Origin: Candidatus Thalassarchaeum sp.
Lineage (GTDB): Archaea; Thermoplasmatota; Poseidoniia; Poseidoniales; Thalassarchaeaceae
Assembly (NCBI GenBank): GCA_022449945.1
Contig: JAKURM010000005.1
Span: 1-51,528, forward strand
Reading direction: 5' to 3'
DNA: 51,528 bases
Program-made: the position numbers and the translations under genes
Shown here: in pieces, positions 1 to 51,528 of the stretch
How the letters are laid out: every line of letters begins with the position of its first letter
Numbering within the stretch: position 1 is the first letter of the stretch
Notes under the pieces: generated by a model
What the model saw: the letters and a program-made list of their open reading frames with translations, nothing else
Told to the model about the DNA's origin: nothing
The model's database searches: none

Positions 1-3000
1 CAGGACAATCCTGATGATGACATTGACCCGCTAGATACGGATGGTGACGGGATTCCGGACTCCGTAGAATTGGAGATTGGGACTGACTGGCGTGATCCTG
101 ACACGGATGGAGGGGGAGTTCCCGATGGAGAGGAGTGCCCACCGGAGTTCTGGCTTCTGGATTGCATAGGAGCACCCAGCGACCCCTTTGATCCTACTGA
201 CGACCTCGATGAGAATGCACTGATGTTCACTGCGTCAAACACTACGTCTGGAATGGATCCCGGAATAACCCATTACTGGAGGTGGCATACATATGACTCC
301 TACACTGGTGTTTCATGGGGGGTCAACTCCAGCCTTGTCGGATATACCCCCATAGTGGATGACTGGTCAACTGATCAGGGAGTAGCCGACCAGACATTTT
401 GGAATCACAGCTCGCCATTGTCGTGGGAGATAAATTTCGACGATGCCGGATACATCAGTCCAGGAAGGGAACTCATCCAACCCTACAACGTTCAGAACTT
501 CACCACATGGGTGGACTTCTCCGCTGGCCTAAACTTCTCCAATTACACCAGAGACGTGTTGGTAGACTCATCTACAATCGAGTCTCTGTATGTCAATGCC
601 CCTGAAGTCATCCTTTCAGCAGAGGTGAGGGAAAACACAACCGCCTTCACCGGTGCAACATATGGGCTGGACCTCCCGCCAGAGTTCCTGGGCAGTTTGG
701 AAGGAGAGGGAGTGAGCACTGTCACACAAGAAGTTTTGAATCAGTCCGGAGCATTGTCGGCATGGGACAAGATTACTGCTATTCAGGACTTCCTAACTAA
801 TGGAAATGAGACCATAACTTTCCTCCGCAATTACGACGGTTCTGGGAGACTTGATGGTCTTGGTAGCGATAGCGATGTCTCGTATTGGATCCTAAACTCT
901 TCTCACGAGGGTAGTTGTGACGAATTCGCCTCATTGTTTGCAGTAATGCTACGAATTGCTGGGATGCCAACGAGAAAAGTAACGGGATTCTCTGGAGGAG
1001 CCTGGGATGGCAAAGCTCTCAGCGTGTACGGCAAAGACTTCACCACTTGGGTCGAAGTCCACCTACAGACAAACCAAAATCAAGGAGATCTAGATGTTGG
1101 ATGGGTGCCCTTCGAGGCATGCCCGCCAATGTCTACAGTGGAGGTGTTCGACGAGAAGTGGGGCCCGACTTCCGTAGAGAGGAATACAACATTCTCAGAA
1201 ACGATATGGCTCGAAGGAACACTGGTTTTCTCAGGCAATTCCACTGCGGTTGACAATCTCACGCTGTCAATGTACTTGGTAGAGCCTGAGGAGTCTGAAA
1301 ACATCCCTGGGAGCTCGGCCATCTCGGATCATCTAGTTGCAACCACTGTAACTGACGAAAACGGCTCATTCAACCTAACCGGGCTTCCTCCATCGGTAAT
1401 CAGGCCCGGATTCGCCTCCTTGGTGATTCAAACTACTCAGAAGGCGTATGTAGGTGCCCAAGGCATTACATTCCCCTGGCAACTCAATGTAACTGATGAC
1501 GTTTCAATCTCAATTTCCGAACCAACCCCAATCAATTCTCCAATGCTGGGAATAGGGGTAAACAGTACAATCATCGGCCAGATTTCATGGGCAAGCTCTC
1601 CTAATCTTGACCCCTCAATCGTTGACGATCTGGAGGTTATTCTGAATTATTCTTCGGCCGTTGACGGTGAAGTTTCCCTAACCTCCAGTGTTTCTGGAGG
1701 GGGTTACTACGAATTCACAGTCCCTATCGACGAGACCGAACCACTAGGTCCAATTAACGCCTCAATTAGTTTTGACGGATGGCACAGCATAGACCTAAAC
1801 AACGCCACACCGCCTTCTTACCACGCCCGACCGGGATCTCTTGACTTGGAATTTAACATCACCCTTTCACCAAATCTTACTGTTTCCCTCGAATCCCAGG
1901 GAACAAACAATACAGTTCTGGAGATCGGCTCGAACATTTTCCTCAATGGGACTGTGCTTAGTAGGGGGGACAGTCCGTCGACATTGAATGGTACTCTAAT
2001 TCTGGAGATGCGCCGGTCAGACATTTCGGGACCATATCTGCAATTAGCCTCCTGGTACCTCAACGACACTTCTTGGGGCTCTTCTGCTGGAGAATTCTCG
2101 ATATCATGGCCCTTCTCTCCGGAAGATGTCCCCATACCTGCCGGCATAGTGGACGTAAGGATTCAGTTCGATGCTGACAATCTAAATGCAAACGATCAGA
2201 AGCAATTCGTCGACGGCGAATTCGGCATTCGTAGCATAATTCAGTTCACTTATTCCCTGTCTCCCGAACCTAGGGGCATTGAGGCGAACGTTGAGGTCCT
2301 GCTGACGGATCATACCGGCCTATCATTTGCGTCATTTGAGGGAGAATACAATCTCGACTTCGATGGTGAGTGGGTTTGGAACGAGATTGATCCAAACTCT
2401 CCGAAACTCGGTGTCACTTGGACTCCTGCAGTGGATATGGATCCGGGTGATTACTCGTGGGTTCTAACCTACAATGGGTCTACATGGATGGCCCCCAATT
2501 CTACATCTGACACTGTGAGAATACAGGGGCTCGCGAACGCCACAGCTACCTTCGGGACGGACTGGACCCCAAGAGGCGGAACAAACTGGATTTCGGGTTC
2601 GGCAAGGGACCTTGTACTGAACACGCCCGTTACGGGAAACAACTCCTCCGTGACTGTTCTTCTCCAAGTCCCCTCGGACCTCCCGGCTACTCCCGACGGA
2701 TTCCCAGCAGGTCCGGACTCATACACCCTTGCTGTAGGTTGGATAGACCCCTCAAGCGGGACATACAACCTGACATTTGGAACTCCCAGCGGAATTACTT
2801 CTGGCGTTTACCAGGTTCTCGTAAGGTTAGATTTCAACTCAAACGCCCCGCAGGGCGGGAGTTACTACAAGACCAATGACCCTACATCTACCCAGACCGG
2901 CGTCCAGTCAGAGTTTGTCTTAGAAACCGAACCAACCGCAGTAATACTAGTGGCCGGAGAGCAAATCGTTCTTTCCACTGCAGTCACTGACGTTGAGGAT

Positions 3001-6000
3001 CCGTCCGAGTTTATCGGGGGGGTCTCGTTAGACCTATACTTCGACTGGGGCGGCCCCCAGCAGCAGATTCTCCAGTCGACTACCACTGGGCCATCGGGCG
3101 TAGCAGACTTCAACCCCATAATCCCCTCATCTGTTGCACCGGGATTCTACGACGTCAGAATTCATGCTCCAGATGACCTAGTGGACAACCTCTCTGCATC
3201 CAACGCCGGAAGGTGGCTTGGGAATGAAAGCATCACCAATCTGACGGTCCAGGTTGGGAGCCTAGTTGATATTGTCAGCATCCCCACTCAAGTTACTGCG
3301 TTGCAGTACTTCACAATCGAGGGAACGGTTCTTGATTCAGTCGATTCCAACAGATCAGTTGATGGTCCCGTGGGGATTAACGTGTTCTTCCTGGATGAGC
3401 CCGAAGAGTTGCTGATCGAAAACCACACCACAAACAGCAATGGGAGCTTCAATGTTTCAGTCCCCACCGACACTCTTGGGAACGGGGTAATCAGAGGGGA
3501 TAGGACCGTTGTGGTAAGCGTGGTCAACGGCTCTACGCCATTCTACCTGACTGGAACGGGGGACGCTTCGATATTGGTCATGGGAGTACCTTGGTTCCAG
3601 GACTCAACTCCTTTCATCAACACCATAGTTGATCGAGGCGAAACTGCAACGATGACTGCTAGGCTTGTGGAGTTTAGCAATAACGACGCGCCTCTTTCCG
3701 GGTTCACTGTTCTGGCTAGGTTCCATGATACATGGCTGGATTCACAGGTCACTGCGGCCGACGGAAGCGTCTCATTCGACTTCCAGATACCTCACGACCA
3801 CCCACTTGGATTGGTAAATGTGACATTCTTCTTCAATGGTTCAAGTGACCTCCATCCTACAATTGACATCCTGAACACAATCACCGTACGCTCAACTGCC
3901 AGCATGACGATAGATCCTATTTCCGAGAACCCAATGGCCGGCGATTTCTTCAACATAACTGGCAATCTGGTTTCGAGCAATGGCAGCGCTCTAACTGACA
4001 GGAATGGGAACCCCATGAATCCGACTCTCACATTCTCAATTGATGGCGAATCTGATACATTCATTGTTACCCAGGTATCGTTCCTCCCCGATGGAACTTG
4101 GAATGCCGAGGTGAGATTGGACCTAACATTCCCAAGGGGCGTTCATGCAATTAGCGTCGTATTTACTCCGGAAGTTACCTACTTTACATCTGCTTCAGGC
4201 CTGGCCGCGTTCGATAGCAGGGGCTACTCCCAACTATCTATTGTCAGTCCCTCAGACCTTGACCCCGATAGCAGGACCATCAGGGGCGACTCATTCGAAC
4301 TGAACCTCACAATAGTCGACAATGCCGGCGATCCAGTTCCTTCGGCCGCGCTCGTTGTTGAGATTGATGGAACTACGGTATGGGGGGGACTCTCAAACCT
4401 ACAGGGAGAGGCATCGGCATCAGTACTAGCCAGGCCCGACCGGGATCCGGGCCCCATGCTCGTAACAGTGACCTTCTCTGGGATTAACGGAACTACAGGG
4501 CTGGTTGGTGACGAGACATGGACAAGAGTTGTGGTGCTCGCCCCTACCGAGATAACCATCATTGGGGTCACTGAGCCGTCGATAGCTGGAGAATCGATTA
4601 CCTTCTCGGGCAAACTTGTTGACGAGTTGGGCCAGATTCTCCGGGAGGAAGAAGTACAATCGGGAGGCCTGGTTCACCTATCGATCGATGGGGTCGATGT
4701 CGGCCCTACATTCACCTCAGTCTCTAACTCTACAAATGGGCTATGGGAGATTACCTATCTTATCCCTATGGACATGGATTACGGTGCACATTCCGCCACT
4801 TTCGACTTCCTCGGGGGATTCTCATGGGTAGATCCGATGGGCCAGGGGGACTCGATAAATCCGGAGTATTACTTGGACTCTACGATTTCTCTTACATTCA
4901 ATGTCACCCAGACCTCCCAAGTCATCATCTCGACCCCACCTAGCGAGGTAGACAGATCGGATGTTGCCTTGATTGAGGGAATTCTGACTGATGGAATTGG
5001 AAGATCACTACCAAACAGGGATCTGTCTGTAACTGTGGATGGACAGATCCTAACGGTGATTGTTGCCGATATTAACGGGTCATTCAGCGCCCTGATACCT
5101 ATTTCTCCCGATATGCCCCTCGGCCAACTGCTCATCAGCGTCGAATTCTTGGGGGAGCAATTCGTCCTACCCTCAAATTCCTCAACCGTACTAACCGTGT
5201 TTGGACCTGTATTCATAGAGCTCGGAGATATTGAGCCAGTTGCTGTAGGTGATACTCTTAGAATCCGTGGAACCGCCAAGGACAACCTGGACGATGGCTG
5301 GCTGAGCAGCCACACTATCGAGGTTTTTGTCGACGGCATTCTAGTGGGCATTACCAGTACCTCAGACAACGGGTCCTGGGTCCTCCCATGGGTGGTTCCC
5401 GACACAGTGGATGTTGGTAATCACACACTCTCCGTAATCTCGCCATCTCAGGGATTCCACCGGCAAGGAAGCTCTGAGACATCATTCACCGTGTCATATC
5501 ACACGTCTATTTCTCTCCAGATAGAGGAGCACTATGCAACTAGGGGCGAGCAATGGAACTTCACTGGCAGGCTGTTTGAATCCGACACCGGCTTCGAGTT
5601 GGGTATGGATAGCAGGCTTGTCTCCGTGACACTAGACGGTGTGCCAATAGGGGAGGTCACCACCGAGGTCGGCGGATTGTTCAGCTACTCTCTCAGCATA
5701 CCATACTCGATGAGTAGAGGGGAGCATAACGTCAGCTTCCAATACGGGGGTGAGTTCCTGTACCTTCCATCGGAAACTAATATCACAGCATTCGCCTTGT
5801 CTGATATCTCGATAGAACTTCAGCCAATTACCAACTCTATAATCAGAGGTAGCACATTCCCCTCTGAGAACATAATGATACAAGGACTGGTCAGAGAGAT
5901 AGGCGGAGACTCCACGATATTCGAGAACCTGACCCTGACGCTAACTTGGGGGGAATCGAACTTACCCATGGTAGTAGGGCCGTGGGACAATCCCAACACC

Positions 6001-6951
6001 CTCAATTTCCAGATCCGGGCAAAGGCACAAGAATACATGCCACCTGGTGAGAATACCGTTACGATAAAAATTGAACAGGATCAATCTAGATTCATCAATG
6101 GGGCATCAAGAGATGTCGAAATCCTGGTTATGGTCGAGGTCGACTTCGTGCTCTCTGAACTGGACCTATCCCAAGGCCAGAGAGTAATCAGGGGGACCGT
6201 GAATGCTACTGCAAGAGATACTGGAGAGCCTCTGGAAGGACTATCCATGACTGCCATTCTGCTCAATGGAAGTACATCCCACTTTGCCATGACAAGGTTG
6301 ACAGATTCTGAGGGAGTGTTCGAGTATGAGTTCAAGTCTCTGTCACCCCTGCCACCATTGTCAGATTCTTCTTCGTGGGGCGTCCTAAGCGTACTCTTGG
6401 GTTCTGACTCCGACTACATAGAACCGGGAAGCCTCTCTCTCCTTCCAATCGGCGGCGTTCAGATACAATACGAGGTCGAGCAAAACGGGTCAATATTCGG
6501 TTCTTTTACCTTCGTAGTGACACTGATTCTAGCTCTCGCTGCTGCTGTAGCAGTTGGATTCACAGTATTGTCCAGAAGGAAGAGAGCGGCGATAAAGGAG
6601 ATGGCAGGAATTTTCAGCCAGACCGCTGAGATGCTCGCTTCGGGGGACGAGTATAGGAAGGCAATTTTCGAGTGCTATGAGAGCCTTTGCTCGGTATTGA
6701 CTAGGCGTGGATTCCTAAGGAGGAACTTCGAGACCGTAAGAGAGTTCGAGAATGCCATAAGACTCGCCCTCCCCATTCGCGAGGAATCTCTGGTGGCCCT
6801 AGACAGAATTTTCGAGGAGGCGAGGTACGCCAGTCACGGTATGGGGGACTCTCATAGGGAGAACGCACAGCTTGCCCTTTCCTCGGTCATCCAAGATATT
6901 GAGGAACTCCAAGAAATCCCTGTTCGAGCATTGCAAGAAGCTGAGGCCTAG
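1..6951 (+). CDS. Giant secreted/membrane-anchored protein, 5' truncated by window edge: TSP3-type Ca-binding motif, transglutaminase-like domain, many Ig-like repeats, C-terminal TM helix and DUF4129-like cytoplasmic domain
   Basis: Frame is open from base 1 (QDNPDDDIDPLDTDGDGIPDSVELEIGTDW), so the listed TTG start at 70 is not the true start. TGase-like core GSCDEFASLFAVMLRIAGMPTRKVTGFSGG...TTWVEV...GWVPFEACP; TM FTFVVTLILALAAAVAVGFTVLSRRKR; tail YRKAIFECYESLCSVLTRRGFLRR...EEARYA resembles DUF4129. Confidence 0.85.
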   Translation, partial: QDNPDDDIDPLDTDGDGIPDSVELEIGTDWRDPDTDGGGVPDGEECPPEFWLLDCIGAPSDPFDPTDDLDENALMFTASNTTSGMDPGITHYWRWHTYDSYTGVSWGVNSSLVGYTPIVDDWSTDQGVADQTFWNHSSPLSWEINFDDAGYISPGRELIQPYNVQNFTTWVDFSAGLNFSNYTRDVLVDSSTIESLYVNAPEVILSAEVRENTTAFTGATYGLDLPPEFLGSLEGEGVSTVTQEVLNQSGALSAWDKITAIQDFLTNGNETITFLRNYDGSGRLDGLGSDSDVSYWILNSSHEGSCDEFASLFAVMLRIAGMPTRKVTGFSGGAWDGKALSVYGKDFTTWVEVHLQTNQNQGDLDVGWVPFEACPPMSTVEVFDEKWGPTSVERNTTFSETIWLEGTLVFSGNSTAVDNLTLSMYLVEPEESENIPGSSAISDHLVATTVTDENGSFNLTGLPPSVIRPGFASLVIQTTQKAYVGAQGITFPWQLNVTDDVSISISEPTPINSPMLGIGVNSTIIGQISWASSPNLDPSIVDDLEVILNYSSAVDGEVSLTSSVSGGGYYEFTVPIDETEPLGPINASISFDGWHSIDLNNATPPSYHARPGSLDLEFNITLSPNLTVSLESQGTNNTVLEIGSNIFLNGTVLSRGDSPSTLNGTLILEMRRSDISGPYLQLASWYLNDTSWGSSAGEFSISWPFSPEDVPIPAGIVDVRIQFDADNLNANDQKQFVDGEFGIRSIIQFTYSLSPEPRGIEANVEVLLTDHTGLSFASFEGEYNLDFDGEWVWNEIDPNSPKLGVTWTPAVDMDPGDYSWVLTYNGSTWMAPNSTSDTVRIQGLANATATFGTDWTPRGGTNWISGSARDLVLNTPVTGNNSSVTVLLQVPSDLPATPDGFPAGPDSYTLAVGWIDPSSGTYNLTFGTPSGITSGVYQVLVRLDFNSNAPQGGSYYKTNDPTSTQTGVQSEFVLETEPTAVILVAGEQIVLSTAVTDVEDPSEFIGGVSLDLYFDWGGPQQQILQSTTTGPSGVADFNPIIPSSVAPGFYDVRIHAPDDLVDNLSASNAGRWLGNESITNLTVQVGSLVDIVSIPTQVTALQYFTIEGTVLDSVDSNRSVDGPVGINVFFLDEPEELLIENHTTNSNGSFNVSVPTDTLGNGVIRGDRTVVVSVVNGSTPFYLTGTGDASILVMGVPWFQDSTPFINTIVDRGETATMTARLVEFSNNDAPLSGFTVLARFHDTWLDSQVTAADGSVSFDFQIPHDHPLGLVNVTFFFNGSSDLHPTIDILNTITVRSTASMTIDPISENPMAGDFFNITGNLVSSNGSALTDRNGNPMNPTLTFSIDGESDTFIVTQVSFLPDGTWNAEVRLDLTFPRGVHAISVVFTPEVTYFTSASGLAAFDSRGYSQLSIVSPSDLDPDSRTIRGDSFELNLTIVDNAGDPVPSAALVVEIDGTTVWGGLSNLQGEASASVLARPDRDPGPMLVTVTFSGINGTTGLVGDETWTRVVVLAPTEITIIGVTEPSIAGESITFSGKLVDELGQILREEEVQSGGLVHLSIDGVDVGPTFTSVSNSTNGLWEITYLIPMDMDYGAHSATFDFLGGFSWVDPMGQGDSINPEYYLDSTISLTFNVTQTSQVIISTPPSEVDRSDVALIEGILTDGIGRSLPNRDLSVTVDGQILTVIVADINGSFSALIPISPDMPLGQLLISVEFLGEQFVLPSNSSTVLTVFGPVFIELGDIEPVAVGDTLRIRGTAKDNLDDGWLSSHTIEVFVDGILVGITSTSDNGSWVLPWVVPDTVDVGNHTLSVISPSQGFHRQGSSETSFTVSYHTSISLQIEEHYATRGEQWNFTGRLFESDTGFELGMDSRLVSVTLDGVPIGEVTTEVGGLFSYSLSIPYSMSRGEHNVSFQYGGEFLYLPSETNITAFALSDISIELQPITNSIIRGSTFPSENIMIQGLVREIGGDSTIFENLTLTLTWGESNLPMVVGPWDNPNTLNFQIRAKAQEYMPPGENTVTIKIEQDQSRFINGASRDVEILVMVEVDFVLSELDLSQGQRVIRGTVNATARDTGEPLEGLSMTAILLNGSTSHFAMTRLTDSEGVFEYEFKSLSPLPPLSDSSSWGVLSVLLGSDSDYIEPGSLSLLPIGGVQIQYEVEQNGSIFGSFTFVVTLILALAAAVAVGFTVLSRRKRAAIKEMAGIFSQTAEMLASGDEYRKAIFECYESLCSVLTRRGFLRRNFETVREFENAIRLALPIREESLVALDRIFEEARYASHGMGDSHRENAQLALSSVIQDIEELQEIPVRALQEAEA

Positions 6952-7410
6952 TCAATCTTCGATTAGCATAGTGAGGAATTCGGCTTCCCATCGAACACCC
7001 GACAGACTACTTCCTGCGGGTAGTGCGAAGGTCCTCATTAACCCGCCGAACCTCTCAGGAGACATCAGCCGAACCAAATTTCTTCCTTCCTCATTCTTGG
7101 TATCGACTACAACCTCTCCACTAGTCGCCTCCTGAAGTGGGATTTTGATTTCCGAACCTACCCATTCCCCCCCGAATTCAGAGAGCAATTCTCCAAGTGT
7201 GGAAAAAGGTGCACTGAGGTCCTTAGGATGCATTTCTGAAACTAATTCTGAATGCCTTTCACGGGCTTCTGATAGATTGGAAAACCCCCCGAGGAACGAC
7301 TCGTGCAAATCATCTGCATGATCGTCTAGGCCAATTTTCATGTCACTAAAGCCAAGATCGCCAACGAGTGAGTCCTCGCTTGGCTCAACACCGACTCTGG
7401 TCCACTCCAT
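6952..7410 (-). CDS. Hypothetical protein (152 aa)
   Basis: Intact ORF with ATG start, last in a tightly spaced minus-strand gene run; no recognised motif. Confidence 0.6.
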   Translation of the reverse strand: MEWTRVGVEPSEDSLVGDLGFSDMKIGLDDHADDLHESFLGGFSNLSEARERHSELVSEMHPKDLSAPFSTLGELLSEFGGEWVGSEIKIPLQEATSGEVVVDTKNEEGRNLVRLMSPERFGGLMRTFALPAGSSLSGVRWEAEFLTMLIED

Positions 7411-7447
7411 GAAAACCCCAACTATTCAACCCGCATGAACCCATTGC

Positions 7448-9508
7448 TCAATTCATCTCAAAGAATCTCTTTACCCTCTCAGCCGTTCTATGTGGTCCCG
7501 AAGTTTGGATTGTTTGCATACTCTTTGGCAAACAATCGGCAACCCTATTCTCCAGAAGTCTACGCTCCAGTAGAACGACAATAGCCCTGTCCTCTTTCTT
7601 CCTAATGGGCCTCCCAAGTGCCTGTAATACGCTATTTACAGCTGGCTGAAGACTTGCATACTTCCATGCCTTTGACCTTCCAAACCTCCCAGAGTAGTAC
7701 TCCAGAAGGGCATCCTGCCTAGCACTGGGTGGGGGAAGTGGTAGGCCAACACAAACCACTGCATTCAGGATATTCTCCGAATAATCAATCCCTTCGGATA
7801 ATTTTCCACTTAGGACTCCGAACAGTACCGTTTCACCGCCCATGTGCCTCCTCTCGTACATTGATGCGATCATTCTCTCAATCGCCCTTTTAGTCATCCT
7901 CCTGCTCTCACTTTCTATTGATTTGCCAAAGGTCCAATCTGATGTATCATTGAGGACCCTCTCCATCATGGCATAACTGGGGGAAAACACTGCTACATTC
8001 CCTTTTGTCCCTTCAAGAACGCCTCTGATATGGTCCCGAATCGAGGAATAGCTCCTCTCCCGCTCAGTAAACTTGCTAGTCACGTCTCCTGCGATTAGGA
8101 TCGGCCTGTTTTCCGGGGGGAAGTTCGAAAGGTATTCTTTGCAGGACGAGTTTTCTTCTGGTATTCCTAGAATCTCAGAGTACATGGTTGGTGGGAAGAG
8201 AGTACCTGACATTAGTATTGAACCCGCGCACTCGTTGAAGATTGGACTACCCACAACACTGGGGTCAAGCAAGTGACTTGTCACTCTCGGCTCATCGAGC
8301 TCGTTGTCGAAAACTAATGCCAGAGCAGTGCTTTCCCTATATCTGATGCAAATCTCTAGGATCTCTGCTAGTCTTGTGCAGTCATTCTGCTCATCTTCGT
8401 CTATGTCGTCGTCATCCTCTATTATTACCGAATGAAGACGAGAATTCATCATTCTGACTCTACCGATCCAGTCTGTAGTGCCGTCTTGATCTATGGACTC
8501 TATTGCACTTGCCACCAATCCAAGAAATTCCCCAGTATCTATCCTTATATCGTCACCCTTGGAATCTCTGTTTTCAGATGTCTTTCTCTCGAACCATCTT
8601 CGTAAATTCCCATCATCCCTCAATGACTTAATCTGCTTCTCAAGTAATACAGCATCCTCCAAACTCTTAGACGGAGGCAAGTCTAGTTGCCGCTCAGTCT
8701 TCTGTAGGCTTTCCTTGTACTCTTCGACATCCGATAGGGCTCTTTGGAAAATCCTCTCGGTAATCCTTCTCTCCAAGCCACTCCTGATTCTATCCGGCAG
8801 ATTATGGGCCTCATCAACGATAAGAATCGAATTCTCCAGTTCTATTCCCATCACTGGAAGCGAGCTATCTCTGACAGATTCTACGAATATGTGGTTGTAG
8901 TCACAGACAAGGATGTGCGCATCCCTGACTGCGGACCTTGCTGTCGCCCAGGCACAAATCTTCCTCGCCCTACCTTCCTTTACTGTCTGATCAACGTGTT
9001 TGGGCGAAGACAAAATGAATTCGCATAGATCTGCCCTCCTTGACTTTCTTGCTGATTCTGCGACATCTTCCTCACACCCGCATTTACCAGTTGATTTGTC
9101 TATTACCTCACACATCCCTTCTCTACCGATTATGTCTACTAGCTGAATTTGTGGAAGGCCCGCAGGGAGTTTGGAGTTAATTTGCTTGACCGTTTCAACC
9201 ACAATTCTATGCTGAGATTGCCTTCCCGTGAGAAAAATTATCTTCGGAACTGTTGGGTTTTTGTTGTAGAAGTTGGTTACTTCAAGTGCGGATGCCAATG
9301 CTGCAGCCGTTTTCCCGATTCCCGTGGGGGCCGCCGCTAGTAGAAAACCACCATCTCTGAGTGAAATAATTCCATCAGATAGCATTTCTCTCTGCGACTG
9401 TCTCGGTACATCATGCGCGAAGAAATGTTGAGCTTCCACTATGCTTTCGCCGGTCATGGAGTCTGTCCTGCAAATAGAACGACCAAGAAGATTGGCATCA
9501 TCTAACAA
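7448..9508 (-). CDS. XPD/Rad3/DinG-like superfamily 2 DNA helicase with likely Fe-S cluster cysteines
   Basis: Walker A AAAPTGIGKTAAAL, DEAH box ILIVDEAHNLPDR, motif SGKLSEGIDYSENILNAVVCVGLPLPPP, QALGRPIRKKEDRAIVVLLERR; cysteines MCEV, KCGC, DLCEF, KICAWATAR. True start may be the internal MTGESIVEAQHFF. Confidence 0.85.
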   Translation of the reverse strand: MLDDANLLGRSICRTDSMTGESIVEAQHFFAHDVPRQSQREMLSDGIISLRDGGFLLAAAPTGIGKTAAALASALEVTNFYNKNPTVPKIIFLTGRQSQHRIVVETVKQINSKLPAGLPQIQLVDIIGREGMCEVIDKSTGKCGCEEDVAESARKSRRADLCEFILSSPKHVDQTVKEGRARKICAWATARSAVRDAHILVCDYNHIFVESVRDSSLPVMGIELENSILIVDEAHNLPDRIRSGLERRITERIFQRALSDVEEYKESLQKTERQLDLPPSKSLEDAVLLEKQIKSLRDDGNLRRWFERKTSENRDSKGDDIRIDTGEFLGLVASAIESIDQDGTTDWIGRVRMMNSRLHSVIIEDDDDIDEDEQNDCTRLAEILEICIRYRESTALALVFDNELDEPRVTSHLLDPSVVGSPIFNECAGSILMSGTLFPPTMYSEILGIPEENSSCKEYLSNFPPENRPILIAGDVTSKFTERERSYSSIRDHIRGVLEGTKGNVAVFSPSYAMMERVLNDTSDWTFGKSIESESRRMTKRAIERMIASMYERRHMGGETVLFGVLSGKLSEGIDYSENILNAVVCVGLPLPPPSARQDALLEYYSGRFGRSKAWKYASLQPAVNSVLQALGRPIRKKEDRAIVVLLERRLLENRVADCLPKSMQTIQTSGPHRTAERVKRFFEMN

Positions 9509-12410
9509 TGATTGCCTCTGAGTCTCTACTGTCCAGGACGACCTTCAAAGGCGCTTCCAACCTTACATGCCTCAAACCCTTCTCCTCGGTCTCCGAATCC
9601 ATTGAATCAAGCCACTCCCAGTCTACCATGTCATCATTCATTATGGTCAGGTATCCTATGTTGAAAGTCACGATGTTTTGGAAGAAATGAGTACCTTGTG
9701 AAGGATCTACGTGTATGTCGGCCATGGGTGCTTCGACAATTGACTTAGCTCCCATGATCTGGTTCCACTGCACAGGAATTCCGAGAGAGGGGTCCGAAGA
9801 GCCCCATCTTCCAGGGCCAATCAGAAGGTATGGCCTGCCCTCCTCTCTAAGCTTGGCATCAATCTCCTCGATTAGGGGGACTAGGTCCAAGGTCCTCATT
9901 CTGTCCATGCGGTCTGGGTGTACGTAGATCACATCACAAATCCCCTCAATCACCCCGTTCCCAAGCGACTTGCTGCTGATGCACACTGCTCCCTCTCTAT
10001 CGACCTCGTCCAGTTTGATGTCTATGTCGACCGACTCGTCCATCAGGGGCCTGACTTGAAGTATCGCGAACTTCTTCACTCCCTTGGAATCGTCGACTTC
10101 TATGGCGAACTCGAGCTCAATGGGAGAGGCTAGGAAATCCTCGCATGTCTTCAGGACATGATTCAGAATTTGGGCAAGTGGGAACTTGTCGTGCTTCAGT
10201 ACTGGCGCGAAGGTCACCAACCTTGAACCACCTGCGCGCCTGATGGAATCAACAATGCGGTCATCAGAGGACACATACGTTGAACCGACAAGGGACAGCC
10301 TACCGTCTTCTTCGGCATCTGCCAGACTCAAGTGAAGCAGGTTCTCCACTTCTGCGACCCTAACGTCTCCTTCGTCCATGTCCATTGGAACTGCGAAGAA
10401 CCTGCTTTGCGAGGTTTCAATTATCGAATCTGTGCTATGGAACTGATGGATCCTCTTTGGCTGCCCCGGGCTGAACCTCAGGCATTTTCCTCCGGTAGAA
10501 ACCTGCCTCCCAAGTCCAATGCAAACTGCGGCTAATCCATCTTCCATCTTTAGTGGGTCTACGGGATAGTGGTTCCTGCTCCTTGCTGCACCGGAAATAT
10601 CTGGGTAGAACCTTCCATTGGATTCTCTTCCGACCACCTCTTGAATGACCACTGCCATTCGCTCGTCTTCTATGTTATTGGTGGTCGCGGTAACGTACGC
10701 CTTCGCACTGCTGTGGAATATTGACGCGTACACCAGTTTGATTGCTTGGAGCAGTCTTTTCATCCTAACATCCAATTCTGGGTGGTCATTGCCAATCATG
10801 TATGTAGCATAAACACCGGCGAATGGTTGGTGGCTAGAGTCTTCAAGTAGGCTAGATGAACGGACCGCTATTGGCCACTTTGTCTTGTCTAGCATATCTC
10901 TAATCTCATCCGTCTCTTCTTCTCCGAAGGAACCTCCAAGGAATGCCTCGTTGACCTCTTCGTCATTGCAATCGTTGTATGCAAACCTCGAGAGATCATT
11001 TCGGGAAATGAAATCACCGAAAATACCCGTTCCTATTACCACCGAATTCGGAACCACGAATTCCACCTCGGGAAAAGAATCCCCCAGTCTCAATTCTTCC
11101 ATCCTCGTGTAGAAGAATGCCAGTCCTCGACCCTTTCCACCAAGGCTACCTCGACCTATCCTCTGAAACCCAGATTTTTCGCTCCCCGAGTCGTGGTCAC
11201 GGATTGTCTGCCTCCTCACCCTGGCGATGTGTGACCTGATTGAATCCGAGACATATTTTCTTACTCCTTCCGAATCATCAAAGTCATCAAGCGTCATCGG
11301 TCTAATTGAAGCTGCCAGAGAAAACTCTGTCCTCGCCCTAAGCCAGTGTGAAAACTCGTTCCTCCGTGCATGGAACTCTATGGTCTCAATCGGCACATCG
11401 TCAACCAAGTCTGCCAGAGTCTCGAGGTTCGAGGCCCTGCATATCTCACTTCCCTCAGGAGTCCTGAATATGAAATCACCGAAACTCATCTCCTCAAGCA
11501 TGAACTCCTCGATCCTCTGGTAGAGTAACGGGTCCTCCTTATGCAGGAAAGGAACCTCCAATGCCTCCGCTTCTTCCTTGAGCTCGATGTTCTTTGACTG
11601 GAGGAGAATAGGCAGATATCTATGCCCGCTTTTTGCATATTTTACCAATTCCAGTCCTGCAACGTCCCTTTCACCAGATTGATTTGGGAACCTGCCATCG
11701 GTGAAAACTCCGATTATATTCCTCGAGTACTTGTCGATTATCTCCTTGGCCGAGTCCATATCGGATGCAAGCAGTATCTTAGCCCTAGCCCTAAGCCTTA
11801 GGAGCTTCTCGTGCAGATTCCCCCCGTCACCGATCAGTCTACTGGTCTGCCTGACTAGTTGAGTGTAGAGTAGGGGGAGATACGCAGAATAGAATCTACG
11901 ACTATCTTCTACAAGAAGAATAACTTGCACGTCCCCCTCCCTTACATCATTCTCGACGTTTTTCTCGTCTTCTATCAACTTGCAAATAGAAAGCAAAATC
12001 CTGCTATCTCCTCCCCAGACGAAAATCCTGTCTATTCCATCCCCTGTCTCCAGAGTAGCCAACTCTCGGGTATTCTGACTCAGTAATACCACTGGGATAC
12101 CTTCATGAATGTCTTTTACCATATTAGCGAATGTATTCGCATCCATCATTCCTACCTTTGACATTGTGATGATTAAGTCGAATTTTCTGGTATTCAGAAG
12201 TCCCATTGCGTCTTCTGCATCCGGGCTGTGAATTATCCTAGGGGCTTGCGATAGGTTCAGAATTGAATATTCTTCTTGGAGAATCTCTGCAAGGTATCCC
12301 GACTCTTCGAGAATATATCGATCGAATTGACTAGCAACAAGTAGAACTTCCCTTACCCGGTATGGCGTCAGGCGCTCGAACTTGTTCCAGTCTGTTAAGC
12401 TCCCGTCCAT
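9498..12410 (-). CDS. PEP-synthase/PPDK-type ATP-grasp (PEP/pyruvate-binding) domain protein with N-terminal receiver-like domains
   Basis: GRGSLGGKGRGLAFFYTRM, WPIAVRSSSLLEDSSHQPFAGVYATYM, ...GLGRQVSTGGKCLRFSPG, and C-terminal LLIGPGRWGSSDPSLGIPVQWNQIMGAKSIVEAP; N-terminal VREVLLVASQFDRYILEESGYL and VQVILLVEDSRRFYSAYLPLL resemble receiver domains. Overlaps helicase start by 11 nt. Confidence 0.8.
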   Translation of the reverse strand: MDGSLTDWNKFERLTPYRVREVLLVASQFDRYILEESGYLAEILQEEYSILNLSQAPRIIHSPDAEDAMGLLNTRKFDLIITMSKVGMMDANTFANMVKDIHEGIPVVLLSQNTRELATLETGDGIDRIFVWGGDSRILLSICKLIEDEKNVENDVREGDVQVILLVEDSRRFYSAYLPLLYTQLVRQTSRLIGDGGNLHEKLLRLRARAKILLASDMDSAKEIIDKYSRNIIGVFTDGRFPNQSGERDVAGLELVKYAKSGHRYLPILLQSKNIELKEEAEALEVPFLHKEDPLLYQRIEEFMLEEMSFGDFIFRTPEGSEICRASNLETLADLVDDVPIETIEFHARRNEFSHWLRARTEFSLAASIRPMTLDDFDDSEGVRKYVSDSIRSHIARVRRQTIRDHDSGSEKSGFQRIGRGSLGGKGRGLAFFYTRMEELRLGDSFPEVEFVVPNSVVIGTGIFGDFISRNDLSRFAYNDCNDEEVNEAFLGGSFGEEETDEIRDMLDKTKWPIAVRSSSLLEDSSHQPFAGVYATYMIGNDHPELDVRMKRLLQAIKLVYASIFHSSAKAYVTATTNNIEDERMAVVIQEVVGRESNGRFYPDISGAARSRNHYPVDPLKMEDGLAAVCIGLGRQVSTGGKCLRFSPGQPKRIHQFHSTDSIIETSQSRFFAVPMDMDEGDVRVAEVENLLHLSLADAEEDGRLSLVGSTYVSSDDRIVDSIRRAGGSRLVTFAPVLKHDKFPLAQILNHVLKTCEDFLASPIELEFAIEVDDSKGVKKFAILQVRPLMDESVDIDIKLDEVDREGAVCISSKSLGNGVIEGICDVIYVHPDRMDRMRTLDLVPLIEEIDAKLREEGRPYLLIGPGRWGSSDPSLGIPVQWNQIMGAKSIVEAPMADIHVDPSQGTHFFQNIVTFNIGYLTIMNDDMVDWEWLDSMDSETEEKGLRHVRLEAPLKVVLDSRDSEAIIVR

Positions 12411-12459
12411 GTGTTATGTCTCCGTGACGGCATCGCATTTCAGAAGACCGGAGGGTTGC

Positions 12460-12477
12460 CCCGCACGTGAGTGCGGG
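12460..12477. repeat. Perfect 7-bp inverted repeat (CCCGCAC-GTGA-GTGCGGG) between the small ORF and the ATP-grasp gene
   Basis: Arms 12460-12466 and 12471-12477, 4-nt loop; in the intergenic leader of the 970-aa gene. Confidence 0.75.
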
Positions 12478-12496
12478 ACGTGTGTGTGTGCTGAGT

Positions 12497-12688
12497 CTAA
12501 CTCTTGTCAATAATCCTGCGGATTCTGGGTGCCTGCTTGGAACCGTAGCCTACTGCATTTGACAGTTTGGCCCTGTCCCTGACCTTCCTAAGTCCGCTCC
12601 CGAATCCCCTTGATCCGGTTGAATTTTGGTTGGGGGAGCGGTTGTCCCGCTCCCCCGTGTTTTTGTTGTGCATCCCATCATCGCTCAA
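12497..12688 (-). CDS. Small basic hypothetical protein (TTG start, or ATG at 12673)
   Basis: Fills the gap between two minus-strand genes; Arg/Lys-rich C-terminus GLRKVRDRAKLSNAVGYGSKQAPRIRRIIDKS; AGG-rich Arg usage as in neighbouring genes. Overlaps a strong hairpin, so coding status is uncertain. Confidence 0.45.
   Translation of the reverse strand: MSDDGMHNKNTGERDNRSPNQNSTGSRGFGSGLRKVRDRAKLSNAVGYGSKQAPRIRRIIDKS
12632..12656. repeat. Perfect 10-bp inverted repeat (GGGGGAGCGG-TTGTC-CCGCTCCCCC)
   Basis: Arms 12632-12641 and 12647-12656, 5-nt loop; lies inside the small ORF. Confidence 0.8.
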
Positions 12689-12697
12689 TCTCTCACC

Positions 12698-13063
12698 TTA
12701 AGCGTTCGAATCTTCGTCAAATCTAGAGCGCAGGTCGTCCATTCGCCTCTTCAGGAGCTCCCCGACGGTCGCCCCTTGGATCATTTCTTTGCTAATCGTC
12801 TCCCTAGCAGCCTGCCTCAGTACAACGTCTGCAGTCTCCCCGACGATCTTACAGTAGTCTCGTAGTCGTATAGTGAGGTCCGGGCCAAGGTTGACTTCCA
12901 CCCTGTCTCCTTGCCCTGGCAGGGGGATGGCAAGCATTCTTCTGACTGCCTCCCTTATTACGTCAGACCTGTTCCTCATTCCGTCAAATCCTACCAACCT
13001 GTCTAATTCCATCAGGTGGTCTTCTGGAATTCTTAGCGAGACCATTGGACTGTTGCCTGCCAT
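12698..13063 (-). CDS. Ribbon-helix-helix (CopG/NikR-like) transcriptional regulator
   Basis: N-terminal MVSLRIPEDHLMELDRLVGFDGMRNRSDVIREAVRRML matches the RHH pattern (beta strand, then helices with RSDVIREAVRR). Confidence 0.8.
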   Translation of the reverse strand: MAGNSPMVSLRIPEDHLMELDRLVGFDGMRNRSDVIREAVRRMLAIPLPGQGDRVEVNLGPDLTIRLRDYCKIVGETADVVLRQAARETISKEMIQGATVGELLKRRMDDLRSRFDEDSNA

Positions 13064-13104
13064 CTCCGGTTCCTCCTGAGTTTACGAGACACTGGGGTGG
13101 CATA

Positions 13105-13146
13105 TAATTGTATTGCAATTGAAATACAATTGAAAGACAATATAAT
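13105..13146. promoter_or_regulatory. Putative RHH operator: CAATTGAAA-type motif repeated with 11-bp period, plus 9-bp inverted repeat
   Basis: TAATTGTAT / GCAATTGAAAT / ACAATTGAAAG / ACAATATAATT at 11-bp phasing; AATTGTATT (13106-13114) and AATACAATT (13123-13131) are perfect inverted repeats; located in the divergent RHH/HD intergenic region. Confidence 0.6.
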
Positions 13147-13162
13147 TGATTTCCGATGACTT

Positions 13163-14539
13163 ATGTTTTACAACTTCAGTTCGATTGAAGGCATGGCGGC
13201 GTTTGGGTCGACCGGTGCTGCTGTGAAAATTATCAACGATGCAATCCATGGCCAGTTCAAGTTGGAGGGGGTTACTGAGGAACTCCTGGGGACTCCCGAG
13301 ATCAATAAGCTAAGCCACATCAAGCAATTGGGGCTTGCCCATCTGGTCTTTCCAGGTGCCCATCACACTAGGTTTGAACACTCGATGGGAGCCTCCCACA
13401 TCGCAGGAATGATGGCCGATTCTGTAGGCTTGGGCCAATATGAGAAGTCGACCCTGGAAGTAGCGGCAATGTTGCATGACGTCGGCCACGGCCCCTACTC
13501 TCACACACTTGAACACATCCTAAGTGAGAGGGGAGGCAAGGACCACATGTCCGTTACTGAAGGGATAATAATGGGGGATTACGATGTATTGATCGAAGGA
13601 GAGGGCAGACCGTTATCGAACCGAGACTCAATCCCAGAAATTCTCGAAAGAAACGGCCTCGAACCAAAACAGGTTGCTTCACTAATTAGGGGCCCCGATG
13701 CATCAGGAAAGGAACGTTCTCTAACCAATTGGACAGAAGGAATGTCGGATTTCTCTGGGGAAGACAAAACAATGGCACACTTGATTCACGGTTCGGTGGA
13801 TTGTGATCAGTTAGACTTCCTCCTTAGGGACTCTCATTTCACAGGAGTTAAGCATGGAGTAGTAGACTTGCACCCTCTTGTTGGATCGTTGGGGAGCCAA
13901 GGGGGTGACGTGGTGGTTGATCAGGGTGGTCTTTCCGCATTGGAAGGCATGCTTCTTGCAAGGGGGCTAATGTACAGTTCAGTTTACTTCCACCGCGTCA
14001 CGAGAGTGACAGAGGTCATGCTCTCCAGGGCAGTCGAGAAGGCAGGGGACAACCTTCCCGATTCCCTTGATCTCCAGAGACGCGTCGATGCTGAAATCTG
14101 GGGTGCTCTTTCGGATTCGGGGGGGTTCGCCAAGGACATGATTACCCGTCTGAAATACAGGAGGCTTCTGAAAGTCTGCCTGAGTAGGAGAAAGGAGGAC
14201 CTTTCCAAGGAAAATATTGAGTTCCTGGCATCTCTGGCCAATGACTCAAAGGCCAGAAGGACACTAGAGGATGAACTAGCTCATCGTTCAGGCCTGGAAC
14301 CGGGTTATGTCGCAATTGACGTTCCTAGTGTCAAACTTCTCCTATCCGAACCTAGAATGTCACAGGTCGATGTGAGGATCGTAGGTGATGATGGGAAAAC
14401 AAGGTGGTTGAGGGAGATGACCCCTATGGCCGATGCTCTGAAGAAAAGGCAGGTAAGCCAGGATGTTGTATACGTAATGACTGTACCAGGTTCAGAGAAG
14501 AAAGTCGCCGAAATAGCAGAAAGGCATCTATTCTCATAG
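13163..14539 (+). CDS. HD-domain phosphohydrolase (SAMHD1/dGTPase-like superfamily)
   Basis: HIKQLGLAHLVFPGAHHTRFEHSMGASHIAGMM...AAMLHDVGHGPYSHTLEHIL...DCDQLDFLLRDSHFTGVKHG. Confidence 0.85.
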   Translation: MFYNFSSIEGMAAFGSTGAAVKIINDAIHGQFKLEGVTEELLGTPEINKLSHIKQLGLAHLVFPGAHHTRFEHSMGASHIAGMMADSVGLGQYEKSTLEVAAMLHDVGHGPYSHTLEHILSERGGKDHMSVTEGIIMGDYDVLIEGEGRPLSNRDSIPEILERNGLEPKQVASLIRGPDASGKERSLTNWTEGMSDFSGEDKTMAHLIHGSVDCDQLDFLLRDSHFTGVKHGVVDLHPLVGSLGSQGGDVVVDQGGLSALEGMLLARGLMYSSVYFHRVTRVTEVMLSRAVEKAGDNLPDSLDLQRRVDAEIWGALSDSGGFAKDMITRLKYRRLLKVCLSRRKEDLSKENIEFLASLANDSKARRTLEDELAHRSGLEPGYVAIDVPSVKLLLSEPRMSQVDVRIVGDDGKTRWLREMTPMADALKKRQVSQDVVYVMTVPGSEKKVAEIAERHLFS

Positions 14540-14582
14540 TCCCTTCTCGCTCACTGGACCTTTGGAACATTGAAAAGGGTGA

Positions 14583-15995
<1,413 letters not shown>

Positions 15996-16016
15996 TTACT
16001 CGTAGTATGAATCTAG

Positions 16017-17705
16017 TCATTCGTCCTCTCTAGAATTGGCTACAAACGCATATCCGGCAATGCCAGTTCCAATCAAAAGTGCGATCATAATTGGCACAAC
16101 CAATCGACTACCCTCATCTTCACTCGCGTCTGACCAAGTCACGATCCCACTTGTCATCACTCCCCCACCGAAGGATGAATCATCCACGAGTTGCGTTGGA
16201 GTCAGAATTCTGCAAGAAAGGAAATCATCACCCACTGCAGTTGTTCTCCAACTGAAGGAAATCGAGGCTTGGGAACCAGGTCCCACCAAAGTACTGGGGA
16301 ATGAAGGGGAGATCTGGGCAGTTTCCCCAGTGCTATTCCCATCGCAGTTGATGGCTAGCGATGCAGCAGCAGTCCCGGTATTGGAAAGTACAGCTTCTAC
16401 TTCCACCGACTCTCCAATCTGGACAGAATCGACGGTATTTCCATCTTCATCTAAGGTGGTAACCGAAATCCACTCAATGTGAGGTGTGCCTTGGTCTACT
16501 ACGACTACAGAATCCAAACCAAGATCAAACTGGCCGCCACCATAGTTGCTTATTCCCGAGGCTTCAGGATTCCATGCCGTCCTGTAGTCAGTAATTGTCA
16601 CCACGGCCTGCTCGACCCATATCGAATCGTCTTCCCAAGTATTGTGCTCTGACCATGCTATCTCGACCACTCTCTCCCTTCCGCCATCGATGAAGGAAAC
16701 TCCCATTTCGTTACTGAAGTTGGAATAGCTAGGAAATTTATGCATCCCGGATATCTCGTATGTGACGAACATTGCATCGAAGGAAAGACTCTGGCCGGAT
16801 ATCCTCCTCTCCCACTTGTCGGTTAATCCGCCGGAACCGCTCACACCTTCTCCCCAGATGATTGATGAATGTGCCATGGCCCTGACGTCATGATCATCTG
16901 TACTGTTTGTGATTTGCGTATTTCCCCCTAGGTGAATTCCTGCATCATCGCTAGTCAATATGATCGGTCCGACCCTATCAAGAGATGAATCGTTAATGTG
17001 AATACTTCCCGATGAGGAGATATGTCCCCCGAATACTGAAGAGACAATTGACTCCATGGAACCATCAATATCGATAGTGAACCCAGGTTCGCCATTAATC
17101 ATCATATTTCTATGGGAGAAATCTGCAGCATCGGACCAGACCCTCTCTTGGCCACCCTTCTCAACACTGATCTCGCCAAGAGAAATCGGATGGCAAAGCG
17201 GACCAGTAAACCCCACCCACGTATCAACCGGGCCGTTTCCGAGAGGAATGAAATCCTCATCGCCACTCAGGTCCTTAGTATCGTTTCCAAAATGGGCAAT
17301 TACGCCGTCCAGCGTGAATCCTTGAATCGGCCGTACATACATCCTAACATTCTGGTCGGAGGCTGAAGAGGCCAATACTGCCGACCTGTTCCCTTCGTCA
17401 CAATATCCGAATCCGGCTAATCCAGATGGGGGTTGGCTTGCACTTAATCCCGAATTTTCTAGAGTCAATGAGGATGTTGAATCGACATAGATATTGACTC
17501 CATTGCTAATATCTACTTGCGAATTTACTAATGATAGTGAACCCCCGTTAACTACTCTGACATTCTGTGATAGCGTCATGTCGTCCGACCATGATATATT
17601 CGACTCGATGATGATGTCATCTCCTTCCGCTACAGCATTACACGGAATGAAGGCAACTGAGAATAATAGTACGAGGCACAACGTAATCGGATTTCTTCTG
17701 TTCAT
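16017..17705 (-). CDS. Secreted/membrane-anchored surface protein with CARDB-like C-terminal domain and TM anchor
   Basis: Signal peptide MNRRNPITLCLVLLFSVAFIPCNAVAEGDD (start at 17705 preferred over 17741); ...VQIGESVEVEAVLSNTGTAAASLAINCDGNSTGE; C-terminal VVPIMIALLIGTGIAGYAFVANSREDE. Confidence 0.75.
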   Translation of the reverse strand: MNRRNPITLCLVLLFSVAFIPCNAVAEGDDIIIESNISWSDDMTLSQNVRVVNGGSLSLVNSQVDISNGVNIYVDSTSSLTLENSGLSASQPPSGLAGFGYCDEGNRSAVLASSASDQNVRMYVRPIQGFTLDGVIAHFGNDTKDLSGDEDFIPLGNGPVDTWVGFTGPLCHPISLGEISVEKGGQERVWSDAADFSHRNMMINGEPGFTIDIDGSMESIVSSVFGGHISSSGSIHINDSSLDRVGPIILTSDDAGIHLGGNTQITNSTDDHDVRAMAHSSIIWGEGVSGSGGLTDKWERRISGQSLSFDAMFVTYEISGMHKFPSYSNFSNEMGVSFIDGGRERVVEIAWSEHNTWEDDSIWVEQAVVTITDYRTAWNPEASGISNYGGGQFDLGLDSVVVVDQGTPHIEWISVTTLDEDGNTVDSVQIGESVEVEAVLSNTGTAAASLAINCDGNSTGETAQISPSFPSTLVGPGSQASISFSWRTTAVGDDFLSCRILTPTQLVDDSSFGGGVMTSGIVTWSDASEDEGSRLVVPIMIALLIGTGIAGYAFVANSREDE

Positions 17706-17823
17706 TGCCAATCCGTCCCGACAGTAGGCCATGAATATCACCCCTCCGGACTCAATCTTTCCACAGATTCTTCTCTTCCGTAATCGTGCGAAGGTTCATC
17801 CTCCGAATTTCACTGCCACGGGC

Positions 17824-18507
17824 ATGTCATCGAATTCACTTCCTTGGGATGACCCCTTTATCGCACCACTTCTGGTGCTCTGGCTATATCTCCCAGGATA
17901 CCTTTCCAATACTGCTGCAATGCTAGGTGGAAAGTGGATTCCCGATTTGACAGGAATCCCCGTATTCAATATTGATGGAGGCAGGGTGATGTCAGATGGG
18001 AACCGAGTTTTGGGGGATGGCAAGACATGGAATGGTCTAATCGGGGGAACCATAGGAGGGGGCCTATTGGGGGTCCTAACTCATTCAATTTCGAATGGAA
18101 ATTCAGTGGATTCTGCTCCATTCCTCGACCCACTCTCGACATATGGGACGAACTCCTCGGAGATCTCAGATTCATGGTTCTACTTCGGAGGAGAATCGGT
18201 TACTGCATTCACAATCGGATGTGTTCTTGGATTTGGGTGCCTGGTGGGCGACTCAGCGGGGTCCTTCGTCAAGCGCCGACTAGGTCACAAGAGGGAGGGA
18301 GACGTTAGCTCACAGGCCCCTCTGCTAGACACCCTTCCCTTTGCAATCTCTGCGTTTCTGTTCGGACAACTATTTCTAAGCCCGTCAATAGTTGGAAGCT
18401 CCGAGCTACTAATGGGTATGGCCATACTTCTCATTCTTACCCCTATTATGCACCGGTCTTTCAACGTCTTAGGATATCGACTTGGGCTAAAGTCTGTTCC
18501 ATACTAG
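17824..18507 (+). CDS. carS: CDP-archaeol synthase (CDP-2,3-bis-(O-geranylgeranyl)-sn-glycerol synthase)
   Basis: LYLPGYLSNTAAMLGG...NIDGGRVMSDGNRVLGDGKTWNGLIGGTIGGG...GCLVGDSAGSFVKRRLGHKREG; start chosen at in-frame ATG 17824 (ORF open from 17731). Confidence 0.8.
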   Translation: MSSNSLPWDDPFIAPLLVLWLYLPGYLSNTAAMLGGKWIPDLTGIPVFNIDGGRVMSDGNRVLGDGKTWNGLIGGTIGGGLLGVLTHSISNGNSVDSAPFLDPLSTYGTNSSEISDSWFYFGGESVTAFTIGCVLGFGCLVGDSAGSFVKRRLGHKREGDVSSQAPLLDTLPFAISAFLFGQLFLSPSIVGSSELLMGMAILLILTPIMHRSFNVLGYRLGLKSVPY

Positions 18508-18556
18508 GCAGACCGCATATCGGAATCCATTATCAGCCACATTACTAGCGCAAACC

Positions 18557-19831
18557 GTGGTTCCTTTCGAGGTGTTGGTGGTAGGAAGCGGCGGAAGGGA
18601 GCATGCATTGGCTATCGGGCTTTCAGAGAGCACCTCTGTCTCAGTTGTACATTGCTGTCCAGGAAATGCCGGGACCTCAATGGTCGGCATTAACCACGAT
18701 GTGTCTGCATCAGACATTGATGCCATTGTCTCCCTTTCTCTCGAACTCGGTGTTGGACTTGTCGTGGTGGGACCAGAGGCACCACTTGTTTCAGGACTAG
18801 CAGACCAGCTTAGAGCCCAATCCATTCCTTGCTTTGGCCCTCATTCCGAGGGCGCAATGCTTGAGGGTTCCAAGTTGAACGCAAAGAAGGTCATGCAATC
18901 TATAGGGGTGCCCACGGGTGGATTTGAGATTGTGAAAGAGCAATCGATGATCGAACCGACATTGGACTCATTCGAGCCTCCTTGGGTAGTGAAGAGAGAC
19001 GTTCTAGCCGGGGGAAAGGGAGTTACTGTTACTTCTTCTAGGTCAGAGGCATCTAAATCGGTCCGCGAGGCAATAGATGAAGATGGATTCGCCTTGGTCG
19101 AGCAATTTCTTTCTGGAGAAGAGGCATCAGTCCTCGTAATCATGGATGAGTCTGGATACATAATGCTCCCCCCAAGTCAGGATCACAAGAGGGCATCGGA
19201 CGGTGACGAGGGACCGAATACGGGCGGAATGGGGGCCTATGCTCCCGCTCCCATTGCAACTCCAACAGTATTGACCAGAGTCAGAGAAGAGATAGTGGAA
19301 CCAATGCACCATTTTCTCCGTAACGAGACTATACCATACAGAGGGTGCTTGTATGTCGGGCTGATGATTGATTCGAATGGTTCCCCTAGTGTTGTTGAGT
19401 TCAACGTCAGGCTTGGAGACCCAGAAGCCCAGGTGACAATTCCTCTGATTGAGTCGGATCTAGGACTCCTTCTTTTGGCCTCGGCAAGTGGGGAGATTTC
19501 AGAGATGGAAGTAGAATTCCGCCCCATGAATTCCACTACCGTAGTCTTGGCATCGGAGGGATATCCGGGAGAAGTTTTTACGGGGAGGAAAATTTCTGGC
19601 TGGGATGTTCAAATCGAGGAAGGCCAGGTTTCCGGTTTTGTCCACCTAGCTGGAGCAAATTTCGATAGCGACGGACTTCTATTATCCAGTGGGGGAAGGG
19701 TCCTGTCGGCAACCGGATTAGCACCTACATTGGAAGAGGCACTGGAGGCAGCATACCAGATAATCGACGGAATCGCGCTTGAAGGCTCCCACTACCGCTC
19801 TGACATCGGATTTAGGGCCCTTTCGCGTTGA
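18557..19831 (+). CDS. purD: Phosphoribosylamine--glycine ligase
   Basis: EVLVVGSGGREHALAIGL...VVVGPEAPLVSGLADQLRAQSIPCFGPHSEGAMLEGSKLNAKKVM...HKRASDGDEGPNTGGMGAYAPAP...EFNVRLGDPEAQV; GTG start. Confidence 0.95.
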   Translation: MVPFEVLVVGSGGREHALAIGLSESTSVSVVHCCPGNAGTSMVGINHDVSASDIDAIVSLSLELGVGLVVVGPEAPLVSGLADQLRAQSIPCFGPHSEGAMLEGSKLNAKKVMQSIGVPTGGFEIVKEQSMIEPTLDSFEPPWVVKRDVLAGGKGVTVTSSRSEASKSVREAIDEDGFALVEQFLSGEEASVLVIMDESGYIMLPPSQDHKRASDGDEGPNTGGMGAYAPAPIATPTVLTRVREEIVEPMHHFLRNETIPYRGCLYVGLMIDSNGSPSVVEFNVRLGDPEAQVTIPLIESDLGLLLLASASGEISEMEVEFRPMNSTTVVLASEGYPGEVFTGRKISGWDVQIEEGQVSGFVHLAGANFDSDGLLLSSGGRVLSATGLAPTLEEALEAAYQIIDGIALEGSHYRSDIGFRALSR

Positions 19832-19863
19832 TTTCTGCTATGTTTGGACTGCCCCCCAATTCC

Positions 19864-19886
19864 AACCGTTCTACGAACGGTTAAAA
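19864..19886. promoter_or_regulatory. 8-bp inverted repeat abutting a TATA-like GGTTAAAA, upstream of aglB
   Basis: AACCGTTC (19864-19871)-TAC-GAACGGTT (19875-19882), GGTTAAAA at 19879-19886; in the purD-aglB gap. Confidence 0.45.
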
Positions 19887-19942
19887 CAAGCGTGAAGGTC
19901 GCGGCGCTGCTGAGCCCTAGGCTTGATGGTCCGGTGGATGGG

Positions 19943-22900
19943 ATGGAGACTGAGAGCGATACCACATCTGGGCACAACATTGTGTACGATATTGCCTATC
20001 CAGCGATAGCTACTATTACCCTACTTGGACTTCTTTTTGCCACTTGTATTTTGGAGGGAAGGGACCTCGGTGGCGAATTCATTTTCGATGCCATAGCACT
20101 TCCTCTAGCCATCCTAGTCTCTTCGCTTTCCGGACGATTCACGTCTCTTATTCCAATCGCCTCATCTGGACTCAGGGTTTCTGCGCTCGCATCTGCTTTG
20201 CTGGCCTTTTCGCTTTTGGCAAATATCATCTCCCCTACGAATTTTGACCACTTGTTCGTTACGATGTTCTTCATCACAGGTTTGGTATCGGCAATCCTCG
20301 ACGAATGCAAGAGGTTCGAAGAATCCTCAATTTTCTTCTCTGTAATCATTGGAATGCACATTTCAGTGACATACGCAGCGGGACTGGGGATTTCTACCGG
20401 CACCACATCATCAGAACTACTTAATGTCCAGAGGACCGCAATAGGTACTGCGTTCTTTACATTCTGGCTCGCCTCAATTTCATTAGGCTTCCTTGTTTTG
20501 CTGGCAATCAGAGGGGCACTTCAGGAACGTGGCTCTGGTAAGTTTTTCTCCGGCCTACCTAATTTCTCTGAAAGCAAAACACCAGTGATCTACTCTTCTC
20601 TAGTACTTTTATCATTCATCATTCCGTTGGTTTGGCTGGGAAGGCTTGAGGAACTCTCGGAGTTCTCGGATGGAAAGCATCTTGGTTTTGTCTGGGGTAT
20701 TTTCTCGGCCTTAGTGGTAATCACTCACTCATTCTTCAGGTCCGAGGGTTGGCATGTATTGGGATCCGTCCTAGCAATAAACTGGGTATTGTATACAATT
20801 GGACATCTACATGAGATTGGCAATAACCTGCCCTCACTTTTCTCCGAGGAAGGATTCATTGGTACATTCACATGGTTCTTCCTTGGCTTCTGGTTGAATT
20901 TCTTCGCAATTTTCTTCGCATCTAGGGGTGTTTTTGGAGACATCGCACCAAGACGGGAGAATGGCGCCTTCAGGAACTGGTGGGGAGAAAACTCCTATGC
21001 AGTGTTGGTTGGGTTGGCATTTGTCACAGCACTGGTAGTCAGGACTGCCTGGAACATCATTCCGGCAATGAACGCCCAGGGCACTGGTCATTGGGATTTG
21101 ACAGGAGGTTCTGACCCTTGGTACATGAAGAGGGTCGTCGACTACGTGATCGCAGAAAGGAGCCACCTCATATTCGATCACGATAGGTCATATCCATTGG
21201 GCGGAATAAATCCTCGGCCGCCTCTTTTCTCCTGGTCGCTCGCACTTGGTGGTCTCGCGCTTTCCTGGGTACTCGAGGTTACTCCAGGAGAAGCCGTCTG
21301 GTGGTCAGTCGCGGTATTGCCAGCATTTTATGGGGCTCTAATCGTTTTCCCAATTTCTGGAATAGCCTCGCGTGTACACAGTAGGAATTCCGGCATAATT
21401 GCAGCTTGGTTGATTGCTTTGATGCCGGGCCACATGAGTCGTTCGACCCTTGCAATGGCCGACCACGACTCATTTGCAATGCTATTCCTTGCAATCGCAT
21501 TTTTCTTCTGGATCAAGGCACTCGAGAACCTTGAACACAAGAAGATATTTGATTCAGCTAGCCCAAATCCTCTGTATATCGTTGCAGGGATGAGAGAGAC
21601 ATGGCGTCAGAATCCCGCCCTAATGGCAAATGCAACTATGTCAGGAATAGCATTCTCCGTGATGGCATTAGGTTGGAAGGGATTCGTATATGGGCCAGGG
21701 ATCCTATTCCTTGCATATTCTTTCCAGGTAGCAGTAAATATATTCCGAGGTAGGGACAGCCTCCAATTCACCTCGGCTGCTCTTCAGATGATGCTAACCT
21801 GCATCATTCTGCCAGCACCATTCTATGCATGGCCAGGGATGAACCTTCTTTTGGCCCCAAGCGGTATGCAGCCGATGTTCTACATTCTTGGCTTCACCTT
21901 TGCCGTAGGATGGGTCTCGAGCTCATTCAGAGACAAACCGTGGTTGCTTGTGGTGATTAGCGGCTCTGCCCTTTTCGGCTCAATTCTTGCTGTTCTTTAC
22001 GTGCTACAGGCTGCTGAACTCTACAATGGTTGGGACATCCTCTTCACTGGTGGATTCTACTTCTCAAAGAACAAGATTTTCAGCACAATTGGCGAGGCAC
22101 AGGCTCCGGACAGGGGAGTCCTTTTCGCATCATATGGGCCAATTATTTCTCTTATCGCAATCGGCTGTGCATTCGTATTGCTATGGAGGGGAATTAGGAG
22201 AAACAAGTCAAGCCTGACTCTACTGGGACTATGGGCGATCATTGCGACGTACATGGCTTGGACAGCGGGACGATTCATCATCAACGCGACCCCAGTGATG
22301 GCCATCGCAGGAGGCATTGGAATCTCGATGCTATGGGATAGTGCGAACTTCTCAGCGTTTACCAAGGTCAGGAGGAACTCCGGCATCGGCACTCCAAGAA
22401 CCAGGTTTAGATCCTTATGGCCAGCCACAAAGGCTCGTCCTGGAGTCCCTGCAATGGTACTGGTGATATTGCTGGTGTCCTCCCAACACGCCACATATGG
22501 GATAGACTCAGCCATTCCACGAGGTTCAGAAGATGCATGGGATATGGACGAGGACATCTATAACCTAGCACCAGACATATTTAGACAGGATTTCTTCAAC
22601 CTATTCTCCGTACTAAACAGCGAGAAGTATGCCCCCGGTGGAACACAGGATCTATGGTATATGGGGACGTTTGGCCCGAGCTTCAACCAGGTTGGCTGGA
22701 ATGAGGCGTTCGAATGGCTATCGCAACAGGACTCGGATGTACCATTCAGCGAGAGACCAGCATTCGTGTCATGGTGGGACTATGGTTTCCAAGCCCTTAC
22801 ATCAGGTCAGCACCCAACAGTAGCAGACAACTTCCAGTCAGGCATTCCACAGAGCGGGGCCATGCTGCTGTCTGCCGGACAGGAAGACGTACTTGCGATG

Positions 22901-25900
22901 TTCATTGCAACCCTTGCTCAAGCTGATAGGAAACAAAATGGAGGGGACTTGGGACAAGAATTCGATACCGTACTTCTATCTCATATGAGTCCCGAGCAAA
23001 GGGATGAGTTCGAGGCGATTCTGAGTACAAACACTAGAGAATTCGTACTTCAAAGGGCCATGGGGGTTTCTGCGGTATATGGTGACACCGAACTCTTGAG
23101 TGGCTATTCCCTAGGTTCTGACGGAATTCCCCAATCGCTGACATCGTGGAGGGTTATTGACGAGGGAGAACAGTACGGCGAGTTAGTGTTCAATGAGTCA
23201 GAGGCCATGGCCATGTTTGACGAGGCACGCGGCTCCTCATCACAATCCGAAATCAGAGATAGCCCAGACCACTATGATTTCGGAGGATATCGATATACTT
23301 CCGACCTAATCAATGACTACGAAGACGTTTCTTCTGACCTGCATCGGATCAATGCCAAGTTTGCGATGATGAAGGCATTCCTGACTGTCGCCTTCGATCT
23401 GTCTGAATTGGTATCACTTTACGCCGGAATCTCTTCCATTGACTCATATGAGGTATCGGACTACGAATCTTCCGGAACCACCAGTAGGAATCATGAGATT
23501 AGGTATTTTGCGGTGGATAACAAGCTGTATCCCCTAGGTGGACTATACTATGGCGACTACCAGAGCTACCACCGAGGTCAAACTACTGGGATTTTCCACG
23601 CCCCAACTCGCCTTTCGGGACTCGACATAGGGACCTACATTTCTTCCACATACGAAACCACGAGAAACAACGACGTTGCTCGGATGACTCAGGCCGAGTA
23701 CGAGGAGCAGTATTTGTCGGATATCAGAGACCAGGCCGCAGGAGTGATAACTGGGAACGAAGTGATTCGTATGACCGATATCGACTACCAGCACCTGCCC
23801 GCATTCTTTGACACGATGATTGCGAGGACATACGTGGGCTATGGATCTTCAACACTTGGTCTCTCGGGACCAGCGGAGACTCCTTCTTCCTGGTTGGCTC
23901 CGCAGTACATCTCCGGAGCGCCCAATAGCTACCTGCAAGGGGCCATGGCACTTCCCGGGGCCATGATGAACCACTTCGTCATTTCAAACTGGTACGATGG
24001 GACCGATGGCGGACATTGCGAACTAAACTCTACAGGAGATAAGATCCAGCAGTCATGCGGAACCGAGTTCGACTCAAACAGACTCGTCAAGATTCTGAAG
24101 TATTACAGCGGTGCAACCATTGAGGGAACAGTTTCACTCGATGGTGTTGGGGTGATTCCTAACGCACGCATACTGATCGAACGCGATGCATTCAGTGGCG
24201 AAGAGGAAGCAGACGAGAACGGAACGGTTACCGATAGGGACTCTAGGACATTCTGGATCCCAATTGGAAGCACCCAAGCCGATGAGAACGGGCATTTCTC
24301 ATTCACAGTCCCAGCAGGCAAGATCAAGATTTCCGCATTCTCAGGAGAACCGGATTTGGACGCCGGAAGAGCGACTATCCAGATGTCCGGATTGGGCAGC
24401 TCCATGTACGAGCTTTGGGACGAGAAAAGCATGAACAGGAATGTAAATCCCGTTACGGGAATATTGGGCAACGTTTACGGCTCTACCTGGCTATCCGAGA
24501 CAATAGTAAACATCTCGGGTGAGGACGGACACAGCAACGGCCAATCGCAGATTGACGCATCAATCACCGTAAACCCCTCTACTGCATCAGGAGTTCTCAC
24601 CTGGTCGGGTGAATTGGATTTCGATGGAGAACCTGTTTTCGAGGCCAGCGTCTTACTGACCCCCAAGTCAGAAGAAGTAGCCATCCCCCCCTATTCAGCA
24701 CAAACCTCCGATGGCATGATGGAGGGAGAATCACTAGAGTTCAGCGGGATCGGAGAGGTCCAATTCACTGGACACGGCACCGTTGTTACTGAGGGAGTAG
24801 CCTCAGTTTCTGCATTCACTGGCACCCACACGCAGTCGGTTTTCGACAACCACAGCGTCACTGGTGAGGGGCAGTTCGATGGTCGGGGGACTCTTGAGGG
24901 CTCCATTACTGATGACAGTCCCACTCCAGAATGCACCGATTCAATGGTACCAGCTGGGAGTAATGTTTGTTACCTGGAGGATGACAAATACATGCTAAAC
25001 GGCACAGTAAATGCTACTGGAAAATTCACATCCGAGGGAAAAAGCAAGTTCTCGAGGTCCCTTATCCAGGCGACTTTCATTGGTGCTGGGACCTTCGAAA
25101 CTGACACGTCGGAGGAACTGACTACATACGGGACCATCAACGGAACTGGGACATTCTCTGGCTCAGGGATTTTCAGCGGCCCAATGGTGCAACCGGGCAG
25201 CTTCCACATAGTTGATGCACTTCCGGGCCAATACTCGATTTCCGTTGACTTTGGAAACGGTACAATCGTAAATCTCTCGACACTTTTCACAATTCCACAT
25301 ACCCCAGTTTCGGGTCATATACCGATTTCGGTTTCGGGTGGAGCTATGCGGGGGTCCGTTTCTCTGCCCTCAGGCAGAGTGCTAGATACTCCCGTATTCA
25401 TCTACCCAATATCAGACTCTGCTGAAAACGCCTCAGTCGAGTGTGCAGCAACCGCATCACCGCCGTGCATGGTCACTCCTAATCAGGAAGGATATTTCGA
25501 AGTCGGCCCAATTGTCCCTGGCTCATACGTCTTTGAAGTGGATGTAGACGACGACGGCTTCCCTGAGATTTCATCCACCTACGCATTCGGGCCAGATGAG
25601 GCTATCATGGCCGAATTCCCGTCCGTGGTACCTTCGATGTCGGATATTTCTTTCTCACTAGAGGACTCCGGCTCCATCGTAAGGGATTTGGAAATTATAC
25701 TCAGGCCGGAGAACCAATCCCTATCGACCGTTATCGCTGTTTTCGACAACGATTCAGGGACCTACTATGCAGAGTTATCCGAAGGAAATTGGATTTTGAA
25801 CTACACCCTTGGTGACGAAAAGCAGATTTGGCAACTTATCGAAGTTGGCAGTTCAGATATCACCGGTGAAACTTACCAATTCAGAGGTAGCCAGATTGTT

Positions 25901-28900
25901 CAAGGCAGCATCCATATGCCACAAAATAAGGACAATCCGGATCAATCGCCCCAAACGGTCCCCTTCCAGGGCCTAACTTTCCAATGGGATGGATTCGTTC
26001 TCTCAACAGCCACAGACGAAGAAGGTAACTTCAGCGTCATTCTCCCCCAGGATGCAATGATTGACGTCACAGTAGAGCGAATGATGGGGGTCGAGGGTTT
26101 CCTCTCAAATGGTAGCAGATTCCAGGTCATTGAGGATATGGGGAGGCTAGAAATCGAACTTGTTGATTCTATAGTCGTATTTGGATCTGTTAGCCTGAAC
26201 AGAGAGGATAATACCTACAACTCCGGATACTTGGGTTGGGAACCCGTGGACGTTATCGCTAGCAATAATGATGGCGAAATCACAGGATTCTGGAAGGAGG
26301 AGGTAAACCCGATGGGACTCTTCGAGATGCTGCTCCCCCTGGGGAATTGGACATTCATTCTCGATGCCGGAGAGCTGGGAACCGGCCCCGCAGTACAGAA
26401 GGAGGTCAACACCACTGTGAATGTAGAACTACTGCTTCTCGTCGATAACAGCACTGTTCGGATAGATCTGTTCATCGATGATGCAATGGATGACAACGCA
26501 TCCAATGGGACCTTGGTCCCCTATCCTTTCGAAATAATGCCACTCACATCAAACGGTTCCGGTTACTCTGTAGCCATTGATGGGGACGAGTGGTACTCCG
26601 AAGGCAGGGCAGAGGTCTCCCTTGAGCCAGGTAAGTACCGAATTGTGATAGACCGGGCCAACGCCTCCGCTGATGAGCCGTTCGATACCCTATATGACGT
26701 CAACGAAGTTTTCGATGTGGGCATGGATTCCTCAGTGATTGTCGAAAGGACGGTAGGATTCGAGCCCCTTTGGCTCGCAAATATCACATTCAGAAATGAG
26801 AGTGGCGTGCATCTCGTAAATCATGAGGTAATGTTCCACAATTTGGAAAGTGGCTGGATGCAGACTCATAAGACAGACGAAAACGGCCTGATTGTCGAAT
26901 ACATGCCCGAGGGCGAATGGATAGTCATTGTCGATGAATTCGAGACGTACCCAGGCGTGTACGAGGGATTAAGAGAAGCAATTTCTGTTTCCCAGGAAAC
27001 CGCAGCTATCCGGGAAAACTTCCAGACCTCCCAACTAGCTACGGTTTCGGTGTTCCTATCCTCCGACTACGTAGGCGAGGCAGTCGAGGAAATGTATCTG
27101 AAGTTCACCTCCCAAGAAGGATTGGGATACTTCACAGAAGCGGCCATTGGATTCGATCAGCCGATTGTGATTAGGACCACTCCAGGTCTTTGGAACGTTG
27201 AGATGAACCAGACTAATCAGGAAGGTGTTAGGATTTTCGTCGAAAACACATCATTGATAGATGGTGGTGTTGTTGTTTCCGACAACGTCTCATCATTCCT
27301 AACCGTACAGAGACTCGTCGAGCTCAGCGGGAAGGTTTACTGGGACCTAAATGACGATGGTACTCCTGGGTTCAATGAAGGATTAGAAAACGCCACAGTG
27401 ACCATTGGCTCCGAAGATCCGGAATCTCCTGCAATATCTCACGAACTCACAACAGGGCAAAGCGGAGAATGGTCAATTTTCCTACCTTCAATGAGTGCGT
27501 GGAACATCAGCGTGGACAAGGAAGAATACGGTAACTCTTCATCGTCTGTCTCACTACAGCAGTCTTCAGTAGTGGAAAATATCGAAATTGATGCAGGCGA
27601 AGTAGGAATATCCGGGACCGTCTCTTACGTCGACGACACATGCGTAACAAATGGCGAATGGGAAGTTGTGCTGATGCCCTCACATGGGATATCTCGCGAT
27701 AGAGTAGTTGCTGAAAAGACGGGCAACGCCTCATCTGGTTGGCCCGGTGGTTGGACTGCATCATTGGAACCAGGCAGTTGGATAGCATATGCCTCAACTA
27801 CAACCCAGTCTCAGTGCCAGTATTTGGTATCCATAGAGCCAATCTCAGTCGACGTTGATGGTGGTTTCGTGGAATCTGAACTCTCAATAGGTGGAAACCT
27901 GTTACTAGATACCCAGTGGTTAGATTACGAGGGTGTCGAACACGAACTAACCGAAATCGAGGAATACGATCTAGAGATCAACGTGGGAATGGGCATATCT
28001 TGGTCTGAGCAGCTGGGTGATGATGGAATTCTGAGGATTCTATTGCCAACCGGAAACATTGGGACTTCTAGCGAATTCATTCTGAGCGAGAACGGCAGGA
28101 ACGTGTCATACACTGGAGGCCAGGGAGTGAGTATTCGCGCATCACAAGACACCCCAGTTACCACACTTAGCATCGAACGAGTTTCGAATCAGGATATTGG
28201 ACTCGTCGTCTCTCCCTCTGGAATCGTCCAGGTAGATCTCAAGGACCCCGATTGTGAGTCGGATTGCGACTTCCAATCGGCGGAATTTTCAATATACGTT
28301 TCTTACGAGGGACACAATCCATTCGATTCATACGACGTCTCGGCCACTGTTCCTGGAATGGACGGGAACTATTGGGATGTCGAATTCCAGAACACCAGTG
28401 ATCCAGAGGACTGGCATGACTCTACTTCAATTGCTATGGGTCTAGACAACGAGACAAATTTGGAGCTCACAATCCGAGTCGTTCCGGCCAATAGGACATT
28501 GGCACACCATTTCCCTAGTGGGCACACAGTACTCGTAAAGTTCGCTACCCAACAGGGATATTCTACGCAAGCAGAGATGAGTGTCCAGATTCCAAGATAT
28601 TCTGGTTTAGAACTCAGTGATGAGTTCGCGGACACCGTATATTTCCAGTCAGAGCAGAAGTTGATAAATTTCCAGATACCCTATGCTAATCTGGGCAACA
28701 GTGATGAGATGCTGACCTTCCAGTTTGATCCTCCAGAGGGATGGGAAGTATCCGGCCCACTAATTCAACCAACGGCCCCGTTCTCGATGGGAACCTCTTC
28801 GATTACTTTGGTATACTCTGGCTCCGAAGAGTACCCGAGCGATTACTCGGAAATCCTGAAGTTCAACGTCTCCGACTCGATAAACAACACATACGAATTC

Positions 28901-29437
28901 CAGATCTCACTAGTTTTGGACTCCCCCTCTCTGTCTTTGGTAGGCGAAACAATATCCCTCCTCGGTGGTGGAACTGCAAGATACGGCTACATGGAAACCT
29001 ACGTTGTCAACGTTTCAAATGCTGGAAACGTCGAGGCTACAGGAGTTACTCTTCATGCCATGCTCTGTAGCGATATCCAGGATGACGATGATGACGGTAA
29101 CTGTGATAAATTCGAGAATGTAAACTCAAGTGCCGTTAGCGATGTGCCAAGCATGGGAGAAGCTGCATTCTACATCAATATGGATTTCACAGAATACGAC
29201 GGCTCCGAGATATTCTATATCCAGTTCGAAATCGGAGACGTCGAGAAGACGGGCAAACTGAGGGCATGTAACGATGCCGAAGGAAAGACATTCTGTGTTA
29301 GGGAGGCACAGCTAGGGTCCAGCTCGGACGACAATTCCTATCTACAATACATGTGGCTTGTGCTTGCAGCAATGCTCGTTTCACTTCTTTTGTACCTGAC
29401 CAGGCGTCCAGGAAGAAGGGTTAGCGCCCCGTTCTAA
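19943..29437 (+). CDS. aglB: AglB/STT3-type oligosaccharyltransferase fused to a giant C-terminal extension of CarboxypepD_reg/Ig-like repeats ending in a TM helix
   Basis: GHWDLTGGSDPWYMKRVVDY, ADHDSFAML, STIGEAQAP (TIxE-like), SWWDYGFQ (WWDYG) motifs; extension with IEGTVSLDGVGVIPNARILIERD-type domains; C-terminal YMWLVLAAMLVSLLLYLTRRPGRR. ATG 19943 preferred over TTG 19844. Confidence 0.9.
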   Translation: METESDTTSGHNIVYDIAYPAIATITLLGLLFATCILEGRDLGGEFIFDAIALPLAILVSSLSGRFTSLIPIASSGLRVSALASALLAFSLLANIISPTNFDHLFVTMFFITGLVSAILDECKRFEESSIFFSVIIGMHISVTYAAGLGISTGTTSSELLNVQRTAIGTAFFTFWLASISLGFLVLLAIRGALQERGSGKFFSGLPNFSESKTPVIYSSLVLLSFIIPLVWLGRLEELSEFSDGKHLGFVWGIFSALVVITHSFFRSEGWHVLGSVLAINWVLYTIGHLHEIGNNLPSLFSEEGFIGTFTWFFLGFWLNFFAIFFASRGVFGDIAPRRENGAFRNWWGENSYAVLVGLAFVTALVVRTAWNIIPAMNAQGTGHWDLTGGSDPWYMKRVVDYVIAERSHLIFDHDRSYPLGGINPRPPLFSWSLALGGLALSWVLEVTPGEAVWWSVAVLPAFYGALIVFPISGIASRVHSRNSGIIAAWLIALMPGHMSRSTLAMADHDSFAMLFLAIAFFFWIKALENLEHKKIFDSASPNPLYIVAGMRETWRQNPALMANATMSGIAFSVMALGWKGFVYGPGILFLAYSFQVAVNIFRGRDSLQFTSAALQMMLTCIILPAPFYAWPGMNLLLAPSGMQPMFYILGFTFAVGWVSSSFRDKPWLLVVISGSALFGSILAVLYVLQAAELYNGWDILFTGGFYFSKNKIFSTIGEAQAPDRGVLFASYGPIISLIAIGCAFVLLWRGIRRNKSSLTLLGLWAIIATYMAWTAGRFIINATPVMAIAGGIGISMLWDSANFSAFTKVRRNSGIGTPRTRFRSLWPATKARPGVPAMVLVILLVSSQHATYGIDSAIPRGSEDAWDMDEDIYNLAPDIFRQDFFNLFSVLNSEKYAPGGTQDLWYMGTFGPSFNQVGWNEAFEWLSQQDSDVPFSERPAFVSWWDYGFQALTSGQHPTVADNFQSGIPQSGAMLLSAGQEDVLAMFIATLAQADRKQNGGDLGQEFDTVLLSHMSPEQRDEFEAILSTNTREFVLQRAMGVSAVYGDTELLSGYSLGSDGIPQSLTSWRVIDEGEQYGELVFNESEAMAMFDEARGSSSQSEIRDSPDHYDFGGYRYTSDLINDYEDVSSDLHRINAKFAMMKAFLTVAFDLSELVSLYAGISSIDSYEVSDYESSGTTSRNHEIRYFAVDNKLYPLGGLYYGDYQSYHRGQTTGIFHAPTRLSGLDIGTYISSTYETTRNNDVARMTQAEYEEQYLSDIRDQAAGVITGNEVIRMTDIDYQHLPAFFDTMIARTYVGYGSSTLGLSGPAETPSSWLAPQYISGAPNSYLQGAMALPGAMMNHFVISNWYDGTDGGHCELNSTGDKIQQSCGTEFDSNRLVKILKYYSGATIEGTVSLDGVGVIPNARILIERDAFSGEEEADENGTVTDRDSRTFWIPIGSTQADENGHFSFTVPAGKIKISAFSGEPDLDAGRATIQMSGLGSSMYELWDEKSMNRNVNPVTGILGNVYGSTWLSETIVNISGEDGHSNGQSQIDASITVNPSTASGVLTWSGELDFDGEPVFEASVLLTPKSEEVAIPPYSAQTSDGMMEGESLEFSGIGEVQFTGHGTVVTEGVASVSAFTGTHTQSVFDNHSVTGEGQFDGRGTLEGSITDDSPTPECTDSMVPAGSNVCYLEDDKYMLNGTVNATGKFTSEGKSKFSRSLIQATFIGAGTFETDTSEELTTYGTINGTGTFSGSGIFSGPMVQPGSFHIVDALPGQYSISVDFGNGTIVNLSTLFTIPHTPVSGHIPISVSGGAMRGSVSLPSGRVLDTPVFIYPISDSAENASVECAATASPPCMVTPNQEGYFEVGPIVPGSYVFEVDVDDDGFPEISSTYAFGPDEAIMAEFPSVVPSMSDISFSLEDSGSIVRDLEIILRPENQSLSTVIAVFDNDSGTYYAELSEGNWILNYTLGDEKQIWQLIEVGSSDITGETYQFRGSQIVQGSIHMPQNKDNPDQSPQTVPFQGLTFQWDGFVLSTATDEEGNFSVILPQDAMIDVTVERMMGVEGFLSNGSRFQVIEDMGRLEIELVDSIVVFGSVSLNREDNTYNSGYLGWEPVDVIASNNDGEITGFWKEEVNPMGLFEMLLPLGNWTFILDAGELGTGPAVQKEVNTTVNVELLLLVDNSTVRIDLFIDDAMDDNASNGTLVPYPFEIMPLTSNGSGYSVAIDGDEWYSEGRAEVSLEPGKYRIVIDRANASADEPFDTLYDVNEVFDVGMDSSVIVERTVGFEPLWLANITFRNESGVHLVNHEVMFHNLESGWMQTHKTDENGLIVEYMPEGEWIVIVDEFETYPGVYEGLREAISVSQETAAIRENFQTSQLATVSVFLSSDYVGEAVEEMYLKFTSQEGLGYFTEAAIGFDQPIVIRTTPGLWNVEMNQTNQEGVRIFVENTSLIDGGVVVSDNVSSFLTVQRLVELSGKVYWDLNDDGTPGFNEGLENATVTIGSEDPESPAISHELTTGQSGEWSIFLPSMSAWNISVDKEEYGNSSSSVSLQQSSVVENIEIDAGEVGISGTVSYVDDTCVTNGEWEVVLMPSHGISRDRVVAEKTGNASSGWPGGWTASLEPGSWIAYASTTTQSQCQYLVSIEPISVDVDGGFVESELSIGGNLLLDTQWLDYEGVEHELTEIEEYDLEINVGMGISWSEQLGDDGILRILLPTGNIGTSSEFILSENGRNVSYTGGQGVSIRASQDTPVTTLSIERVSNQDIGLVVSPSGIVQVDLKDPDCESDCDFQSAEFSIYVSYEGHNPFDSYDVSATVPGMDGNYWDVEFQNTSDPEDWHDSTSIAMGLDNETNLELTIRVVPANRTLAHHFPSGHTVLVKFATQQGYSTQAEMSVQIPRYSGLELSDEFADTVYFQSEQKLINFQIPYANLGNSDEMLTFQFDPPEGWEVSGPLIQPTAPFSMGTSSITLVYSGSEEYPSDYSEILKFNVSDSINNTYEFQISLVLDSPSLSLVGETISLLGGGTARYGYMETYVVNVSNAGNVEATGVTLHAMLCSDIQDDDDDGNCDKFENVNSSAVSDVPSMGEAAFYINMDFTEYDGSEIFYIQFEIGDVEKTGKLRACNDAEGKTFCVREAQLGSSSDDNSYLQYMWLVLAAMLVSLLLYLTRRPGRRVSAPF

Positions 29438-29469
29438 TACCATGCCGAGGACCAGCGAACGGTGCCACC

Positions 29470-30711
29470 ATGAATGGTATAAATCACTTGGAACTCATGC
29501 CCGAGCCAGAGGAACCAAACCTACTGACCGCAGTAGACGTTGACGCTCCAGGGTATCCCGGCGAAGCCTATGGAATTTCGGATGAGGAAGCCCGAGAACT
29601 TCGCTGGCCATTCGGCCCGATAATGAGATTCCTCTGGCCATGGGGTGCAGTTGGTTTCTCGACTGTCATCGTCTCATTCATTCTCCTTTACCCATCAATC
29701 GCCCCCTTGCTGGGAGAGGTGCTTCCAGATTCTGAGTGGGCATTTGAGGATAGTGGCATTAGGAAAATTCAGGATAACGGGAACTTTGGTGAAGGAACCA
29801 GGGTTTGCATTGTAGACACGGGAATTGATATCTACCATCCCGAATTCGAACGAATCAATCTAGTTGGATTTCGGGACTTCTATGCAGACAATAGCAATGA
29901 AACCCGTGATATTGGATACGAAAGTCATGGCACACTGATGGCCGGACTTCTAGTAGCAAATGAGTCATTCATTGGCGCGGCCCCAGGAGTTTCACTATCG
30001 GTCGCAATCGCTTTGGGGCCTACTGGGAAGTCATCCAACGAGAGGATGGTTTCACAGGCAATAAGGTGGTGCAGAATTTCCCAGAATTCAGACATCATCT
30101 CTCTTAGCCTGGGGAGTGAGCCGGGTTCAGGGGTATCTTCGTCTTCCGAAACGATTGAGGCGGTTAACGAAGCACTCAATGAGGGAATCTTCGTTGTAGC
30201 CGCTGCTGGAAACTCAGATCCCGAATCTAATAACTCGGATGTTTCTACGCCCGCTAGTATCGAGGGCGTAATCTCAGTTGGTGCCCATGGAAAGGATGGC
30301 AATCCCTGGAAGGACAGCGCTACTGGTTCTGAAATGGACCCTTTCACTGGAGAGGAACGGGTTTTCCCCAACCAGAAGCCAGAGATCCTTGCACCGGGGG
30401 TCCTTCTATGGTCTTGCATATCAAGCGAATACGAACCCCCCTATGCATATTCGTCGGGTACCAGCGACTCGACGGTACTGGTCACAGGTGCCCTAGCATT
30501 GATTCTCAATGAGTATGGGGGCGTTATCGCTGGGGAAAACGGGAGGATAGACTCGCATGAGATGTCACTCGTTAAGGTCGCATTGGCAAAATCTGCACGA
30601 GACGCGCCCAACCAAATTTCTTCGCATGACTCTAAGATTGGATACGGACTTCTGGACGCTGAAGAATGGGCTAACCAAGTCGCCCTTGAGTTCGGAGTCG
30701 AGGAACAATAA
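29470..30711 (+). CDS. Membrane-anchored subtilisin-like serine protease (S8)
   Basis: VCIVDTGIDIYHPEF (Asp), YESHGTLMAGLL (His), VVAAAGNSD, YSSGTSDSTVLVTGALALI (Ser); N-terminal single TM WGAVGFSTVIVSFILLYPSIAP. Confidence 0.88.
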   Translation: MNGINHLELMPEPEEPNLLTAVDVDAPGYPGEAYGISDEEARELRWPFGPIMRFLWPWGAVGFSTVIVSFILLYPSIAPLLGEVLPDSEWAFEDSGIRKIQDNGNFGEGTRVCIVDTGIDIYHPEFERINLVGFRDFYADNSNETRDIGYESHGTLMAGLLVANESFIGAAPGVSLSVAIALGPTGKSSNERMVSQAIRWCRISQNSDIISLSLGSEPGSGVSSSSETIEAVNEALNEGIFVVAAAGNSDPESNNSDVSTPASIEGVISVGAHGKDGNPWKDSATGSEMDPFTGEERVFPNQKPEILAPGVLLWSCISSEYEPPYAYSSGTSDSTVLVTGALALILNEYGGVIAGENGRIDSHEMSLVKVALAKSARDAPNQISSHDSKIGYGLLDAEEWANQVALEFGVEEQ

Positions 30712-30714
30712 TTG

Positions 30715-30731
30715 ACGAATCTTCGATTCGT
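30715..30731. terminator. Perfect 7-bp hairpin ACGAATC-TTC-GATTCGT just after the protease stop
   Basis: Arms 30715-30721 and 30725-30731, extendable by G-T and T-A pairs; role as terminator or processing site is inferred. Confidence 0.4.
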
Positions 30732-30753
30732 TAGTGACACCCACCGTCCCTAT

Positions 30754-30760
30754 GGTTAAA
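30754..30760 (+). promoter_or_regulatory. TATA-like element GGTTAAA upstream of the 30780 gene
   Basis: Centred about 23 nt before the ATG at 30780 and about 29 nt before the in-frame ATG at 30786. Confidence 0.4.
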
Positions 30761-30779
30761 TCGACCCGATGACGCCCGC

Positions 30780-33700
30780 ATGTTCATGGCGGCGTATCGC
30801 AAGCGAAGCTCTGTCTCCTTATCCTGTCTTTTCTTGCTAAGCATAGTGGTTTCCCTGGCACTCCCAGCAGACACGGTTTTAGCATCCAATGAGACCACAG
30901 AGGGCACAATTACCGGTACTGAGACATGGGCAGGAACCCATACATTAACCGGTGACGTTACCATAGCACCCGGTGCGAAACTTATCATTCATGCAGGCTC
31001 TACTGTAATCTTCCCCAATGGGACGCACATTGACGTCAGAGGTAGTCTATGTGCTGGCGCAACATCTTGTGGAAGCCCAACTAATGCAGGCCCAACGATG
31101 AAAATCACACTTAGGTGGAACGAACCAGCAAACGCTAGCGCTACTGGGGAATGCTATGGGATGAGCTACAGTAACCAAGAGATATGGATTGACGATCCAT
31201 CTTGCAGTGAGGGAATCTTGATGAGGAGTTCAATTGACTTGTCTGAGACCGAACTCAGGTACGTTACATTCGATGGGGCCTGGGGGGTCCCCCACTACAT
31301 TTCTGCAGTCAGCGAGTTCAGATACGGGGCCTTGGTTCTCGACGGCGCCAGTCCCGTGCTAACCGAATTGGACTTCACCGACATCAATACAAGCAGCGTA
31401 CTAACTACAAATCTGGCCCAACCCACATTCAATGGCGGAAACTTCGTAGTGGGGAATGACGAGAGTAGGAGCATAGTTGGGTCTGCCATACAGGTTTATT
31501 CCTCGGGCTCATCTGTTAGCCCCTTCGTACTCTCCGACATCACACTCACAGGAACGGGCAATGGGTGCCAGGGCAATGCAGGAGGTAGGCCGACTATCTG
31601 GGCGGAGAAGTCATTCATAGAGATAGAAAATGCCGAAATCTCATCAGGAGACTTCGGGATAGGACTCTGGTCTTCGGCAGGGAGTGTAACAAACTCAGAA
31701 GTAAACGTGAATTGCAACGGTATAGACATCAACGGAAAGAAATCAATCGGTTCCACATTCTTCGGATTCGAGATTTCCGGGAATCAGATAACAACTCAAC
31801 AGAGAAGCGGAATCTACGCTTCTAGTGGAGCTTATGCAACCCTGACAAACAACGATATTCAGGGCGCTTCTGAGTCATCAGGAATAGTTGTCTATTCCAG
31901 TGACCTCTTCATCCACAACAACAACATCGGACCAATAGGCGGGTACAACGGACTTTGGCTAGGTGGATCATTCGACGTGATCGCGGAGAACAATACCATT
32001 TTCGAAACAGCAGGGACACCAATAGTCGCGGGTTGGTACACCAACTCCCTAGCTTCGGCATCAAGGGTTTTCCTGGCCAACAACACCATCTCATACGACG
32101 GAACCGGTGCATGCAGTAGCAACACTTACTGGGGCGGCGATTTTACCTGCCCGGTACTCCATGCCTTCATGACGGGAGTGACCATGTATGACAATGTAAT
32201 CGACGCTGGAGGAACTGCAGATGGCATCAGGTCTGTCGGCTCGCTTCTAGATATCCAAAGGAACACTTTCACAATCCCGAAAACGGGAGCCGTGATTAGA
32301 AATTTCGACTCGGGCTATTCGAATTCTCAGCAGTACGGCTCCTTGGCCTTCTTCTCTAAGAACACCTGGGACGGAGTCGAAGTAACTTACAACATCACAA
32401 AGAGCTCCGTAACGGCGCAGTCCGAGTACATCCCATCCCCACCATCAGGAGAATCCCCAGTAAAACTGTCATGGCCAGACCACGAGGCATGGCCAGACAA
32501 TGGGTTCCAGGGGGCAATCCTGCCAACTCCTGTGAAGGAATGCGAGAATTGCGACAACATGACTCCGAGAAACTTCCCCCTCGGAGTAAGCATGGACAAC
32601 AATTCGACTGTCTTCACATTCGCAAACCTGACGAATCTAGATCTTTCAAAGGTAAAGATCGCAACTCAACCGACTCATTATGCGGTACAGGTCAGCAGGG
32701 CTGAGCTGGTCAGATTCCAGACTCTGATCTACGGCGAGAGGGTCAACGATGCATTAGTCATCGTCGAGGACGCCGTTGGAAATGACTTGTATACAGTGAA
32801 AACGGGTGCAGATGGCTTCACCCCCTGGATTGCCCTGCCATCCAATTTCCACCTTGACTTCAGAGGCCTAGGAGGGGGGAACAATCCTGACGGATTTGCC
32901 GACGACGAGTATGAGGACTCTTGCTCGGATGGAATTGATAATGACGGTGATCTTCTGGTAGACACTGATGACGACAGTTGTGACTACTCTGCCGGAACTA
33001 GGGAGATGTCACTTTACCGTTACACAGCATACAAGTTTGGATTCGGTTACTCAAGAGAAGAGTTTACCCTTCAAGAGAGTACTCATCAGGAGACAACCAG
33101 CCTGGTCAATCAGGCACCCACCGTTAAGGTCACGCAAGAGGATGGGCACTCATTCCGAAGGATTGTGAATATCACTGGAAGCGCCCATGATGGGCAGCTG
33201 GCGAACAGTTACCCTTCCGATGCCCTTGCTCAGTGGGACCAAGGAGGGTATGTCCATTCGGTTCAGGTGAAGGATCCATTCACTGGATCCTGGGAGGATG
33301 CCGGCCTGGCAGTTGACACCAGTGCTATGCAGGAGGGTCAAGTGACAAGATTCGATCGCCCATTCAGTTCCTGGTATTATCAGATAGACCTCAGTGCAAT
33401 TGCCGGCGAGGGCGACTATACATTCGAGTTCCGAGCCTTCGACGGAATCGAATACAGCTCAGTGATAACTCGAACTATCAAACTCAATGCCCAACCGCCA
33501 ACGGTTTTCGTATCATCGCCGAGCTCATTTACCTCTCATGACGAGGGAACGGTTCACTTCGTAGGCTCGGCACAGGATCCATACGGCTGCCCTAACGAAT
33601 GCAACAAGGACATTGGCCTAATATTCATGCGAATCGAAGGTCCCAATTTCGAGGTCACTACACCGGTGGAATCCAACGAGGACGGTAGTTGGGACTGGTA

Positions 33701-35066
33701 CTGGGACTTCACTACAAGACCCAGGGAGCTTGCCACCTATACCTTCACAATTTGGGCCTCAGACTCCGATTTCTGCAATGGAGTGATTGACGAATGCCAG
33801 ACAGTCGTTCTAACCCTCAGTATAGACAATTCCAACAGTGAGCCTACTATCAGTGTTAACGAACCCTATTCCGGAACTCGGATTTCAAGTTCTGCTACGA
33901 CTCTAATCAAGGGTGTTGCCAGAGACTTTGATGGTGATGTCACCAGAGTGGACGTAGAGGTGGAGGACGTTTCAAATGGTTTTATTACGGTCCAAACATC
34001 CAGCTCCAACGAGTTCTCCGAGGAAGGTGAATGGGAGATTGTTTGGGACACGACTCAACTTAGGCACGATGCGGAATATCTTGTGAGGATTAGATCCTAC
34101 GATGGATTGGACTTCAGTAACTGGGTAGAGTTGTTGATTACTGCGGACAACCCGCCCAATGCAGACAACAAGAAGCCAGTTTTCGAATCGACCGGATGGA
34201 TTAGCGAGTTGACTCTGTATTGTGATACTGAGTCTAACTCGGTTGACAGGTGCACAACCGTGGAAATCGATCTTCGTCAATTCTTCAGCGACGAGGACAA
34301 CGATATTGAATTCATCTCTGTCTACAACGACACCTCTACTGGAACTGACGACCGATTCCCACTAGTGATCAGCATCGGAGGGGATGGTATAGCCAGATAT
34401 GACCCGGCCGATATGCTGTTCTACGATGAAAACATAGAAACTTGGACTCTGAATAACGTGATTTTCATTGCAACCGACTCATGGGCTTCGAAGGCTAACT
34501 CAGAACCGGTTACATTCCGCGTGGTCCCTCTGCAGTTTGATATCCAAGAGCCAGAAAGGGAATGGGTTGAGGGGGACGGGATTGCAATATATTCCGGTAC
34601 CGGGCTACCCGGAAAGCAGGTCTCAGTACAAATTGGTGGGACACCTGTCAACTATACTGTCGTCTTAGAAGACGGAACCTGGGAGCTTGGTATTCCAGCA
34701 TCGAGGATCAAGGGCGAATCTTCTACTCCCCAATTCAGTTATGGCGGACAAACAACAGCCGTCAATCCTATCTTCAACGGAGAACCGGATATTGGGGGGA
34801 CGAGCTGGAAATTTGTTGGAGGAATAGCCGTAATAGCACTACTTGCCTTGGTAGCTCTTGCCTTTGGCACCGGCATAATTGGTTTGGAGATTGAGGATGA
34901 GGGTGAATTTAGCAAATCCCCCGTATCTTTGTCAGGAATTATCGAAGGAGACGCAGGCACCGCTACTTCATCTGAATCGAGCATGGAGAGGTTTGACGAC
35001 CACCCAGGGTGGCTATGGGATCCTAATACCGAGGAATGGGTTCCCGATCCAGAATACCAGGAGTAG
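30780..35066 (+). CDS. Giant surface protein: signal peptide, right-handed beta-helix (NosD-like), MopE-like Cys/Asp motif, Ig-like domains, TM helix, short WxWDPxxEEW cytoplasmic tail
   Basis: Signal peptide RKRSSVSLSCLFLLSIVVSLALPADTVLA; NNNIGPIGGYNGLWLGGSFDVIAENNTIFETAG beta-helix rungs; CSDGIDNDGDLLVDTDDDSC; TM FVGGIAVIALLALVALAFGTGIIGL; tail HPGWLWDPNTEEWVPDPEYQE. Confidence 0.82.
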   Translation: MFMAAYRKRSSVSLSCLFLLSIVVSLALPADTVLASNETTEGTITGTETWAGTHTLTGDVTIAPGAKLIIHAGSTVIFPNGTHIDVRGSLCAGATSCGSPTNAGPTMKITLRWNEPANASATGECYGMSYSNQEIWIDDPSCSEGILMRSSIDLSETELRYVTFDGAWGVPHYISAVSEFRYGALVLDGASPVLTELDFTDINTSSVLTTNLAQPTFNGGNFVVGNDESRSIVGSAIQVYSSGSSVSPFVLSDITLTGTGNGCQGNAGGRPTIWAEKSFIEIENAEISSGDFGIGLWSSAGSVTNSEVNVNCNGIDINGKKSIGSTFFGFEISGNQITTQQRSGIYASSGAYATLTNNDIQGASESSGIVVYSSDLFIHNNNIGPIGGYNGLWLGGSFDVIAENNTIFETAGTPIVAGWYTNSLASASRVFLANNTISYDGTGACSSNTYWGGDFTCPVLHAFMTGVTMYDNVIDAGGTADGIRSVGSLLDIQRNTFTIPKTGAVIRNFDSGYSNSQQYGSLAFFSKNTWDGVEVTYNITKSSVTAQSEYIPSPPSGESPVKLSWPDHEAWPDNGFQGAILPTPVKECENCDNMTPRNFPLGVSMDNNSTVFTFANLTNLDLSKVKIATQPTHYAVQVSRAELVRFQTLIYGERVNDALVIVEDAVGNDLYTVKTGADGFTPWIALPSNFHLDFRGLGGGNNPDGFADDEYEDSCSDGIDNDGDLLVDTDDDSCDYSAGTREMSLYRYTAYKFGFGYSREEFTLQESTHQETTSLVNQAPTVKVTQEDGHSFRRIVNITGSAHDGQLANSYPSDALAQWDQGGYVHSVQVKDPFTGSWEDAGLAVDTSAMQEGQVTRFDRPFSSWYYQIDLSAIAGEGDYTFEFRAFDGIEYSSVITRTIKLNAQPPTVFVSSPSSFTSHDEGTVHFVGSAQDPYGCPNECNKDIGLIFMRIEGPNFEVTTPVESNEDGSWDWYWDFTTRPRELATYTFTIWASDSDFCNGVIDECQTVVLTLSIDNSNSEPTISVNEPYSGTRISSSATTLIKGVARDFDGDVTRVDVEVEDVSNGFITVQTSSSNEFSEEGEWEIVWDTTQLRHDAEYLVRIRSYDGLDFSNWVELLITADNPPNADNKKPVFESTGWISELTLYCDTESNSVDRCTTVEIDLRQFFSDEDNDIEFISVYNDTSTGTDDRFPLVISIGGDGIARYDPADMLFYDENIETWTLNNVIFIATDSWASKANSEPVTFRVVPLQFDIQEPEREWVEGDGIAIYSGTGLPGKQVSVQIGGTPVNYTVVLEDGTWELGIPASRIKGESSTPQFSYGGQTTAVNPIFNGEPDIGGTSWKFVGGIAVIALLALVALAFGTGIIGLEIEDEGEFSKSPVSLSGIIEGDAGTATSSESSMERFDDHPGWLWDPNTEEWVPDPEYQE

Positions 35067-35120
35067 GTCTAACGTCCGAGACCTGCTAACATTATTGAGT
35101 GGGACTGAGGGTTGAGCATC

Positions 35121-37646
35121 ATGGCTGCAATGGCTACATCGAGACCAGGGGTCCAGGAACGCATATTCCTTCATTTGAGGGACTACATGGACCACAGTGA
35201 GAAGGTAGAGGTCCCGTTCGCCCTGTCCCAGATGGGAATAGCAAATGCCGTTTCGATAGCCAGATCGAATGTCCCAAGGGCAATTTCCGGAATGAAGGAG
35301 GCCGGCCATCTAATCGAAAGGCAAGCCCACGTCACTGGTGTTTCCAGGAAGAGGAAGGCATACTTTCTAACAGACGAAGGCGCAAAGGTAGCTGACGACA
35401 TTTGGGAAAGGGTTTCAGAGAATTCAGTCAGGTTGATACATCCGGATGGGCTTTCAGAGACAACAACTCTACAGGCGGCTCTAGAGGGCACTCCCCTGCC
35501 ACTTAGGCATGTAGACATGCTCCGATACATGGACGACTCAGGGACAATAGATCTCACTGGCCTCACTCCCGAACTTATCGAGAGAGACCTATCTAAGCAT
35601 ATAGAGAAGCAACTTGTTTCGTACTTGAACGATTTACCTAGGACTAGGAGATTCTACGGCAGGGCCAAGGAAATCGACGTAATGGCAGACTTGCTGGAAG
35701 CAAAGTCCGCATCAATTCTTGTTCCCGGAATTGCTGGAATCGGAAAGACATCCCTATCAACCAAGATTCTCGATAGATTCACTCATCGTCGAAATCTGAT
35801 TTATCATCGATGCCAAGACTGGGAAGGTTCTAGGGCATTCCTAGAGGCATGTGCCGAATGGCTATCTGCCATCGGCAACAATGGACTCTCAGACTATCTT
35901 TCAGCAACTCCCGTCCCTCATCCGACTCTAGCAGTCAACCAAATCGAGGAAGGGCTTTCAGAATCTCCATCCCTAATTGTAATCGACGATTTGCACAAGG
36001 TTGGAGATGAGACCCTATACACGATCCTAAGGGAATTGACTCTAAGGATTCCAAACTTGAAGGAAGTAGGACTTGTCATGTTTTCGCGCTCATTCCGGAT
36101 GGTGGTACCGGAGTCCGATCAATCTGGTAATATTGTCACTCTGGTTATGCCATTACAGGGACTAGATGAAGAGTCTAGCAAACTCATTCTCACGGCATTG
36201 CCGAGAATGGATCCAAAGCAGTTCTCCCACATCTATACGCTATCTCGCGGCCATCCACTTATTCTGGAACTGATCAACAGAGGCAATGTAGCCGAGACAT
36301 TCCATGCAACGCTAGAAGCCTTCGTTGAACAGGAGATTTTCAGCAGACTTTCTGGGGCCGAGAAAAGGCTACTCGGTGCGATTGCAATATTCAGAGAACC
36401 CATCCCAATCAACGCGATTCAGCAGGCAGAGGGTGGCATAGACCTTCTTGACGAGTTAGTTGAGAAGGGTCTTGCCCGTCAATCCGATGCACAGAACTAT
36501 GATGTCCACGATCTTGTTCGCGAATTCTTGATGCGCTCAATGGACGAAGATCTAAGGAAGCAACTACACTCAACGGCAGTAAATTGGTACAGGGATAGGG
36601 GTGACGCCACAGACAGAATAGAATTCATCCACCACCTTAGGAACACCGGTGATGACGACGGCTTGGCTGAAGTACTTCTTTCCGAAGGACGTGGCCTTGT
36701 TAGTTCAGGGCACACCGAACTTCTCTCGATACTAAACTCACTAGAGAGCAGTGACTTTGACCCAATGAGTTGGGCACTAATTCGTGAACTAAGGGGTGAC
36801 ATATTTTCCATACAGGGAAGGTGGGATGAGGCAGAAGTCGAGTATGATGCAGCGGCTAAGCACATTGGAAGCAGGAAGCCCAGCAGAGAGCTCGCCAGGC
36901 TTCTATCAGCTAGAGCCGATATTGCGGTAAAAAGAGGTGCGATGGAAGACGCGCTTGAGTTGCATAGAAACGCCTTGAAGATACAGGTAGAGATTCGAGA
37001 TGCGATTGGAGCAGCCAAATCATACAACAACATGGGTCACATTTTCAGGAGGAGGAAAGACATGAGAAGGGCCCTGGAGGTATACGGAAACGTCGAAGAA
37101 CTCTTGGAAAAGGAGGATGATCCAGAACTAAATGATGCTAGAATAAGGTTGGCATCTGCATTCATTGAGATGGGCGAGTTAGACAGGGCTAGGGAGCATG
37201 CTCTTACTGCTTACGAAGATACAAAGGAAATCGAAAATGGATTCCTGCACGCCAGGTCTAGGGCCGTCCTTGGACGATTCTACGCAAAGATTTCCGATAA
37301 TGATTTGGCACTACTTCACTATTCGGGAGCCCTCGAGACACTCTCAAAATTGGATGACCCCCAAAGTGCAGTAGAGGTTGAAATGCTTCTGGGTCAGGTA
37401 CTCGTAGATGCCGGAAGGAGGGAGGAAGCAGCAGAGCATTATCTTAGCGGCCTCGCAGTAGCAGAGGCAAACGACTTCCGAGTCCTACAGGGCGAACTAT
37501 TGGCCAGGCTAGGGGAAGTTGAGGCTGATAGATCACAACGGATGAACTACCTTCAGAGATCTCTGTCACTATTCAGAGAACTGGGGGCCGTGGACAGAAT
37601 GCGGGAGGTCCAGAACTCGGTCCACAGGGCTGTCATGGGAAAGTAG
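35121..37646 (+). CDS. STAND-type regulator: N-terminal winged-helix HTH, P-loop NTPase, C-terminal TPR repeats
   Basis: wHTH-like N-terminus (VPRAISGMKEAGHLIERQAHVTGVSRKRKAYFLTDEG); Walker A VPGIAGIGKTSLST, Walker B SLIVIDDLHKV; TPR-like YNNMGHIFRRRKDMRRALEVYGNVEELLEKE and following. ORF open from TTG 35112. Confidence 0.8.
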   Translation: MAAMATSRPGVQERIFLHLRDYMDHSEKVEVPFALSQMGIANAVSIARSNVPRAISGMKEAGHLIERQAHVTGVSRKRKAYFLTDEGAKVADDIWERVSENSVRLIHPDGLSETTTLQAALEGTPLPLRHVDMLRYMDDSGTIDLTGLTPELIERDLSKHIEKQLVSYLNDLPRTRRFYGRAKEIDVMADLLEAKSASILVPGIAGIGKTSLSTKILDRFTHRRNLIYHRCQDWEGSRAFLEACAEWLSAIGNNGLSDYLSATPVPHPTLAVNQIEEGLSESPSLIVIDDLHKVGDETLYTILRELTLRIPNLKEVGLVMFSRSFRMVVPESDQSGNIVTLVMPLQGLDEESSKLILTALPRMDPKQFSHIYTLSRGHPLILELINRGNVAETFHATLEAFVEQEIFSRLSGAEKRLLGAIAIFREPIPINAIQQAEGGIDLLDELVEKGLARQSDAQNYDVHDLVREFLMRSMDEDLRKQLHSTAVNWYRDRGDATDRIEFIHHLRNTGDDDGLAEVLLSEGRGLVSSGHTELLSILNSLESSDFDPMSWALIRELRGDIFSIQGRWDEAEVEYDAAAKHIGSRKPSRELARLLSARADIAVKRGAMEDALELHRNALKIQVEIRDAIGAAKSYNNMGHIFRRRKDMRRALEVYGNVEELLEKEDDPELNDARIRLASAFIEMGELDRAREHALTAYEDTKEIENGFLHARSRAVLGRFYAKISDNDLALLHYSGALETLSKLDDPQSAVEVEMLLGQVLVDAGRREEAAEHYLSGLAVAEANDFRVLQGELLARLGEVEADRSQRMNYLQRSLSLFRELGAVDRMREVQNSVHRAVMGK

Positions 37647-38453
37647 TCACGCAGCAACAACCTTTCCTGGTTCGGATTGCCCAGTCCAGTGTATGAATTC
37701 TGGTCCACTTTGCTTTGAAATAGAGATTTCACCCGTGAATCCTTCCCCAATTGCCATCAGAACCTCACTTTCTGCAATGTGTGGGGCATTGTTCTTCTCT
37801 GAAAGGTGACAAAGGACCAGACTACTAAGATTCTCATTACAGATTTCTCTAAGTATTTGGGATGTCTGTTTATTTGATAGGTGACCCCCTCTTCCCGAAA
37901 TCCTCCTCTTCAGTGAATCTGGGTATGGTCCGTTGAACAATTTTGAATGGTCGTAATTCGCTTCTATCGAGATATGCCCACAACCTCGTAGATGCGAAAT
38001 CAGATCATGGGTTGCCTCTCCCAAGTCCGTGACAATTGCCGCTCTATCCCCTCCCCTATCGCTTGCAATTATGGCTACATTGTCTGCATCGTCATGAGGA
38101 ACGGGAATTGCCAACATACTCAGGGAGGATGATACTTCCACCATATCGAGATTTCCGAATGTCTTGCAATCATCAGTCGGACTCCAACCCATCCTAATCG
38201 CCGTCTCAAGATTACAATGGAGGCTAGACCCCCATGACTTGGAGGATCTTAGGGCACTCCCCGAGTGGTCTTTGTGATGATGAGTAACAAATACCGCATC
38301 GATGCTCGTTGGCTCCACCCCCAGGATGCCCAATCTTTTCTCCGTCTGCCTCGTGCTGAATCCACAATCCACTAACACATTTGTCCCATTTGAGCTGAGT
38401 AATGTGGCATTCCCTCTACTCCCGGAACCCAAGTGCGTAATCTGTATTGACAT
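37647..38453 (-). CDS. Metallo-beta-lactamase-fold hydrolase (YycJ/WalJ-like)
   Basis: MSIQITHLGSGSRGNATLLSSNGTNVLVDCGFSTRQTEKRL...DAVFVTHHHKDHSGS; start at 38453 preferred over 38495. Confidence 0.85.
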   Translation of the reverse strand: MSIQITHLGSGSRGNATLLSSNGTNVLVDCGFSTRQTEKRLGILGVEPTSIDAVFVTHHHKDHSGSALRSSKSWGSSLHCNLETAIRMGWSPTDDCKTFGNLDMVEVSSSLSMLAIPVPHDDADNVAIIASDRGGDRAAIVTDLGEATHDLISHLRGCGHISIEANYDHSKLFNGPYPDSLKRRISGRGGHLSNKQTSQILREICNENLSSLVLCHLSEKNNAPHIAESEVLMAIGEGFTGEISISKQSGPEFIHWTGQSEPGKVVAA

Positions 38454-38630
38454 ACTCCAACCGTCCCGAACATTACAACCTTTGAACCAATCCATAATGT
38501 TGTCTGGAATCTACACATTTTCCCCTCACTGGCATTTTGCCGGGAACACACATCGGAGCCTTTGTCCGAACGACGCTCCATCATCATGATAAATCACTCA
38601 AGTGGAGAAAATAGTACGTGGGTGGGTGAA

Positions 38631-41600
38631 ATGAGGCGCAAGCAATCTGCCCTAGTCATTTCTTTCCTGATTCTTTCTAGCCTAGCCTTCGTTTCCCAGA
38701 CTAGACCACAGTCTCCCGTGTCGTCTACAGACCCCACACTTGCAGAAGGCAGCGAATCCCCAGTAACTGACCAGGATGGCGATTTGATTCCAGATCTATA
38801 TGAGGTCATTTTTGGAGAAGAACTACTGGTTGACAACCCGATGATCGATATGACAATTGCTGGATTGGACCCTTCAGATTCTACTGATAATACTTCTGAC
38901 CATGATAGAGACGGACTATCGGCCCTTCAGGAATATTGTTGGCCCTATACCATAGATATGTGCTTCGAGGAAAGGAATAGCTTGACTGGCAAGTCTCCAG
39001 AAGAGTCTTCTTCCGGACTCAGAGAGTATCTAGATCCAAGAAATTCAGATACAGATGGAGATGGGCTTCCAGATGGGTATGAGGTACACATGTGCACTGA
39101 GGGCGGATTATACAAGACTAATCCAAATGATCCTCTAAACCCCAATAATTACTGGGAGTGCAGGTATTTCGATCCCCTCAACGCGATCGATTTAGTCTCC
39201 GACTTCGATAGATGCGAAGCCGACTTCAGCTGGGGATGTGGTGACGGGTTCGATTTCAATAGCGATGGATTGATTGATCAAGGAGAGCGCTTCACAAACA
39301 CCGAAGAGTATCTCTACGGTTCACCGGGTGATTGGGTCACTGAAAGAGACGGACTTTGGTGCGTGGGCGAGATATCCGGGCTTGTCCCAGACTCGTGTCA
39401 GATTGAGTTCCAAAGGCCCACGGGAGACTCAGGCTGGCTAGGTACAGATCCCAGATATAGTGACTCGGACTATTATTCATGGGAAGAATTAGTCCCCAAG
39501 GGGCTGGAAATTCTTGGTGATGGAATTCCAGATGGCTGGGAATTCCATGACGGACTAAACCCACTGAATGCCTCCGATTCAATAGTCGACTCCGACACTG
39601 ACGGATGGGATATCGATGGCGATGGATACATTACTCCTGACATCACACCTGGAACTGCACTTTGGGGTGAGTCTTTTAGCAACTATGAGGAGTACTCGAT
39701 TGATTATGATGAAAATACTGGAGTAATTCCAGGGCTTAGAGGGGTAAAGGCCACTGGTCAGAATGAACCGATTTTGAGCTATGATCATTCCACTGCAATT
39801 AGCATTGTAGACCCAGCCATCCATTCTTTAATTTCTGATCAGGCAAGGGAGAGGCTAATCATAGGCTCAAAATACGGCATTACAGTTCTTGATCCATTCA
39901 GAGGAACAACCTCAGAATTCAATTTTGCTCCGGGTTTCGAATCATTGACTATGGTCAGGCAATTCATAGGTGACTCCGACATTCTACTGGTGGGTTCGAA
40001 TATTGGCATACATCTGGTGATGTTGGAAAATGGACTACCCGTTATGGGCTCCATACAATCTTCTGAAATTGGTAAAGTTTCTGATATCATTCCCCTCAAG
40101 ACTTCATCAGATAATCCTGATTTTATTATGATGGGAGGCAGTAATGCATGGAAGATTTCACTGCAAAACGCCCTTTCGGACTCGTCAAACCCAATGGATA
40201 TCACAAGCATCGAATCTCTTACCGGCCTGCTTGTAGAATCTAACGCCACGGCAGTTTCATCGGCACATATCGATATGCCCGGGCGTTCACCGATGCTAAT
40301 GATCGGGACCGATGTCGGATTAATTGCTTGGAACACTACGGATGGATCTGAGTCAATGGGGTTGCCTTGGTGGATTTTCAATAGGGCGAACTCGGAGGAC
40401 TTCGTAAGTCCTAATATTTTGGACTCGTCCAAGTCTTCATCAGTCAATGTCTTTGAGGTCGTATCAAATTCTGATGGGACCAATGATGTTTGGATGGGAA
40501 CAGGGGGCGGCCTACATCTGGTCGATTTAGACCTTATAATTTCTCAACCCGAGAGGGCATTTCAGAACGAGAGGATGCTTAACATAGATGGACTTCTAAC
40601 CGGAGCTAACGACGTTCACTCAGTTATGCAACTAGAAGGGATGGTTGCTATCGGTTCGAGAGATGGGACCTGGTGCTTGGAGGGGGGCCCAAGTGGAATT
40701 CTTGGTTTATACCAAAATCAGACAGAGATACCCGGCCTAGTTTCTTCCATGGTCACATTGGAAAATGAGGGTGAGCCATGGTTGTTTGTGGGAGTATCTC
40801 CTGGGAGATACATGAACATTGCACCAATGAACCCTCTCTCGCCAGACTCTGACCTGGATGGCATGCCCGACGGGTGGGAATTCGCCTACGGTCTTGATCC
40901 AACCGATCCATTCGATGCTACCAGGGATTTGGATGCCGACGGAGTCTCAATAGAGTGGGGCGGGCAGATTCAGTACAATAGGCTCTGGAGCAATCTAGAT
41001 GAATACCGCTTTGTCTCTACCTCCGAAGATGGATTCAATGGGACCGACCCCAGAAATCTCGACTCTGATGGTGATGGACTTACTGACGGCGAGGAGTACT
41101 GGGGTTGGTTTGTCGACTCAACCAATTTTGACTGCCATTACTTGAACGGAGAGTATGCGTGCGATGAAGATTTGGGATTTTCTTCTAGGGAGGTCCATCT
41201 TGGAGGGTGGTTAGGTACTGGCTCGGGAGGAGGCAGTGATACTCCTACAGACCCCACAAATCCAGATTCTGACGGCGACGGGATGCCAGATGGATGGGAA
41301 ATTCGTCATAGGAGGTGGCTGGGTGACGTCTATACCGGCGGAAATGAGTGGACACTAGACCCTGGTGATCCTAGTGATGCCAACAAAGATGCGGACGGTG
41401 ACGGCCTAACTAATATTTGTGAATACCAGTGGGAGACTAGGCGAACAAATGCCATTAGATACGGACTAATCTCCCATGGCGAGAACTCCGAGTATGCAAA
41501 AGAATGGATACCCACCGATCCAAATTCAGTTGACTCAGATGGAGACTCCCTGCCAGATGGTTGGGAGGCCCGATACTCCTGCCATTGGCCTGCCGAGAAT

Positions 41601-44348
41601 TCTGGGATTAACCCAATGAATGGTTCTGACTCTCTAAAAAATCCTGACGGTGATGGGTTCGATTTGAACAATGACGGTATTTTGGAAGTCGGAGAGTCAT
41701 ATGTCAACTGGTTAGAATATCACATCAAATCAGAAATCCTTCTTTCAGAAAACACTGAGTCTGGAGTCTCTTATCCTGGCAACATTTCCACAGAATTGAC
41801 CCATCAGTCATGGGCGGGTCTAGCCGAAGGCCCGTTCGGGGAATATATTGGGCATTACTACGAATCACTGAGTGCTGGAATTCCTTTGGACGATACTGGC
41901 TCATCCGATCCTCTTTCTTCTGATTCGGATCGAGATGGCATGCCTGATGGTTGGGAGGTATTCCATGCCAGATGGGATCTGTTTGCACAAGATTGGACAT
42001 TGAATCCGGTTAATGGGGGGGATGGACTGGGCGATCCAGATCAAGATGGGATGTCTAATTGGGAAGAGTATAATTCAATTGATAGCACGATTAGTGAGGC
42101 CGATGTAACAATTTCATCCCCACAGTTCTATCTTATTGATGCCGGTCTAGGTGCAGTAGTAGAGACTCCCTGGATAGGTGCAGAGTCCGCCCTCTCATTC
42201 GGCTCTTTTGTGACTAATGAACAGGCATTATTGACTGGAAGGACGGGCAATCCGAACAATCCAGACTCCGATGGTGACGGTCTACTGGATGGGGTAGAGT
42301 TGATATTCACATCATGGAATTCTACTGATGGGGTCTGGACACTGAACCCATTGGTTCCTAATGATGGAAACTATGACTCTGATGGAGACGGAATCACCGA
42401 TATTGTTGAATTGAACCTTACAACGAATGGCCCAATAAACGGGGCAAACTCTCCACCAAGCGCTCCCTTATTCTGGGAAGAGTCCAGACAAATAGATCAA
42501 AATGAGTTCGAAAACAGGATATACCGAATCCTATTCAGCAAGGAAGGAAGAGCCCACATAGCAATGGAACAGTACTGGGAGTGGAGGTCAGGAGGCCCAG
42601 CAAAACCGATGATCGACTCTATCTTGGGGATTACGGACCCGAATGATGCCGATACAGATAGAGATGGCATGAGTGATGGTTATGAGTATTGGTTCACCGA
42701 GTGGGATCTAGAATTGAACCATTGGACAATGAACCCACACACTGACTCAGATGTGGATTTCGACTCTGACTCTGATTCCTTCGATTGTGATGGAAATGGG
42801 GAAATTTCAGACGCCGAATCATTCGACAATCTGGCTGAATACGACTCTAGGTGGTATGGCAAAAGGTTGGAAGTTGGAAATATGCCAAATGGGACAGGAC
42901 CCGTATCTTATGGGGACGATGCGGTCTCTGCAATGGTGGATGAGTTGCAAATATCCGAGGAGTCGGCTTGGGCTCAGATATATTCCATATTTGCAACGAA
43001 GAGCTCTAAATCGTTTGAGAAGATTGGACTGATTAACGAGTTCGATCCTGAAAACTTCAACAAAACGCTTTCCGGGATAAGTGATCCAACCGACTCCGAC
43101 TCCGATCAGGATGGGATGCCAGACGGTTGGGAATACTGCTATTCTGTATATGGCGAAACATTGCCATCAAATAACTTCCATTGGTCTCTAAACCCTGTCA
43201 ATCCTCTTGATGTTGATTATGATCCTGATGCAGATGGTTGGTACGATAGGCAAATCTGGGACACCCCTGCTGAACAAGGAAAATGGGACTCCAGGGAATT
43301 CTCCCCCTACTCCCAGGACCTACAAATTTCCAGTGGCACCACCGAACTTTACTTCACCAACATAATGGAGTTCGACAACGGGACATTACCCCTTGAACCC
43401 GACTCAGATGGCGATTCGATTGCCATGAGGCCAGAGTTCACTGATGGGGTAGTTACAGACTATCTCAGAGACTTCAGTCTGTCCGATGGCCTTGAGTTAT
43501 TCAAGTATGGAACAAATCCTCTGGACAATGACACCGATGGGGATATGATGCCTGATTTCTATGAGCACTACAGGGGGTGGAATGAGACAAATGACAACTG
43601 GTCATCATTCTTGAGAATAGAGGTTCAATGGTACGAAGTCACTCCTAACAATTGGAAACCAATTGACATAAAAAATGGTGTTATTACGCGGCCAGACCTT
43701 GATTGGGTTTGGTTCACTCATGACCCCACGGACCCCAGCGACGCTACCCAGGATTCCGATAATGATGGTGAGTGGGATTGCACTGTTTCCGGTTGCGACT
43801 ATGTTCCTTACAACAACTTCCAGGAGTACTATGCAGTTGTAAACACGACTCTCTCTTCTCCATCCGTGGTACGTGCTTCTACTCTATACGACTGTTCTGG
43901 ACAGGACGTAGAGGAATGGTGGCAGCTTAGGGAGACTCTTCTCGGGACATGCTCTGGTTCAAACTCACTATCAACAAACTACCTTAGGATTAACAGAATT
44001 AACGATGGAGATCAACTCTATGCCCTGATAATCAATGATAATGACTTTAGTTACGAGGACGTAAATTCAAGCAACGACGTAGTTATCTCAAACGGAGCAT
44101 GGACTGATCAATACAATAGGCTGGTTGGCGATATGTATCATCTGCCGAACCCCGCCTCAGGAGAGTACGCATTTGGGTGGTGGGTACTGGACATCGATGG
44201 CGATTTAATCGCGGAAGGAACCGATCCCACCAAATGGGATACTGATGGTGACTGGCTGAACGACTTCTTTGAGATAGATGACGACTTAATTGACGGGATA
44301 AGAGGCAATAGCGGGTCGCCAATTCGCTATGATGATCGGACAACTTGA
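38631..44348 (+). CDS. Giant secreted protein with about 13 TSP3-like calcium-binding repeats and an internal beta-propeller-like block
   Basis: Signal peptide MRRKQSALVISFLILSSLAFVSQTRP at ATG 38631 preceded by GGTGGGTG; repeats DTDGDGLPDGYE, DSDLDGMPDGWE, DSDGDGMPDGWE, DSDRDGMPDGWE, DSDQDGMPDGWE etc.; propeller-like blades RLIIGSKYGITVLD, ILLVGSNIGIHLV, MLMIGTDVGLIAWN, VWMGTGGGLHLVD, MVAIGSRDGTWCL. Confidence 0.85.
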   Translation: MRRKQSALVISFLILSSLAFVSQTRPQSPVSSTDPTLAEGSESPVTDQDGDLIPDLYEVIFGEELLVDNPMIDMTIAGLDPSDSTDNTSDHDRDGLSALQEYCWPYTIDMCFEERNSLTGKSPEESSSGLREYLDPRNSDTDGDGLPDGYEVHMCTEGGLYKTNPNDPLNPNNYWECRYFDPLNAIDLVSDFDRCEADFSWGCGDGFDFNSDGLIDQGERFTNTEEYLYGSPGDWVTERDGLWCVGEISGLVPDSCQIEFQRPTGDSGWLGTDPRYSDSDYYSWEELVPKGLEILGDGIPDGWEFHDGLNPLNASDSIVDSDTDGWDIDGDGYITPDITPGTALWGESFSNYEEYSIDYDENTGVIPGLRGVKATGQNEPILSYDHSTAISIVDPAIHSLISDQARERLIIGSKYGITVLDPFRGTTSEFNFAPGFESLTMVRQFIGDSDILLVGSNIGIHLVMLENGLPVMGSIQSSEIGKVSDIIPLKTSSDNPDFIMMGGSNAWKISLQNALSDSSNPMDITSIESLTGLLVESNATAVSSAHIDMPGRSPMLMIGTDVGLIAWNTTDGSESMGLPWWIFNRANSEDFVSPNILDSSKSSSVNVFEVVSNSDGTNDVWMGTGGGLHLVDLDLIISQPERAFQNERMLNIDGLLTGANDVHSVMQLEGMVAIGSRDGTWCLEGGPSGILGLYQNQTEIPGLVSSMVTLENEGEPWLFVGVSPGRYMNIAPMNPLSPDSDLDGMPDGWEFAYGLDPTDPFDATRDLDADGVSIEWGGQIQYNRLWSNLDEYRFVSTSEDGFNGTDPRNLDSDGDGLTDGEEYWGWFVDSTNFDCHYLNGEYACDEDLGFSSREVHLGGWLGTGSGGGSDTPTDPTNPDSDGDGMPDGWEIRHRRWLGDVYTGGNEWTLDPGDPSDANKDADGDGLTNICEYQWETRRTNAIRYGLISHGENSEYAKEWIPTDPNSVDSDGDSLPDGWEARYSCHWPAENSGINPMNGSDSLKNPDGDGFDLNNDGILEVGESYVNWLEYHIKSEILLSENTESGVSYPGNISTELTHQSWAGLAEGPFGEYIGHYYESLSAGIPLDDTGSSDPLSSDSDRDGMPDGWEVFHARWDLFAQDWTLNPVNGGDGLGDPDQDGMSNWEEYNSIDSTISEADVTISSPQFYLIDAGLGAVVETPWIGAESALSFGSFVTNEQALLTGRTGNPNNPDSDGDGLLDGVELIFTSWNSTDGVWTLNPLVPNDGNYDSDGDGITDIVELNLTTNGPINGANSPPSAPLFWEESRQIDQNEFENRIYRILFSKEGRAHIAMEQYWEWRSGGPAKPMIDSILGITDPNDADTDRDGMSDGYEYWFTEWDLELNHWTMNPHTDSDVDFDSDSDSFDCDGNGEISDAESFDNLAEYDSRWYGKRLEVGNMPNGTGPVSYGDDAVSAMVDELQISEESAWAQIYSIFATKSSKSFEKIGLINEFDPENFNKTLSGISDPTDSDSDQDGMPDGWEYCYSVYGETLPSNNFHWSLNPVNPLDVDYDPDADGWYDRQIWDTPAEQGKWDSREFSPYSQDLQISSGTTELYFTNIMEFDNGTLPLEPDSDGDSIAMRPEFTDGVVTDYLRDFSLSDGLELFKYGTNPLDNDTDGDMMPDFYEHYRGWNETNDNWSSFLRIEVQWYEVTPNNWKPIDIKNGVITRPDLDWVWFTHDPTDPSDATQDSDNDGEWDCTVSGCDYVPYNNFQEYYAVVNTTLSSPSVVRASTLYDCSGQDVEEWWQLRETLLGTCSGSNSLSTNYLRINRINDGDQLYALIINDNDFSYEDVNSSNDVVISNGAWTDQYNRLVGDMYHLPNPASGEYAFGWWVLDIDGDLIAEGTDPTKWDTDGDWLNDFFEIDDDLIDGIRGNSGSPIRYDDRTT

Positions 44349-44387
44349 TTTCAATCAGTTCATTTGTAAAGGCCTATTCTGGAAGCC

Positions 44388-44861
44388 ATGGCTGGGCAGG
44401 AGGGAGTATCACCCGGCCCCGAGTCTACCATTGAAGAAAAGCTCCTGTTCTTGCAAGGAAATATGGTTAGCTTCATTTCTCAGTATAGTATGCCCATAAT
44501 TGAGGTTTCATTGGTAGTTTCAAAATTCCTCAAGGCCATTTCCGATTCTCTAGAAAAAAATGCCGCAGAACACGGCGAAGAAATCCCAAAATACCTTACT
44601 CGACCATCAATAAATCCCATTATAGAATCGGAAAAGGTAATTTCTGAATTCCCCATTAATTCACTAATCGAAAGGACCGATAAAGACCGGATGGAAATTT
44701 TTGACACAATCCTACGTACTTCGATAAACAGGACGGAACTACCTTTCATGAATGCCTTAGCACTACTGAGGGACTGGGAAAAGATGATCCGGAACCAGCT
44801 TTCTACTGCATCAAGTCCGGGACATTTGTTCAGCCCACTAGACATCCCTGACGGATTTTAG
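44388..44861 (+). CDS. Hypothetical protein (157 aa)
   Basis: Intact ATG ORF in an otherwise empty interval; 3' overlaps the convergent gene by 24 nt; no recognised motif. Confidence 0.6.
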   Translation: MAGQEGVSPGPESTIEEKLLFLQGNMVSFISQYSMPIIEVSLVVSKFLKAISDSLEKNAAEHGEEIPKYLTRPSINPIIESEKVISEFPINSLIERTDKDRMEIFDTILRTSINRTELPFMNALALLRDWEKMIRNQLSTASSPGHLFSPLDIPDGF

Positions 44862-45209
44862 ACTGGCCTTGTTCTTTGCCGTGGCAACGATGCCACTGGA
44901 GACCCACCATGCATCAGCGATTGACCAAACGTATAGTACTGGCCAAAGTACCAATGACAGAATTAGTGGAAACTGGATTAGGAACCACTCGGACGCCTTC
45001 CTGTGCTGCCGGTTGAAGTGTTGGCCAAGAAAAAGTAGTGGTATGGCAGCCAAGGCTACAGCAAATAGTGGCCTTGCAGCACCCCATGGGCCAATTCCCC
45101 CACTCAGCTCCGTCCAAATAGCAGAGAAGACCCCGAGGGGATTGGAATCTTCCTCGAATTCGGGCTCTAGTTGAACCACGTACTCATCCGTCACATTCGT
45201 TGCCAACAT
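44838..45209 (-). CDS. Small membrane protein, hypothetical
   Basis: ARPLFAVALAAIPLLFLGQ and WFLIQFPLILSLVLWPVLYVWSIADAWW hydrophobic segments; start MLATNVTDEYV at 45209 preferred over 45281. Confidence 0.65.
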   Translation of the reverse strand: MLATNVTDEYVVQLEPEFEEDSNPLGVFSAIWTELSGGIGPWGAARPLFAVALAAIPLLFLGQHFNRQHRKASEWFLIQFPLILSLVLWPVLYVWSIADAWWVSSGIVATAKNKASLKSVRDV

Positions 45210-45279
45210 TTGAGACTGAAGAATATGACGTCTCCAAAAGCATCGAAAGTGAGAACTATTGAGTAACTTTCCGAAAGCC

Positions 45280-45870
45280 ATGGGTCATCCAAGACTCCTG
45301 CTTACGGGCTTCTATCCATTTTCAAACTTCACCGAGAACATATCAAAGATGATTGTTGATGAGATTTCAACTAGGGGAATCGATGGGGTAGACATCATTC
45401 CATTTATTTTGACCGTGGATCAGAATGGCTCTATGTTACCCTCGCAAATTATAGGTGGCAATGAGAATTTTTCAGCAGTATTACTCTTGGGATTTTCATA
45501 CGATTCCGATGTAATACGGATTGAAATAATTGGGAAAAATGAGTACAAAATGAGAATTCCGGATAATTCGGGAAGGAGGATAGAAAAAGGCCCAATTATA
45601 GAAAATGGTCCTGTAGAAATCCTCACTAACTCGCCGATCAGTACAATTGAATTGGCTATTGGCGAATCCGATTTCGTCTCTTGGAGCAGGGATGCAGGTG
45701 GATTTGTTTGCAATGAGACATATTTCAGGACGCTAATGGTGGTTTCCAATTCACAGGAGCCCAACACTCCCGTGCTTTTCGTGCACCTCCCGGATAAGGA
45801 AACTGTTCCCCTAGATTTACAATTGGAATTGGTAATGAAGATTTCAAAATGCCTATGTGGAATCATCTGA
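45280..45870 (+). CDS. Pyroglutamyl-peptidase I-like (peptidase C15 family) protein
   Basis: LLLTGFYPFSNFTENISKMI; LLLGFSYDSDVIRIEIIGKNEYKMRIPDNSGRR; GPVEILTNSPI; SRDAGGFVCNETYFRTL (Cys) and VLFVHLPDKE (His). Confidence 0.65.
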   Translation: MGHPRLLLTGFYPFSNFTENISKMIVDEISTRGIDGVDIIPFILTVDQNGSMLPSQIIGGNENFSAVLLLGFSYDSDVIRIEIIGKNEYKMRIPDNSGRRIEKGPIIENGPVEILTNSPISTIELAIGESDFVSWSRDAGGFVCNETYFRTLMVVSNSQEPNTPVLFVHLPDKETVPLDLQLELVMKISKCLCGII

Positions 45871-46374
45871 TTGCATTGTACGAAAACCCTTCGAATCGAA
45901 CCACTCAGATGGCTCTCCCTCTGCAGTCATAGCGAACCCGTCTCCAGTGCTTCTAGGAACTCCTTCTCTTCCGTTATGCCAGGTTTGCTGCTCCAGCCAT
46001 ATCTCCAAGTCCTCCCCCCTCAATTCCACATCAATTGTACCACCAAAAGTCATTTCTTGGAATGCGAATGAAACCTTTCCAACAAATGATGATTGCCTAG
46101 AAAGTCTGAATCTGGCCACACCCTGTTCCATTTCCATTGCCATTGCATCCATGGCAGTGTCCAGTACCCTTCTTTCTCTAAGGATTGAAATCAAATTCCC
46201 TATCGAATCAACTCTGCCTGAAATCTTAATTCCCCCTCTCTTTATGGGGAATCCCTCCGAATTTGGAACTGTGTCTGGAATCCATTCGGGAAAAATCGAG
46301 ATAACTGAATCAATTACCTTTTCCGGACTCTCGTGAGGCCTAATCAGGGTCGATATGGTCACAGCAGGTTCCAT
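45853..46374 (-). CDS. UPF0201-like conserved archaeal protein (putative RNA-binding)
   Basis: VTISTLIRPHESPEKVIDSVISIFPEW... resembles the UPF0201 N-terminal pattern; C-terminal overlap with the convergent C15-like gene. Confidence 0.5.
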   Translation of the reverse strand: MEPAVTISTLIRPHESPEKVIDSVISIFPEWIPDTVPNSEGFPIKRGGIKISGRVDSIGNLISILRERRVLDTAMDAMAMEMEQGVARFRLSRQSSFVGKVSFAFQEMTFGGTIDVELRGEDLEIWLEQQTWHNGREGVPRSTGDGFAMTAEGEPSEWFDSKGFRTMQSDDST

Positions 46375-46465
46375 GACGAAGCCAAATGACTTCAGGTAAA
46401 GAGTGCTACTGAGATTATTGTCCTTTACACGAATAATTCAAACGGACTTCTTATGGCCATCATCT

Positions 46466-47218
46466 ATGGCGACCCGGTCATCGTATGTTTCCCTAGCACT
46501 CCTCGTTTTGCCTACATTGCTCTTAGCCTCTTTCAGGCTCCTTTCCCCGGAATTTAGTGAAGCCCTCTCTAACGACATCATCATTGAATTATTGGCCCAT
46601 GCCCTAGCTTTGGCGGTTGGCCTATTCGCAATTCTGAGATATAGGTTTGTTGAGGATCACGAATACCATAGGGCGAGGGCAATAGATAGGCTCTCCAGAA
46701 CATACAGACAGGAAGATAAAGGACTCTGGGAAAAGGGGGATTCGGCAATTGAGCGACTAGAAGCTAGGGCTTATTCCGACATTAGAGGAAGAGGAGCCTC
46801 TGTAGCAATGAGGAGGATGCAGAGTAGTATTGGGGAGATAAACCGAGAATCGTTTGAGGTTGAGCAATCCGAGGAAGAGAAATCCCCATTTTCGATCATA
46901 GTTGACGGGGTCGAACAAAGTAAAGATGAAAGCGCAGAAATACGCGATAAAAAAGGAAGCTTGATTTCTAGATGGTCAAACAAACTTTCGGATGCTGTGG
47001 AGAAAACAGCCTCTAAGAGAACTGAACGTTCCAAGATAAAGGAAAAAAAAGCCGAAATAAACGCAGGCAATGACAAGACTCCCCCCTCCATCGGTTCACA
47101 GTGGATGGTTCCAGAGGAACCTGCTTCTTCCAAGCCCACAAAGTTATGCAGTGAATGTGGAATTTACAACTATCCAAGAGCAAATTATTGTTCATCATGC
47201 GGTTCATACATCGGCTGA
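46466..47218 (+). CDS. Membrane protein with two TM helices and C-terminal zinc ribbon
   Basis: SYVSLALLVLPTLLLASFRLL and IIIELLAHALALAVGLFAILRY; terminal LCSECGIYNYPRANYCSSCGSYIG (two CxxC). Confidence 0.7.
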   Translation: MATRSSYVSLALLVLPTLLLASFRLLSPEFSEALSNDIIIELLAHALALAVGLFAILRYRFVEDHEYHRARAIDRLSRTYRQEDKGLWEKGDSAIERLEARAYSDIRGRGASVAMRRMQSSIGEINRESFEVEQSEEEKSPFSIIVDGVEQSKDESAEIRDKKGSLISRWSNKLSDAVEKTASKRTERSKIKEKKAEINAGNDKTPPSIGSQWMVPEEPASSKPTKLCSECGIYNYPRANYCSSCGSYIG

Positions 47219-47265
47219 ACGGGGAACGGTTGATAGGACCCTGTCATGAGCCTGAACTAGGTGGG

Positions 47266-48411
47266 ATGATGGCAGATAAGCGAGATTACTACGAAGTCCT
47301 AGGCCTCGAAAAGAACTCATCGGAGGCCGAAGTAAAGTCTGCTTTCCGTTCTCTTGCTCGAAAACACCATCCTGACAAGAATCCCGATGATACAGATTCA
47401 GAGAGGAGGTTCAAGGAAATTCAAGAGGCTTACGCAATTTTGTCCAATCCCCAAGAAAGACGGAAATACGACATGTTTGGTCACGATAGACCGGGGGGTT
47501 CACCATTTGGCTCCAGCGGATTCCAAGGAGTCAACATCAGCTTCGATGACCTATTCGGCGGGGGCTTCGAGTCGATTTTCAGCCAGTTCTTTGGAGATTC
47601 TCATAGCAACTCAACCAAGGGTTCGGATTTGCTTGTGCGCCACTCTGTCCCATTCCAGGCTGCATTCCATGGAATGGATGACGAGCTGGAGATTGAGGTT
47701 CTGAAGGAATGCAATGAATGTGGGGGAACCGGGTCAAGGAATCCAGAAGGCTCTAGGCTTTGTCCTACATGTGATGGACGTGGGAGAATAGACGAGATTT
47801 CCATGATCGGGCCATTCAGACAACGTGTTCGAAAGGAATGCTCACCCTGCCGAGGCTCTGGAAGAATAGTTTCTGATCCTTGCAATGGATGCAGAGGTGA
47901 TGGGAGGTCATTCCAATCCATCAAGGTCAAGTTTTCAATCCGTCCTGGAATAAGTACGGGAAGCAGGCTGAGGATGAGGGGCCAAGGGGAGGCATCGACA
48001 TCGATGAATGGAAGTCCCGGAGATCTTTACATTGAAATCGATGTAGAAACTCATCCCTGGTTCGAAAGAGACGGTACCGATCTTTTGATGGCCCTCCCTC
48101 TCAGTTATGCTGACTTGCTGCTAGGGACGAGAGTGGAACTACCTCACGTCGATCACGAAGCTCTGAATATCAAGGTCCCAGCTGGTTCCATTCCTGGAGA
48201 AACGATCACTATCCACGGTCGTGGACTCCCAAATCCTCGCTCATCAAAGAGAAGGGGCGATGTCACAGTCGTCCTAAAGCTGGAATTGCCGAAGAAACCG
48301 TCTAGTTCAACAACAAAGAGCATTAGGGCGTTAAGAGAACAAATGGAATCAGAACTCCCCAATTTGGAAAATCGCGTAAGAGAAGAGGCAAGCAAAAGGA
48401 GAAAATCCTGA
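47266..48411 (+). CDS. dnaJ: Chaperone protein DnaJ
   Basis: MADKRDYYEVLGLEKNSSEAEVKSAFRSLARKHHPDKNPD...; four CxxCxGxG-type motifs (CNECGGTG, CPTCDGRG, CSPCRGSG, CNGCRGDG). Start at 47266/47269, not 47155. Confidence 0.95.
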   Translation: MMADKRDYYEVLGLEKNSSEAEVKSAFRSLARKHHPDKNPDDTDSERRFKEIQEAYAILSNPQERRKYDMFGHDRPGGSPFGSSGFQGVNISFDDLFGGGFESIFSQFFGDSHSNSTKGSDLLVRHSVPFQAAFHGMDDELEIEVLKECNECGGTGSRNPEGSRLCPTCDGRGRIDEISMIGPFRQRVRKECSPCRGSGRIVSDPCNGCRGDGRSFQSIKVKFSIRPGISTGSRLRMRGQGEASTSMNGSPGDLYIEIDVETHPWFERDGTDLLMALPLSYADLLLGTRVELPHVDHEALNIKVPAGSIPGETITIHGRGLPNPRSSKRRGDVTVVLKLELPKKPSSSTTKSIRALREQMESELPNLENRVREEASKRRKS

Positions 48412-49539
48412 TTATTCTTCTTCAATTTGTTTGATTGAGCTGTTGGGGGATGATGCCACCGGTTCCCCATCCACGATTCCAGAAAGGTGGAATCTAATTT
48501 CTTTTACCGGGCTAAGAATTATCATTTTGAGGAATTTTTCTTCGTTGGGTTCGAGCGAATTCAGGAACACTTCGTCATTTTGAAACATATGTTCTGGCTC
48601 AACACTAGAAATTTCCACACCTTCTCCGTGGGGAGAATATGCCCTTATAGCCACCATATCCCATCTTTTCCCAATAACTTTGATCCCGATTCCAAATTCT
48701 CCAGGCACCGAAGTCGTCCAAATCAGGGTTTCTGAATTTTCAGTTTTGTAATTGATTTTCGGGCTTCCAAACTCTTTAACGAAAAATTCCCACGATCCAT
48801 CTCCAAGATTCTTCAGAGATCTTTCAATTAGGCCTTTGTCTACCAAAGCCCCATCCTCATCCGCGAATCTCTTCCTTAGCGAGGCAAGGGCCCCTATCTC
48901 TTGTTTGTCAATGCCACTAGGCCCCTTCCCCCCAAACCACCGATTTCTATTCCACCAAAGCACAGTCAGTAAGGGAAGCAATAGGAAAACACCCGCAAAG
49001 ATGTAGAAATTCATGAACATCCATGATAGGTCTTCATACTCTTCTTGTTCGATCATAGCCGGACCTTTGTTGATTAACGTAAACGAATAATTCACTTCCT
49101 GCCCGGAATCTCCTTGGTTCTCAACTCTGACGGCATGATAACCCATGGAAAGATTCATCTCGCCAGATTTTCCATTCTGAGAAACATCTGAATTATGGAT
49201 ACTAACTGACTCCTCAATCTTCCAGTTGGTCTGGTTTAGTGACTGTACCTGGATACTGACCTGGTTACTGGATACAATCTCAACTCTCGTTCCGTTGGAA
49301 GAACTAATCTTCAACGCGAAAATGTCCACTGAGTCGTTTTCTGAAAAACCGCCGTTTACTTCAAAACCAACAAAGGTAACTTGCCATCTCTGGTCTGGAC
49401 TATCCTCTCCCCATAAGAAGTCGGGGGCATCTCCAATTTCATGAGTAATCTGTACAATTTCCGAGTCTTGCTGGGCATTTGAGGCTTGAGAAAGCAGTAC
49501 AAACACTGCAATTGATGATGCCAAGAAAACACCCCTCAT
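48412..49539 (-). CDS. Membrane protein with signal peptide, extracellular domain, TM helix and cytoplasmic domain; unknown function
   Basis: MRGVFLASSIAVFVLLSQASNAQ signal; MFMNFYIFAGVFLLLPLLTVLWWNRNRWFGG TM; no recognised family. Confidence 0.7.
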   Translation of the reverse strand: MRGVFLASSIAVFVLLSQASNAQQDSEIVQITHEIGDAPDFLWGEDSPDQRWQVTFVGFEVNGGFSENDSVDIFALKISSSNGTRVEIVSSNQVSIQVQSLNQTNWKIEESVSIHNSDVSQNGKSGEMNLSMGYHAVRVENQGDSGQEVNYSFTLINKGPAMIEQEEYEDLSWMFMNFYIFAGVFLLLPLLTVLWWNRNRWFGGKGPSGIDKQEIGALASLRKRFADEDGALVDKGLIERSLKNLGDGSWEFFVKEFGSPKINYKTENSETLIWTTSVPGEFGIGIKVIGKRWDMVAIRAYSPHGEGVEISSVEPEHMFQNDEVFLNSLEPNEEKFLKMIILSPVKEIRFHLSGIVDGEPVASSPNSSIKQIEEE

Positions 49540-49599
49540 TATTGGCCGGATGGCGTCTATGTTTAGAATCCTTCAAGCGAAACTCATCAATGGGGGTGC

Positions 49600-51381
49600 A
49601 TGGGCGAGCGAGCACTTGGTAGGGATGTCGTTTCCAGGCACCGTTTTGCACGATTTTTCTCAATTGGCGATAGGAGAAATCCCAATTCGTGGACTCCTGG
49701 GCTAATCCTCTCAGAAGAAGATCAGGATTTACCGTTGTCTTTCGCCCCCTTCTCACTATCTCGTAACACCGAGTTCCTCCCTGCTAAGTCAGTAATTTCA
49801 ACTCGCTCAAACCTGTGTTTCCCCTTCGACTCTTTGGATAGGTGGGAGATGGACGAAGGGCTGATACTACCCCCCAGTCTAGTTGAATCCGACTCCGGGG
49901 AGTTCGGCGATGGGATTGAGCTGCTGCCGATTTCTTGGAATTCTCTACATCACGATGAAAGAATTACCGCTATAGATTTCCAGCCCTCCATGGTGGTTCT
50001 TACGGATTCACCCCAGTTGGCTAACCTCCCGGGAATGCTCGAAAGGGCTTTGCTTACAATTCGAACAAAGTTCCCAGCCTCATTGGTTTGGACTCCGGGA
50101 ATAGCTGGTCCAGACAACTGTGCACTATTGTCATGGATGGGTGTGGATGTATTCGATTTGTCTCGATCTAGGCATGCATCGTCTCTTGGCGTTTTACTTA
50201 CTGGGACGGGTCCTAGACATCCAGAGGAGACTTCAGGCGAGGACTCCTCCATGAAATCGCAATGCGAATATTGGATGCACGCAATTTCACAAACCAGAGC
50301 AGCAATACGAAATGGCTCATTGAGGGAGCTTGCAGAAAGAAGCTCGACATCTAGCCCCCGCTCTGTAGAGCACCTACGTTGGCACGACCGCTTGTCTTGT
50401 GAGATTTCTAATGATCTGGGAATTCTCCCCATTAGCGAGAATATTGGCGGGAAGCTAAGATGTTACTCTTTTGAAAGTAGAAATGACCCAGTAGTGAAGG
50501 ATTGGAGGACTAGGGTTGCAGAGAAACACATGCCTCCTGAGCATCAAAGGAACGTCATGGTTCTATTGCCCTGCTCGGCAAAGAAGCCTTACAAATTGTC
50601 CCAGAGTCATTCTCGCTTCAGGAGGTCACTGAGAAGCCCCTTTGTCCATGAGGTGATGGTAACAGCTCCCCTGGGGCTGGTCCCAAGAGAATTGGAAGAG
50701 ATTTGGCCCGCGGCCCACTATGATATTCCAGTAACCGGAGATTGGGATTCTGATGAGTTGGATTCTATTCGATATATGGTATCACGCCTGGTAGAAAGAG
50801 TTGGCTACTCGTCAATTGTAAACCACTCAGGGGTTGATTTCGAGATTGAGGGGATCGAAGTAGTAGACACTAGGGCAGGAGAAACGGCTGGGTCTAAATC
50901 TGCCCTCTCAAGGCTTCAAAACGAAGTCGAGATTGCACTGGAAAATACTGGATTGATAGAATTTCCCGAAAGACCAAGAATGATGACATTAAAGTCAATT
51001 TCTAGATTTTTGCTCGATTCAGACTCTTGGTTGGATGGCTCTGAAATTCGTGGAAGGCCACCTATCCTGACCATTTTCTCTAATGGCGTACAGATAGCAA
51101 AATGGAATCCCAGAAGGGGTATGTTCTCATTTTCTAAGTCGAGCCTGGAATTATTGGATGAATTGGGAGTTCTCAAGAGGATTGTTCTGAATGACGAAGT
51201 CTCATGGTCAGGAGATATTTTCCCTAGCTACATAGACTCATTCGATCCAATGATCCGTGCCGGAGAAGAACTACTGGTTTTCCAGAAATCTAGATTGGTT
51301 GGATCTGCAAGATCTGTTGCTCCTGGTTGGGAATGGCCTCATGGGCCTGGTAAGTTGGCAAAGGCAAAGCACCGTCTGTGA
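49600..51381 (+). CDS. arcS: Archaeosine synthase (ArcS, TGT-like/DUF5591/PUA)
   Basis: VMVLLPCSAKKPYKLSQSHSRFRRSLRSPFVHEVMVTAPLGLVPRELEEIWPAAHYDIPVTGDWDSDE is the diagnostic ArcS region; PUA-like C-terminus. Confidence 0.85.
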   Translation: MGERALGRDVVSRHRFARFFSIGDRRNPNSWTPGLILSEEDQDLPLSFAPFSLSRNTEFLPAKSVISTRSNLCFPFDSLDRWEMDEGLILPPSLVESDSGEFGDGIELLPISWNSLHHDERITAIDFQPSMVVLTDSPQLANLPGMLERALLTIRTKFPASLVWTPGIAGPDNCALLSWMGVDVFDLSRSRHASSLGVLLTGTGPRHPEETSGEDSSMKSQCEYWMHAISQTRAAIRNGSLRELAERSSTSSPRSVEHLRWHDRLSCEISNDLGILPISENIGGKLRCYSFESRNDPVVKDWRTRVAEKHMPPEHQRNVMVLLPCSAKKPYKLSQSHSRFRRSLRSPFVHEVMVTAPLGLVPRELEEIWPAAHYDIPVTGDWDSDELDSIRYMVSRLVERVGYSSIVNHSGVDFEIEGIEVVDTRAGETAGSKSALSRLQNEVEIALENTGLIEFPERPRMMTLKSISRFLLDSDSWLDGSEIRGRPPILTIFSNGVQIAKWNPRRGMFSFSKSSLELLDELGVLKRIVLNDEVSWSGDIFPSYIDSFDPMIRAGEELLVFQKSRLVGSARSVAPGWEWPHGPGKLAKAKHRL

Positions 51382-51411
51382 CGATTTTTCTTCCGTTAAT
51401 TGCTACGTAGT

Positions 51412-51418
51412 GGTTAAA
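51412..51418 (+). promoter_or_regulatory. TATA-like element GGTTAAA upstream of the S15 gene
   Basis: Same GGTTAAA string as upstream of aglB and of the 30780 gene; 39 nt before the S15 ATG. Confidence 0.35.
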
Positions 51419-51456
51419 GAGGGAGAGTATTTCGCCCGGCTGCCCGAGGTAGAGAC

Positions 51457-51528
51457 ATGTCAAGGATGCACAGCAGAGGCAAGGGGAAAAGTGGCTCATC
51501 CAAGCCGAATTCCACGAAACCCCCGGAA
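51457..51528 (+). CDS. rps15: 30S ribosomal protein S15 (archaeal type), 3' truncated by window edge
   Basis: ATG at 51457 gives MSRMHSRGKGKSGSSKPNSTKPPE, matching the archaeal/eukaryotic S15/uS15 N-terminus; preceded by GAGGTAG. Absent from the ORF track because it is short and truncated. Confidence 0.85.
   Translation, partial: MSRMHSRGKGKSGSSKPNSTKPPE

Follow-up and report, generated by a model that had tools for sequence, protein, structure and literature searches.

The window analysed here comprises 51,528 nucleotides (positions 1 to 51,528, forward strand) of contig JAKURM010000005.1 from Candidatus Thalassarchaeum sp., assembly GCA_022449945.1. The genome has 1.34 Mb in 112 contigs; among named genomes, its closest relatives are MAGs and single-cell genomes of Thalassarchaeaceae / Marine Group II. 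Archaea of the order Poseidoniales (Marine Group II) occur widely in the surface ocean and are uncultivated, and we know of no description of their cell envelope. The window encodes an AglB oligosaccharyltransferase (OST) of 3,164 aa, whose frame runs from its ATG to its stop codon without interruption. A TTG at position 19844 is a possible upstream start of this frame. The gene order purD, aglB, S8 subtilase and NosD-like surface protein is kept through Poseidoniales where the flanks are present, with few exceptions, and it was not found in the other Thermoplasmatota families tested. The subtilase carries motifs of the catalytic type and a single N-terminal transmembrane (TM) helix, so its protease domain would face the compartment of the C-terminal arm of AglB described below. 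The NosD/beta-helix surface protein (30780-35066) has about 1,400-1,510 aa in 17 genomes, and the coefficient of variation (CV) of its length in these genomes is 2.3%, against 0.8% for AglB. Elsewhere, the window encodes a sequon-rich giant surface protein with a transglutaminase core and DUF4129 (70-6951), which has open frames of about 3,000 aa in several relatives from both Poseidoniales families; the in-frame TGAs of its homologues appear to be ordinary terminal stops. Furthermore, an ORF of 1,928 aa (38562-44348) has a weak TSP3-type repeat match and otherwise no Pfam match.

The catalytic core of the protein belongs to the Pfam family STT3 (PF02516), which it matches with 49.7 bits (E = 5e-13; curated cut-off 24.5). 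It also matches TIGR04154 (archaeal STT3, archaeosortase-A-associated) with 160 bits (E = 8.5e-47), below the curated cut-off of 450 bits, and is related to this family without being a member. The region matched by Pfam STT3, by TIGR04154 and by the solved STT3/AglB chains is the core, aa ~355 to ~980; the chains found by phmmer are 3waj/5gmy and 3vgp. The four catalytic motifs named in the initial annotation were all located in the ORF, with GSDPWY at aa 389, DHDSFA at aa 507, STIGEAQ at aa 714 and WWDYG at aa 944. The set, consisting of the EL1 acidic residue, the metal-site DxD/DHD, the STxGE loop and WWDYG, is complete, and the roles of these residues are as described (PMC7226087). GSDPWY and WWDYG are kept in all 37 full-length AglB copies that were aligned. 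The protein is thus confirmed as an AglB/STT3 OST which, as read from its sequence, would transfer lipid-linked glycan to Asn-X-Ser/Thr.

Table 1 Features of the giant AglB and its downstream neighbour in the window.
Feature	Residues (aa)	Position	Strand	Basis
Giant AglB oligosaccharyltransferase, single ORF	3,164 in total	19943..29437	+	ORF translation, STT3 matches
N-terminal extension, 9-10 predicted TM helices	1-353	19943..21001	+	Hydropathy, hhalign
STT3/AglB catalytic membrane domain	354-800	21002..22342	+	GSDPWY, DHDSFA, STIGEAQ
AglB soluble catalytic domain	801-1390	22343..24112	+	WWDYG at 22772-22786
Junction beta domain, probably AglB's own peripheral domain	1391-1545	24113..24577	+	Model of low confidence
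Glycine-patterned beta region	1546-1744	24578..25174	+	Alignment, model
About ten tandem ~95-aa CarboxypepD_reg/prealbumin-like domains	1745-2705	25175..28057	+	Pfam, model, self-comparison
C-terminal Ig-like domains (NPCBM_assoc/CARDB/DUF11-like)	2706-3130	28058..29332	+	Pfam, model
C-terminal transmembrane helix	3134-3152	29342..29398	+	Hydropathy, model
Basic C-terminal tail (TRRPGRRVSAPF region)		29399..29434	+	Recurs in many relatives
S8 subtilase, next gene, one N-terminal TM, conserved position (context)		29470..30711	+	Gene order, sequence

The chain continues beyond the core into a C-terminal arm of about 1,600-1,770 aa, which is all-beta and is followed by a TM helix with a basic tail. 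The initial annotation had counted an extension of ~1,750 aa. The long arm stands, and about 150 aa of this extension, which form the junction domain, probably belong to AglB itself; structure prediction of the junction returned a beta domain at low model confidence. The glycine-patterned region that follows shows higher conservation between the families than other parts of the arm do. Comparison of the arm profile with itself gives a repeat period of ~95 aa over the tandem domains. CarboxypepD_reg was detected by Pfam in 26 of the 26 Poseidoniales arms scanned, and weaker matches include NPCBM_assoc, CARDB and DUF11 types. AlphaFold models built on a shallow alignment of 16 sequences show an all-beta arm that ends in a helix and reaches pLDDT 70-90 in parts; their pTM of only 0.34-0.35 is too low for global shape or contacts. 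With both arm models, Foldseek found only generic strings of Ig-like, pilin and macroglobulin domains at low TM-scores. The hydropathy scan gives one strong TM segment at the C-terminal helix and none from aa ~800 to 3130. The CarboxypepD_reg/Ig-like nature of the extension and its second membrane anchor, both proposed initially, are borne out by these results.

The arm has 38 sequons where 15 are expected, a 2.5-fold enrichment, and there is no enrichment in the N-terminal module or in the soluble OST domain. Of the sequon columns in the 37 AglB sequences, eleven are retained by 60% or more of the sequences and three by 36. An equal enrichment is found in the transglutaminase-type giant of the window and is absent from two other surface-type proteins. 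The enrichment suggests that the arm itself may be glycosylated. At aa ~2770 (alignment A3), the window copy lacks an acidic insertion rich in DxDxDG, TSP3-like and possibly calcium-binding, that is present in the consensus of close relatives.

A second addition, overlooked in the initial annotation, precedes the core. The first ~353 aa show nine hydropathy peaks and perhaps form ten helices. Between the two Poseidoniales families this module is homologous (hhalign, E = 3e-42); Pfam gives no match to it. Outside Poseidoniales, the comparison covered two AglBs, L063 and L076, which have ~280 residues ahead of the first catalytic motif; these residues are unlike the Poseidoniales module, and hhalign gave no match between them. 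The module has so far been seen only in Poseidoniales, given these two outside N-termini, and it would probably supply an extra membrane docking surface.

The giant protein is found across the order. In an even draw of 146 Poseidoniales genomes, 141 have an STT3 match, one apiece, including every genus sampled, and about 104 AglB open frames of at least 2,900 aa were counted by eye. Thus, the search for homologues of more than 2,500 aa, which had been proposed along with the question of a clade-wide fusion, was answered in the affirmative. Where the contig is long enough, almost every independent locus, those of three single-cell genomes included, has AglB as one frame of about 3,150-3,335 residues from stop to stop. 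The 37 full-length copies, drawn from both families, have 3,124-3,310 aa with a length CV of 1.7%, and their arms are colinear down to ~20% identity. When these copies are aligned to the window AglB, each arm segment is covered by 78-100%, mostly by more than 90%, at identities of 10-39% to the other family. For five close pairs, dN/dS (Nei-Gojobori) ranges from 0.02 to 0.09 for the core (aa 351-1390) and from 0.03 to 0.24 for the arm; the arm is therefore under purifying selection in the AglB frame. Among the papers searched, we found no report of a giant AglB, of the N-terminal module or of the arm.

For the phylum survey, 297 genomes were drawn and 54 used in a follow-up, and some of the shorter lengths reflect contig ends. 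Many other Thermoplasmatota families have AglBs that measure 1,830-2,740 aa and possess a C-terminal TM, so the contrast drawn initially with typical archaeal AglBs of 600-1,100 aa is misplaced for this phylum, in which lengths of 1,800-2,740 aa are common. AglB totals ~3,200 aa in families f1 and f2. Its open frames have 2,083-2,100 aa in f24, 2,079-2,128 in most of f27, 2,190-2,269 in most of f6, 2,337-2,374 in f3 (2,367-2,374 in its genus g23), 2,370-2,380 in f7, about 2,520-2,560 in most of f11 and 1,831-2,002 in most of f17. Short AglBs are found in f16 (about 1,290-1,430 aa), f5 (1,180-1,220) and f15/f23 (930-1,290). The other-family giants share the OST, the CarboxypepD_reg/Ig-like arm and the C-terminal TM with those of Poseidoniales, but their arm is shorter. 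We aligned the Poseidoniales profile to single AglBs of other families with hhalign. From aa ~360 to ~3,150, it aligns end to end with L063, L067, L068, L069 and L072, extending through the C-terminal TM, and most of the length is aligned for several further ones. The f24 and f16 proteins align well solely over the core, and their arms give weak repeat-type matches. Because the domains are repeats, their exact correspondence is uncertain; the end-to-end alignment nevertheless places the origin of the arm before Poseidoniales. The C-terminal TM with its basic tail also recurs through Thermoplasmatota AglBs. In two other families (L071 and L075), the AglB arm ends in a PGF-CTERM-like segment (PGF, a hydrophobic stretch and an arginine tail). 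PGF-CTERM is a type of signal processed by archaeosortase A, and these ends raise the question of whether those arms are cut and lipid-anchored.

Retention of the arm throughout the order and widely in the phylum suggests that it is a working part of the OST machine rather than an accidental fusion. From what the sequences offer, an acceptor-handling arm or an envelope scaffold is plausible. Our preferred reading, to which we give an even chance, is that the sole detected N-glycosylation OST of the cell carries an accessory scaffold fused in cis, which acts beside the active site. By topology rules, the soluble domain of AglB would lie outside the cell, and the arm would therefore be outside as well. 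It would extend from the soluble domain as some 14-18 beta-sandwich domains in a row and return to the membrane with its C-terminal TM. Held at the membrane at both ends, the arm could form an arch or a curtain beside the active site. Its most likely roles would be to organise the OST with the Sec exit site and to guide or hold newly exported acceptor proteins, such that one chain may do the work of separate lumenal subunits in the eukaryotic OST and translocon. Some Thermoplasmatota families make do with AglBs of 930-1,430 aa, which counts against this accessory scaffold, as does the fact that the NosD-like neighbour is also fairly constant in length.

The main rival to the accessory scaffold is an envelope spacer. 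Here the arm would be a pillar or tether that sets the distance of a surface layer or glycan coat, and it would be joined to the OST for placement and not for catalysis. The arm length is characteristic of each family in f1/f2, f24, most of f27 and genus g23 of f3, as would suit a spacer, but the value of length constancy as proof of a ruler is weakened, because the NosD-like neighbour is also fairly constant. The fold matches, strings of Ig-like or pilin-type domains, also agree with a spacer. However, a pillar would hardly be expected to attach to the membrane by both its ends, and no cell-wall-binding or S-layer domain was recognised in the arm. Moreover, the long AglBs of f17 belong to cells that are perhaps wall-less and Thermoplasma-like, which is a guess. 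On balance, we find a spacer possible, though on the unlikely side.

The suggestion that the arm, tethered to the OST, serves as an adhesin or in interactions draws on the frequent occurrence of CarboxypepD_reg, CnaB and Ig-like domains in adhesins and on Foldseek matches that include adhesins as well as pilins. Variation in repeat number or length, as in a variable-repeat adhesin, was looked for in the 37 copies, and the arms proved colinear and constant. With repeat number, length and domain order invariant over two families, a conserved second anchor that brings both arm ends to the membrane, purifying selection throughout and an STT3 match in every sampled genus, this option of the initial annotation gained no support and is quite improbable.

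Shorter AglB frames also bear on whether the two parts form one gene. In the 18 that were fetched, the frames examined end at contig ends, at N runs or at single breaks in varied places, with breaks located at aa ~677, ~1,021, ~1,600 and ~2,690, and no recurrent break was found among them at the OST/arm junction, where a stop or frameshift would have spoken against the initial annotation. In G002, the only single-contig genome, AglB breaks at aa ~1,600, and the two resulting frames overlap and jointly span the protein. That aglB was merely joined to a downstream gene for a surface protein in assembly or annotation, as the broken frames of G002 and a few MAGs might suggest, is refuted at the DNA level and has next to no probability, because the breaks lie away from any common site, dozens of independent assemblies, single-cell genomes included, are intact, and AglB with its arm is conserved clade-wide and colinear in other families too. 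AglB and its arm are one gene, as argued from DNA sequence, in agreement with the single giant polypeptide claimed at the outset; a later cut of the translated chain would be compatible with this argument.

The only N-glycosylation enzyme detected in Poseidoniales is thus three to four times as large as the structurally solved AglBs, and it carries two lineage-scale additions, the N-terminal module and the arm. Should the arm act in cis as a scaffold of OST and translocon, the single-chain OSTs of this phylum would reveal what the additional lumenal subunits contribute to OST and translocon in eukaryotes, and cultured Thermoplasmatota relatives could make such a role testable.

Structures are available for AglB of Archaeoglobus fulgidus (PDB 3WAJ/5GMY), which has the catalytic motifs, the STT3 membrane domain and the WWDYG soluble domain in common with the window AglB. 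The full-length chains in these entries have 875 aa. The window AglB adds the 350-aa N-terminal TM module, an extra beta arm of ~1,700 aa and the C-terminal TM.

In architecture, the arm resembles eukaryotic NOMO, a string of prealbumin/CarboxypepD-like domains on the lumenal side of the translocon with one TM; the likeness, tandem prealbumin-like domains followed by a C-terminal TM, is one of architecture only. A profile of 15 other-family arms searched against the PDB matches NOMO2 (9c7v) at 2e-33, followed by SdrD at 3.8e-9, and for the Poseidoniales arm profile NOMO2 is the sole match at E <= 0.1 (6e-7). The Pfam family NOMO_5th matches 13 of the 15 other-family arms (E <= 0.1) as against 3 of 14 control CarboxypepD_reg proteins from the same genomes (15.9, 23.7 and 36.5 bits). 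It exceeds the 27-bit cut-off in four of the six other-family arms listed singly, reaching 70.7 bits, and is weak in Poseidoniales (2 of 26 arms). The CarboxypepD_reg scores of the controls often exceed those of the arms. EMC7 and NOMO1-like_9th, considered as signs of kinship with ER complexes, were discarded as generic, since the controls match them equally. The transglutaminase giant, used as a further control, has no NOMO match but is not a CarboxypepD_reg-rich string. The likeness is enriched in the arms yet partly generic to CarboxypepD_reg strings. We keep kinship as a lead only, because one control matches NOMO2 by phmmer (9.6e-7), the L073 arm searched alone has no match, NOMO2 included, and in a six-frame search NOMO_5th reaches only about 1e-4, in three AglB frames and nowhere else. 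Shared ancestry of the arm and NOMO, with archaeal OSTs carrying a NOMO-like translocon-side scaffold in cis, seems to us improbable. If true, a component held to be absent from prokaryotes would have an archaeal relative joined to the OST; the statement that prokaryotes lack BOS components (PMC9630114) stays uncontradicted by our data. Furthermore, eukaryotic Stt3 has been placed with proteoarchaea (PMC4973528), a placement that speaks against NOMO having come directly from Thermoplasmatota. As part of the BOS complex of the ER multipass translocon, NOMO is a separate subunit bound to nicalin and TMEM147, whereas the AglB arm is fused to STT3.

We found no sequence match of the giant AglB to Ost1, Wbp1 or Swp1, the subunits that surround the conserved STT3 of the multi-subunit eukaryotic OST with additional lumenal beta domains. 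There, these domains reside on separate subunits, while the giant AglB is one polypeptide.
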